Of a DNA stretch of 64,000 bases, positions 1-64,000 are shown one piece after another. The notes under the pieces are model-generated. The model ran no database searches. It was not told where the DNA came from and saw only the letters and a list, made by a program, of their open reading frames with translations. The stretch is from Ptychodera flava. Its lineage: Eukaryota; Hemichordata; Enteropneusta; Ptychoderidae. Made by a program: the position numbers and the translations under genes. Location of the stretch: the NCBI RefSeq assembly GCF_041260155.1, contig NW_027248277.1:20054872-20118871 (forward strand), in the 5' to 3' direction. Position 1 is the stretch's first letter; every line of letters begins with the position of its first letter.

Positions 1-523
1 GGGGTGAGAACATTTTGGAGATGAACACCTATTTCGCGGTGACTTCTTCCTTTATCACCCATTTCTTGAATTTCCTGCGGCTGAACGCGCACCCTCACTT
101 TACCAACCAAAGAACAGCTTTTTTTCTTGTCTTCAAGTATGTGAGACGATGTTAGGGATTGGCCAGTTTGTTCAGCCTCGCGCGCTCTGTACGTAAGCTT
201 ACGTGTGTAGTACTAGTACACACACTCCAGAGTTTGCAGAAGCCGTCTGAGATAGCGTTCTACATTTGCACTATAAATCGGAAGAAAAATGTTGACATTG
301 CACTAAAGCGGTCACTACTCTGACAATTTGTAGCTGTGGTAACGCAACTATTGTTGGCAGGGTATAGCGTGCGCCGCTATGCGGGTCTCAAAAGGCGGGG
401 TTGACCTTTGATGACCTTTTGATGACCTGCATAGCCACGCACCCTACCAGCCAACAGATATCTTCCATAGCACAGCTAGACAATTTGATGCCCAGTGAAG
501 AATGTAGATGTATAATAATAAGA
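1..523. other. No gene recognised; left flank
   Basis: This stretch is richer in G+C and CpG than most of the window. I see no protein family, no convincing exon and no repeat shared with the rest of the window. It could be a regulatory or first-exon region of a gene lying to the left, but nothing here shows that directly. Confidence 0.4.
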
Positions 524-660
524 TTATCACGAAAATACCGCAAAGGATGCACTATGACATCGGCGCCGTACATCACCCTCCGCTTCGCGTCCAGCGATAC
601 GCTGCGCCAATGCCCGGGCGCCAATGTCCTCGTGAATCCTTTGCGGTATTTTCGTAATAA
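524..660. repeat. Near-perfect 25-bp inverted repeat with GC-rich centre (MITE-like hairpin)
   Basis: The left arm (524-548) and right arm (636-660) are reverse complements over 25 bases with one mismatch; each contains GAAAATACCGCAAAGGAT or its complement. The 87-bp centre is GC-rich and CpG-rich, unlike its surroundings. The arms create look-alike open frames on both strands that are not genes. A short non-autonomous DNA element or a hairpin-forming site are the options; target duplications could not be settled by eye. Confidence 0.6.
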
Positions 661-1882
661 CCTCATATTAGTAGGGATTTTAGGTCACGTGACATTTGTG
701 TTGAACGTACGCGTTCGATACAGGTCTAGTCCGAACTTTCGTGTTAATTCTTAAATAGACCAAATAATCAGAGAAAATGAAACTGTTGTGTTGAAGATTA
801 TTATTTTAACTTCATTTTGGGAAATTTTCACTTTTGTACTACGATAAATGGCAAAACAGCACGACTACAAACTCACGCGTACCGGCGATTTTGGCGTCCA
901 ATTATGAGCGTTGTACCGTGACCTCAAATGTCCCGCGAAGGAGATCGAACATATACCTCTTTGATAGGCTCTCCGCATGACTTATTCTGATCGCATCACT
1001 ATTTTTAGGGTTGGTACGAAAGTAGAGATCATGGGCTTCATTTTGAGGGGGCGAACGTTAAAATCGGCCGAGAAAAACTCAATCTGTGATCAAACTTTGT
1101 GTTTCGTTTGTGTTTTTTTGAAAGAAAATCTTGATTTCCTTAAACGTTCGGCCCCAAAATTAATTTTATGATAAATATTAATTGTAATTCTGCAATAATT
1201 ACGAGTCTGACGATGCGAAAAATGATGCTTAAGGCCCTTTTTAGCGAGTATGGTTTCACCCGAACTTTACATCCGGGCACTCCCAGGAATAACATACAAG
1301 TAATCGGCGCTTCGCCGCATGTTCTGTGTCAGGAGGTCTAAGCTGAGTTCCGACGTTCATGATTTTGCAGCTTGATTTGTCTGATTTCTTATCTAACGCA
1401 AGGATCTAGAGAAATATACTTTTCCCTTTCAAACGTTATCTTGTTCGAAGTAGTTTGACTTCCGGGTGATATTTTTCGATAGATACTGAGAAGTTATCAA
1501 GCCAGCACTGCACTGCAGTGTACAACACACTTTGCCGATACTATACTGAAATTTTAGTTTCGATCTTTAGTTCCCGAGAAGGGGACTATTTTGGTTTTCT
1601 CTGAAGAACAAGGCCATAGATCATTAATTTGTTCTTTCCTCATTGATGGTGTCCCTGACTTTGGAAAAGTTGTATTTATACTGGTTTGTATTTCGGACCG
1701 CTGACTTCGACATGTTCGAGGGTCTATGTTATTTCGGGGGCAGCTTAACTTTACATCCAGTTAAATGCAGTTGTTCATTCTATAAATGCGTGTTGCTGTT
1801 TTACGGCATTGACAAAGGGTTGAGAACGAAGTTTTTTTGACTTTTTGGAAGAATATTTTGTTAAATTCCAATCAAGTTCTAA
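661..1882. other. Intergenic, nothing recognised
   Basis: Only short open frames without recognisable domains occur on either strand. No homology to the amplified locus further right was seen. Confidence 0.4.
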
Positions 1883-2131
1883 AATGTCACAGGTATCATT
1901 TGATTGTTTACAGGTATTGTTGTTTATTTGTTTACCTTGTAAATATAAATCTAAATAACTGTTTTCATATATGCAAAGTAAATATGATGGAATATGATTA
2001 TCATATTTCTGTTGATGTTCACAATACATAATGCATACAGCGATCAATGTCACAGGTATCATTTGATTTTTTACAGGTATTGTTTATTTGTTTACCTTGT
2101 AAACAGCATTCTAAATAACCTTTTTCATTTA
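1883..2131 (+). repeat. Two copies of an ~85-bp direct repeat
   Basis: A segment starting AATGTCACAGGTATCATTTG at 1883 recurs at 2046 and keeps the sequence through TTGTTTACCTTGTAAA and the AATAAC stretch after it. The copies are about 163 bp apart and slightly diverged. This is a local duplication of unknown origin. Confidence 0.7.
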
Positions 2132-3160
2132 TAAAAATTAAAAACCATTGAACATTTCGTCAGCAATATCCACAAAAAATTTCATCAATTTTCAATAAGA
2201 AATGCTTGAGTTATTGCAAAAAGCACAAGAAATTGCAATTCTAGTTTTCTCAAACAATGTTCAAAATGGGGTCACCTGGTGGTTATGATAACTACAGGTG
2301 TCTACCATGGCATAATTTCTAAATGGGAAGAAGCTTTTATCAAATTCAACAGGACATATCTCTGCATGTACTGAACCGATTTTCATCAAACAAAATGCAA
2401 TCAATTGGTCTTGAAGAGAGCTTTCTTTTGATATATAATTTATTATTATTGTAGCTGTCTATCAATTTCATGTAAAATCCCTAATATTAGTAAAGTTACG
2501 CGCCGGAAAGGCGCGTCGGAAAATGAAACTGAATGATGAAATTCATGGCTAGCACGATGCATTTTAGGCAAGTATGAGCCCGTGTCGAAATTTAAAAACA
2601 CGCTGACCCCCTAATTGGGCATTTCAAAATAGGTGACCCAATCACCTAAGTGAAAAACCGTAGGGTGACCCCAATGAATCCACCGGCCTCCAAGGCCGAA
2701 GAAACTGACCAGTCCCTCATTCCCGCTAATTTTAAAAGTATCTTGTGCCAATCATCGTAACCAAGCCCCGCCCTAGTACATTTGGTCACACTGAGATAAA
2801 TGTTACACCTTAATTCCAATTCGATACAGTTATTTCCGCCATAGTATGAAAAGATACTGGGCCACGCCCCAAATGAAATGGGAAAATCGGACATTTGGTA
2901 TATTGGAAATTGAAAAAACGGAAATGCGAATTGTGGGAAATAGAGTTTGTCAGAGGGAAATTTGAATGGCCGTAAAGTGCCATCCTCACAGCAGTATACA
3001 CCTGTTTCCTATATTTCAATCTCAGCCCAAAGATTTAAATTTAGAAATAGGCCTAAAAGTTAATAATCAAGATGATAAAACCATTTAATTAGCTCCATTT
3101 CGATTTTCTTTTTTGAAAATGTAAATTGGTTTATTGTTGGCCGAATTGTGCCACGGATTG
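2132..3160. other. Intergenic, nothing recognised
   Basis: AT-rich sequence with short unrecognised open frames. It ends where homology to the amplified locus begins at about 3161. Confidence 0.4.
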
Positions 3161-4128
3161 TAATTGTTCCTCTACTTAAAGCAATAAATCAATATTTTCG
3201 CTTCTTCATTCAATATCAGATGTAACTGTGTCACTGATGTCTAAGATGGAATGGTTTGTACTCATATATTGTTTCATTGTATGACTATGATTTTAATGTA
3301 AAGACGGAAAATGTTACTCTCTAGTTATGTTCATACCAATTAATTGAACAAGATAGACTGGAATTGTCTAAGGCTACTTCTTACTTGGACATTGATCATG
3401 GAAAGACAACGTTAGCGGAAAGAATAATAATTGTGGCATGTCATCTGATGATTGTTGTTCAGGTTTCAGTCCCTACACGATAATCCTGTGGTCAAGGAAG
3501 GGAATGGAGTCAATGATTGTCATGAAAAAACAACAAAAACAAAACCCAACTGGATGTTCATTGGCAGAGCAACTTTAGCTGCATGCTATAAACCCTAAAC
3601 TATAGTCCATGAACATGAAGTAAATAGAGAATTATGTTTTAATACAAAGCTATGGTACTGACTTGCGATCTACCAGGCCAAATACATGTACTATGTCTGA
3701 TCTGAGTTATAATGCAGACACTGGACCATGCATTGATATGCTCATTCAGATGAGAGTAGTATAATATATTTCATCTTTACATCTTTTTTTAGATTAAATA
3801 TCTGCATAGTGTCATAGGTCACTCCAGGGGGAGGGTTCAAAGTGTTTATCCTTTGGTCAAAAGACCAACTCTCCAGCGAACTTTCACCCATATTTCCTTC
3901 TATAAAGGTCCAAATTTACCACAGAAACAAATAGATTGGGCCAAAGGATATAGTGGTGAAATGGTAAACCTTTGACCATGATATATAACCACGTGCACTG
4001 ATTTCAATACAAACCTGAACCTCGATACCCAGCAATGTCAACGAAAGAGTCATAAGGTATATCTAATGAAAAACTTACCCCAAGTTCAACATCACCAGGA
4101 CGTTATCACTGGATCTCATCTATTTGCT
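3161..4128 (-). repeat. Remnant of an upstream copy of the amplified locus (block Y, partial)
   Basis: From TAATTGTTCC at 3161 the sequence matches 14,130 onward and 56,672 onward, which lie left of the EGF-gene tail exons in later units. This copy is shorter and more diverged. It ends at a partial tail exon (4079-4128, minus strand) that keeps a good GTAAGT donor and the reading for GDVEL but lacks its upstream part. It is the leftmost trace of a further unit. Confidence 0.65.
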
Positions 4129-4300
4129 CCAGTTGATCAAATACTGGATACTAAGTTACAAAATTGGTATCAAAAGTGACCAACTTAGTGAAAACTGAGT
4201 CAAGAATTAGCAATAATGTAAGAAAAGAGTCACCGAATTGGTAAAAAAGTAACCAATATTACAGCATACTGCAGTTACAAAATTGGTAACAAAGTATGGA
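4129..4300. repeat. Degenerate minisatellite, TTACAAAATTGGTAAC type
   Basis: Imperfect repeats of a roughly 40-bp motif containing AATTGGTAACAAAGTAACCAA. The same array type recurs at 16,040-16,350, 45,600-45,910 and 59,560-59,990, always beside the EGF exons or their remnants, so it is part of the amplified locus (intronic). Confidence 0.6.
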
Positions 4301-7231
4301 ACAAAGTGAATGGAAGGCAAAACTAAGACAGGTAAGTCCATAGAGACACAGATTGCCAAATCCAATTCTCTACAGCTGTGCATGTACCATATCAGTTGTG
4401 TGAAATTGTGTGGAATGTTGAAATTCATTAGCCTGTCGCAAATTCTGTCCTATGAGGCCTGCATAGGCATGACACAGCAGAGATAGTTGTCAATGAGAGC
4501 AGCTACAACATTAATGACAGGGAACTCAAGACCACTAGTCTAAGAAATGTCATATGTAGTGGAGCATGGTGGTGTGTTTTTGATCCTATTCCACCTATCA
4601 AATACTAAATGTAGCAGTCCATCTTCCAATAATTCAATAGGAATCAGACAAAAGGCTGTTTTGGTTGTAGGATTCATGGCTTCAAAGACAGATGCATGTG
4701 AACAGTTTAGTCCAACTGAAAAATATATAGTCATGCTTACATATTGGTGCACCAGCCAACATGACAGCTTGGTTTGGCAAATGCATATTACCTTAATGAA
4801 CTGTCAATTTAAAAACAATATGTAAAGTAATATTATAATTAGAACGAATAAACTTTATTTACAACTTGTGTTACACATAAAATAGCTCTCTTTAAATAAG
4901 TTATTTCTCTTGAGAAAATCTAATGACAAAACATGAAATAATAATAACAGCACACAAATGTGTAAAAATTGTAAAACATCAAAACGTGTAATGGCAAACA
5001 CACACTATCAAAACTCAGAAATCTGTTAGAGGCAGAATGATAGAGGCATGGACAAAAATAATACATTTCACCTGCTTTCTCAACAGCTTTAAAAGGAAAA
5101 CCATTAAGATGCACTCTTTCTTTTTCTAATTTTCATAATTACAAGCAATTTTTTCATTTCAAGCTTGCCAAACATTCATTCTAATTTCAACTCTGGGTGC
5201 TGAGGTTTCACGCTCACTGAGTATTTTTTCAAAATAAGTAAATCCTATAGCTATATATCTTTTTGTACAGCATTGTTGAACTTCACACTTTTCTGTTTTT
5301 CATGCTGAAAATATTTTTCAGAATTACTGGCAGCTAAGAATGAACATTTAAATTCAATATTTTGACTCAACGATTAAGTCAAATTGTTTGAGTCATAGTT
5401 GCCAGTGTCATTTCTCTTCACATGAAATCAAATTTTTGTTGAACTAGGACTCAAAATTAAATAATGTACTTTCTAATCACAATTTTCATATGTCTCTGCT
5501 GTTAATTCATGATATTAAACTATTACCACATTGTTCAAAATCTTCCTTTGTTAAATTCTAGCACTAATATCATTTGCAGTCTTCATTATTGAGTGTAAAA
5601 TGTGAGCAACATTTTATGTTGTTAATTACTTGACTGGCAAGTCGAAAGACAATACCACCAGAAGGACCCCATCAACACCCACTGCAATGACACATCCCAT
5701 GTCTCACATTGTGGCTTGGATAAGGGTTTAGGGTGGATATCAAGGAAGTAACTGTGGTTGAACCACCATTGGTAGGACTTATTACCGTGGTAAAGAAAGA
5801 CATATTGTTATTTTGACTTCAGCATACGGAATAACAAAGCAAGTTGGTAAGAAGTAATATTTGTATCACCTTTTTATAGACCTTAATTAAATTTACAGAA
5901 ATGGACAAAGCTGTAACAAAGTAGCAAAGAAAAATAAATTCTTTGGCACATTTCTTTCTAAATTCTAGCTGCCTTTGGCACTTTTATTCTATTTACATTG
6001 CTTTTTCACCTGAAAAAATTGAATACTGCTAGGTAATTTTAATGGCAAAATGTAAACAAAACGCTTCATGACAAGCACACACAATAATGTATCTTTTTGA
6101 TACATAAATAAGACATAGTCAAGATATTGGCATCAAGTCTTTGATTGGCTGTTGGTTTACCAAAGTATACTGCTTAGCCAATCAAGTAGCTTTTAACAAA
6201 GCCAATGCAAATTAAAGCATGAATGGCTGACTATGATTGGATGACTGTAAATAGTGAAGGCTGGCAAGTTATTATCTTCTCTCTTGTGGAAGATTATGTA
6301 ATAGCACACATGATTTCAAAAGTCCTCATTATTTCAAACATTACAGTCTGAACAGTCTGAAAAATAACAATAAATAGAAAATGTTTCATTCAACAAAATT
6401 GCAAATAAATGTTAACACAAAAATTCCCATTTTCTTACTTTTACAGGATGTGATGAAAAATTACAAGGCGTACAAGAAAGCTTAGTTTTGTGGTGGTCAT
6501 TAACTACAAACAACCCTACTTTTTGATGGAAAGTACCGTGTTTTGTACAAGCAGACATCATACTGTAAAGAGTTTTGACAAGGTTCAAATGAGAAAAGTG
6601 GTAAGAAATCCTCTGATTATCACTCTTCATAATTGAGGAATTTCTTGATGATGTGCTGCTGATTACAACATAGCTGTCCTTATTTTGTGATAAAATCAAT
6701 GTTTTTCTTAGAAGATGTACTGACTTAGACTAAGGGTTACATGATAAATAGATGGGAGCAAAGTGAGGTTTATGGAGAAATGTCTGTTGTTGCCTTTTAG
6801 CCCCTGCCATAAAAGTTTGGTAGACATGAAAATTCAGGGGCATTTTCATATACTTGTGTAAAGTTTGAAGTATTTATATGTGATAGTTTAGTAATGTTGG
6901 TTATCTTCAAATGTAAGCTCATCTGCTTTCCTCTTTTTGCACTGCACTTGTTTTTGAGGGTAATTTGTAACATTGCAACTTTCAGCTACAGGGCACCTAA
7001 CACTTTTGATAATTTTGAACAATTAAAAGATCATATTCTCCCAAATTAGTTTCAATCATGTTCAAAGTGAACGTCACTTCGTGTGAAAGTTGGTGCATTT
7101 ATGAGAAATAAATAGTGAAAATGGGTATAGACGCCTGGCTGTTTAACAGAGTGTCTGACACGTCACTTTGTCATAGCAATATTCAAGACTTACATGGATA
7201 CAACATTCAACATCACTTTGGTAGTTTCATG

Positions 7232-7378
7232 TCACATGGTTTTTGGTATATTTGGTAAATTTGCAGAAATGTCAATATCTTCATTGGCATATGCAAAATT
7301 GCTCATGCCGGTATGGTATTGTATAATGGCAATGGTATCTATAGAGTATATTCCAGTTTGATAGTGTATCAGTGGGTA
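7232..7378 (-). CDS. Last coding exon of the EGF/TM gene, locus A (altered C-terminus)
   Basis: On the minus strand a pyrimidine-rich acceptor (CTTTATTTACAG) is followed by 48 codons and a stop. The exon opens with YPLIHYQTGIYSIDT. The intact exon of locus C opens with YQPIHYPTGIYSIDS and then runs into a different C-terminus. Loci A and B share a deletion here, about 570 bp shorter than locus C. It removed the original coding end, so the frame now reads sequence that is 3' flank in locus C. The phase-0 start fits the phase-0 donor of the tail exon at 15,122. Whether this copy is expressed cannot be told. Confidence 0.55.
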   Translation of the reverse strand, partial: YPLIHYQTGIYSIDTIAIIQYHTGMSNFAYANEDIDISANLPNIPKTM

Positions 7379-8499
7379 CTGTAAATAAAGAAAAAATGAA
7401 ATGATGAAAATCAAATCTCATCTACAGAATAGAAACTTTCAGATTATGTGATCCATTACAACTGACAGATTAAGTAATGATGAAATAACGAAAACATGTT
7501 TTATGAAAAGTTTGACAAAATAATACACATGTAAACATATCTAAATGATCTGTCAGTGCGATAATTATTTTAATAATTCATGAGGAGAAAAATAAATAAT
7601 AATAAAATTATGACTGTGACTATGCTTTTATTCTTGTTGCAATTTCTCATGAATAGCAAAATCCACTGGGTATTTGATTGAAACAAGAATCAAGATTCGA
7701 TATTACCATTGAACCAATAGAGAATATTTCACATGCATGCCATTGTACATATGTATGACATATATTGTGTAAGCAGTCTTTCAGAATATCTTTGAATTTC
7801 ATAACTTTACTCCAAAATAACTAACATTCTTATTTTTTGTTTGATAATTCATCAAATTTGAAGAAGACATTTGGTACAAAGAGGCATAAAAATATAACTT
7901 TCAGTTACAGAGTGATTCATTTACGAAGTAAAAAAAATATTAACTTCCAAAATTCTATGATGGTACAAATTTCATCAAAATTTAAACAAAAGGAGACTGG
8001 CCAGGTCAATTACATACAGTTGAAAACATGTTGAAACACCAACCACATAGCCTGTCAACACAACATCTATATGTGCAATACACTATTAATATTTACATTT
8101 GGATTCCAGAAATGATCTACATTTGAAACTTCTTACACAGTCTTGTATGTGAATCTTACGCTCCAAGCACCCTACAAGCAATTTCAAAGCAACAAGAGAG
8201 GTGCTTCATAATGACATTTTTTGACCAAGGATGATAAATCACGAATTGCATTGTGATTAAACAGGTTTTCTTTATGTGAGAGCATCCCTAACAAAATAGA
8301 AGGCAATTGAGCATAATGATTTGTTACAAGATTTCAAACCACAAATTAAAGAAATGCACAAAATCAGTTACAAATAAAGAATTTACAGATATCATTATCA
8401 AATAAAAAATAACATAAACTTTAGAAATTGTACATGAATAGCTGATATCTGCAAACATTACATACTTGTTAATATTGACATACATATTATACCCAGCCA

Positions 8500-8863
8500 A
8501 CTAATGTTATTGCGGAGCTCTTGCACCAGAAAATACTTCAGTTAAGATTCTTTGTGAACTGAGGTTCTGCCAGAACTCAGTTTAAAATCCCTACGTAAAC
8601 AATGGTCTTGTTGTTAAGGTGACTCCGACCTCAGCATTGTCAGCATTCATATGTATTGACTGATCAAGAAGTAGGTCACCTAGAACAGCCTAGCTGAGCA
8701 TACAAAACCACGATAGAATTTGCTTCACTACAATACTAAAGTTAGTTGGTGAGTCATTCAACACAATGAACAGCATTTACAATATCATGTTGAGGGGTCT
8801 TATCTGCTATCAACTCAGAACTTGCCTCTTAATTAGGTTGGTTCACTGACATACCTATGCACA
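8500..8863 (+). promoter_or_regulatory. Conserved 5' flank of TRIM-A with imperfect palindrome
   Basis: About 360 bp upstream of the TRIM-A start codon is nearly identical to the flank of TRIM-B (20,736-21,089) and recognisable at TRIM-C (52,755-53,180). At 8557-8582 a 26-bp imperfect palindrome (AACTGAGGTTCT, 3-bp spacer, AGAACTCAGTT) is followed at once by TTTAAAAT. It is kept in all three copies. A transcription-factor dimer site near a weak TATA-like element is a plausible reading; the function is inferred. Confidence 0.4.
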
Positions 8864-10666
8864 ATGGCTGCTGCTTCTGAACACAAAGTTTTGGAAGAAA
8901 TTGGTGAAGATTTCCTGTGTTGTACCATCTGTCTGGAGCAGTTCAAGTCTCCTAAAATTCTACCATGTCTGCATACATTCTGTGAGCAGTGTTTAGTCAC
9001 ACTGGTTGAGAAGACTGGCTCTCTAAACTGTCCAGAATGTCGACAGCAATATCAGCTTCCTGTTGGAGGAGTTCCAGCGATAAAAGGCAACTTCTTCATG
9101 AACAATCTGATTGAAATATTCAAGCAACGACTAGAGTCTATGCAGGGGACCGACATCAAATGTGAAGGCTGCCAACAGAATAGAGTGACTCACAGGTGCG
9201 TGGAGTGTAAACTCTATTTTTGTAAGAACTGTAAACGGGCACATGAAAATATTCCAATGACACGGTCACATAAACTAACAATGACCATTGGTGAATATGA
9301 AGAAGCAACGTTAACCCATCCAATTACACTACAAGCAGTGGAATATTGCAATGTCCATACAACGAATGAAATTGAATTCTACTGTGAAACCTGTCAGATA
9401 CCTGTCTGTACAAACTGCACCATAGTCAAACACCGCATACCAGAACATGTACACAGAGACTTGAAAGATGCAGCAGATGAGTATCTTACAGAATTGAAAG
9501 CCATGGTTGACAAACTGAAAGTGAAAGAACAGGAAGCTGAAAAGAACAAAACCCTGGCCAAGCAGATACACACTGATCTTACAGAGCAATGCAGCAGAGA
9601 AGAAAGGAAGGTGAGAATGAAAGCAGAAGAAATCATCAAGAAAATAAAGAGAGAAGAGCAGAGACTGATAGATGAACTGAAAAACAATTACAAAATGAAA
9701 ATTAAAAGAGCAGCTGTTGATATCGATGAGATGGAATTAAAACATGGTAACATTAAGAGTGCAGGCAACTACATAGAAACACTGATGCATCATGGGAATG
9801 CTGCTCAACTTCTCTCCACAAAGGGTGATGTTGGCACTCGTATCAAGCAACTGATTACCATGGAAACAACAGCAAAATCTGAGGATGAGGACTTCATATT
9901 CACACCACATGATGAGCTATGTGAGCATGGAATTCTGGGAATCCTAAAATCTGATGTGTATGTGCCAAAGTGTACAGCTGAAAACATTCCAAAACAACTC
10001 TGGAAAGGTGACTCTGCAGACCTACTGATCACAACCAGAGATTCCACAGGAAAACAAGTCATCCCAAAACAACCAGTGAAAGCCAAGGTAAGAAAACCTG
10101 GTGCATCATGGGAAGACATCAATGTAACTGATAACAGAGATGGTACACACAGAGTTACAATGGCTGGACAATTGGATGGAAAATATCAAGTTACCATGAC
10201 AATAGGAGGTCAACCAATACCAGGCTGTCCTGTCATCATACCTGTCATCAAAGGATTGGTGAAGACCATTGGCAGTGAAGGAATTGCTGAGGGACAGTAC
10301 AAACATCCCTTGAGTGTGGCCATAAACAAAGACAGGGACATCGTCACTGCTGACATAGACAATAATAGGTTGCAGATAACCACCAGAGAGGGAATATTTA
10401 AGAAAATTTTAGAATTAAAACATTTTAACAAACCTTTCAGACCAGGTGATATAGCTATATCAAGTGATAATACACACTATAGTTTAGATTACAACAATAA
10501 GCAAGTAGTTGTCAGTGATGAGAATGGACATGTCATCAGATACTTTGGACAAAATGAGTTGAAAGATCCATATGATATTGGGATTAGTCCTGTAGATGGC
10601 AATGTCTATGTGACAGACTGTGATGGGCATTTGTCAGGGTTTATACAAAACATGGCAAATACCTAA
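8864..10666 (+). CDS. TRIM-A: RING/B-box/coiled-coil/filamin/NHL protein (TRIM2/3-like architecture)
   Basis: A single-exon frame of 600 codons. The C3HC4 RING finger uses C20, C23, C35, H37, C40, C43, C56 and C59, the signature of a ubiquitin E3 ligase. B-box 1 lies at about 100-138 and B-box 2 at about 161-200. A charged coiled coil (about 200-300) should drive dimerisation. A filamin-type domain (about 365-465) contains ADLLITTRDSTGK and DNRDGTHRV, and NHL beta-propeller repeats start at about 470. Compared with the paralogues, one base is missing near 10,620, so this frame stops early; the remaining NHL repeats lie downstream out of frame. Substrate-binding blades may therefore be lost, unless the base loss is a sequence error. 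The gene lies inside the last intron of the opposite-strand EGF gene. Confidence 0.9.
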   Translation: MAAASEHKVLEEIGEDFLCCTICLEQFKSPKILPCLHTFCEQCLVTLVEKTGSLNCPECRQQYQLPVGGVPAIKGNFFMNNLIEIFKQRLESMQGTDIKCEGCQQNRVTHRCVECKLYFCKNCKRAHENIPMTRSHKLTMTIGEYEEATLTHPITLQAVEYCNVHTTNEIEFYCETCQIPVCTNCTIVKHRIPEHVHRDLKDAADEYLTELKAMVDKLKVKEQEAEKNKTLAKQIHTDLTEQCSREERKVRMKAEEIIKKIKREEQRLIDELKNNYKMKIKRAAVDIDEMELKHGNIKSAGNYIETLMHHGNAAQLLSTKGDVGTRIKQLITMETTAKSEDEDFIFTPHDELCEHGILGILKSDVYVPKCTAENIPKQLWKGDSADLLITTRDSTGKQVIPKQPVKAKVRKPGASWEDINVTDNRDGTHRVTMAGQLDGKYQVTMTIGGQPIPGCPVIIPVIKGLVKTIGSEGIAEGQYKHPLSVAINKDRDIVTADIDNNRLQITTREGIFKKILELKHFNKPFRPGDIAISSDNTHYSLDYNNKQVVVSDENGHVIRYFGQNELKDPYDIGISPVDGNVYVTDCDGHLSGFIQNMANT

Positions 10667-11062
10667 AGTCATTTGGGTCAGAAGGTCAAGGTCGAGGGCA
10701 ATTCAATTTTCCCTGGGGTGTAGTCATAACAAGTACAGGAATGGTATTTGTAGCAGACTGTTTAAACCAGCGTATCCAGGTATTCAATGCAGATGACCAG
10801 TATTTGTATTCCTTTGATTGTCTGAGTGGGGATGGTAAGATGGGATACCAAGGGGAATAGCAATTGAAAATGATAAATATGTCTATGTTGCTGCTGGTAA
10901 CAGTCTACTGAAGTTTGAGAGTAGTGGTAAGTTTGTTTGTCGTATTGATAGTGACAGGGATGGGCTGACCTGGCCCGCTGGTATAGCACTGACAGATGAT
11001 GTACCTTGCAGGGTGATTGTAGCTGATAGGGACAACCACTGCATTAAAGTGTTTGTACAGTG
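10667..11062 (+). pseudogene. Out-of-frame remainder of TRIM-A NHL repeats
   Basis: This segment continues the propeller of TRIM-A in other frames, with SSGKFVCRIDSD-like and VVVADRDNHCIKVFVQ-like reading near the end, as in TRIM-B and TRIM-C. At least one more single-base loss occurs near 10,850 relative to TRIM-C (ATACCAAGGGG against ATACCCCCAGGG). The ancestral stop is the TGA at 11,060-11,062. A polyadenylation-like AATAAA follows at about 11,070. Confidence 0.75.
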
Positions 11063-11276
11063 ATAACATAACAATAAATTGTACCAGACTGTGTTTTGTT
11101 GACATTGGTCAGATCCAGAGACATTTTTGCTCTACATCTTACAAATGCAAATGATATGTACTGAATATTTGTTCATCTTTTACAAGCAATTTAATCAAAA
11201 CATCGATATGTTGTAAAGGAAAAGAAAAAATTTAATTCCCTCACAACAGTATTTGATTAGGCTTATTCTTGTCATA

Positions 11277-13061
11277 AAACATAGGGCCAAAGTCCTGAAG
11301 CTACTATAGACATGGATACAAAATTAAGTATTTCCTGACTGTATGAAATTATCTCACTAAGGTCATCCTACCAATCTGACCAGCGGTTTTGAAAAACAAG
11401 CGACTCAACAGTTGACAGAGCTCTGCTGTGTTATGTAGAGAATAACTTTTTGTGACACCTGTATTGATGAAGAAGGTGGATATCTTTGATAGCTCATTTC
11501 AGGATGGAAAAAAATGTTCCCTAAAAATACAGATTTGCATATTTCATCACAATTTTAACAAATCTAAGTTGGGTTATCCCTAGGGACCTGTATACCAAAT
11601 AACAAAGCTGTCTGACCAGTGGATATGAAGAAGAAGATTTTTTACCAAAAACGCCTTTTTGGTGCTAATTTGCATATTAGAGTTCAACAAATATCAAATC
11701 AGTAAGTACTACAGTTCTCAAGATATTTGAGTGGACGGATGCCTCACAAACGGACATACATAATACATACATACATACATACATACTGACAGTGCACGCC
11801 GGACAGATACCCATCCCAATAGCTTCTATAGACTATATTAGTCTATAGTAGCTAATAAACGAGAGTTAATTACATTCTAATTAAAGTAAACAAGACTTGC
11901 TTAAATCAAGATCAAAAAACAGCATATCTGTCAGGTTATAAAGAATATTAAGCTGGTTATTTTATCAGTATTTTCATCCTATTAACCAAGCACATTTTAA
12001 CTTTCAAATTAACATTGCAAGTAAGTTCTGTTGAATAAGTTGAGCCTGTAGGTACTCAGAGAAAGCACACTGAAGAGACAAATGTTTGAAACTGGAGAAG
12101 TTCAAGGTCATCAAAAGCACCATGTAACACTTTCATTGCACTGTTTACACAGATTGCATAATTGCTATAAATAGCACACGAGGAATCTTACAGCCCAGCT
12201 TTACTATAAAAAGCCTATCACTTTGACCACTCTTTTAATTGACCAATCTATTTTTTTCATCAAAAATTAATTTATTTTATCCTTACCAAGTCAACCATAA
12301 ATGGAAATTAGAACTTTCTCTATCTCTATTTATTTGACCACCCTATCATGACAAACTATTATGAGCAATTTCTTTTAGATAACATACAGGGCACAATAAA
12401 TGACGGTTCAGAATATGTCAAAGTTGGGATTCAGGAAAGTTGTTTTAATCCTCCAAGATGGTAAGCATTTCACTATGAACTGTCAAAAAAACTTGAACTT
12501 TCTGATAATTCTACACTAAAATTATTTTGGCTTTGATGATTTCCTAATTAATTCAATTATTTAAAATCATATTAATTATTTTTTTCTGGGTGAATTGATA
12601 GGGTTTATACAGTACAAGAATTACATACAATGTAAGTCAAACTTTGACCAAAATGACAAAAAAATTCCTTAAAAACACAGATTTGCATATTCATCACAAT
12701 TTAACAAATCTAAGTTGGGCTATCCCAAGGGACCTGTCTACCAAATAACAAAGCTGTCTGACCAGTGGTTAAGAAGAAGAAGATTTTTTACCAAAAACGC
12801 CTTTTTTGCATTAATTTGCCTATTTTCAACAATATCAAAAAATTAAAAAAAATAGTTTCTCAAATCATATTTTTCATCTACACAACAAATATCAAATCAG
12901 TAAGTACTGCGGTTCTCAAGATATTTGAGTGGACGGACGCCTCACAAACGGACATATACATACATACATACATACATACATACATACATACAGACTGACG
13001 ACAGACGCCGGACGGATACCCATCCCAATAGCTTCTATAGACTATAGTATACAGTAGCTAA
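11277..13061. mobile_element. ~1.8-kb insertion absent from locus C, with two copies of a dispersed repeat
   Basis: Locus C reads straight from TTATTCTTGTAAT into AAAAACCTTCAAAATGC (near 55,600), while locus A has about 1.8 kb between the same two points. A possible TAAAA target duplication flanks it. Inside are two related copies (about 11,510-11,863 and 12,655-13,061) that share ACAGATTTGCATAT, AACAAAGCTGTCTGACCAGT, GATATTTGAGTGGACGGA and a CATA microsatellite. Both end in CCCATCCCAATAGCTTCTAT and a small ATAGACTATAG palindrome. No transposase is visible. SINE-like or MITE-like; the class is unresolved. Confidence 0.6.
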
Positions 13062-15311
13062 AAACCTTCAAAATGCAAACAAGTAAAACAAAGGCTTTTT
13101 CATGATTTGATCACACTCAATCACATTTAATTTGTTACTGGTTTGCAGTTTTTGCACACAGTTAATAAATGAGCAGGTTTCACAGACATTTTCTCTTTAT
13201 TCATTAAGGAACTTTTTATTCACATCATATTCTTCTACTGTTCGAAAAGTGCCTTTTTTCAACTTCACTTGGTTCATTTGTCAGAACAAAGCTGGGTAGA
13301 TGGTGTGTAAAGAAAATTTTTCTTCCATCTTTACCTCAGGAACTCTGGGGCAGACATCCAGACTCTCAAATTCGTAAATTCTTTCCTGATCAGCCACTTT
13401 TGGGGGGTTGGTTTTAAAAATGTTGGAGCAAAAAAAAATTTCAGTGTCTCAGTATTTCAAAAGTTGTAAATTTTACTTTCCCTGTAGAATTGACGCAAGT
13501 ATTGGGACATTTTGAAGTATCAAATATCAGTAAATATTGGGTTATTTAATTCCCTGGTACCAACATTTGCATGGTGATCCCGAAAGATATTCTTGCTTTT
13601 GAAATAAATCAGTTGAAAATTTGCTTGAGAAAACTTGATCTAAAGCTTACGTCTTTCATTTTTGAGGCATGAACTACCTTAAAGGACAGCAGTTGTAGTT
13701 TTTATAATACTCAAAGTATTTTTTCCATATAAAAAATCAATTCCTTTTAATTCTCAACACAGAATGCATTTCACGTAAAGTAGATAAATATTCAATACAA
13801 TGTAAGCATGCCTTTCAACATTTTCAAGTTTGTGTAAGATTACTTATACTAATTTCATTCTACTTTTAAGACTTTTGTTGAATAAAAAAAGACAGACAAA
13901 TGTTTAAATTTCCTCATTTCATTGTCTCAAAGTAAAATATCTGTAACTTCAACCCTTACTATTTCATGAATTGAAATTAACCAAATTTGTAATATTTGAT
14001 GCTGCACAACTGTTTATTTAGACTTTGCATCATTGGTTGACAGTCTAAAGTTATATTTTTTTAAACATGCAGCATAACAATTTTGTGACTCGGTTTTCTT
14101 TTGTTTTGTGTTAATGTATTTTCTGTGTGTAATTGTTCCTATACTTAAAGCAATAAATCAGTAATTTCTTCATTCAATATCAGATGTAACCGTGTCACTG
14201 ATGTCTAAGCTAAGATGGACTGGTTTATACTCATATGTGTTTCATTGTATGACACAGACAGCATGTAAAGTCAGTAGATTATCAGTCTCAAAATGTTTAC
14301 TCTCTAGTTATTTTTACTAATTTATTGCAATAGAAAAGCTGAAATGGTCCAAGGCCACTACTCACTTAAACATCGCCACTATGCACTTAAACATCGATCA
14401 TGGAAAGATAACATTATAGGAAAGAATAATTGGGTGATTGCTGTTCAGGTTTTCAGAACCTATATGATATCCTTGGTATCAAGGAACGGAATGGAAAGGA
14501 GTCCGTGATTGTCCCCGCCCCCAATAAAACAACAACAAAAAACAAAACAAAACAAAACAACAACAACAACTTGGTGTGCAGTTGTATAGCCCTAATGCTG
14601 CAAGGACGGCACGCTATGAACCTTGAACTCTGAGGGATAGTCTTTGAACACAAAACAAAAGAGTATTAAGTAGTAATACAAAGCTATATATAGAAAAATA
14701 TCTGCTCTGAGTTGAAATGAAGACACTGGACCATGCATATAGGACCATGTAATGATATGCTCATCCCTATAGAGAAACATATTTTTTCAACAAATCTATT
14801 TATCATCCTTTACATTCCGTTTGAGGTCAGATCTCTGCATTATATCAAAGGTCACAATTGGATCAAGGTTCAATAGGTAGATAGTAAATCCATTGGTCAA
14901 AAGAGCAACCTCCTGCAAACTTTTAATCTCCTAACCAATTTCACCCCTATTTCCTTATATAAAGGTCCAACTTTGCCCTAGAAAACAATGGAGTTAGGCC
15001 AAACCATGGTGGTGAAAGGGTAAACCATTGACCATGGTACATTACCATGGATTTCGATACCAACTTGAACCTTCATACCCAGAAATGTTTCTGAAAGAGT
15101 CCAATCTACTGAAAAACTCACCCTAAGTTCAACATCACCAGGACGTTCTCCTATCACCGGATCTCTTCTATTTGCATTTTGTTGTTCAAGTTCTAGTTTT
15201 TCAAAATCCCTATCATGGAGTGTGGCTCGGAGTAACCCAGGTTGATACCCTGATGACCACAGCAACTCATTCACATCTTCTTCTCGAGGTGTTGGCACAT
15301 CAAGTTTTTTC
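13062..15311. repeat. Block Y, locus A copy (last-intron side of the EGF gene)
   Basis: This segment matches 55,601-57,895 closely, including an A/C-rich run near 14,520-14,570, and matches 3161-4128 partially. It begins at the end of the insertion after TRIM-A and finishes with the tail exon. Apart from that exon I see no coding sequence. It is the intronic 3' flank of the nested TRIM gene. Confidence 0.7.
15122..15311 (-). CDS. Cytoplasmic-tail exon of the EGF/TM gene, locus A (intact)
   Basis: A 190-bp exon with acceptor TGTCAG and donor GTGAGT on the minus strand. Its first base completes an Arg codon split with the TM exon (as in locus C), followed by 63 codons starting KKLDVPTPREEDVNELLWSS and ending RPGDVELR in phase 0. 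The peptide is acidic, hydrophilic and rich in E, R and L, as expected of a cytoplasmic tail. The phase fits the last exon at 7232-7378, which makes the intervening TRIM-A an intron-nested gene. The TM and EGF exons expected to the right of it are missing in locus A. No known tail domain was recognised. Confidence 0.7.
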
Positions 15312-15519
15312 CTGACAAAAGCAAGTAATTTATCCTAATCTTTATCTATTCTTTCAAATGCATATTATACTGTGATATTTGTAGTGTGTCCACATTTGTC
15401 TGAGATGACTATAAGAAGCAGTTGCCACATTCATATTGGTCCATGCTGCCTGGGTTTCTATCATATTTCAATCACATGCTGTGAAAAATGTTGGCAATGT
15501 CTACAAGCTGATAGTATAC

Positions 15520-15681
15520 CCTAAGCTCTACATCACCGGGACATTCCCTTATCACTGGATCTCTTCTATTTGCATTTTGTTGTTCCAGTTCAAGGTTTTC
15601 AAAATCCCTATCATGGAGAGTGGCTCTCAGCAAACCAGGCTGACTCCCTAATGACCACAGCAACTAATTAACATCTTCTTA
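15520..15681 (-). pseudogene. Duplicated, truncated tail exon, locus A
   Basis: A second copy of the tail exon lies about 210 bp upstream (gene sense) of the intact one. It reads LLRATLHDRDFENLELEQQ and NRRDPVIRECPGDVELR up to a usable GTATAC donor, but the 5' part with DVPTPREEDVN and the acceptor is missing. This is a local exon duplication that looks non-functional. Confidence 0.7.
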
Positions 15682-16039
15682 ATTAGCATGTACCGGTACA
15701 CCGTCTTTGATGGTTGTCAGCTTCCAAAAGTATACGGCTTGCGATGACTTTGGGTATAAAGGTATTGCATTACAAGAAGCAGCCTAAGTGGGTTAAAACA
15801 TGGACTTCAGTGAGATTCCGCTACCTGTATGAGGATTTTTTTGTTCCAAAATCGGAATTAAAAATCTAATCAAAGTCAAAACAATGCAGTGAGATAATTT
15901 AGTGTCTAAATACACTGCTAACATGAAAACTGCTCTCAAGTTACAGGGCAAGAAGTGTAAAACAAAAAGTAAATAGTAGGTTCAAGATCAAGCACAGTGG
16001 CCACAACCTGACAGAATGGATGGTAGAAAATCATAGAAT

Positions 16040-16460
16040 TGGTAATGTAGAAGCCTAAGTAATATTAAAGATTTGAAGTCGTAAATTTGGTAATACAGTA
16101 ACCATAATTATTACCATGGATTTGGCCACAGAACTAACACTGTGACCCAATGTGAAGTAACAGAATAGGTAACAAAGTCATCAAATACTAGCTACTACAT
16201 TACAGAATTGGTTGCAAAGTAATCAAACTTACTATATAGTAAGTCACAGAATTCGCAGCATATAACAAAAACTGGGTTGTAAATCACTGCATTGGTAACA
16301 AAGTAACTGCAGTCACAGAACTGGTAACAAAGTAAGCATTGAGTGAATCACAGAATGCTGTGAAAACTGCAAGTCAGGTCAGCACATAGACACTTGCAGA
16401 CAGGTAAATCCAATTCTCTACAGCTGTGCATGTACCATCAAATGTGTGGAATGTTGAAAT
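16040..16460. repeat. Degenerate minisatellite and EGF-exon remnant, locus A/B boundary
   Basis: Imperfect repeats with AATTGGTAACAAAGTAAC motifs, followed by an EGF exon relic (GATGGTACATGCACAGCTGT on the minus strand, about 16,400-16,430). The relic retains the start of a DGTCTAVEN reading but lacks the donor and the following Cys codons. Confidence 0.6.
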
Positions 16461-19268
16461 TCATTTGCCTGTCACAAACTCCTAAGAGGCTTGCATAGGC
16501 ATCACAAAGCAGAGATAGTTGTCAATGAGAGTAACAACATTAATGACATGGGAACTCAAGACCACTAGTCTGAGAAATATCATATGTAGTGGAGCATGGT
16601 GATGTGTTATTAATCCTATTCCAGTGTCAAATACTAAATGTAGCAGTCCATCTTCCAGTAACTCAATAGGAATAACACCAAAGATTATTGTAGTTGTAGG
16701 ATTCATCGCTTCAAAGACAGTGGCATGTGAACAATTTAGTCTGACTGAGAAATATATTGTCATGCTTACATGTTGGTGCTTCAGCCAACATGGCAACTTG
16801 GTATGGTAAATGTATATTACCTTAATGAATTGTCAATTTAAAAACAATATGTCAAGTAATATTATAATTATAACGCATAAACTTTATTTACAACTTGTGT
16901 TACACATAAAATAGCTCTCTTTAAATAAGTATTTCTCTTGAGAAAATCTAATAACAAAACTTGAAATAATAATAACAGCACACAACCGTGTAAAAATTGT
17001 AAAACAACAAAAAGTGTAATGGCAAACACACACTGCCAAAACTCAGAAATCTGAAGAGGCAGAATGATAGAGGCATGGACAAAAATGATACATTTCACCT
17101 GTTTTCTCACCAGCTTTAAAAGGAAAAACAATCAAGATGCACTCTTTCTTTTTCTAATTTTCATAATCACTAGCAATTCTTTCATTTCAAACTTGCCAAA
17201 CATTCTTTTAATTTAAACTCTGGGTGCTGTAGTTTCATGCTCACAGCGTATTTTTTCTAAATAAGTAAATCCTATAGCTATACATCTTGTACGGCATTGT
17301 TGAACTTCAAACTTGTCCGTTTTTCACGCTGAAAATATTTTTCAGAATTACTGGAAGCTAAACATGAGCATGTAATTCAATATTTGGACTCAAAAATTAA
17401 GTCAAATTTTTTAAGTCATAGTTACCAGTGTCATTTTCTTCATATGATATCAAATTGAATGAAATTAAATTTTTCTTGAACAAAGACTCAAAATTAAATA
17501 ACGTATTTTCAAAATCACAATTTTCATATGTCTCTGCTGTTGTTTCATAATTTTAAACTATGACCACATTGTTCAAAAAACCTCCATTTTTAAGTTCTAG
17601 AGCTGATATCATTTGCAGTCTTCATTATTCAGGTAAAATGCGAGCAAAAGTTAACATTTTATGTTGTTTGTCAGTTGCCTGGCATGTCAAAAAAAGCGAT
17701 ACTAGTAATAGGACCCCATCAACATTCACCACACTGACAGATCCCATGTATCACACTGTGTCTTGGATAAGGGTTTAGGGTGGATATCCAGGAAGTAACT
17801 GTGGTTGAACCACCATTGTAGGACTTATGACTGTGGTAGAGAAAGACATATTTGGTATTTGACTTTAGCATACGGAATAACAAAGTAAGTTGGTAAGAAG
17901 TAATATTGGTGTCACAGTTTTAAAGCCCTTAATAAATTTACAGAAATGGACAAAGCTGTAACAAAGTAGCAAAGAAAAATAAATTCTTTGGCACATTTCT
18001 TTCTAAATTCTAGCTGCCTTTGGCACTTTTTATTCTATTTACATTCATCTGAAAAAATTGAATACTGCTAGGTAATTTTCATGGCAAAATGTAAACAAAA
18101 AGCTTCATGACAAGCACACACAATAATGTATCTTTTTGATACATAAATAAGACATAGTCAAGATATTGGCATCAAGTCTTTGATTGGCTGTTGGTTTACC
18201 AAAGTATACTGATTAGCCAATCAAGCCACTTCTTAGAAAGCCAATGCAAATTAAATGATGAATGGCTGACTATGATTGGATGACTGTAAATAGTGAAGGC
18301 TGGCAAGTTATAATCTTCTCTCTTGTGGAAGATTATATAATAGCACACATGATTTCACAAGTTCTCATCATTTCAAACATTACAGTCTGAAAAATAACAA
18401 TAAATAGAAAATGTATCGCTCAACAAAATTGCAAATAAGTGTTAACACAAACATTCCCATTTCCTTACTTTCACAGGATATGATGAAAAATTACAAGTCG
18501 TGCAAGAAAGCTTGGTTTTGTAGTGGTCATTAACTACAAACAATGTTACTTTTGGATTGAAAGTACCGTGTTTGTACAAGCAGACATCATACTGTAAAGA
18601 GTTTTGACAAGGTTCAAATGAGAAAAGTGGTAAGAAATGCTCAGATTATCACTCTTCATAATTGAGGAATTCTTGATGATGTGCTGCTGATGACAACATA
18701 ACTGTCCTTATTTTGTTGATAAAATCAATGATTTTCTTAGAAGATGTACTGACTTAGACTAAGGGTTACATGATAAATTTGGAAGTAATGATGGGAGCAA
18801 AGTGAGGTTTATGGAGAAATGTCTGTTGTTGCCTTTTAGCCCCTGCCATAAAAGTTTGGTAGACATGAAAATTCAGGGGCATTTTCATATACTTGTGTAA
18901 AGTTTGAAGTATTTATATGTGATAGTTTAGTAATGTTGGTTATCTTCAAATGTAAGCTCATCTGCTTTCCTCTTTTTGCACTGCACTTGTTTTGAGGGCA
19001 ATTTGTAACTTTGCAACTTTCAGCTATAGGTCACCTAACACTTTTGATAATTTTGAACAATTAAAAGATCAATTCTCCCAAATTAGTTTCAATCATGTTC
19101 AAAGTGAACGTCACTTCGTGTGAAAGTTGGTGCATTTATGAGAAATAAATAGTGAAAATGGGTATAGGTGCCTTGCTGTTTAACAGAGTGTCTGACACGT
19201 CACTTTGTCATAGCAATATTCAAGACTTACATGGATACAACATTCAACATCACTTTGGTAGTTTCATG

Positions 19269-19418
19269 TCACATGGTTTTTGGTATATTTGGTAAATTTC
19301 CAGAAATGTAAATATCTTCATTGGCATATGCAAAATTGCTCATGCCGGTATGGTACTGTATAATGGCAATAATGGTATCTATAGAGTATATTCCAGTTGG
19401 ATAGTGTATCAGTGGGTA
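19269..19418 (-). CDS. Last coding exon of the EGF/TM gene, locus B (altered C-terminus)
   Basis: The acceptor CTTTATTTACAG precedes 49 codons and a stop, starting YPLIHYPTGIYSIDT. As in locus A, the frame after this point reads sequence that is 3' flank in locus C, because both loci share the same deletion. It differs from locus A by a one-codon insertion and a few substitutions. It would pair in phase 0 with a tail exon such as the one at 24.2-24.4 kb, but that exon is itself damaged. Confidence 0.5.
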   Translation of the reverse strand, partial: YPLIHYPTGIYSIDTIIAIIQYHTGMSNFAYANEDIYISGNLPNIPKTM

Positions 19419-20562
19419 CTGTAAATAAAGAAAAAATGAAATGATGAAAATCAAATCTCATCTACAGAATAGAAACTTTCAGATTATGTGATCCATTACA
19501 ACTGACAGATTAAGTAGTGATGAAATAACGAAAACATGTTTTATGAAAAGTTTGACAAAATAATACACATGTAAACATATCTAAATGATCTGTCAGTGCG
19601 ATAATTATTTTAATAATTCATGAGGAGAAAAATTAAATAATAAAATTATGACAGTGATTATGCTTTTATTCTTGTTGCAATTTCTCATGTATGGCAAAAT
19701 CCACTGGGTATTTGATTGAAACAAGAATCAAGATTCGATATAGCACCGATTACCATTGAACCAATAGAGAATATTTCACATGCATGCCATTGTACATATG
19801 TATGACATATATTGTGTAAGCAGTCTTTCAGAATATCTTTGAATTTCATAACTTTACTCCAAAATAACTAACATTCTTATTTTTGTTTGATAATTCATCA
19901 AATTTGAAGAAGACATTTGGTACAAAGAGGCATAAAAAATATAACTTTCAGTTACAGAGTGATTCATTTACGAAGTAAAAAAAATATTAACTTCCAAAAT
20001 TCTATGATGGTACAAATTTCATCAAAATTTAAACAAAAGGAGACTGGCCAGGTCAATTACATACAGTTGAAAACATGTTGAAACACCAACCACATAGCCT
20101 GTCAACACAACATCTATATGTGCAATACACTGTTAATATTTACATTTGGATTCCAGAAATGATCTACATTTGAAACTTCTTACACAGTCTTGTATGCGAA
20201 TCTTACGCTCCAAGCACCCTACAAGCAATTTCAAAGCAACAAGAGAGGTGCTTCATAATGACATTTTTTGACCAAGGATGATAAATCACGAATTGCATTG
20301 GGATTAAACAGGTTTTCTTTATGTGAGAGCATCCCTAACAAAATAGAAGGCAATTGAGCATATGATTTGTTACAAGATTTCTAACCACAAATTAAAGAAA
20401 TGCACAAAATCAGTTACAAATAAAGAATTTACAGATATCATTATCAAATACAAAATAACATAAACTTTAGAAATTGTACATGAATAGCTGATATCTGCAA
20501 ACATTACATACTTGTTAACATTGACATACATATTATACCCAGCCAACTGACAGTGCTCCTTT

Positions 20563-20691
<129 letters not shown>

Positions 20692-20735
20692 ATATTTTAA
20701 ACAAGTATAAGCAAATGAAGGCAGCATATAATGTT

Positions 20736-21089
20736 ATTGCGGAGCTCTTGCACCAGAAAATACTTCAGTTAAGATGCTTTGTGAACTGAGGTTCTGCCAG
20801 AACTCAGTTTAAAATCCCTACGTAAACAATGGTCTTGTTGTTAAGGTGACTCCGACCTCAGCATTGTCAGCATTCATATGTATTGACTGATCAAGAAGTA
20901 GGTCACCTAGAACAGCCTAGCTGAGCATACAAAACCACGATAGAATTTGCTTCACTACAATACTAAAGTTAGTTGGTGAGTCATTCAACACAATGAACAG
21001 CATTACAATATCATGTTGAGGGGTCTTATCTGCTATCAACTCAGAACTTGCCTCTTAATTAGGTTGGTTCACTGACATACCTATGCACA
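20736..21089 (+). promoter_or_regulatory. Conserved 5' flank of TRIM-B
   Basis: Near-identical to the TRIM-A flank, including the 26-bp imperfect palindrome at 20,784-20,809 followed by TTTAAAAT. It also preserves the site CAGTTAAGATGC, which in locus C is split by a 74-bp MITE. Confidence 0.4.
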
Positions 21090-22488
21090 ATGGCTGCTGC
21101 TTCTGAACACAAAGTTTTGGAAGAAATTGGTGAAGGTTTCCTGTGTTGTACCATCTGTCTGGAGCAGTTCAAGTCTCCTAAAATTCTACCATGTCTGCAT
21201 ACATTCTGTGAGCAGTGTTTAGTCACACTGGTTGAGAAGACTGGCTCTCTAAACTGTCCAGAATGTCGACAGCAATATCAGCTTCCTGTTGGAGGAGTTC
21301 CAGCGATAAAAGGCAACTTCTTCATGAACAATCTGATTGAAATATTCAAGCAACGACTAGAGTCTATGCAGGGACCGAGATCAAATGTGAAGGCTGCCAA
21401 CAGAATATAGTGACTCACAGGTGCGTGGAGTGTAAACTCTATTTTTGTAAGAACTGTAAACGGGCACATGAAAATGTTCCAATGACACGGTCACATAAAC
21501 TAACACTGACCATTGATGAATATGAAGCAGCAACGTTAACCCATCCAATTACACTACAAGCAGTGAATATTGCAAGAGTTACAGTGGTGGACAATTTGAG
21601 GGAAACTATCAAGTTACCATGACAATAGGAGATCAACCAATACAAGGTTGTCCTGTGATCATACCTGTAATAAAAGGATTATTGAAGACCATCGGCAGTA
21701 AAGGAAGTGCTGAGGGACAATACAAGAATCCCCATGGTGTGACCATAAACAAAAACAAAGAAATTGTCATTGCTGATTTAGACAATAACAGGTTGCAAAT
21801 AATAACCAGAGATGGGAAATTTAAGAAGATCCTAAAATTCAAACAGTTTAGGAAGCCTTTCTCACCACGTGATATAGCCATATCAAGTGATAATACATAC
21901 TATAGTTTAGATTACAAAGACAAGAAAGTTGTTGTGAGTGATGAGAATGGACATGTCATCAGATGCTTTGGACAAAATTCGTTGAAAAATCCACATGGTA
22001 TTGGGATTAGTCCTGTAGATGGCCTTATTTATGTAACAGACTATGGTGGGAACTGTGTCAAGGTTTATACACAGTATGGCACATACCGTAGGTCTTTTGG
22101 GGACATGGTGAATGTGAAGGGGAATTGATTGGCCCTGGGGCGTAGTCATTGGAAGTACTGGAATGGTATTTGTGCAGACTACTATAATCATCGTATCCAG
22201 GTATTCAATGGGCATGACCAGTATTTGTATTCCTTTGATTGTCAGAGTGGGGATGGTGAGACGAGACGTCCCACAGGAATAGCAATTGAAAATGATAAAT
22301 ATGTCTATGTTACTACTTTTCCTGGTAATCTACTGAAGTTTGAGAGTAGTGGTAAGTTTGTTTGCCGTATTGATAGTGATAGTGATGGGTTGAGTGACCC
22401 CACTGGTATAGCAGTGACAGATGATGTACCTTGCAGAGTGGTTGTAGCTGATACCAACAACCACTGCATCAAAGTGTTTGTACAGTGA
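21090..22488 (+). pseudogene. TRIM-B: internally deleted and frameshifted TRIM-NHL copy
   Basis: The start and RING finger (21,090 onward, same C3HC4 spacing as TRIM-A) are intact. One G is missing from a G run near 21,372 (CAGGGACC against CAGGGGACC), which throws B-box 1 out of frame. Near 21,564 the sequence jumps from just before B-box 2 to the middle of the filamin domain. Relative to TRIM-A this removes about 800 bp: B-box 2, the whole coiled coil and most of the filamin domain. NHL repeats then read in two frames (21,619-22,128 and about 22,129-22,488). The usual stop after IKVFVQ is kept. With no coiled coil and at least two frameshifts it is unlikely to work as an E3 ligase, though the RING part could still be translated. 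Confidence 0.85.
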
Positions 22489-24184
22489 TAACATCACAAT
22501 GAATTGTACCAGACTGTGTTTGTTGATTGATAGTGGTCAAATCCAAAGACAAAGATCCAGTGACATTTTAATGTACGTCAGAGCTAGCTTTTAAATGTAG
22601 ATGACTTTTACTGTACATTTATCGTACATTTATCAGAAACTCAATCACAAGATTGATACACTGCAGCGAAAAGGAAAAAAATCAATTTCCTTTCAAAGTA
22701 TTTGACTTATGCTTTTTCTTATGTTAAAAATTTCACAATAACACGATTGGAACTAATTTGGGATAATTGGATGGTGAAGTAGTGTCGATTTAATCTGCAA
22801 TTGTAACCTCATCTGCTTTTCTTTTTAAGTTACACACTTGTTTTCATGAGTATTTTGTTATATTACAGCGTTCAGCTATATGGCACCTAACACTTTTGAG
22901 AAATTTGAAAAATATGAAGATCCAATTATCCAAAATTACTTCAAATTGTGTTCAATGTAAATGAGTAAAACAAGGCTTGTTCATGTCTCGATCAAACTCA
23001 TTCTCATATAATTTGTTTTTGCTTTGTATTGTTTGCACATACAACATTAATAAGGTTAAGAAATATTTTTTTTACTTCACTTATTTGATTTTGAATTTCA
23101 CCAAAATTGTTCATCAATTATATATGGGAGTCTATGAGGAGAACTGCGAATAATTTTTTTCCAATATAAAACTTGCTATACTTGTGCATATATAGACGTT
23201 CAGCAAATGACATAAATTACTTGGTTAGAAGAAGATAGTTACAAATGCTTATGTTTACAAGAAATTTGACTTTGGAATTTCACCGAAGATGTTCATCCAC
23301 TATACAAAGGAGTCTATAACAAAACTGCAAATCCCAATGTAAAACTCGCAATATTTGTGCATACATATACTTACTTGATAATTGACTGGAGTAGGGTTGT
23401 TAAAAGTGCATATGTGTATACGACTTTTAGGATATAATAATTTCTTGATAAACAATAATAGTGCTGTCTGTACAATAAAGGCCAGTTGAACTATAAATGA
23501 ATTAAAGGGGAAGTTCACCAAGGATGATTTTACATATGTGCTAGCTTTGTGGTCACTTACCAAGGAAAAGCTATTTTCACCATTTGTAACTCACGCGATT
23601 TTTTACAAAAACCGTAAAAGTAGTACAGGAAGTTGCATTTTAGGGCTTCTTCAACTCCATGTATTATGAATCATAGAAAAAAGCTCCAGGCTTAGAACTT
23701 GCATCACATGTTATGAGAGGGACCATTATAGCTAGTATCCCTGCATACACGATGAATCACTTATAATACAAAGTCCACTGTCAGATTTTGTATTGCTGTT
23801 TACTACTAACCACCGAATCTACCACAAACGTTCACGGCCGTTTAACAATGGAGTGGAGTGATAGTTCTGACTATATTCCTATAACCATATATTTCTGAAG
23901 CTTGTGGTAGATTCAGTGGTTAGTAGTAAATGTTTGGGGTAAGATCTCCACATGTCATATGAAGACACCAGGGATCAGGGATCCTGCAAACATAAGATTT
24001 TTTTTATATTTTCATCCCAATTTAAACGGTCCAACTTCGCCATAGAAAGCAATGACATTGGATCAAAGTATAGAGATAAAGTACAGTCGAGTATGGTACA
24101 TCTCAAGACTATTTCTAATTCTAGGTTCAGCCTTCTTCCTCAGATATGACTATGGAATGAGTCCAGTCTAGTGAAAAGCTTATC
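22489..24184. other. 3' flank of TRIM-B; diverged block copies, no gene
   Basis: About 22,806-22,950 is a diverged copy of part of block X (compare 6915-7100: CTCATCTGCTTT, GGCACCTAACACTTTTGA). About 22,950-23,060 resembles the start of block Y (13,070 onward). Near 23,500 a sequence AAAGGGGAAGTTCACC looks like the end of a non-autonomous DNA element, but no partner end was found. A hairpin at 23.8-23.9 kb is listed separately. Confidence 0.5.
23799..23930. repeat. 29-bp inverted repeat with 74-bp loop
   Basis: The left arm 23,799-23,827 (TTTACTACTAACCACC...) and right arm 23,902-23,930 (...GGTTAGTAGTAAA) are reverse complements with one mismatch. The age and class are unknown; a MITE or the stem of a larger element are both possible. 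Confidence 0.65.
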
Positions 24185-24368
24185 CTTTACTTAACATCAC
24201 CAGGACGTTAATCTATCACCAGATTTTCTATTTGTATTTTGTTGTTCCAGTTCCAGTTTTCCAACATCTCGATCATGGAGAGTTGCTCTTAGGAACCTAA
24301 GTTGATACCCTGATGACCAAAGCAACTCATTAACATCTTCTTCTTGAGGTGTAGGTACATCGTTTTTC
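24185..24368 (-). pseudogene. Cytoplasmic-tail exon, locus B (decayed donor)
   Basis: The acceptor TGTCAG is followed by NDVPTPQEEDVNELLWSSGY and LRATLHDRDVGKLELEQQN, clearly the tail exon of the EGF gene. Near the 3' end the frame is disturbed, and the donor that is GTAAGT or GTGAGT elsewhere reads GATAAG here. Probably a non-functional copy. TRIM-B lies between it and its last exon at 19.3 kb. Confidence 0.65.
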
Positions 24369-24805
24369 CTGACAAAAAGCAAATATTTTATTATATAATA
24401 ATATTGTCTACATATCTTTTGTCTTTTCATTCACTCATTTATTGCCAGTAAAGCACAAAAAATGCTTAAATTACTTATAACTATCCAAAGTCCAAAGTAC
24501 GACACTGAACTGGCAAGTTTGAAGTCTAAAATAGCTTTTTTGCTGGTCAAGTTTGGCTCCACCTCAGAAATTCTTTTTCATATAATATGAAATAAAGGCT
24601 ATGTTTCTTTACAAATTAAAATTTGAACAAGCAAACAAAAACTACAAAGAAATGAAAAGGACAACATACAGTGCGAGCTACCATGTGTCTCTAAGAAGAT
24701 AGACAAGCCATTGTCACATTGACAATTGTTAACTTTCCCTGGACGTTCAATTGCATTTCAGTCACATGTTGTGCAATTGTGGGCAGATCAGAACATTCCC
24801 AGTGT

Positions 24806-24854
24806 TGACCAAAGCCACTCATTAACATCTTCTTCTTGAGATGTAGGTACATTC
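24806..24854 (-). pseudogene. Second, truncated tail exon, locus B
   Basis: Only the 5' end of the tail exon is present, after a CACAG acceptor: NVPTSQEEDVNEWLWS. The rest is missing. With the duplication in locus A (15,520-15,681), it shows that tail exons were duplicated within units as well as between them. Confidence 0.55.
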
Positions 24855-25472
24855 CTGTGAAAAATTTGAAATTTGTCAGCTTCCCTAAGTATACGGCTAT
24901 GGATGACTGTGGGTACAAAGGTATTGAATTACAATGAGCAACGTAGGTAGGTTTAAACAGAGACTTCAGTGAGATTGTTAGAGGAACTTTTTGTTGACTT
25001 TAAAGGGCCAGTAACAGTAAATATTTATGATTTGTTCACTACGTTTGTTTGTATGTTATTAAAATTCTTGTCATACTCAGTAGAGCATGCTGAATATCCA
25101 ATATCCAGCTTATTCACCCTTATGAAAAAGACTATAAAATTCTATCGCTTACAAATATTCTATTGATATCTCTAGAAGTTCCATTGAAGTTTGTATGTTT
25201 TGGCACCATTATCTATATAATTCTATAGAAAAACAAGATTCCATAGAATTTTACAGAAGTTAATACAACATTATTGTAGGGTATACGTATTTGTTTAAAA
25301 TGCAGTGATTGTTAACATGTGAATTCCTGTATGGACAAAAAATTCACTTGTGAACAATAACAATGAACTCTTCATGTACAGGCCAAGTTGAGATGCTCAG
25401 TAGTGCATGTGCAGGGTCCATACACTCACAATAGCTGATCATTATTAGAGTAAGTGAAGTGATATTGCTTAC

Positions 25473-25520
25473 ACTCCAATTCAAGATCGTCTTCTGTTAC
25501 CAACATATCCACTAGGACAC
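25473..25520 (-). pseudogene. EGF C-terminal exon remnant, locus B
   Basis: The acceptor TTACAG and donor GTAAGC frame a 48-bp exon homologous to the 56-bp exon at 59,297-59,352. It starts CPSGYVG, but an 8-bp deletion removes the final EGF cysteine and shifts the frame. The Polinton is inserted about 20 bp to the right, in the intron just before this exon in gene sense. Confidence 0.65.
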
Positions 25521-25533
25521 CTGTAAGTAAAAA

Positions 25534-25539
25534 TATATA
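25534..25539. repeat. Left target-site duplication of the Polinton (TATATA)
   Basis: TATATA here and at 42,524-42,529 flank the element exactly. Six base pairs is the usual duplication of Polinton integrases. The flanks join smoothly when compared with the same intron in locus C (AAAAAATATTTGTAAGTG near 59,365). Confidence 0.8.
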
Positions 25540-26061
25540 AGTAGTAATAGGTCGCACCGTAACGGGCGGATTTTGGCAGGAGGTTCAGTGAGGTTCACGG
25601 TTTTTTGGCAGGAGGTTCAGGAGGTTCAGTGAGGTTTACAAATTTTTGGCAGGAGGTTCAGTGAGGTTTGAAATTTTGGCAGGAGGTTCAGTGAGGTTTC
25701 CGATTTTGGCAGGAGGTTCAGTGAGGTTCGGGGGATTTTGGCAGGAGGTGGTTTGAGGTGCCGCAGGCGCCGACGATTTGGACCCCCTAGCCCAGTAAAA
25801 ATTTGCATTTTTTGCAATTTTTGGCAGGAGGTTCAGTGAGGTTTCAGATTTTGGCAGGAGGTTCAGTGAGGTTTCGGGGTTTTGGCAGGAGGTGGTTTGA
25901 GGTGCCGCAGGCGGCGACGATTTGGACCCCCTAGCCCAGTCAAAATTTGCATTTTTTTTTTTTGCAATTTTGGCAGGAGGTTTAGTGAGGTTCGGGGATT
26001 TTGGCAGGAGCTGCAGTAAGTAGCCGCAGGCGCCGATGTTTTTGACACCCTAACTCGGTGT
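25540..26061 (+). repeat. Left terminal inverted repeat of the Polinton, with tandem subrepeats
   Basis: About 520 bp. After a unique 30-bp tip it is built of many copies of TTTTGGCAGGAGGTTCAGTG with variable short spacers. These are interleaved with two or three copies of a second module (GCCGCAGGCGCCGACGATTT, then GACCCCCTAGCCCAGT). The right end mirrors this pattern. Confidence 0.9.
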
Positions 26062-28081
26062 AACTCTGCAGTGTTGTTCATTTGAAGGCCTACGTATTAA
26101 GCTGTGATTGGTCGTATGCGTCATGCTTGACGACTATAAAAGGCCTTATCTTGGCCCGATCCACTCAAAACAAATATTTGGCAGTGAGGTGAAGGATCGA
26201 TAGCAATAGCCTTGAGTCAACCCACACACATTGAACCTGCTGAGCCCAGCCTGTCCGGCTTCAAGGACGTCTGTGATGTGCGCCATCTATCGACAGCTCT
26301 AACTGCTTCTTTCGACTTTGCTACCTGTTCTCATCTGTTCCTTCTGCTCGGGCTAACATGGAATGGGATGATTCTCCCGAATTCACTGCAAGTCAGTGGG
26401 AAATAATTGACCGTTTGGAGAGAGAGCATGTACCACAGTCACCGAGGGATAACACTGTAAGTATTCATCATAATATTTAGAGTGTGTAAAAATCTACGCT
26501 GATCTGTTGTTCCGTACACAGTACCCGGCTGCTTGGGGTAGTACGTAATGCAATTGCAATACACATAACGTACCGACAGGGCATTTATGCATAATATTTA
26601 CTATTGCAAAAAAAAAAAACAACAACAACAACAACCAACAGCATATTTACTCGTTATTGTTCTTCTAAATTCAGTGAATTCGTAAATGCTATTTGTGAAT
26701 ATCATATCCGAAAATATTCTCTGAGTTACACATTCTCTTACGCGTACGTAATTTACTGCAGTGTTGGCCATGCAACTCCCGCGCGCTGTGATTGTCGTCT
26801 GCGTATTGTGTATACGGACGCTATCCATGAACACCCTTTTTAGTGCATTTGAAAATAAAATACCTTTCAACTCTTCAGATTTATTGTTGAACTAAGACAG
26901 AATAATGTTTAGAATCAGTTGGCATGCTTTAAAATGCAAGAAAACGATAAATATTGAATGCATGCAATCTTTTTGTTTTCGTGTGCGGCCGCTATGACAC
27001 AGTGCATTGTGAGTTCGCACGTAATAACTTGCCGCATTCTCCCACCGATGATCATGTTCGCTCTTTCTATTTCGACCTGTGAATTGTTCAAGAAACACGA
27101 CTACACAAGTCTTGAAGCTCATGTCAAAAGGAATTTCGATGAAATAGTTTGAAATCTGTACAGTATGTGAGTACAAGTTGGAACTGCGATAACTCGATCG
27201 CATCGCACATAATATCAGTGTACAGTGAGCGCGAACGCGATGCGGCTTGACCCGATAATTAGTTTAGGGGTCAACACTTAATTGTTACAATGTTTCAACT
27301 GCTTGATTCATAATCGAGGGCAGCTGTACTTGTAATTACGGGTACACGTGTTCTCTTGTAATTGAGGAGGAGGGGTAATGCATCGTTTTTCGGACCATTA
27401 GAGACAACTATGTAAACAGTTAAGACTAATGACGCTCGACGGATGATCTGTTCCACTGTATAGGTGTTGGTCTGTGATGAAAGCGATGAGGCGGACTGTC
27501 AGTCAGAGAGGTCTGCTGAAGACGTTGGTCCTCGGGCATCACCCGTACGTACACTCAAGTAAGTGGTTGGTATTGTTCAAACACAATAATTAAAAACCAT
27601 TTGCATTTTAACACCTCGTTTTTCAAAGTGCAGTTGATGTTGTGAGATGTAACTTTGTAATTAAATTATCCCGAATTTTTCTTTTATGTCAAGTAGTAGT
27701 CCGAATAAATCTGTTTATTTCATTTTAGCTATCCGAACGTCACCTCCGAGTCGGAGTCGTCAGCGCCTAGAGACGAAGCTCCCTCACCTTCTCAGATATG
27801 CAGGTATAGTTTCTTAAATTCACTTGTGTGATAATATTTGATGTTATTACAAAGTCAATTACCCGACGTTCTCTGTTGAGTTGTCACCATGCATTGTTCA
27901 TAAAACATATTGCTAACATTTTCTATTTCCCCCCCCCTGTTAAACAGAACCGCTATTCAATCACCTGCACAGACAGGAAATGATCAATTACCGGATGAAG
28001 AGGGCTCTTCCCATGCTAAAAGATCGAAGTAAGTTTTTTTTTTTTAAATATCAATTGATGGTTACTCAACCCAAAGTATCT

Positions 28082-28166
<85 letters not shown>

Positions 28167-28359
28167 GAAGATGATGATAAAAAAGTATTTCTAATATGAA
28201 TAAGAAATAGTCCTAATCTTTTTTTTTTTTCGCTTTCAGGTTTGCTACTGACTCTGTAGCAACACCATTGCTCTCAACACATCGACAGCCATCCCAGAAT
28301 TTGTAGAGGCCTTACAAGAAATCACTAACCGTCCACTGACGCCTACACCGGTACCCTCG
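26062..28359 (+). promoter_or_regulatory. Polinton left promoter and probable spliced leader of the polymerase gene
   Basis: An inverted CCAAT box (TGATTGGTC, about 26,105) precedes a consensus TATA box (TATAAAAGG, 26,135-26,143). Downstream, short acidic open stretches are each bordered by AG acceptor-like and GTAAGT-like donor sites at about 26.4, 27.5, 27.75, 28.0 and 28.2 kb. This suggests several small leader exons before the polymerase region; introns are known in some animal Polintons. A run of about 27 AAT triplets lies at 28,084-28,166. No other gene was recognised. Confidence 0.5.
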
Positions 28360-31300
28360 GTGAGTAATGATAAAAGTGATCTATGTTGTCACCGTTGCAA
28401 ACGACATTTTTCGTGTCAAGGCACTTTGCGTCGTCACATTTCCAGTGTCCATGATGAAAAGCACAGTTATTCATGCTCATACTGTGACAAGTCTTTCAAT
28501 CGAAAGGACAACCTGGTACGGCACGAAACCAGCGTTCATCGTTCGCCAACACACCCCAGTACTTCCCAGGGTACACGTCGCTCACCACCTAAACAACAGC
28601 GCTTTCCCTGTCCGACTTGCCATCGTCCTTTTACGCGTAAAGACAACATGCTGCAGCACATGAAGGCCGCACATGCCAACACAAAGGCAAAGCACAGCTG
28701 TGACGTATGCGACATGAGCTTCGTCAGAAAGTCACATTTCATCAGCCATAGCAAAATCCACAAGAAGCTATGCAAACCTATGTCATACAAGTGTGCGAGA
28801 TGTCGCTATGCTTTTAAGTCCTTTCAGGCATTAAAGGCACACAGTCACCGTGATCACGTACCTGAAAGTCCACCTCTTGCATCGTCGTCCTCCTCTTCGA
28901 CATGGTCATCATCGTCAGATGAAGAAAATGCATCAATATCAGTTCAGAGGGGTGGTGGTGAGAGTGGGCATATCTCTCTGTCAGGCAGTCACCTTGAACA
29001 ACAATTGCCTGTTGACCTGATTGAGCCCATTTTTGGAGAAGATGAACCATCAGACCTTGCCCCCACATACAGAGAAAACTGGTCCAATATCAGGTCCAGG
29101 CATCGGGAAGGGAATCCCCTGCTAGATGTCTACAATTTTAGACTGACGGGTGGATTCCAATTAGATGACCTGAAGATTTTCCTGAACATGGTTCATCAAA
29201 GGCAATCCACCCAGTATAAAGTCAACTTTGCACTTGGTTTTATCATGCGCCATGTCGAAACCGATCAACTCAGATACTTCTATCCATCACAGAATAATCA
29301 TCTGTTAGACACGCCTTTCTTGATTCGGAATCAAGATGATTTGGTCGACCTTCTGGATCGCCTACAAGATATTGATATTATGGAAGACATCAGACAGAGC
29401 AGACCGAACACTAAATGGGTCATTGAACTCATTACCAACATTACCATTTATATTGTGAAAATTGCAAAACACAGTATCGGATGCCACAACACCACAAGCT
29501 TGCCTGTAGCATTAACGGCATGTCGCAGTGTTGTGGCACTGGTTAACAACCCACATACCAACCGACCATACAGCGACAATATGTGTTTCTTCCGTTGCCT
29601 TGCACTGGCAAAGGGTTATGAGGAGACACGTTTGGAAGTGGCTGCAGTCAACTACGTAAAGCAATTTCTTCAACAGCAGGAACGTTTAGCTGGAGACGAA
29701 TTTGAAGGTGTCTCCTTTGACGATATTGCAGACTTAGAATTTATCTTTGATATCAATATCGAAGTGTGTGAACTTTGTATGGAGGAGGAGGAAGAAGGGT
29801 CTCCCAGCACAACAAGAATCGTCAAACACCTTGTCAAATCAGAAAGAAAATACAGCCATACCATGTACATTAACCACCATCATGGTCACTTTTCATACAT
29901 TAGTGATTTCGACCATTACGCCGAATCATTCAAGTGTGCCTACTGTGAGAAATTATTCGATCATTTAGGACACCTACACAGACACGAGAAAACCTGTACG
30001 AAACTGACCAGACACAAGTTCCCAGGAGGCACTTTTCAACTCGCTCCCACCATTTTTGATTGCCTTGCAATGATGGGAATATCTGTGCCAGAGCACTTGC
30101 ACATTTAACCATACAGGGCTACATTCGATTTCGAGTGTTATCTGAACAAAGAAAATATGATTCCATCCGATGGCGGTAAACTGTGTCTTGAAGCAAAGCA
30201 CGAATTGTTGAGCGTCAGTATATGCAGTAACGTACCATCGTTTGATGAACCGCGCTGTTTCACCTCTGAAGGAGACCCACAGCATTTGGTATCTGACATG
30301 CTGGGCTACCTGAATACCATCAGTCGTCACTGCTTCGAAATAATGAAGAACAACTTTGCATCCATTCTAACCGAGTTACAGGCGAAGATGGCAGGCGAAG
30401 GGGTAGCAGATGATGATGAGAAACATCCCCTGAGTAAGCTGAAGCGTCATTTTATGAGGTATCTGAAACAGCTGCCTGTTCTTGGCTTCAATTCGGGGCA
30501 CTATGACCTGAACGTAGCAAAACCGTACCTTTGGCCAGAACTGCTACAGCAAGACGAAGTAAAGTTCGTTATGAAGAGGTCTGCGGATTATCTGGTGTTA
30601 GAGACAGACACACTACGCTTTCTTGATATTGCAAATTACATCTCGCATGGCTGCAGTTATGCTCAGTTCTTAAAAGCGTACAATGCAGGTGAAGAGGATT
30701 CTTTCCATACGAGTGGATGGATTCGCTCGAAAAGCTGAAGGAAACATCCCTTCCACCACACTCAGCTTTCTACAGCAGCCTGAAGGCAACAAATATCAGC
30801 ATGGAAGATTATGCATTTTGTCAGCAGGTCTGGGAAACACGCCGAATGACCAGTTTCAGAGACTTCCTCGTCTGGTACAACAACAATGACGTGAAACCCT
30901 ATCTCCGAGCCATTGACAACATGGTTGCCTTCTACAGAGAAAGAGGAGTCGATCCTTTCAAAGATGCAGTTTCTTTACCCGGTGTGACTATGCGATACCT
31001 TTTTGGACAACTTCCAGCCGACGTCAACTTCTCTCTAATCAGCGAGCAAGATAGAGACTTATATGATACTTTCAAATCCAATATCATCGGTGGTCCGAGC
31101 ATTATTTTCCACCGTTACCAAGAGGCAGATAAAACCACCATTCGTGATGGCAAAACCTGCAAGAAAATAATTGGCTATGATGCAAATGCCCTATACCTTT
31201 GGGCACTGATGCAGGAAATGCCTACAGGTTTTCATGTCAGAAGAAAGGCCAGTGAAAATTTCAAACGGAAATGGTCTGAACCCATGGCAGTGGAGTGGCT

Positions 31301-32828
31301 GGAGTTTGTTGCTAACAAAGAAAACATCAGTATTCAACATAGGGGCAATGCAAGAGAGCGGCGTCTTGGCAGTCGTCAGCTTCCCGTTGATGGTTTTTGC
31401 GAAACTACCAACACAGTATACCAATTCCATGGCTGTTTCTGGCATGGCCATAACTGTTCCCTTAACAGAGGCAAAGAAATCAATGAGGTCCGAGGAAAAC
31501 CCATGCAGGAACTCTATAGGGAGACTATGAACAATGACAAATACATCAGGGACATGGGGTTCCACCTGGTAACCCTATGGGAATGCCAGTACCTTGACAT
31601 GAGACGTGCTGATGTTGACCTAAAAGCCTTTCGCCGGCGAAGACACGACAGATATTTTGACAGGTCTTTCTTCTTACAAGAGAAGGACATAATTGAGGCT
31701 GTGCGTAATGGAGGATTCTTTGGAATGGTAGAGTGTGATATTGAAGTGCCGCCACATCTCAAAGAACACTTTTCTGAGATGTGTCCAATCTTTAAGAATG
31801 TGAACATCTCAAGATCGGACATAGGAGAGCACATGTTTTCATCGCAGCAGAAAAAGACCAGCTCAGATCCCCTCGTCGATCACTGATTGGTAGCCTGCAT
31901 GGTGAGAAACTTCTCCTTATTTCACCCCTTCTAAAGTGGTACCTTGAACACGGCCTTGTTGTGAAACGGATACATCAAGTTATCGAGTACACTCCAAAGT
32001 CCTGTTTCAAAAAGTTTGGCGAATCTGTATCTGAGGCCCGTCGACAAGGAGATGCTGATGCCTCTAAGTAGTCTGTTCTGGGCGATACGATGAAACTCCT
32101 TGGCAACAGTGCATACGGGAAAACTTTGATGAATAAGGACAAACATCTTGATGTGAAAATCTGCGGTATTGTCGAGGCGAGCACCCCTTTTCAGAAGAAT
32201 CATCGACTTCTCCGATGACACCTATGAAGTGTCTTCCTTAAAACGTACTATCACCATAGACCAACCCATGCAAATTGGAATATTCGTTTACCAGTATGCC
32301 AAGCTACGCATGCTACAGTTTTACTATGACTTCATGAGCAAGTATTTTGACAGGAGTGACTGGCAGTATGTTGAAATGGACACAGACTCTGCCTACATAG
32401 CCATCGCTGCAGACACACTTCACAGCTTGGTCAAGCCCGAAATGCAGGCCCTATATGAAGCTGAACGCCACATGTGGTTTCCCCGACCAACCCATTTTCA
32501 ACATGACAAGAGGACACCTGGCCTCTTCAAGGTAGAGTGGCAAGGTGAAGGCATCATCGCCCTGAACAGTAAATCATATTACTGTTTTGGCGGTGAGAAG
32601 GATAAATTTTCCAGCAAGGGAGTGAGCAAGAAAACTAACAACATCACCAAAGACGTGTACCTTGATGTCCTGACAACCAGATGTCCCAAAACTGTCACCA
32701 ACAGAGGATTTCGTCTAGAAGGGATATGCATGTACACCTACCGACAGTTGAAATATGGGTTCACCTACCTTTACATTAAGAGAAAAGTTCTAGAAGATGG
32801 TGTATCCACTGTACCCTTGGATTTGTAA
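28360..32828 (+). pseudogene. POLB: Polinton POLB: C2H2 zinc fingers plus protein-primed type B DNA polymerase (fossil)
   Basis: The region opens with about five C2H2 fingers (for example CCHRCKRHFSCQGTLRRH), a Ser/Asp-rich linker and a conserved domain of unknown function. Exonuclease motifs follow (TFDFECYL; LGFNSGHYDLN), then an endonuclease-like segment with YQFHGCFWHGH, and polymerase motifs A (YDANALYLW), B (LGNSAYGKT) and C (MDTDSAYIA). This is the replicative polymerase that copies the element by protein priming. The fusion of fingers to POLB is seen in many animal Polintons. The gene is broken. Confidence 0.92.
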
Positions 32829-33766
32829 TGTGATGGTGACTGGCTGTTTGGAATTTGAAACTTGTCTGTAAATTCAGAATTTTTATCTGTACGCGAGGAA
32901 CCCAATAATAAGTTCTTTTGTTGATCATCTTTCAAAACAAAATGTTCCAGTCTCATGTTATATTCTGATAATGTTTAAAAGCAGTTCAATTCGTTCATAT
33001 TTTATATGCCCTTAAAACTAATGAAAAAACTAAAGAACAACAACAACAAACAAAACGGCGTATAATTATAAAGAAGAAAACAAATGTGACAAATTAACAG
33101 TGTTTGAATTGGATATTGTATTGAGAAGTGAAATTTATTGCCTTTCAAATGTTGGGTGTGCAAAATTTTGTTAAAAGTTGGATGTATTAAACCGAACACA
33201 ACTTTTTAAATTTGAAATGAATCAGCGGCTGGTTTGTATTTGTTCATTGGTGTTTGTGTATATATGTGTTAGTCAAAACAAGTTGGTGTGTATGTGTGGC
33301 CCCTTTGCCCCAAAGGCCAAAAAGTGGGCCCCTCTGCCCCGGGGGCCACTTGAAAGCAGTTCTCCTGACCACTGAAGTGTATCACTCTTTCATTTGTTAT
33401 GTCCCTGCAAGAAACTTTGAGGTCCCTTTGCCCCACGGGTCCCCTTTTGCCCTCCCGTTGTCGAGAAATGAGATCATCCAATGGGATTACTTTCCTGTAT
33501 AAGTTTGTGATGTTTGCAGTCTGACATTCATTTGACGTGATGGGTCTCATTCTGCAAACACTGCTGAAGTTGATCATCAATAATCGGGATTTTTCAAATC
33601 CAATGTTCTTTCTGTATTTATGTGTGTTGCCGTACGTCATATATGATAAATTTTTCAAAAGAAAGCCTGTTCTGTATCACAAAAGTGTTTGATATAAGCA
33701 GGGAAATTGACTGAAGGAAAAAGTAAACAGTCACACTGAAGAGCTGACCGGCTGACTTGATGTGCC
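32829..33766. other. Polinton spacer between POLB and ATPase genes
   Basis: No gene recognised. It contains a GC-rich inverted repeat (GTGGCCCC at 33,296-33,303 with GGGGCCAC at 33,342-33,349) and C-runs around it, unlike the AT-rich neighbourhood. It could hold the promoter of the downstream gene group. Confidence 0.45.
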
Positions 33767-34087
33767 ATGCCACGAGTTCGAAAGAACTGTCCTTACCCAG
33801 GCTGTCATGCAAAACACTTAGTCAGACTGGCAAACCATCTCACACAAGTGCATAACATTGAAGACAAAGTGGAGAGGCATAGATTGTTGAAACTAGCCAG
33901 GCAATCTGACTCCCATCAGTTAATGTGCCAGCTGATACGAATAATTCATGCTTTGTCCGAACAACATCAACCCATTCAATCATGGATGTCAGACTTCAAC
34001 ATCCTTTCACTGCTCTCATATGTGGACCAACACAATCAGGCAAAACCGAATTTGTTAAGCGGCTGCTCAAGGAACGGGAAGCCATGA
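33767..34087 (+). pseudogene. Small Polinton zinc-finger protein (fossil part)
   Basis: Starts MPRVRKNCPYPGCHAKHLV and has one C2H2-like finger (CPYPGC...LANHLTQVH). A short finger protein directly before, and overlapping, the packaging ATPase is common in animal Polintons. A DNA-binding or packaging role is a guess from position. Confidence 0.6.
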
Positions 34088-34623
34088 TTTTCCCTGCTCC
34101 AGAAAACATTGTTTGGTGCTATGGCGAATACCAATCTGCCTATGCAGAACTCACTGCAAAGATTCCAGGCATTCGTTTTGTTGAAGGCATACCTGAAGAC
34201 TTGGACAGTATGTTCTCTCCCCGTCAGTCCAATTTATTGATCCTTGATGATCTGATGTCTGAAACTGGTAACGACAAGAGGATTGCCAATATTTTCACCA
34301 AGGGTTCTCACCATCGCAATCTGTCCGTGATGCTTATCTTGCAAAATCTGTTTCATCAAGGTAGAGAGACCCGAACCATGAGTTTGAATTCACATTATCT
34401 GATCCTGTTCAAAAATCCGAGAGATGGATCACAAATCACACACCTGGCCAAGCAAATGTATCCTGGAAACACGCGTTTTATTCAGGAAGCCTTTCTCGAT
34501 GCTACCCGAGAACCCTACGGCTATCTTCTTATTGACCTGAAACCAAATGCTCCTGAAGTCACTCGTCTGCGTTCCCACATTTTCCCCGGAGAGACTACCT
34601 TCGTTTATGTCAGAAAAACATAA
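33983..34623 (+). pseudogene. ATP: Polinton DNA-packaging ATPase, FtsK/HerA (A32) family (fossil part)
   Basis: Starts MDVRLQHPFTALICGPTQSG; the Walker A motif is GPTQSGKT and Walker B is LLILDDLM. Between them lies WCYGEYQSAY, and a sensor-like region (LSVMLILQNLFHQG) follows, as in poxvirus A32-like ATPases. The family pumps genome DNA into capsids. This part reads through at about the normal length (about 210 residues). Confidence 0.9.
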
Positions 34624-34643
34624 AACAGATGTGACTGAAAGAT

Positions 34644-34980
34644 ATGTCATCATTCATCATGTCTCAGCGAATGAGAAAGCATGCCCACTTTCTCTCTGTG
34701 TTAGCCAGAGGCAACCCAAAGCAACAGAGGGGAGTTATTGAAGGAGCCAGTAACGAACTCATTCACTGTCTTTGCGAGTGCTGTCTTAACATCTTGAGGG
34801 GCAGTGTTCCACTGACAGCAGGTCAAAAGAAGAAACTGAGCAAATACAAACATCAACTGCGCACATTGACAGATAGAAGGTTAAAACATCCAAGAAGAAG
34901 AAAATACTGGTCCAGAAAGGAGGATTCCTCTCTGCTGTTTTAGGACCTGTTCTCTCCGTGCTTGGTAGTCTGCTGTTTAA
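34644..34980 (+). pseudogene. Small basic Polinton protein (fossil part)
   Basis: A short region encoding a Lys/Arg-rich protein (QKKKLSKYKHQLRTL; RRLKHPRRRKYW) with an upstream Cys-rich helix (LIHCLCECCLNILRG). It lies where animal Polintons have a small conserved protein after the ATPase. The function is unknown; a core or DNA-condensing protein is possible. Confidence 0.55.
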
Positions 34981-35796
34981 GTGACGGTCACCATGCCCAT
35001 GGAACACGCCAAGAAGATGGCACTGGTGCCGCAGGAATTACTCAATACAATACAACTTCAGCAGAATCAGACGACACATCCTGTCACCAAGGTATTGTCC
35101 TCATTAGACCAAGAGATGCAGCAGATCTTAGAAAGAACAGATATAGCTGATGATGAAAAAGCTAAGCTATACCAACAGACTCTTCAGCAGTACAGGGCTT
35201 TCATCGACAAAAGGAGGGAACCTGTGAAAATCAGCATCCTTCCATCTGAGATGAAAACTGATGATTCGGCTGCAACTTCTTCTTCCATATCTTCATTGAA
35301 CCTGAGCGCGGAAGGGGAAAGGGTTTATGATGAAAAGCCAGCAGATGGGGTAGAGTTGGATGTCATCGAAAGTGTACCAAAATCTATGAAGAAAAAAGCA
35401 AAACTTCTCCTGGAGAAAATGAAACAGAATGATCAAATTGACTGGAACGAGAAAGGGGAACTGATGTTTGATGGTAGTCCTGTGCCAGGTACCCACATGG
35501 TAGATCTTGTCAATGATGTTTTACGTCGAAGGAAAACTTTCACTCCCAGGGGATGGCAACAGTTTGCACAGGTATTGTCTACCATGAATGTTCCACAAGA
35601 TCTGGTAGGAAACAGAGACAGATGGAACTGGATCCAGTCTTTGAAGAAATCCAAAAGACTACTTCACATGGACCACAGTGATGGTGGATCGGAAATGTTT
35701 ACTGAACAGCCGTTTGCCAAAAAGAAGAAGGTGGCTCCTGTTATTTCAACAACAAGAAGACCTCGACATCGTCCAAAGAGTTGGATTGACTTTTAA
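34981..35796 (+). pseudogene. Conserved Polinton protein of unknown function (fossil part)
   Basis: About 270 residues. The N-terminus is a likely coiled coil (VLSSLDQEMQQILERTDIAD, then DEKAKLYQQTLQQYRAF). A Ser-rich acidic linker follows, and the C-terminus is basic (KKKKVAPVI, RRPRHRPKS). The DDEKAKLYQQ type motif recurs in proteins of many animal Polintons between ATPase and integrase. No enzymatic motif is visible; a scaffold role is speculation. Confidence 0.65.
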
Positions 35797-35906
35797 AACA
35801 ACAAGGCCCGTTCCGCTGCTGATCATTTTACAGGAGGTTGTGGTCATGGAGTGTTGTCCCCCTTCTCTGTCTGTAAATGATGTTCTCAAACGCGTAAGGT
35901 GTCTGT

Positions 35907-37009
35907 GTGCCTGCTGTTCTGGGTCCATCGTCATCAAACATGAAACATGTGACCAAATCGACGGAGTTGGATCAACATCTCAGCGAGGTATTTTACGATC
36001 CAGGTCATTCCGCAAGTTTTGGAGGAATCGATGCTGTTTACCGTGCTGCAAGAGAAAAGGGGGTGAAAATAACCCGTCAGCAAGTGAGGGAATGGATGCA
36101 ACGTCAAGACACTTACACACTGCACAAGCCTGTGCGGTGGAGGTTTCCAAGGGCTAGAGTAATTGTTGGTGGTATAGATCAACAGTGGCAAGCTGATCTG
36201 GCTGATTTAAGTTCACTGGCAAAATACAACGGAGGATACCGATACATCCTAACATGTATTGACATCCTGTCCAAGTATGCCTGGGCCATTCCCTTGAAAG
36301 ATAAACGTGGAACCACTTTGGTGTCAGCCTTCCAACAGATTTTTAAAAGTGGACGAAAACCAGAGAAACTGCAAACAGACCAAGGTAAAGAGTTTGTCAA
36401 CCACATATTTCAAAAACTACTGAAGAATGAAGGCATTCATTTCTTCACCACTGGAAATGAAACAAAAGCATCAGTGGTAGAGCGTTTTAACCGCACCCTG
36501 AAGACTAAAATGTGGAAATACTTCACCAGAAACAACACCCTGAACTACATATCCATACTTCCTCAATTGATGCACTCCTACAACAACACCTGGCACCGCA
36601 GCATCAAGAGAAAACCTGCTTCTGTGAACGAGACCAATGAAAAAGAGGTGTGGGACACACTGTACAGTGATTTTGACTCCAAAGCAATCAAATTCAAATA
36701 CGACATTGGTGAGCAAGTGAGAATCAGCAAAGCCAGACGAATGTTCAAGAAGGGCTACCTTCCAAATTGGACTGAAGAAGTCTTCACCATATCAGGACGG
36801 ATCCTGATCGACCACCCTTGTACAAGTTGAAAGATTACGATGGTGAAGTGTTAGAAGGGACATTCTATGAGCAAGAACTGCAAAGAGTGGTTAAGAAACA
36901 CGACGATGTATTTAGGGTGGAAAAAATACTCAAGACGAGAAAGAGAAGGGGAAAGAAAGAATACTTGGTCAAGTGGTACGGTTGGCCTGCCAAGTTAACA
37001 GCTGGGTGA
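35907..37009 (+). pseudogene. INT: Polinton integrase with C-terminal chromodomain (fossil part)
   Basis: A retrovirus-like DDE integrase. An HHCC-like or winged N-terminal region leads to the catalytic core, with Asp in QWQADLADLSS, Asp in LQTDQGKEFVNH and Glu in ASVVERFNRTLKTK. After a linker comes a chromodomain (VEKILKTRKRRGKKEYLVKW). The enzyme inserts the element with 6-bp duplications, matching the TATATA repeats. The region is broken. Confidence 0.9.
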
Positions 37010-37076
37010 CGGATTTAGCAAAGGTATAACAAGGACATACTCTGGCCCAGCACCACACTGGAAAGTAACAGTCACC

Positions 37077-37768
37077 ATGGCTGAACACCCCTTCTTCATG
37101 ACATTACCTAGCAACGCATCCATGGAAGTTTTCCCAGACAATAAAGTGACAGGCTACACTGTGAAATTACCAAAGCACGTTTCCCTCCAGGGTAATTGGG
37201 AAGTGGCCTTGACGGAAATACATTACCCTTTCCTTGGTACAACGTGGTCGAGGGCAGAAACTTCCTTGTGTATGATGATCAGGACCATAGAAAAACACTT
37301 GTCAAAATACCTGCAGGTTACTATGATGATTTTGGAAGTATACTGACTACTCTGAGAGAGCGAGGTTTACCCGATGATGTCCTATTGACTTTCGACACAG
37401 TGTCCAGGAAAGTAACCGCTGATGTGAGTGAGGGTACCAGTCTCCACTTTCTTCCAGGTTTGGCTGAAATCATGGGATTTTATCCCAATACCATATTACG
37501 GCAGAAGAGTGATGCCCCCTTCATATTCAGTGTTCGAAACCTCTCTTCTCTCTATGTGTATTGCGATCTGGTGGACGACCAGTTGGTTGGAGACACCTTT
37601 GCACCACTGTTGAGAATAGAAAATGTGGAAGGGGTCCACGGACAGATGATCAACCACACCTTTCACACTCCATACTTTCTTCCCCTGAGAAATCGCGAAT
37701 TTGATACAGTAGAGGTCTACATAAGAGACGACACTGTCAGAGAGTACCATTCCAGAGTGGGAAAGTGA
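37077..37768 (+). pseudogene. Polinton minor capsid (penton-like, single jelly-roll) protein (fossil part)
   Basis: Starts MAEHPFFMTLPSNASMEVFP and continues TGYTVKLPKHVSLQGNWEVA, the typical opening of Polinton minor capsid proteins. Beta-rich sequence and a DTVEVYIRDD ending fit a single jelly-roll. It forms capsid vertices in the predicted virion. It lies directly before the major capsid group. Broken. Confidence 0.82.
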
Positions 37769-37820
37769 TCGTGACACTAGCCTTCAGAAAGCGACGCCCT
37801 ACACTGTTGTAGCCTGAACC

Positions 37821-38250
37821 ATGCCTTATAGACGTAAAATCTATGAAAGCAACCCAGCCACATACAGGAAGTTTTATGTGGATCAGGTGGGAAATGGAGC
37901 ATCGTTCCAGGGAGCAGCTGTGCAGCGAGGATATGGCTTAGGCGGTCTGTTGGGAGGTCTTTTCCGTGCAGCCACACCGCTGCTGAAACAAGGAGCCAAA
38001 GTCCTAGGGAGACAGGTGTTAAAAACAGGACTCAATATTGCAGGTGATGCACTCAGTGGACGTAACGTGAAGCATTCTGCCAAAGGCGACTGGTAAAAGC
38101 TGGAAAAGACCTAATGGCAGGAAGGGGTTTGAAACAGTTTTTCTCCCCTGGTGGCAGTGGTGGTATAAAACGCAGAGCGCCACGCAGAAGAGTCATTTCC
38201 TCCAAAGCAAAGCGACAGAGAAGATCTCTTGACATTTTTGACTAACATGG
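37821..38250 (+). pseudogene. Small glycine-rich Polinton protein (fossil part)
   Basis: Starts MPYRRKIYESNPATYRKFYV. It has a glycine-rich amphipathic stretch (GLGGLLGGLFRAATPLLKQG) and a basic C-terminal region with RRAPRRRVISSKAKR. Such proteins between minor and major capsid genes have been compared with adenovirus core or membrane-active minor proteins; the role here is inferred from position only. Confidence 0.6.
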
Positions 38251-38259
38251 CATTTCTTC

Positions 38260-39577
38260 ATGAACACTCCTGCGAATGTACAAAGAGTGAACTTGACTTG
38301 TTCACAGTTCCTCCACTCAGACCAGTGTGGAAGAGGACAATGGGAAGAAGTGCATCCCCTGACACACATAGTGGAATCGGGACCCATCGAATTTGTGATT
38401 TCGGGCTCGGGGGAAGACTACATAGATTTGTCCTCAACACTCCTTCTGATCAAGGCTAAGATCACAAAAGCTGATGGTAGTAACCTGGGTGCAGATGCAG
38501 CAGTGGGACCTGTCAATCTGTGGCTCCATTCACTGTTCAGTCAAGTGGATGTACACCTCAATGGCAAAATGATATCCAACCCCTCCCCTACTTACCCATA
38601 CCGAGCGATGATGGAGACGTTGTTAAATTATGGGAAGGAAGCCAAAGGCACCCATATTGGTGCTGCCCTATTCTTCAAGGACTATCACTTGAAAATGGAC
38701 GAAGTGGACCCTACTAAAGAAGGTGGGGAAGCAAACAAGGGACTGAAAAGCAGATATGCCTTCACATCTGGCAGTCAAGTTGTCGATATGGTTGGACCCA
38801 TCCATTCGGATCTCTTCTTTCAACCCAAGTATCTAATGAATGGTGTTGAATTACGTCTCAAACTCAACAGAAGCAAGAATGCCTTCTCTCTTGTGAGCTC
38901 TGCAGAAAATCCAAACTTCAAAGCAGTGGTCACAGAAGCTACAGTACTGGTCAGAAAAATTAAACTCAGTCCATCGGTACAGCTGGGCCATGCAGAAGCT
39001 TTAAAGCAGGGACCATCCAAGTATCCCATACATCGTTGTGTGATGAAAGTTCTGTCCATTTCTGGAGGTACAATGTCCTTCAACAAAGATCACATCTTTT
39101 TGGGACAGCTACCTAAACGTGTGGTCTTGGGTCTGGTGGACAACAATGCCTTCAATGGTTCATACAAGAAGAACCCTTTCAACTTCAAACATTATGACAT
39201 GACATCACTCGTCCTCAATGTCGGCGGAAAACAAATTCCAAGCAAAACCTCTGAAAATGGACTTCACCAGGGCCGGGGGTCAATCGTTCCTTATGGCCTA
39301 CTACTCCCTCTTTACTGGAACTAACAAAATGGGTCGGGATGAAGGCATCGATATCAATCGCTATGAATACGACAACGGATACACACTGTTTGCCTTTGAT
39401 CTCACACCGGACTTGTCTGCTGACGGAGGGCATTTGAACCTGATCAAAGAGGGCAACCTTGGCATAGAACTGCAGTTCAGACAAGCCTTGCCAAATACTG
39501 TGAATTTACTCGTGTATGGCGAGCTGGACAACGTGATCGAAATTGACAGAGATCGCAACATCCTGTTTGACTTTTGA
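38260..39577 (+). pseudogene. Polinton major capsid protein, double jelly-roll (fossil part)
   Basis: About 440 residues in all. Conserved segments include GPIEFVISGSGEDYIDLSST, VNLWLHSLFSQVDVHLNGK, TYPYRAMMETLLNYG and, near the C-terminus, GYTLFAFDLTPDLSADG and LLVYGELDNVIEID. This is the standard Polinton hexon-like capsid protein. Broken. Confidence 0.9.
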
Positions 39578-39609
39578 ATACGTGTCCTTCAACACTCGAA
39601 TAAGAAAGC

Positions 39610-40107
39610 ATGGACACCTTAGAGCTCAGGGAGATCTTGACTGGGGACAGGTACGCAGCATCTTCTTTTGTTGGGGTGATGGCCTCTGACAACTTGCCCA
39701 AGACAAGACTGAAATCATATCCAGCTGCTTTTGTTGCCAATGTGGACCCCAGCACCAAACCAGGAAAACATTGGGTTGCTTTCTACTTTGTGGATAGCAA
39801 TAATGGCGAATATTTCGATTCCTATGGACGTCCGCCCATCAAGACACCTTTCGAGACATTCCTGAAAAGAAATTCTCTTGACTGGATCTATAACAGGCAG
39901 AGACTCCAGGGACCCCTTTCTTCTGTGTGTGGACAGTACGTTCTCTATTATCTGCTGCATCGGTGCCGGGGATGGTCCATGCCGAACATTGTGAAGCAAT
40001 TCACTGAAGATTTGACTTTCAATGACTTTCTTGTCAATGATTTTATCGAAAAACTGACAGGTGTTGATTTTGACGTTTATGATGTTGACTTTTTAAAGAA
40101 GCGTTAG
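39610..40107 (+). pseudogene. PRO: Polinton adenovirus-type cysteine protease (fossil part)
   Basis: About 165 residues with the adenain/Ulp1-like layout. The catalytic His is in GKHWVAFYF, an acidic residue and an FDSYGRPP motif follow, a Gln lies in the middle part, and the nucleophile is in SSVCGQYVLYYLLH. The enzyme matures capsid precursors. This part looks whole and of normal length. AATAAA follows at about 40,175. Confidence 0.9.
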
Positions 40108-40588
40108 AATTTATCGTTCACTTTTCATTGCAAGTTAGCTGTTCTTTGTATATTTGCACTGGTGTTAACATTCAAATAAACTTGACAAGTTGTTCCATTG
40201 AAAACATTACCAGTGTGTATCATTTTTCCAAGGGTGGGTATAGCGGATTAGGATAAGGGCAGTTAAACAAAATAAATTAATCATCCACACTTCTCTTTCT
40301 CTCACTCAAAGACTGTAGACTGACAAGTTTTTCATCTTTAAGTCTTAACAGCACATTTTATTTTCTTAAATTCAAAACTTATAACACAAACATGAAATAG
40401 AATACAACAAGTTGTAAGTGTCCCGTACTGTTCTTGTACTCCTGAAGAAAGTCGGAGAAGAAACTTCAAGTAATTCATTGCATGCGTAACCTTTCAAAAA
40501 AGAGAACATCAAAAATAGCAACTCAAGCAAAAGGTGTGGCAAATAACTTTGAACGTTGAATGATACAATTGAAAACATTGCCGAAATT
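40108..40588. other. Polinton spacer between convergent genes
   Basis: AT-rich, no gene. It holds the polyadenylation-like AATAAA of the plus-strand group and, on the minus strand, the 3' end of the WW/PC4 gene. Confidence 0.5.
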
Positions 40589-41650
40589 CTAACAACTAGA
40601 AGATCCATTTGTTTCACACATGGACTCGATAATGTCATTGCAGAGAACCATTCCGTACACGGTAATATTGTCCATCAAGGCTTCAAAGCATCCCTCTGGA
40701 TCATCGGCCCATCGATAACACAGTAAGTGCAGCAATTCATCAAGGTCAATCAATCCGAAGTCCATTTGAAGGTTACAGATCTCTGCAACTTCCTGGACAG
40801 ATCTTTCCACGACAGACATGTCGATCCGTTCGGCAGCAGCTCCAAAGTATTTGGAAATCACTTCCCTCTGTCCGGCAGGTGTGCAACCATAATGTAGACA
40901 CTCGTGTTCCCTCTGGGACAGATAGTCATGTTGACATCCCTCACAGTTTTCACTCACAAGTTTATCAACTTCCTGTGAGATAAATTTCGCATAGATGTAT
41001 TTCACCAGCTTGCGTGCCACTTTCCTATCCAGGTCATTGGGGATGGGGGGTGGAGTGTACTCTGGAATAGAATGAATTAACTACAGGTCAACATCTGGAC
41101 AGCATCATCAACTCTCCCTACGATACATTTTAACTGACACCACTCATCCAGTCTTAATGTAATACCTTTCTTGGTTGGTATCAACTGACCAGTCTTCTCC
41201 TGCTTAAAGAACTCACGAATGCCAACATAGGCACTTCCCTTGTACATCTTGACACTAACAAGCCTAGCAGATGTCTCCATTGAAGAAAGTTGAAATCGAA
41301 ACTCCTTCTCACCTGTTTGAGTGTGACATCACTGGTGACGGGTCTCGAGTGCACTTGGAGTACAGTTGCGGCTGGCTATCTGTCACATCTGTACTTTGAG
41401 AATCGAACAGAAGGGGTGTTGATGGTGGTTCTACGGCAGGCTCAGGAAGGGTGGGACTGTGGTTGCCAGGGGAACTGGCTGTAGGCGCATCAAAACCTTC
41501 TGGAACACCAGGCATTGACCATCGGCTTTCATTGGTTTTGATATTGAAGTAATAGGGCCTCTCTACCCTAGCTGAATAACATTTGCGCCATCCCTGCTGG
41601 CACTGGCTCGGTGTAAGGTCACAAGTCGCCATAGCTGTATGCATCTGCAC
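40589..41650 (-). pseudogene. Opposite-strand Polinton gene: WW domain, PC4-like domain, Cys-rich C-terminus (fossil part)
   Basis: The N-terminal part (41.3-41.65 kb) has a WW domain, GWRKCYSARVERPYYFN... ending SRWSMP. From memory it is closest to the WW domain of PCIF1, which binds the RNA polymerase II tail. A Pro/Ser-rich linker follows. The middle part (about 41.08-41.28 kb) reads VSVKMYKGSAYVGIREFF and GITLRLDEWCQLK, the fold signature of the ssDNA-binding coactivator PC4/SUB1. The C-terminal part (40.6-41.05 kb) has ENCEGCQHDYLSQREHECL, a Cys/His motif seen in many uncharacterised proteins of aquatic animals. GT/AG-like borders between the parts suggest a spliced gene. Nuclear transcription control is the likely role, by inference. 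Confidence 0.7.
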
Positions 41651-41947
41651 TTGTCAAAGGTCAGAGCTCGAATGAGGCCCTGAGTGGCCCTGATCTCTTT
41701 TAAAGAGTGTGCTCATTTGCATAACTTCAAATCAACGAATCAAAACTCTTAAATTCAAATACGCCAATCAGAGGAAGACTCTGAGTCCTCCCATCGTGCT
41801 TTGCAGCATTCAAACCAGCCAATCATCGTCTACTTCAATATATCAGCCACATTACGAATTTTCCCAGACTTAGGGGATCAACATCTGCTTCACAATCGAC
41901 TGTCACCTCCCTGCATTATACTACCCCCCCCCCAAAAAAGGGTCAAA
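41651..41947 (-). promoter_or_regulatory. Probable promoter of the opposite-strand Polinton gene
   Basis: Upstream of the WW gene (minus sense) are a TTTAAAAG box (about 41,696-41,706), a perfect octamer ATGCAAAT (41,715-41,722, read on minus) and two CCAAT boxes (about 41,764 and 41,817). These resemble an RNA polymerase II promoter. The set mirrors the CCAAT plus TATA arrangement at the other end of the element. Confidence 0.45.
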
Positions 41948-42523
41948 CTCCTGCCAAACTTGGCAAATTGCTTATTTTGACTGGGCTAGGGGGTCCAAAT
42001 CATCGGCGCCTGCGGCACCTCAAACCACCTTCTGCCAAAACCCCAAAACCTCACTGAACCTCCTGCCAAAATCTGAAACCTCACTGAACCTCCTGCCAAA
42101 AATTACAAAAAATGCAAATTTTGACTGGGCTAGGGGGTCCAAATCGTCGGCGCCTGCGGCAACTCACTGAACCTCCTGCCAAAACCCCAAAACCTCACTG
42201 AACCTCCTGCCAAAATCTGAAACCTCACTGAACCTCCTGCCAAAAATTTGCAAATTGCTAATTTTGACTGGGCTAGGGGGTCCAAATCGTCGGCGCCTGC
42301 GGCACCTCAAACCACCTCCTGCCAAAATCCCCCGAACCTCACTGAACCTCCTGCCAAAATCTGAAACCTCACTGAACCTCCTGCCAAAATTTCAAACCTC
42401 ACTGAACCTCCTGCCAAAAATTTGTAAACCTCACTGAACCTCCTGAACCTCCTGCCAAAAAACCGTGAACCTCACTGAACCTCCTGCCAAAATCCGCCCG
42501 TTACAGTGCGACCTATTACTACT
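41948..42523 (-). repeat. Right terminal inverted repeat of the Polinton
   Basis: About 575 bp, the reverse complement of the left end with one extra module. Complementary units (CACTGAACCTCCTGCCAAAA) and the GGGTCCAAATCGTCGGCGCC module alternate as on the left. The outer 240 bp match almost perfectly, the inner part less so because the number and order of subunits differ. Confidence 0.9.
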
Positions 42524-42529
42524 TATATA
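42524..42529. repeat. Right target-site duplication of the Polinton (TATATA)
   Basis: Direct repeat of 25,534-25,539, immediately after the terminal ACTACT of the element. Confidence 0.8.
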
Positions 42530-42559
42530 AATATCTGATAGATGACAGACCTGTTTTAG

Positions 42560-44231
42560 ACCTCTAATTACCGGATGCGCTATTTTGCGGGTTGCGGGCT
42601 GCGGGTTGCGGGCATAAAAAAATGCGTGATTTTCGGTATCATTTTCGCTAGTAGTTAGAATGAATGCTAAAAGAGTATCTAGATGTATTTGTTTATGGAA
42701 TAAAAGCCGTGAACTTCTTGAATAATGCCGTTATTTCAGCTTACATCTGGTAAAGCGCCACCAACGTCAGAATAGTCCATTCCCATCCAACATTCGCCGT
42801 TGCACAGCGCACTGCAGATCGAAGCTTTCGAAATGATATGACTGAACACGGATGAGTTATAATATGAACACAAGACATATTTCACAACAACTCGCTATAT
42901 TAACGTTTTATGTTATGATTAGGATGGATAGTTTAAAAGTAAGTTTCGGATCGTTGACAGCACAGATGAACTGGGCGATGAACTTCAGTTCGTTGAAACT
43001 CGACACGCCTAATAATTTGTTACTTTTTCATAGAATGCCATGCCCTTCTCACACTTCAGATTAGTTCAACCGCCGATAAAAGCACAATTTTCAGAATCGT
43101 TTTCAATGCCGTTTAAAATTATTTTATTGTGGTGAACACGATAATAGTCCTAGGAAACTTTTCATAGTCACGCTGGATCAAATGCATATGGAGCGACTAT
43201 CATGCTGCAGGTGCAAGTCATAGAATATGTTCATGATATTAGGAGATACACAATTATTGAGAGCTGCAGAACACAAACTCATCCAAAAATATTCCTATTA
43301 GATCGATTCCTGAAAATAAGTCAACGCACCGACGTGTTTTTCCCGCTGAAATTCTCTCGTAAAATGTTAGCGGAATGTCGTTCTCTGTGGTCGTGACCTC
43401 GGTTGAACCGAAACGGCAAAGTAAGCTAAGTCCATTGTCGTACGTCTTTTTCTTTTAAAGATTTCATGAAAAATACACGGCATTTAAATACACAACACTT
43501 CTACGCTTTTTGAAGTCAAATCTTTCCTTACACATTGCATTTAAGTAGGCATTGTTTAATTTTCTGTATGTGTTGCCCTAGAACCGAATTGTGAATAGAT
43601 GCATTACAAAGAATTTACTTCCTATGGCCTGATACTAGAAATGTAACAATTTTCATTCCGCGATAAGTGGCGACATTTCCGAGGCGCGAATTTTTTTGTC
43701 AGTCTGGTATTATTTCTCACTCACATCCATGGCAAGAAAGAAAAGTGATTTCAGATCCCAAATTATTTGTAATGGCCAGGCAGCTCGGAACAAATAAATT
43801 GGTCCTCGGAATCGCCGCTTTTAGTTTAGCAGATTTTGATTTTTTTTCAGAAACATGACGTATATATTTTCACCCACTTGGTTTGGTCTGTTATAGCATC
43901 TTTAGTCCAAAAAAATCAATTTTACAGCATATATGTTTTCAACAGCCTTCAAATGTACAGTATTATGTTAAAATACACAATATGGATATGTTGTGTTTCA
44001 TTAATTTTAACCATCTTGACCTGATGTTGAAATATGGATGTGAATATGGACTTGGCAGGAAAGGGATACTGTACGATAGACCTGATCATGATTATTGATA
44101 ATAGACACCTTCTAAAGGTTTTATTTCTTATATACTAATGCCATATTACATATATTAGAAATCTAGCCATAATTCTAAAAACCCGCAGCCCGCAACCCGC
44201 AGCCCGCACTTTAGCAGATACCTCTAATTAC
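42560..44231. mobile_element. ~1.65-kb element with (TGCGGGY)n inverted ends
   Basis: Near the left end is TGCGGGTTGCGGGCTGCGGG (from about 42,586); near the right end is its complement (44,181-44,208). A 12-bp direct repeat ACCTCTAATTAC flanks the whole (42,560-42,571 and 44,220-44,231). The interior is AT-rich with no recognisable transposase. A non-autonomous DNA transposon, perhaps hAT-like, is the best reading; the duplication length is not typical, so the exact boundaries are open. Confidence 0.55.
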
Positions 44232-45122
44232 AGCGAAAACGGAGTCAGCGTGGACTCTCTGTTGTGCAGCGCAACAAAGTAAACGCAGCCACAGACTTTT
44301 TTTCAGACAGAACACCCAAACTAAACGCCATCAAAGGCACACCGCCTATTCAATCAATCCCACAAATCAAACAAAAGATTCAGTTTGTATTCTTATTGTA
44401 ACAAAAAGTTCCTCATAATGAGTTGAGAATAAAACCAAAATTATGGTAAATCCTGTACAGAAGGAGCTTGAACGGCGCAGTATCAAGTTTTTTGCGTCTG
44501 CATACACAAACTTCCTTGGTCAATCGAGGTGGTAGCTTCAGCGAAACTCAGACTGGGACAGCATCTACCAAATAAACATCGCAGCGAGCAGCTCAATTTA
44601 GATTGTTGCCAGTACTGCCATTATTATACACCTTATTATTCGATGCCACCTTCATCACCCTACGTCTATTATAAACGTCTAGATTAAATTCCGACGATAG
44701 CGAGCAAACCGTCATATGACTGTGTGACCGACTCCTCTGCCCCTCCCCCGCACACAACAGCGACTATCCCTAGTGTGTTTTCCACAGACACTGTCCGTGT
44801 TTAGCGTCAGTTGTTTTTCCCGAAGACGGAAACCCTCGCTTCAGTTTCTGAGTTGGACATAATCATTGATAATATTGAAAGTTAACTATTTCAGTTTTTT
44901 GTTGTTCGAATAACGGATATATTTTTCTAACATATCCATGATGAAATCAACACGTTCACAAAAAGTAAATCCCGGTATTAAACGCCAGCACGCCTTTTCA
45001 ATAAAAAATATTTCGTGGCATTTGCTACATTGTCTGTGTGTTTTGTCTGTAAAAACGTCTGTGGCTGCGTTTATTTTGTTGCGCGGCACAACAGAGAGTC
45101 CACGCTGACTCCGTTTTCGCTG
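44231..45122. mobile_element. ~0.9-kb inverted-repeat element (CAGCGAAAACGG ends)
   Basis: The left arm CAGCGAAAACGGAGTCAGCG (44,231 onward, about 70-75 bp with imperfect pairing) returns reverse-complemented at about 45,050-45,122. Both arms contain the TCTCTGTTGTGC/GCACAACAGAGA block and the CAGCCACAGAC/GTCTGTGGCTG block. No transposase was seen. A diverged partial copy lies at 50,850-51,090. CAG...CTG ends would suit a hAT-type MITE, but no clear 8-bp target duplication was found. Confidence 0.7.
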
Positions 45123-45480
45123 TAATATACATACATATAGCAAAATGGGAATAAATTATCTTAATCAAAACGTTTATCAAACATGAACAATGCCGTGAGA
45201 TGATTGAGTGTATAAATACAATGCTCATATGAAAATTGCTAACAATACGACATTAAACTGGTCCAATAATCACTTTCATTCAAGGTCCATGGGACATTTG
45301 AGATTTACAAATTTAAGTAGGACCATCCTGAACCACTGAAAGTTAGTGGTGGTACCTGGTGTCCGGAATGGGTAAGCGTACCCTGCTAGCATGCTACACC
45401 CGTCAGGATTGGTCCCAAAATTGTCTACATATTGTATGAAGTGATACAGTCTATGAATAAGCCGGGAATGCTGTCGCTAA
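45123..45480. other. Unassigned intronic sequence
   Basis: AT-rich sequence between the inverted-repeat element and the minisatellite of locus C. No gene or repeat was recognised. Confidence 0.4.
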
Positions 45481-45599
45481 TCATTTGAGTGACAAGTTAT
45501 GAACAGCAGGTAAGGAGTGCAAAACAATAAGAAAACAGAAGGTTCCTGACCGAGTGGAGCCATAATCTGACAGCACAAAGGGTGCCAAATCATAGAGTT

Positions 45600-45960
45600 T
45601 GTAAATTAAGTAGCCAAAATAATGAGATTTGAGTGGCAGGTTTGGTAACATAGTAACTAATCTGAGTAATTGCCACAGATTTTGTCGCAAAACTCCAACC
45701 AAGAGACCCAATGTGAAGTCACAGGTAACAACGTCATCAAATACTTGACACTATGCTACAGAACTGGTAACAAAGTAGAAACAAAACTTACTGTATACAA
45801 AGTCACAGAATTGGCAACAATGTAACAAAATGAAATTAGGTCACTGAATTAATAACAAAGTAACCAATATTACAGCATACTGCAGTGAATCAATTGGTAA
45901 CAAATTATTGAGTGCTGTGCATGTACCATATCAGTTGATATGTGTGGAATTGTGAGAATG
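45600..45960. repeat. Degenerate minisatellite and EGF-exon relic, locus B/C boundary
   Basis: Repeats of the GGTAACAAAGTA type, then GTGCTGTGCATGTACCAT, a short relic of the EGF exon that is intact at 60,031-60,100. It corresponds to 4129-4400 and 16,040-16,460. Confidence 0.55.
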
Positions 45961-48900
45961 TGGAAATTCATTAGCCTGTACAATCTCTGTCCTATCAGGC
46001 TTGCACAGGCATGATAGAGCAGAGACAGGTGTCAATGAGAGGAGTTATAACACTAATGACATTGAACTCAAGAGCACTAGTTTAAAAATATCATTATGTA
46101 GTCGAGCGTGGCGATGTGTTACTGATCCTATTGGCATGTCCATCTTCAAATAATTCAATAGAAATAAGACAAACGACTATTGTGGTTGTAGGATTCATGG
46201 CTTCAAAGACAGTTGCATTTAAACAGTTTAGTCTGACTGAGAAAAATTGTCATGCTTATATGTTGGTGCTTCAGCCAACATGATAACTTGGTCTGGCAAA
46301 TGCATATTACCTTAATGAACTGTCAATTAAAAAAACATATCAAGTATAATTATAATTATAACGCATAAACTTTATTTACAACTTGTGTTAGCTCTCTTTA
46401 AATAAGTTATTTCTCTTGAGAAAATCTAATAACAAAACTTGAAATAATAACAACAGCACACAACTGTGTAAAAATTGTAAAACAACATAAAGTGTAATGG
46501 CAAACACACACTGCCAAAACTCAGAAATCTGATAAAGGCAGAATGATAAAGGCATGGACAAAAATAATACATTTCACCTGTTTTCTCAACAGCTTTAAAA
46601 GGAAAAACAATCAAGATGCACTCTTCCTTTTTCTAATTTTCATAATCACTAGCAATTCTTTCATTTCAAGCTTGCCAAGCATTCTTTTTAATTTAAACTC
46701 TTGGAGCTGTAGTTTCATGCTCACTGAGTATTTTTTCTAAATAAGTAAATCCTATAGCTATACATCTGTTTGTACAGCATTGTTGAACTTCACAATTTTC
46801 TGGGTTTTTTTGCTGAAAATATTTTTCAGAATTACTGGAAGCTAGAAATGAACATTAAAATTCAATATTTGGACTCAAAAAGTAAGTCAAATTGTTTGAG
46901 TCATAGTTGCCAGAGTCATTTCTCTTCACATAAAATCAAATTTTTGTTGAACTAGGACTCAAAATTAAATAACATACTTTCAAATCACAATTTTCATATG
47001 TCTCTGCTGTTAATTTCATGATATTAAACTATTACCACATTGTTGAAAATCCTCCATTGTTAAATTCTAGCTCTGATATCATTTGCAGTCTTCATTATTC
47101 ATGTAAAATGTGAGCAACATTTTATGTTGTTTGTCAGTTGCCTGGCAAGTCAAAAGACGATGCCACCGCAAGGACCCCATCAACACCCACCACAACGACA
47201 CATCCCATGTCTCATATTTTGGCTTGGATAAGGGTTTAGGGTGGATATCCAGGAAGTAACTGTGGTTGAACCACCATTGGTAGGACTTATTACCATGGTA
47301 AAGAAAGACATATTGTTATTTTGACTTCAGCATACGGAATAACAAAGTAAGTTGGTAAGAAGTAATATCAGTGTCACAGTTTTAAAGACCTTAATTAAAT
47401 TTACAGAAATGGACAAAGCTGTAACAAAGTAGCAAAGAAATATAAATTCTTTGGCACATTTCTTTCTAAATTCTAGCTGCCTTTGGCACTTTTTATTCTA
47501 TTTACATTCTTCTGAAAAAATTGAATACTGCTAGGTAATTTTCATGGCAAAATGTAAACAAAAAGCTTCATGACAAGCACACACAATAATGTATCATTTT
47601 GATACATAAATAAGACATAGTCAAGATATTGGCATCAAGTCTTTGATTGGCTGTTGGTTTACCAAAGTATACTGCTTAGCCAATCAAGTAGCTTTTAACA
47701 AAGCCAATGCAAATTAAAGCATGAATGGCTGACTATGATTGGATGACTGTAAATAGTGAAGGCTGGCAAGTTATAATCTTCTCTCTTGTGAAAGATTATA
47801 TAATAGCACACATGATTTCAAAAGTCCTCATCATTTCAAACATTACAGTCTGAAAAATAACAATAAATAGAAATGTATCGCTCAACAAAATTGCAAATAA
47901 GTGTTAACACAAAAATTCCCATTTTCTTACTTTCACAGGATATGATGAAAATTACAAGTCGTGCAAGAAAGCTTGGTTTTGTAGTGGTCATTAACTACAA
48001 ACAATCTTACTTTTGGATTGAAAGTACCGTGTTTGTACAAGATACTGTAAAGAGTTTTGACAAGGTTCAAATGAGAAAAGTAGTAAGAAATCCTCCGATT
48101 ATCATTCTTCATAATTGAGGAATTTCGTGATGATGTGCTGCTGATGACAACATAACTGTCCTTATTTTGTTGATAAAATCAATGTTTTACTTAGAAGATG
48201 TACTTAGACTAAAGGTTACATGATAAAATTTGGAAGTAATAGATGGCAGAAATGAGGTTTGCGGAGAAATGCCTGTTTTTGGAACAATATCAACTGGTCT
48301 TCTCATCCCTTAATTAGAGACCTTCAGTATTTGAATTTTGTTCCAGTTTTTGCCTTTTAGCCCCTGCCATCACAGTTTGGTAGACATGAAATTCAGACAC
48401 TTGTGTAAATTTTGAAGTATTTATATGTGATACTGTGTTTAGTAATGTTGGTTATCTGCAAATGTAAGCTCCTCTGCTTCCTTTGCACTGCACTTGTTTT
48501 TGAGGGTATTTTGTAATGTTGCAACTTTCAGCTACAGGGCACCTTAGTTACTCTTTTGATAAATTTGAACATTTAAAAGATCAAATTCTCCCAAATAAGT
48601 TTCAACTGTGTTCAAAATGAACGTCAGTTTGTGTGAAAACGTGATGCATTCATGAGAAAATAAAAAGTGGAAAATGGCTATAGGTGCCTTGCTGTTTAAC
48701 AGAGTGACTGACACGTCACTTTGTCATAGAAATCAGTGTTTCAGAGATATGCAAGCCTTAAATGGATACAACATTCAACATCGCTTTGGTAGTTTCATAT
48801 CACATGGTTTTTGATAAGTTTGGTAAATTTGCAGAAATGTCGGTATCTTTACTTGCATATGCAAAATTATAATCGTGCCGGTATGGTATGGTATAAAGGC

Positions 48901-49560
48901 AATGGTATGTGAAGTGATTGATGGTTGAACCCAGAGTCATTAAATAATGTTCTTGTACACGTCTGAACTATTTCAGCAGGAAATTCATGTCTTCCAGTGA
49001 ATCAATAGATGAGTGACCAGGCGAGACAGTTGGAAAAATATTTTAATTTTTAAGAGAAATGTTGGGGCGGTGATTTCTCAGTTATGATTTTACATCTAAT
49101 TTATTATAGACCCTATTGAATACATTTGACAACAGCACTGGTTCCTTTAATGTCTCAGACAAATTTACACCTTTGACTGCAAATAATCCATTCCATCCAT
49201 ACTGTTCTCTATACAATTGTAGGACCTATGTACTGCAAAATGGGGATGACAGGGTGGCTTACGCTATCTATCCATCATTCATTCATAGTTAGAAAAGTAC
49301 TGACATAATGATAATCTGACACATAATTATCTGGAAGTCTTCATAGTAACACCCTGTTCTGTAAATGGAAGATTCCGTGACCTGGTTGACGACTACTAGA
49401 AATACTCCGTTCCAAGCCTGCTTGGACCAGCTCCATTTTCCAGTGTGTAGTCAAGTGTACTGTTGTTTGTGCTGTCTATAGAGTATATTCCAGTTGGATA
49501 GTGGATCGGCTGGTACTGATAAAGAAGAAGATAAAACAAAAAATATGATAAGAAGAAATT
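45830..49560. repeat. Block X, copy 3 of 4
   Basis: Homologous to 4200-7430 but more diverged. Unlike copies 1 and 2 it retains about 570 bp (roughly 48,910-49,480) including the original C-terminal coding end of the EGF gene; copy 4 retains the homologous sequence from about 63,750 on. Copies 1 and 2 therefore share a deletion. Confidence 0.75.
49396..49515 (-). CDS. Last coding exon of the EGF/TM gene, locus C (complete C-terminus)
   Basis: After the acceptor TCTTTATCAG come 39 codons and a TAG stop: YQPIHYPTGIYSIDSTNNST, then LDYTLENGAGPSRLGTEYF. The start is in phase 0, matching the phase-0 donor of the tail exon at 57,710. Four Tyr residues in a short hydrophilic tail are potential phosphorylation sites (inference). 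Between the two exons lie TRIM-C and a 2.6-kb inverted-repeat element, so this last intron is about 8.2 kb long. Confidence 0.7.
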   Translation of the reverse strand, partial: YQPIHYPTGIYSIDSTNNSTLDYTLENGAGPSRLGTEYF

Positions 49561-50237
49561 CAAATCCGATCCTGTTATCAATTTTCATGGGCTATTACAG
49601 TGCTCGATGCTATAGCAGAGCGTTATAAATAATAACACTAAATTACTTCAACTACAAAGTAATGATACTTAAGTTTCATGCATCCTGCAATCTTCAGACT
49701 GATGAAGTGAAAGGATTCTCAGCTCTACAATCTCATACATATGTTCGGGATATACCATTACTTTTAAAGGTTGTGTTAAAATTTGATAAATAATATTTGT
49801 TTTGGTGGCAACATTTGAAACCAACTCAGAGTGTTTGTTTAACAGAGTAGATTTGTCGGCACTGATGTGTAGCTTTTCTGATATACAAAGATTACATCGG
49901 CTTGCTTATCTTAGAGTAACTCAATGCTTGTTACCGTAATGATTTACCAGGAGATGCCAAAGACAAGTCCTTATCTCCTCTCCAACTTACCTATACACCA
50001 CTGTAATTGCCCCGAAAACATTGCCAACTTGCTAATCTGCTGTCGTATCAGCTGATTAATTGATTGAGTCAACACCACAGCCGTCACACATGTAGTAAAA
50101 TAAGGGAAGGGTTGAAGATCACAGACACAGTGTCACGATGTCGTCCGTAAAACTAGTGGACGCTTAAAATATTCATGAATTCGTAAATAAACAGGAAGGT
50201 ACACAACTTATTATTCATAAATAAACGGTAAAGGAGC

Positions 50238-50570
50238 TCCCTAGTGACCGGCCATTGAGAGAAATTACTGAAAAAAGTCGAAAACCTGAAAGCCACAACC
50301 TCGCGACCAGTCGTGTAGACAAATGTTGGCAAAAATTCCACACTTTACACTTACAGCCACGACCTCACGATCGGTCGTGGAGAAAAATTACCAGGAAAAA
50401 AGTCAAAGCCTGAAAGCCATAACCTCATGACCGATCATTGAGAAAATGTCGGGCTAAATTCAACACTTTACAGCCACGACCTCACGACCAGTCGTTGAGA
50501 AAAATTACCAGGAAAAAGTCAAAGTTTGAAAGCCCTAACCTCATGACCGATCATTGAGAAAATGTCGGAA
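50238..50570. repeat. ~117-bp tandem repeat inside the inverted-repeat element
   Basis: About three units. AGCCACGACCTCACGA starts at 50,355 and again at 50,472, with an earlier diverged unit. Each unit has two half-motifs of the form ACCTCAYGACCGRTCRTTGAG, themselves partly palindromic. Confidence 0.75.
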
Positions 50571-50849
50571 TGTAGAAAAGTTAAAAAGTCACTAACAACA
50601 AACAACCATGTAGAGAGACAGCTCAGAAAAAATTAAAATAAATGTGGATGGCCTGAAGGGAAACAGCAACGTTACAAAATTTTGATGACATAGATTAAGT
50701 TCCTGACTACATTTTCCTACCCTAGGTCTTTAAAAAGCTAAGTCAATGCTTTGAGCTTATTCATATTACGTGCTGCTGTCGTTGAGTTGCGTGTTTGAAG
50801 AATGATGTTTGAAAGTGCATAACAATACAACGACAATATATAAAAGTGA

Positions 50850-51090
50850 CCGTGGATCCTCTGTTGTGCTGCGCAACGACCTAAACGCAATTCAAGATGT
50901 TTTGTTGTTACGATGTGCACGTGGTGGAGGTCTTTCGGAATACCGGTAGGTGAGAACTTCATTGGTATGGATAGTAGCTGATGTATTAGCGGGAGGCCGG
51001 GCAAACGAGTCGGTCACAGTCGATGACGGTGTGCTACGTTTACGATAGACGCTAGATGTACGGTGACGATGGTGGCATCAAACAATTCCC
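50850..51090. repeat. Diverged partial copy of the 44.2-45.1 kb element family
   Basis: CTCTGTTGTGCTGCGCAACG at about 50,858 resembles one arm of the 44,231 element. The stretch around GAGTCGGTCACAGTC to GGTGGCATCAAA (about 51,008-51,080) matches 44,640-44,735 in inverted orientation. The other arm is missing, possibly cut by the adjacent LINE. Confidence 0.6.
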
Positions 51091-51139
51091 ACTTCTACTT
51101 GAGATCAAACTTAATATTGTTAACACTGGCTTCATATCG

Positions 51140-51927
51140 TACAACTGCCACATTATAATCTCGCTAAAGAAGCTTTTCTGGAGCAAATGGTAAACAACAC
51201 TAACAATAGATCCTGGTTTAACTGTTTAAGTGCTTTAATTAAAGACAATGGAATGGACTTTCTCCTTGATAAAGCTCCATCACTTAAACACCACAAAGTT
51301 ATAACTGGATTAATGAAAACAAATTTAACAAACAATTATGAGGTCTTTTGGAAAAAATTGATCACTGATGAAAATAGTAAACTAAGAATGTATGCCAAAA
51401 TAAAGCATAATTTTAGATTAGAACCCTACTTAACACAGTTACAAGGTGAGAAAAGAAAATTACTCACCAAACTTCGCATTAGCAATCATGATCTAGCAAT
51501 TGAAAAAGGAAGACACACTGTTCCAAAAACCCCAATTACTGAAAGATACTGCAATCAGTGTAACACCAACAGTATTGAAGATGAAACACACTTTTTATTA
51601 GTCTGTCAGAAATACAAAGTCCAAAGAAAGAACTTTTTCAGTAAAATCAACTTCCCAAACGACAATACTGAAAATCAGCTTATTTCTCTACTAACAAAAC
51701 AAGAGTTCTCTTTTAATGAACAACTTGCAGATTATATTTTTACTTTATACAAACAAAGAAATACCTAGTTATATTTATTATTAGCTACTATTATTATACT
51801 GTAATACTTTATCTTTATTGAAGAAAATTTTAACTTATTTTTGTATCACACTTTTATTGCCACAAATGTGATGTAAATCCTATATTTACAAGCAAGCAAT
51901 AAAATATTATTATTATTATTATTATTA
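51140..51927 (+). mobile_element. 5'-truncated LINE: C-terminal end of a non-LTR reverse transcriptase ORF
   Basis: An open frame (at least 193 codons from 51,187, and open some way upstream) ends at a TAG at 51,766. It contains KLRISNHDLAIEKGRHTVPK followed by a zinc-knuckle-like YCNQCNTNSIEDETHFLLVC, the region that follows the polymerase domain in several LINE clades. After about 130 bp of 3' UTR the copy ends in AATAAAA and an (ATT)n tail, typical of LINE 3' ends. The polymerase palm itself is absent, so this is a dead 5'-truncated insert. The clade was not determined. Confidence 0.75.
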
Positions 51928-52540
51928 CAATGGTATAATATGGACAGTGTATGATATTGGCATACACGATGACATCAATCTATATGGAGCTGTTTTTATT
52001 TTCTAGGATTTATTAAAACCAGTGGTGTAGCGTGTCTCATATAAATGTTTGCTCATTTTGAGCATGATGTACGAACTTTGACATTATATAACATCAAACA
52101 CATCATGGGAAATATGTTTACTTCTGGAGTGGAAATAAACAGGTTTGAGGTCAAAAGGTTCTACTTCCGACTTCCACTCTTATGGACGACATGGGACCAT
52201 GAGCGACTCAAAAATGTAGGTTGGTTTTCTGGCTCAAGATGACCATTTTAGACAGCATACTTTGGCGTGTAACAGTTCATCGGTATAGCGATGCTTTTGA
52301 TAGTCGTTAAATTTCAATTGACTTCTATATCTGCTCAGATTTGCGTTTTTTTGTGACACTGTGTCTGTGATCTTCACCCCTTTCCTTATTTAACTACGTG
52401 TGTGACGGCTGTGGTGTTGACTCAATCAATTATTCCGCTGACACAGACAGCTGATTAGCAAGTTGGCAATGTTTTCGGAGTAATTGCAGTGGTGTATACA
52501 CAAGTTGGAGAGAAGATAAGGACTTGTCGGTAATATATAA

Positions 52541-52690
52541 AGCAGTCAGACGGTGTGGAGTCGAAATCTTTATTTGAAATATCACAGTCAAAATTAATAA
52601 AATTACTTGTAGTATTAAAGAAAGCAGTCAGACGGTGTGGAGTTGAACTCTTTATTTGTTATATCAAAGTCAAAATTAATAAAATTAAAT
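52541..52690 (+). repeat. 82-bp tandem duplication
   Basis: AGCAGTCAGACGGTGTGGAG begins at 52,541 and again at 52,623. Both copies continue through TCTTTATTTG and GTCAAAATTAATAAAATTA. Not present at this position in loci A and B. Confidence 0.75.
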
Positions 52691-52771
52691 AAGGTAAACC
52701 GTTGCACAAAAAACCCTCCCTCCCCACCCAAGGGAACTTATTTCTTTCTCCTGTGAAAATACTTCAGTTAA

Positions 52772-52845
52772 CCCTTTGAACCCAGCTCGGACATAAATGT
52801 CCGATGACGTCATAGAGTACCGGGGGGGGGGTCAGGTGCAAAGGG
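52772..52845. mobile_element. 74-bp MITE with TAA target duplication (PIF/Harbinger-like)
   Basis: CCCTTTG at the left and CAAAGGG at the right form the terminal inverted repeat, flanked by TAA on both sides (52,769-52,771 and 52,846-52,848). Locus B has the uninterrupted site CAGTTAAGATGC and locus A has CAGTTAAGATTC, so the insertion is specific to locus C. A 3-bp TAA duplication fits PIF/Harbinger. The interior has a CCGATGACGTCAT-type motif and a run of nine G. Confidence 0.75.
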
Positions 52846-52848
52846 TAA

Positions 52849-53180
52849 GATGCTATATAAACTGAGGCTCTATCAGAACTCAGTTTAAAATCCTTATGTC
52901 AACAATGACATTGATATAAAAGTGACCTCTGACCTCAGTCACACGTCAGTATTCATACTCTGTGCATCGCCTGATCATGAAATCGGTCACCTACACTCTA
53001 GTACTCCCTAGCTAAGTGTACAAAATCCAAACAGAATTTGCTTCACTACAATACCTAAGTGAGTTGGTGATTCACGTGACACCATGAACATCATCTGTGA
53101 TATCATATTGAGGTACCATAATTTATCTGCTATCAGCTCTGTACCTGTCTCAGTGTGCTTTACTGACACACCTATGCACA
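52849..53180 (+). promoter_or_regulatory. Conserved 5' flank of TRIM-C
   Basis: Homologous to the flanks of TRIM-A and TRIM-B but more diverged. The imperfect palindrome is kept (AACTGAGGCTCT, 3-bp spacer, AGAACTCAGTT, 52,860-52,885), and so is the following TTTAAAAT. Confidence 0.4.
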
Positions 53181-55404
53181 ATGGCTGCTGCTCCTGAATG
53201 CAAGTTTTAGAAGAAATCGGTGAAGATTTCCTGCGTTGTACCATATGTCTGGAGCAGTTCAAGTCTCCTAAAATTCTACCATGTCTGCATACATTTTGTA
53301 GCAGTGTTTAGTCACACTGGTTGAGAAGACTGGATCTCTAAACTGTCCAGAATGTCGACAGCATTATCAGCTTCCTGTTGGAGGAGTGCCAGCAATAAAA
53401 GGCAACTTCTTTATGAGCAATCTGATTGAAATATTCAAGCAACGACTGGAGTCTATGCAGGGAACTGAGATCAAGTGTGAAGGTTGCCGACAGAATACAG
53501 CAACTCACAGGTGTGTGGAGTGCAGATACTATCTCTGTGAAAACTGTGTTAGGGCACATAAAAATCTGCCGCTAACACGTGCACATCAACTGATGACCAA
53601 GGCAGAATATGAAACAGCAAAGTCAACCAGTCTTGTGACACTACAAGCAGTGGAATATTGCAGTGTCCATACTGAGAACAAAATTGAATTCTACTGTGAA
53701 ACCTGTCAGGTACCTGTCTGTACAAACTGCACCATAGTCAAACACCGCATACCAGAACATGTACACAGAGACTTGAAAGATGCAGCAGATGAGTATCTTA
53801 CAGAATTGAAAGCCATGGTTGACAAACTGAAAGTGAAAGAACAGGAAGCTGAAAAGAACAAAACCCTGGCCAAGCAGATACACAGTGATCTTACAGAGCA
53901 GTGCAGCAGAGAAGAAAGGAAGGTGAGAATGAAAGCAGAAGAAATCATCAAGAAAATAAAGAGAGAAGAGCAGAGACTGATAGATGAACTGAAAAACAAT
54001 TACAAAATGAAAATCAAAAGAGCAGCTGCTGATATTGATGAGATGGAATTAAAACATGGTAATATTATGAGTGCAGGCAATTACATAGAGGCAATGATGC
54101 ATCATGGGAATGCTGCTCAACTTCTCTCAACAAAGGGTGATGTCAGTATTCGTATCAAGCAACTGATTACCATGGAAACTACAGACAAAGCTAAACATGA
54201 CTACTTTATATTCACATCACAAGATGAATTCTCTGAGCATGGAATTCTGGGATTCTTGAATCTCGATATGACATTGAAATCTCAAAGTGTACGGTTGAAA
54301 CATTCCAAAACAACTCCTGAAAGGTGACTCTGCAGACTTACTGATCACAACCAGAGATTCCACAGGAAAACAAGTCATCCCAAAACAACAAGTGAAAGCC
54401 AAGGTAAGAAAACCTGGTGCATCATGGGAAGACATCAATGTAGCTGATAACAGAGATGGTACACACAGAGTTACAGTGGCTGGACAATTGGATGGAAAAT
54501 ATCAAGTTACCATGACAATAGGAGATCAACCAATACCAGGCTGTCCTGTCATCATACCTGTCATCAAAGGATTGGTGAAGACCATTGGCAGTCAAGGAAG
54601 TGCTGAGGGACAGTACAGCTATCCCTGGAGTGTGGCCATAAACAAAGACAGAGACATTGTCACTGCTGACACAGACAATAATAGGTTGCAGATAACCACT
54701 AGAGAGGGAACAGTAAAGAAAATTTTGGAATTCAAACAATTTAAGGAACCTTTCACACCATGTGATATAGCTATATCAAGTGATAATACATACTATAGTT
54801 TAGATGACAACAATAAGCAAGTAGTTGTCAGTGATGAGAATGGACATGTCATCAGATACTTTGGACAAAATGAGTTGAAAGATCCATATGGTATTGGGAT
54901 TAGTCCTGTAGATGGCAATGTCTATGTGACAGATATGGTGGGCATTGTGTCAGGGTTTATACACAACATGGTAAGTACCTTAGGTCATTTGGGTCAGAAG
55001 GTAAAGGTCAAGGGCAATTCAATTTGCCCTGGGGTGTAGTCATAGCAACTACTGGAATGGTATTTGTAGCAGACAGGTATAACCAGCGTATCCAGGTATT
55101 CAATGCACATGACCAGTATTTGTATTCCTTTGATTGTCAGAGTGGGGATGGTAAGATGAGATACCCCCAGGGAATAGCAATTGAAAATGATAAATATGTC
55201 TATGTTACTACTGAATACCCTAGTAGTCTATTGAAGTTTGAGAGTAGTGGTAAGTTTGTTTGTCGTATTGATAGTGATAGTGATGGGCTGAACTGCCCCA
55301 CTGGTATAGCACTGACAGATGATGTACCTTGCAGGGTGGTTGTAGCTGATAGGGACAACCACTGCATCAAAGTGTTTGTACCTGTAGTGATAACATCACA
55401 ATAA
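53181..55404 (+). pseudogene. TRIM-C: frameshifted TRIM-NHL copy
   Basis: The ATG at 53,181 begins MAAAPE, but one base is missing soon after (GAATGCAAG against GAACACAAAG) and another in the RING region (TTTTGTAGCAG against TTCTGTGAGCAG), so the RING finger is not read in one frame. From 53,386 to 54,327 a long frame covers both B-boxes and the coiled coil (the latter almost identical to TRIM-A). A further base loss near 54,290 precedes the filamin domain (54,392 on) and another near 54,930 precedes the last NHL repeats (to 55,404). The final stop differs slightly from TRIM-A and TRIM-B (VFVPVVITSQ at the end). It is a pseudogene as written; the coiled-coil identity with TRIM-A suggests recent gene conversion. 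Confidence 0.85.
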
Positions 55405-55600
55405 ATTGTACCAGATTGTGTGTTGTTGACATTGGTCAGATCCAGAGGCATTTTTGATAGACACCTTTTAAATGCAAATGATATGTACTGAATATTTGTT
55501 CATCTTTTACAAGCAATTTAATAAAAACATTAATATGTTGCAGATGAAAGAAAAAATTCAATTCCCTTATAGCAGTATTTGATTTAGGCTTATTCTTGTA

Positions 55601-57895
55601 ATAAAAAACCTTCAAAATGCAAACAAGTAAAACAAATATTTTTTCATGATTTGATCACACTCAATCACATTTAATTTGTTACTGGTTTGCAGTTTTTGCA
55701 CTCAGTTAATAAATGACCAGGTTTCAGAGACATTTTTATTTTCTCTTTATTCATGAAGGAACTTTTTATTCACATCATATTCTTCTACTGTTTGAAAAAG
55801 TGCCTTTTTTCAACTTCACTTGGTTCATTTGTCAGAACAAAGCTGGGTAGATGGTGTGTAAAGAACATTTTTCTTCCATATTTACCTCGGGAACTTCACA
55901 AGAAAGTGCCTCTGAACAGATATCCAGAATCTCAAATTTGTAAATTCTTTTCTGATCAGCCACTTTGGGGGGTTGATTTTAAAAATGTTGGAGTAAGAAA
56001 AATTTTCACTGTCTCAGTATTTCAAAAGTTGTAAATTTTATTTTCCCCACAGAGTTCACGCAGGCATTGGGACATTTTGAAATATCAAGGTGTCAGTAAA
56101 TATTGGGTTATTTAATTCCCTGGTATCAACATTTGCATGGTGATTGCCAAATATATTCTTGCTTTTGAAATAAATCAGTTGAAAATTTGCTTGAGAAAAC
56201 TTTGATCTAAAGCTTACATCTTTCCTTTTTGAGGCGTGAACTACCTTAAAGGACAGTAGTTGTAGTTTTTATAATACTCATAGTATTTTTTCCATATAAA
56301 AAATTAATTCAATGCATTTCACATAAAGTATATAAATATTCAATACCATGTAAGCATGCTTTTCAACATTTCAAAGTTTGTGTAAGCTTACTTGTACTAA
56401 TTTCATTCTACTTTTAAGACTTTTAAATAAAAAAGACAGACAAATGTTTTATTTCGACATTCATTGTCTCAAAGTGAAACATCCGTAATTTCAACCCTTA
56501 CTATTTCATGAATTGAAATTAACCAATTTGTAATATTTGATGCTGCATTACAACTGTTTATTTAGACTTTGCATTATTGGTTGACAGTCTAAAGTTATAT
56601 TTTTTTAACATGTAGCATAACAATTTTGTGACTCGGTTTTCTTTTGTTTTGTGTTAGTGTATTTTCTGTGTGTAATTGTTCCTATACTTAAAGCAATAAA
56701 TCAGTAATTTCTTCATTCAATATAAATGTAACCATGTCACTGATGTCTAAGCTAAGAGGACTGGTTTGTACTCATAGGTTATTTCACTGTATGACACAGA
56801 CAGCATGTAAAGTCAGTAAGACTAACAATCTCAAAATGTTTACTCTCTTGTTATGTTTATACTAATTTATTGCAATATAAAAGCTGAAATGGTCCAAGGC
56901 AACTACTCACTTAAACATCATCACTATGCACTTAAACATCGATCATGGAAAGATAACACTATAGGAAAGAATAATTGGGTGATTGCTGTTCAGGTTTTCA
57001 GAACCTACATGATATCCTTGGTATCAAGGAACAGAATGGAAAGGAGTCAGTGATTGTCCCCCTAAAATAAAACAACAACAAAAACAAAACAAAACAAACA
57101 ACAACAAACAACAACAAACAACTTGGTGTGCACTTGTATAGCCCTAATGCTGCAAGGACAGTACGCCATGAACCTTGAACTCTAAGGGATAGTCTTTGAA
57201 CCCAAAACAAAAGAGTATTATGTAGTAATACAAAGCTATTGACATGCCATCTATCAGACTAAATACATAGAAAAATATCTGCTCTGAGTTAAAATGAAGA
57301 CACTGGACCATGCATATAGGACCATGTAATGATATGCTCATCCCTATAGAGAAACATATTTTTTCAACAAATCTATTTATTATCGTTTGCATTCTGTTTG
57401 AGGTCAGATCTCTGCATTATATCAAAGGTCACAACGGGATCAAGGTTCAATAGGTAGATAGTAAATCCATTGGTCAAAAGAGCAACCTCCTGCAAACTTT
57501 TAATCTCCTAACCAATTTCACCCCTATTTCCTTATGTAAAGGTCCAACTTTGTCCCAAAACAATGGAGTTAGGCCAAACCATGGGCCATGGTGAAAGGGT
57601 AAACCATTGACCATGGTACATATGATTACCAATTTGGATATCAATACAAACTTTGAACCTTCATACCCTAGATTGTTTAATGAAAGAGTCCAATCTACTG
57701 AAGACTTACCCTAAGTTAAACATCACCAGGACGTTCCCCTATCACTGGATCTCTTCTATTTGCATTTGTTGTTCAAGTTCTAGTTTTTCAAAATCCTATC
57801 ATGAGTGTGGCTCTGAGTAACCCAGGTTGATACCTGATGACCACAGCAACTCATTCACATCTTCTTCTCGAGGTGTTGGCACATCAAGTTTTTTC
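55601..57895. repeat. Block Y, locus C copy
   Basis: Closely matches 13,062-15,311, including the A/C-rich run near 57,065-57,120. It lacks the 1.8-kb insertion found after TRIM-A. It is the intronic 3' flank of TRIM-C and ends with the tail exon. Confidence 0.7.
57710..57895 (-). pseudogene. Cytoplasmic-tail exon of the EGF/TM gene, locus C (short by 4 bases)
   Basis: The acceptor TGTCAG and donor GTAAGT are good, and the exon starts KKLDVPTPREEDVNELLWSS as in locus A. At 186 bp it is four bases shorter than the intact 190-bp exon. Losses include TTTT to TTT, CCC to CC (twice) and GG to G, all in homopolymer runs, so the middle of the exon is out of frame. This is either real decay or homopolymer undercalling in the assembly. 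The neighbouring exons of this locus are intact. Confidence 0.7.
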
Positions 57896-58574
57896 CTGAC
57901 AAAAACAAGTAATTTATCCTAATCTTTATCTATTCTTTCAAATGCATATTATACTGTGATATTTGTAGTGTGTCCACATTTGTCTGAGATGACTAAGAAG
58001 CAATTGCTTCATTAATATTGGTCCATGATGCCTGGGTTTCTATAATATTTCAATCACATGCTGTGAAAATGTTACCAATGTCTGCAAGCTGATAGAGCAT
58101 TCCCAGTGAAAAGTTTGATGTTCATCAGCTCTTCAGGGATAAATGCATACGTACAAAGGATGAATTAAGGTTCTAAACTACGATGACCAACAAAGCCAGA
58201 ATATAATGTGGACTTTGATGGGATCAGCCGATTCAGGAACAATTTGTTGCCTTTTAAAGTGATAGAATTCACATTTTTATATGTTTTTATCACTTTTTTG
58301 TTTTGCATGTCAACAACAAGTTCTCCTACTCCACAAAACTGTTGAAATGCCTGCTAGTCAGCATATCAACACGTCATTTTGTGTAAAGTGTATTGCCAAT
58401 GCTGATATTTTAATTCAAATTGGGACCGTGATTCAACAATAACAGTGCATTCTATACGGTTGCATGTACGGGTTGCAACATAAAATGGCTATGACTTCAT
58501 ACAGCCATGATACTGGATCAGCCATAAATGTGAGGTTGTCCTAAAGACTGACAGTGAGTGCAAAATTTAGATAC

Positions 58575-58665
58575 CTTTTACAGCAAACCACTAACAATGT
58601 TATTGCCAATACCACTAGCAGAAATCCTGCAATACCGCCGACTACAATGGCAATCCATTTCAATT
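58575..58665 (-). CDS. Transmembrane exon of the EGF/TM gene, locus C
   Basis: A 91-bp exon with acceptor CTGATTTCAG and donor GTATCT. It reads LKWIAIVVGGIAGFLLVVLA then ITLLVVCCKR, a single hydrophobic helix of about 25 residues ending in CC and basic residues, as expected for a type I membrane protein (stop-transfer and possible palmitoylation at CC). The split codons at both ends join in frame to the EGF exon at 59,297 and to the tail exon at 57,895. Confidence 0.85.
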
Positions 58666-59296
58666 CTGAAATCAGAACAGCAATAAGAAATGTTTATCAT
58701 TATTGCAAGAGGTTTCTATGTAAGGAGAATTGATATGATCAATAATGGAAAATACACAAAAATATCAAGAAATGTCTCAAACTTGTGGAAGTGTAGCAGA
58801 TATATTCCATCATTTGGTAACAGACCAGTAATTCACTTCTTGGTTTGTTAACCATAAACAAGATAGTCTGACTGAAAATTGGTGCAGACCTTTGAGTTTT
58901 GATATCTGAATTGATGCTTGTTTGGTTCAAGTTGAGCTTGGATTTGAAACATTTTGTAAAGATAATGTATACTGTTTTGAAAGATGGCTGTAGTATTCTT
59001 TGGTAATATACGGAGTTATAAAATCCCTGAAAATTGTAGTAATGAGTTTGAATTTCCGCAATAGTACCACTTGGGTCGTATTTTCATCACTAACTCAAAA
59101 TTTCACTGGCCTGGCCAACACGAAAAATTCATCAGTAGTCAAACTGACATTGACCTAACACCTGTCAAGAGGATTCGTTTTCCTGAATGTTTGAATTTAG
59201 GAAAATAAAATAAGAAAATTTAGCTCAATGCCACTGTGATAGCCTATGAGAAATTAGTTCAAGGTCTTGTGCCATTTGTGATTTGTTATCACTTAC

Positions 59297-59352
59297 TTTT
59301 CAATTCAGGATCCTCTTCAGTACAAGTCAAACCAAAATATCCACTTGGACAC
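59297..59352 (-). CDS. EGF C-terminal half plus juxtamembrane exon, locus C
   Basis: A 56-bp exon with acceptor CTTTCAG and donor GTAAGT. It reads CPSGYFGLTCTEEDPELK, supplying Cys 5 and Cys 6 of the EGF domain whose first four cysteines come from the exon at 60,031. It then gives a short acidic stalk before the membrane segment. Phases match on both sides. Confidence 0.85.
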
Positions 59353-59559
59353 CTGAAAGAAAAAATATTTGTAAGTGTATGACAGGTATCAGAAAACAAG
59401 ACCTGCTTCACCCATACTTACACCTGATATTGCTATTGATATGAAATAGCAAAGATTTCATGGGAATTGAAAATCTTAATCACAGGATTTTTCCATGAAA
59501 TCTGCCTAAAAATGTTACAATATAGTGGGTATAGAAAGCACAACAATCAGATAACAGGG

Positions 59560-59990
59560 TTAACTAAATAACGATGGCTATAATCTGACTTAATTACGAG
59601 TACAAAGTTACCGAATTAGTGTTGCAGAGGCCAAAATAACTAGCTCCAAAGTAATAGAATTGGTAATATTGTTTAGTAACTGGATAAAAAGTTACAGAAT
59701 TTTTAACAAAGTAACCAATACTAGATACTCTGTTACAGAATTGGTGAAAAAGTCATCAAATATTGGATACTAAGTTACAGAGTTTGTGACAAGTCACCAA
59801 ATTCTGGATATGATGAGGTATTGCATCAGTTACAAAGTAACCAACCTTAACATTTACTTAGTTGCAGAATTTCCAACAAAGTAACCAAACTGGATACAAA
59901 GTATGGCAATGGTAACAATGTAACCAATATTCCTGTATATTGAGTCACAAAATTGGTAACATGGAACCAAAGTTTGGATACAAAATGAAG
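59560..59990. repeat. Intronic degenerate minisatellite, locus C
   Basis: At least ten imperfect copies of a 35-45 bp motif around TTACAGAATTGGTAACAAAG with TAACCAA and ACTGGATAC parts. It lies between the two exons that split one EGF domain, and is the best-preserved of the four arrays of this type. Confidence 0.7.
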
Positions 59991-60030
59991 CTAAAGATAA
60001 AAGAGCGATAGGACATAGCTAGATACTTAC

Positions 60031-60100
60031 AGACAAGTAAATCCATTCTCAACAGCTGTGCATGTACCATCATTGAAACATGGATTTGAGTTACAAATAT
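60031..60100 (-). CDS. EGF N-terminal half exon, locus C
   Basis: A 70-bp exon, acceptor TAATTAACAG and donor GTAAGTATCT. It reads ICNSNPCFNDGTCTAVENGF then TCL, giving Cys 1-4 of an EGF-like domain. It joins the exon at 59,297-59,352 through a split Leu codon, and the exon at 60,358-60,489 through a split Asn codon. Relics of this exon occur at the start of every block X. Confidence 0.85.
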
Positions 60101-60357
60101 CTGTTAATTAAAACATAAAATGTGTCACTGATGAATTATATTTCCTCCGATATCTCGACAAAAAATGGCAGAGAATAATGGAAAGCATATTTCAGCTTGG
60201 GACGTGTCATGATTTGGTAACAACATTACGGACCTGTTTCTTCATATGATTTGAGGCGAAAATATTCATGTGCATTTCTCATGCTAGGTCACCAATGCCA
60301 ATAGCATAAATCTTCCATAGGGCGCCCTCGTAGTTCAGACTGAGAGGGTGTACTTAC

Positions 60358-60489
60358 TGGAGCATCCTTCAGCTGAGAGTGGATCACCCATGTGACTTGC
60401 TTGACAGTTGCATGCAAAGCTTCCAGGTTTGTTGACACAGACAGTGTTGGGAGCTGTACAATTCAAAGTCTCTGCACATTCATCAATAT
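60358..60489 (-). CDS. Calcium-binding EGF exon, locus C
   Basis: A 132-bp exon, acceptor TTGAGCAG and donor GTAAGTACA. It reads DIDECAETLNCTAPNTVCVN, KPGSFACNCQASHMG and DPLSAEGCS, with six cysteines in EGF order and the DIDEC plus aromatic signature of calcium-binding EGF modules. It is preceded in the protein by exons that I could not identify; the signal peptide and N-terminus are not found in the window. With the next three exons it encodes a calcium-binding EGF, an EGF, a membrane helix and a tail, the layout of many adhesion or signalling receptors. Confidence 0.88.
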
Positions 60490-60699
60490 CTGCTCAAAAA
60501 TAAACAAAATTCCATTTTTCCATATTTTTCTGGTCATCTTTGCCTTCTTCTCTGTTTAACCTAAGTTTGCATATACTCCCCATCCATCCATTGATCTATC
60601 TGTCTCAGTATTTATCTGCAAGGGTTAGAAAGGCTATCTAGTGTCAAACTTATCCGAATGAATTGATGACTGAGACTACAAGCTGCAACAACAGCTGCG

Positions 60700-60870
60700 C
60701 ATACAATGACTGCATTGGTAACAAAGTAACTGCAGTCATAAAATTGGTAACAAAGTAAGCATTGAGTGAATGGAATACTGCGAAAACTTCAAGTCAGGTT
60801 AGCACATAGACACTTGCAGACAGGTAAATCCAATGCTCTACAGCTGTGCATGTACCATCAATAGTGTGGA
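60700..60870. repeat. Minisatellite and EGF-exon relic at start of locus D
   Basis: GTAACAAAGTAACTGCAGTC-type repeats and then ACAGCTGTGCATGTACCATC at about 60,840, a relic of the EGF exon that is intact 0.8 kb to the left. It is the counterpart of 16,300-16,430. Confidence 0.6.
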
Positions 60871-63800
60871 ATGTTGAAATTCATTAGTCCTGTCACAAAC
60901 TCTGTCCTAAGAGGCTTGCATAGGCATGACAAAGCAGAGACAGTTGTCAGTGAGAGTAACTACACTAATGACATGGGAACTCAAGACCACTAGTCTGAGA
61001 AATATCATATGTAGTGGAGCATGGTGATGTGTTATTATTCCTTTTCCAGTGTCAAATACTAAATGTAGCAGTCCATCTTCCAGTAACTCAATAGGAATAA
61101 GACTAACGATTATTGTGGTTGTAGGATTCATGGCTTCAAAGACAGTGGCATGTGAACAATTTAGTCTGACTGAGAAATATATTGTCATGCTTACATGTTG
61201 GTGCTTCAGCCAACTAGGCAACTTGGTATGGCAAATGCATGTTACCTAATGAACTGTCAATATAAAAACAATATGTCAAGTAATATTATAATTATAACGC
61301 ATAAACTTTATTTACAACTTGTGTTACACATAAAATAGCTCTCTTTAAATAAGTTATTTCTCTTGAGAAAATCTAATAACAAACATTAAATAATAATAAC
61401 AGCACACAAATGTGTAAAAATTGTAAAACAACAAAAATGGCAAACACACACTGCCAAAACTCAGAAATCTGATAGAGGCAGAATGATAAAGGCATGGACA
61501 AAAATGATACATTTCACCTGTTTCTAGTTTCTGAACATTTTTAAAAGGTAAAATAATCAAGATGCACTCTTTCTTTTTCTAATTTTTATAATAACAAGCA
61601 ATTCTTTCATTTCAAGTTTGCCAACATTCTTTTTAATTTAAACTCTGGGTGCTGTGGTTTCACGCTCACTGCGTGTTTTTTCTAAATAAGTAAATCCTAT
61701 AGCTATACATCTGTTTGTACAGCATTGTTGAACTTCACACTTTTCTGTTTTTCACACTGAAAATATTTTTCAGAATTACTGGAAACTAGAAATGAACATT
61801 AAAATTCAATATTTGGACTCAACAGTAAGTCAAATTGTTTGAGTCTTAGTTGCCAGTGTCATTTCTCTTCACATGAAATCAAATTTTTGTTGAACTACGA
61901 CTTAAAATTAAATAACGTACTTTCAAATCACAATTTTCAAATGTCTCTGCTGTTCATTTCATGATATTAAACTTTTACCACATTGTTCAAAATCCTCCTT
62001 TGTTAAATTCTAGCACTGATATCATTTGCAGTCTTCATTATTCATGTAAAATGTGAGCAATATTTGTTGTTTGTCAGTTGCCTGGCAAGTCAAAAGATGA
62101 TGCCACTACAAGGACCCCATCAACACCCACCACAACGACACATCCTATGTATCACATTATGGCTTGGATGAGGGTTTAGGGTGGATATCAAGGAAGTAAC
62201 TGTGGTTGAACCACCATTGGTAGGACTTATTACCGTGGTAAGAAAGACATATTGTTATTATGACTTCAGCATACGGAATAACAAAGCAAGTTGGTAGAAG
62301 TAATATTTGTATCACCTTTTTATAGACCTTAATTAAATTACAGAAATGGACAAAGCTGTAACAAAGTAGCAAAGAAAATAAATTCTTTGGCACATTTCTT
62401 TCTAAATTCTAGCTGCCTTTGGCACTTTTTATTCTATTTACATTGCTTTTTCATCTGGAAAAATTGAATACTGCTAGGTAATTTTAATGGCAAAATGTAA
62501 ACAAACGCTTCATGACAAGCACACACAATACTGTATCTTTCTGATACATAAATAAGACATAGTCAAGATATTGGCATCAAGTCTTTGATTGGCTCTTGGT
62601 TTACCAAAGTATACTGATTAGCCAATCAAGCCACTTCTTAGAAAGCCAATGCAAATTAAAGCATGAATGGCTGACTATGATTGGATGACTGTAAATAGTG
62701 AAGGCTGGCAAGTTATAATCTTCTCTCTTGTGGAAGATTAGATAATAGCACACATGATTTCAAAAGTCATCATTATTTCAAACATTACAGTCTGAAAAAT
62801 AACAATAAATAGAAAATGTTTCATTCAACAAAATTGCAAATAAATGTTAACACAAAAATTCCCATTTTCTTACTTTCACAGGATGTGATGAAAAATTACC
62901 AGTCATGCAAGAAAGCTTAGTTTTGTAGTGGTCATTGACTACAAACAATCTTATTTTTTGATTGAAAGTACCGTGTTTTGTACAAGCAAACATCATACTG
63001 TAAAGAGTTTTGACAAGGTTCAAATGAGAAAAGTGGTAAGACTTGAGAAATCTTCTGATTATCACTCTTCATAATTGAGGAATTTCTTGATGATGTGCTG
63101 CTGATGACAACATGACTGTCCTTATTTTGTTGATAAAATCAATGTTTTTCTTAGAAGATGTACTGACTTAGACTAAGGGTTACATGATAAATTTGGAAGT
63201 AATAGATGGAGCAAAGTGAGGTTTATGGAGAAATGTCTGTTGTTGCCTTTTAGCCCCTGCCATCAAAGTTTGGTAGACATGAAACTGCAGGAGCATTTTC
63301 AGATACTTGTGTAAATTTTGAAGTATTTATATACGGTAGTTTAGTAATGTTGGTTATCTGCAAATGTAAGCTCATCTGCTTTCCTCTTTTTGCACTGCAC
63401 TTGTTTTTGAGGGTATTTTGTAATGTTGCAACTTTCAGCTACAGGGCACCTAACACTTTTGATTATTTTGAACAATTAAAAGATCAATTCTCCCAAATTA
63501 GTTTCAATCATGTTCAAATTGAACGTCACTTCGTGTGAAAGTTGGTGCCTTGCTGTTTAACAGAGTGGCTGACATGTCACTTTGTCATAGAAATCAGTGT
63601 TTCAGAGATATGCAAGCCTAACATGGATACAACATTCAACATCACTTTTGTAGTTTCATGTCACATGGTTTTGATACGTTTAGAGTAGAATTGTCAGTAT
63701 CTCATTGGCATGTGCAAAAATGCTCGTGAGGGTATGGTATTGTATAAAGGAATGAATGGTATGATATGATCAATGGTTGCATTCGGAGTCATTTTTTAAT

Positions 63801-64000
63801 GTTCTTGTACCTGTCTCAACTATTTCAACAGGATATTCATGTCTCCCACTGAGTCAATAGATGAAGGACCAGGTGAGACAGTTTGGAAAAATAAGTTATT
63901 TTATGAGAGAGATATTGGGTAGGTGTATTTCTCAGTTATCAGTCTTACATCTCATTTATTATAAACCTGAGGAATACATTTGAATTATTTTAACTGCACT
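60740..64000. repeat. Block X, copy 4 of 4 (locus D, cut by window end)
   Basis: Homologous to 4200-7300, 16,300-19,300 and 45,830-49,000. From about 63,750 it follows copy 3 rather than copies 1 and 2, so it keeps the ancestral sequence; its last EGF-gene exon should lie just past the window end. No further coding sequence is accepted, except the candidate exon noted in the findings (61,040-61,169). Confidence 0.75.

Follow-up and report, generated by a model that had tools for sequence, protein, structure and literature searches.

According to the available part of PMC8097293, vertebrate Mavericks end in the (AGT)2/(ACT)2 motif, are flanked by a 6-bp duplication and average 16,862 bp in length, and in most of them accessory ORFs flank the core modules. 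Two further reference points are PCIF1, the WW domain of which is reported to bind the Ser5-phosphorylated CTD of RNA polymerase II (PMC10544176, in part), and PC4/Sub1, described as binding single strands and promoters (PMC9600219, in part). We describe here a minus-strand Polinton gene in which domains resembling both are encoded side by side, followed by a Cys/His-rich tail.

The gene was found in a 64,000-nucleotide stretch of Ptychodera flava DNA (hereafter the window, meaning the whole stretch that was analysed). Positions 25540-42523 of the window are an integrated Polinton/Maverick of 16,984 bp, a size inside the criterion of about 15-20 kb. The element begins with AGTAGT and ends with ACTACT, that is, it has the same (AGT)2/(ACT)2 termini as its vertebrate counterparts, and the 6-bp target-site duplication TATATA flanks it on either side. 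Its boundaries and core genes are as follows:

25534..25539, no strand: left target-site duplication TATATA (from the sequence)
25540..26052, plus strand: left terminal inverted repeat, starting with AGTAGT (alignment to the right end; weaker similarity extends to 26083)
28252-32825, plus strand: presumed polymerase region, in pieces (gene order and motifs)
33910..34620, plus strand: packaging ATPase, A32-like (PF04665, E 7.8e-6 for 33982-34620)
35898..36827, plus strand: rve integrase (PF00665, E 1.4e-13 for 35940-36827)
36999-37765, plus strand: probable penton gene (gene order and motifs)
38242..39574, plus strand: probable gene for the major capsid protein, split over two overlapping frames (assigned by position)
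39604..40104, plus strand: probable adenovirus/ASFV-type cysteine protease (weak match to ASFV S273R, 6lj9, E 0.011)
41987..42523, minus strand: right terminal inverted repeat, ending with ACTACT (similarity extends to 41965)
42524..42529, no strand: right target-site duplication TATATA (from the sequence)

The preliminary description had placed the gene inside a Polinton. The (AGT)2/(ACT)2 repeats, the TATATA duplications, the rve integrase and the packaging ATPase all bear this out, and the host element is a Polinton/Maverick. Its terminal inverted repeats are 89.7% identical across 545 alignment columns and 98% alike over their outermost 278 nt, the duplication being included in both figures; the core genes are interrupted although the outermost repeats are so similar. 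The right terminal repeat (41948-42500), the one repeat analysed in this respect, contains tandem arrays with unit lengths of about 30 and 144 nt.

The polymerase, penton and capsid labels are ones that we take from gene order and motifs. No profile of a polymerase, penton or capsid family in Pfam matched the ORF pieces concerned; the capsid pieces had no Pfam match above the cut-off, the first of them had no PDB match either, and the protease ORF (39604..40104) had no Pfam match. A C2H2 zinc-finger array (PF00096, E 7.8e-17) starts the ORF at 28252-30105, upstream of the polymerase pieces, and within an ORF piece of the polymerase region (30693-31883) one stretch weakly resembles a Vsr endonuclease (PF03852; E 0.0014, short of the cut-off). 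Every recognised core ORF of the element is on the plus strand, and the two-strand module layout of vertebrate Mavericks is not seen here. One-strand Mavericks are also reported, from Xenopus, in the available part of PMC8097293; the two-strand layout is therefore not defining for all Mavericks. Just outside the element, positions 44227-45126 hold a 95-nt inverted repeat, possibly a small transposon, with arms 93% complementary and 710 nt apart. ORFs that look by eye to be of the TRIM/NHL type flank the element on both sides (21526-22485 and 53413-55039).

The WW-PC4-Cys/His gene lies at 41653-40589 on the minus strand, with the protease on one side and the right terminal repeat on the other, and reads towards the protease. 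Its first ATG is at 41644-41642 and its stop at 40591-40589. In reading order, its parts are the following:

41715..41722, minus strand: octamer ATGCAAAT upstream of the gene (motif count; weak)
41312..41653, minus strand: piece 1, WW domain and Pro/Ser-rich linker (open frame, first ATG 41644-41642)
41510..41596, minus strand: WW domain, PCIF1-like (PF00397, E 2.5e-7; PCIF1 2jx8, E 1.8e-8)
41080..41328, minus strand: piece 2, PC4 domain, in a frame different from that of piece 1 (open frame and Pfam)
41128..41274, minus strand: PC4/SUB1 domain (PF02229, E 8.4e-16; PC4 4usg, E 1.2e-9)
40592..41080, minus strand: piece 3, Cys/His-rich tail, in the frame of piece 1 (open frame; stop 40589-40591)
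40883..40945, minus strand: clustered C-x2-C ... H-x-C Cys/His motif, possible zinc site (from the sequence)

This layout largely agrees with the preliminary description, which had reported a single gene with WW domain, PC4 domain and tail in that order, beside the protease and on the opposite strand. The coordinates are correct, and the order and setting are as reported in this one copy. The three parts do adjoin, but they do not form one uninterrupted ORF: the open pieces cover 41653-40592 without a gap, using two frames and switching frame twice. We infer that they belong to one gene and encode one protein. Within its own stretch, each piece is the sole stop-free frame of six and also the best-scoring one. 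When the bases of the 489-nt tail stretch were shuffled 2000 times, none of the resulting sequences had an open frame among the six. The codon score is positive for the tail only (+12.8 bits; WW piece -8.1, PC4 piece -1.2).

Either the copy is broken or two short introns account for the frame changes. GT-AG pairs (at least 28 nt) preserving the open frames number 15 and 19 at the two junctions; two other frame offsets, taken as a control, gave 0 pairs, but those frames contain stops, and this control is hence uninformative. In our judgement, a broken copy or assembly errors are roughly twice as likely as introns. A broken copy is favoured because other genes of the element are interrupted as well, with a frame change in the probable capsid gene (overlap 39203-39321), another in the probable penton gene (37196-37343), and one stop and one frame change in the polymerase region, and because vertebrate Mavericks are reported to be intronless (PMC8097293, in part). 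Since the copy here is probably broken, any function would be exercised by intact copies at other sites.

An octamer/CCAAT promoter had also been proposed for the gene. One octamer and two CCAAT motifs do lie upstream of it; as a promoter, however, this combination is weak, with totals of 21 octamers (both strands) and 171 CCAAT motifs in the window.

Both domain assignments of the preliminary description were upheld by profile searches. The WW domain scores 31.0 bits with PF00397 (cut-off 26.9; E 2.5e-7). In a PDB listing of 48 distinct sequences (E up to 1), the PCIF1 WW domain 2jx8 ranks first (E 1.8e-8, 37.7 bits), PRPF40A is the runner-up (E 9.2e-5, 25.8 bits) and members of the Pin1 family score 21.6 bits or less. 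Judged by sequence, the domain is of the PCIF1 type, as had been proposed, PCIF1 being the closest among solved structures. Identity with PCIF1-WW extends to 18 of 33 aligned residues; since the other 15 differ, binding specificity may differ as well. We found no PPxY or PPxP ligand in the 13 other ORF pieces of the element that were scanned; this speaks against such a partner being encoded elsewhere in the element. The linker of the gene itself contains SP/TP sites and its tail opens with a PPxP-type stretch, so the WW domain could possibly bind within its own protein.

The PC4 domain matches PF02229 with 57.7 bits against a cut-off of 25 (E 8.4e-16). PC4/p15 chains are the top three of 7 PDB rows (4usg, E 1.2e-9; 6ycs, E 2.1e-9; 1pcf, E 2.2e-9), and 23 of 58 aligned residues are identical to those of chain 4usg. 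The DNA-binding residues of human PC4 are reported to include K68, F77 and W89, and mutation of W89 to cause loss of DNA binding (PMC9600219, in part). In the alignment, F77 is replaced by Y, W89 by F, K68 by S, K80 by S, K97 by I and R100 by K, while R86 and K101 are retained; at the key DNA-binding sites, aromatic character appears to be kept and the lysine K68 lost. A single-sequence structure model shows three strands and then a helix at low confidence (mean pLDDT 58.5). The best PDB match of this weak model is the phage T5 PC4 homologue 4bg7 (E 7e-3, probability 1.00); at E 0.001 or less, the model had no fold match in the PDB and one in the viral library. These fold matches do no more than point in the direction of the sequence result.

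The tail contains 14 Cys/His within its last 156 residues. Its best Pfam hit stays below the cut-off (E 0.25), and neither the PDB, searched up to E 10, nor PHROG, searched up to E 0.1, gave a match; its model is helical and unreliable (mean pLDDT 46.4). The Cys/His motif noticed in the preliminary description is indeed present at 40945-40883, and may be a zinc site.

We searched for relatives in viral, prokaryotic and phage collections, the negative results of which say little about animals. Protein queries with the tail, the PC4 domain, a capsid piece, the integrase, the ATPase and a polymerase piece retrieved no relative from viral contigs, a single-protein query reaching close relatives only; a DNA pattern of the PCIF1-WW motif had no match in the same contigs. 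A DNA pattern of the Cys/His motif matched one viral contig, a hit we judged to be due to chance, as the contig has phage-like ORFs and the match is broken by stops in the two frames translated. Queries with the tail and the PC4 domain found no relative in genome contigs, nor any in phage records by tblastn. One copy of the gene has thus been seen, and no second copy came to light that would show its three parts travelling together.

The reading best supported by these data, to which we give about an even chance, is that the gene specifies an accessory RNA-polymerase-II-linked, ssDNA-binding cofactor that helps to transcribe the element. CTD binding, ssDNA binding and an effect on transcription would all be properties predicted from the domain sequences, and so would the role of transcription adaptor suggested in the preliminary description. 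In its ancestral form, the gene would have specified a nuclear cofactor of three parts. Its WW domain, like that of PCIF1, would dock on the Ser5-phosphorylated tail of the host RNA polymerase II; the linker, rich in Pro and Ser, would let the PC4 domain, probably dimeric, hold melted DNA; and the Cys/His tail may make one more contact, to zinc or to a partner. Jointly, the three parts would favour or hold the host polymerase on genes of the element itself, the WW-PC4 fusion sitting where the polymerase has just opened the DNA. Several observations support a cofactor: the WW and PC4 matches, with PCIF1 clearly ahead among the listed WW domains; the lack of PPxY and PPxP ligands in the other ORF pieces scanned; the replacements of F77 by Y and of R100 by K, together with the retention of R86 and K101; and the accessory ORFs flanking the core in most vertebrate Mavericks (PMC8097293, in part). 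The two frame changes, the replacements of W89 by F, of K68 and K80 by S and of K97 by I, the weak promoter motifs, the failure to find a second copy and the poor tail model weaken the case.

The main rival explanation is unlikely in our view. The PC4 part may serve the element as ssDNA-binding protein in protein-primed strand-displacement replication, with the WW part doing no more than target the protein or bind a phosphorylated host protein. In favour of this reading, protein-primed replication exposes long single strands. The entry title of the T5 PC4 homologue, the best PDB match of the weak model, names recombination-dependent DNA replication. Furthermore, among the first 18 viral-library matches of the PC4 model, the 13 that are named all come from phages or uncultured viruses, and no other ssDNA-binding domain was reported among the ORF pieces of the element scanned, many of which are without any match. 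However, a PCIF1-type WW domain points to RNA polymerase II, and the gene lies beside the terminal repeat, not beside the polymerase.

We consider it improbable that the gene is a passenger, that is, captured host WW and PC4 sequences now decaying without function. The interruption of the core genes indicates a decay of the whole copy that is not specific to this gene, and each of the three pieces has retained its only open frame of six; the double interruption of the gene and the absence of relatives in the viral scans would nevertheless fit such an origin. Least probable of all, and very unlikely, is a host-directed decoy whose WW domain would occupy the phospho-CTD or whose PC4 domain would titrate melted promoters, damping host transcription: although inhibition of trans-activation and of CTD dephosphorylation is reported for PCIF1 (PMC10544176, in part) and raised PC4 levels have been linked to repression (PMC9600219, in part), the same domains fit activation.

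If the cofactor reading is true, a gene joining a phospho-CTD-type WW domain to PC4 would provide a direct handle on Polinton transcription; if instead the replication reading is true, the gene would supply an ssDNA-binding protein for protein-primed replication. To our knowledge, little is known of how the host transcribes Polinton genes. The combination of WW and PC4 may be new for Polintons. Among the papers listed, one listing being complete for Polinton, none joined Polinton, Maverick or adintovirus with PC4 or a WW domain. Word searches returned no PC4, WW domain or coactivator in PMC11071308 and PMC11071296, and no PC4 or WW domain in PMC8097293 and PMC4028283. The earlier statement that the architecture is undescribed in Polintons thus agrees with the literature searched, an adintovirus description falling outside that coverage.

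Multiple PC4 genes are also reported from some bivalves. In the Manila clam, 62 gene families, PC4 being one of them, are reported to have copy numbers three or more times those of the other genomes compared, and the available part of PMC5499747 ties the expansion of families in general terms to adaptation. Mavericks are reported to make up 1.69% of a hard clam assembly (PMC8905726, in part). We tentatively suggest, while holding it somewhat unlikely, that Polintons of one animal lineage carry their own RNA-polymerase-II adaptor, a WW-PC4-Cys/His fusion assembled from host-type domains, and that by amplifying they seed hosts with PC4 genes, the Manila clam expansion being at least partly Polinton-borne. 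Extra bivalve PC4 genes may then be Polinton cargo; should such genes prove to lie within Polintons, a share of the clam expansion would be mobile-element cargo. The present finding makes it testable whether the Manila clam PC4 expansion is partly Polinton-borne.

Compared with known systems, the gene resembles the accessory genes of Polintons/Mavericks in lying outside the core genes and beside a terminal repeat (PMC8097293, in part), and differs from them in that no WW-PC4 accessory gene was found in the literature searched. With PCIF1/CAPAM, its best solved WW relative, it shares an N-terminal WW domain followed by a linker; in the Polinton gene, however, PC4 comes after the WW domain, and there is no methyltransferase match, none of the three pieces having a Pfam match to an m6Am methyltransferase domain. 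The PC4 homologue of phage T5 (4bg7) and the PC4-like proteins of phages likewise present a PC4 fold in a virus, but their hosts are bacterial, and we know of no WW domain in them. The bay scallop has several AiPC4 genes, with two PC4 domains in three of five, as a further bivalve case of multiple PC4 genes; their products are described with PC4, low-complexity and zf-PARP regions, and the available part of PMC9223095 does not mention a 'WW domain'. Finally, the Polinton domain belongs to the same family as human SUB1 and yeast Sub1 and follows the same strand-strand-strand-helix order in its low-confidence model. It departs from these PC4/SUB1 proteins in having F and S at the equivalents of W89 and K68, in having a WW domain before it and a Cys/His tail after it, and in being encoded by a mobile element.
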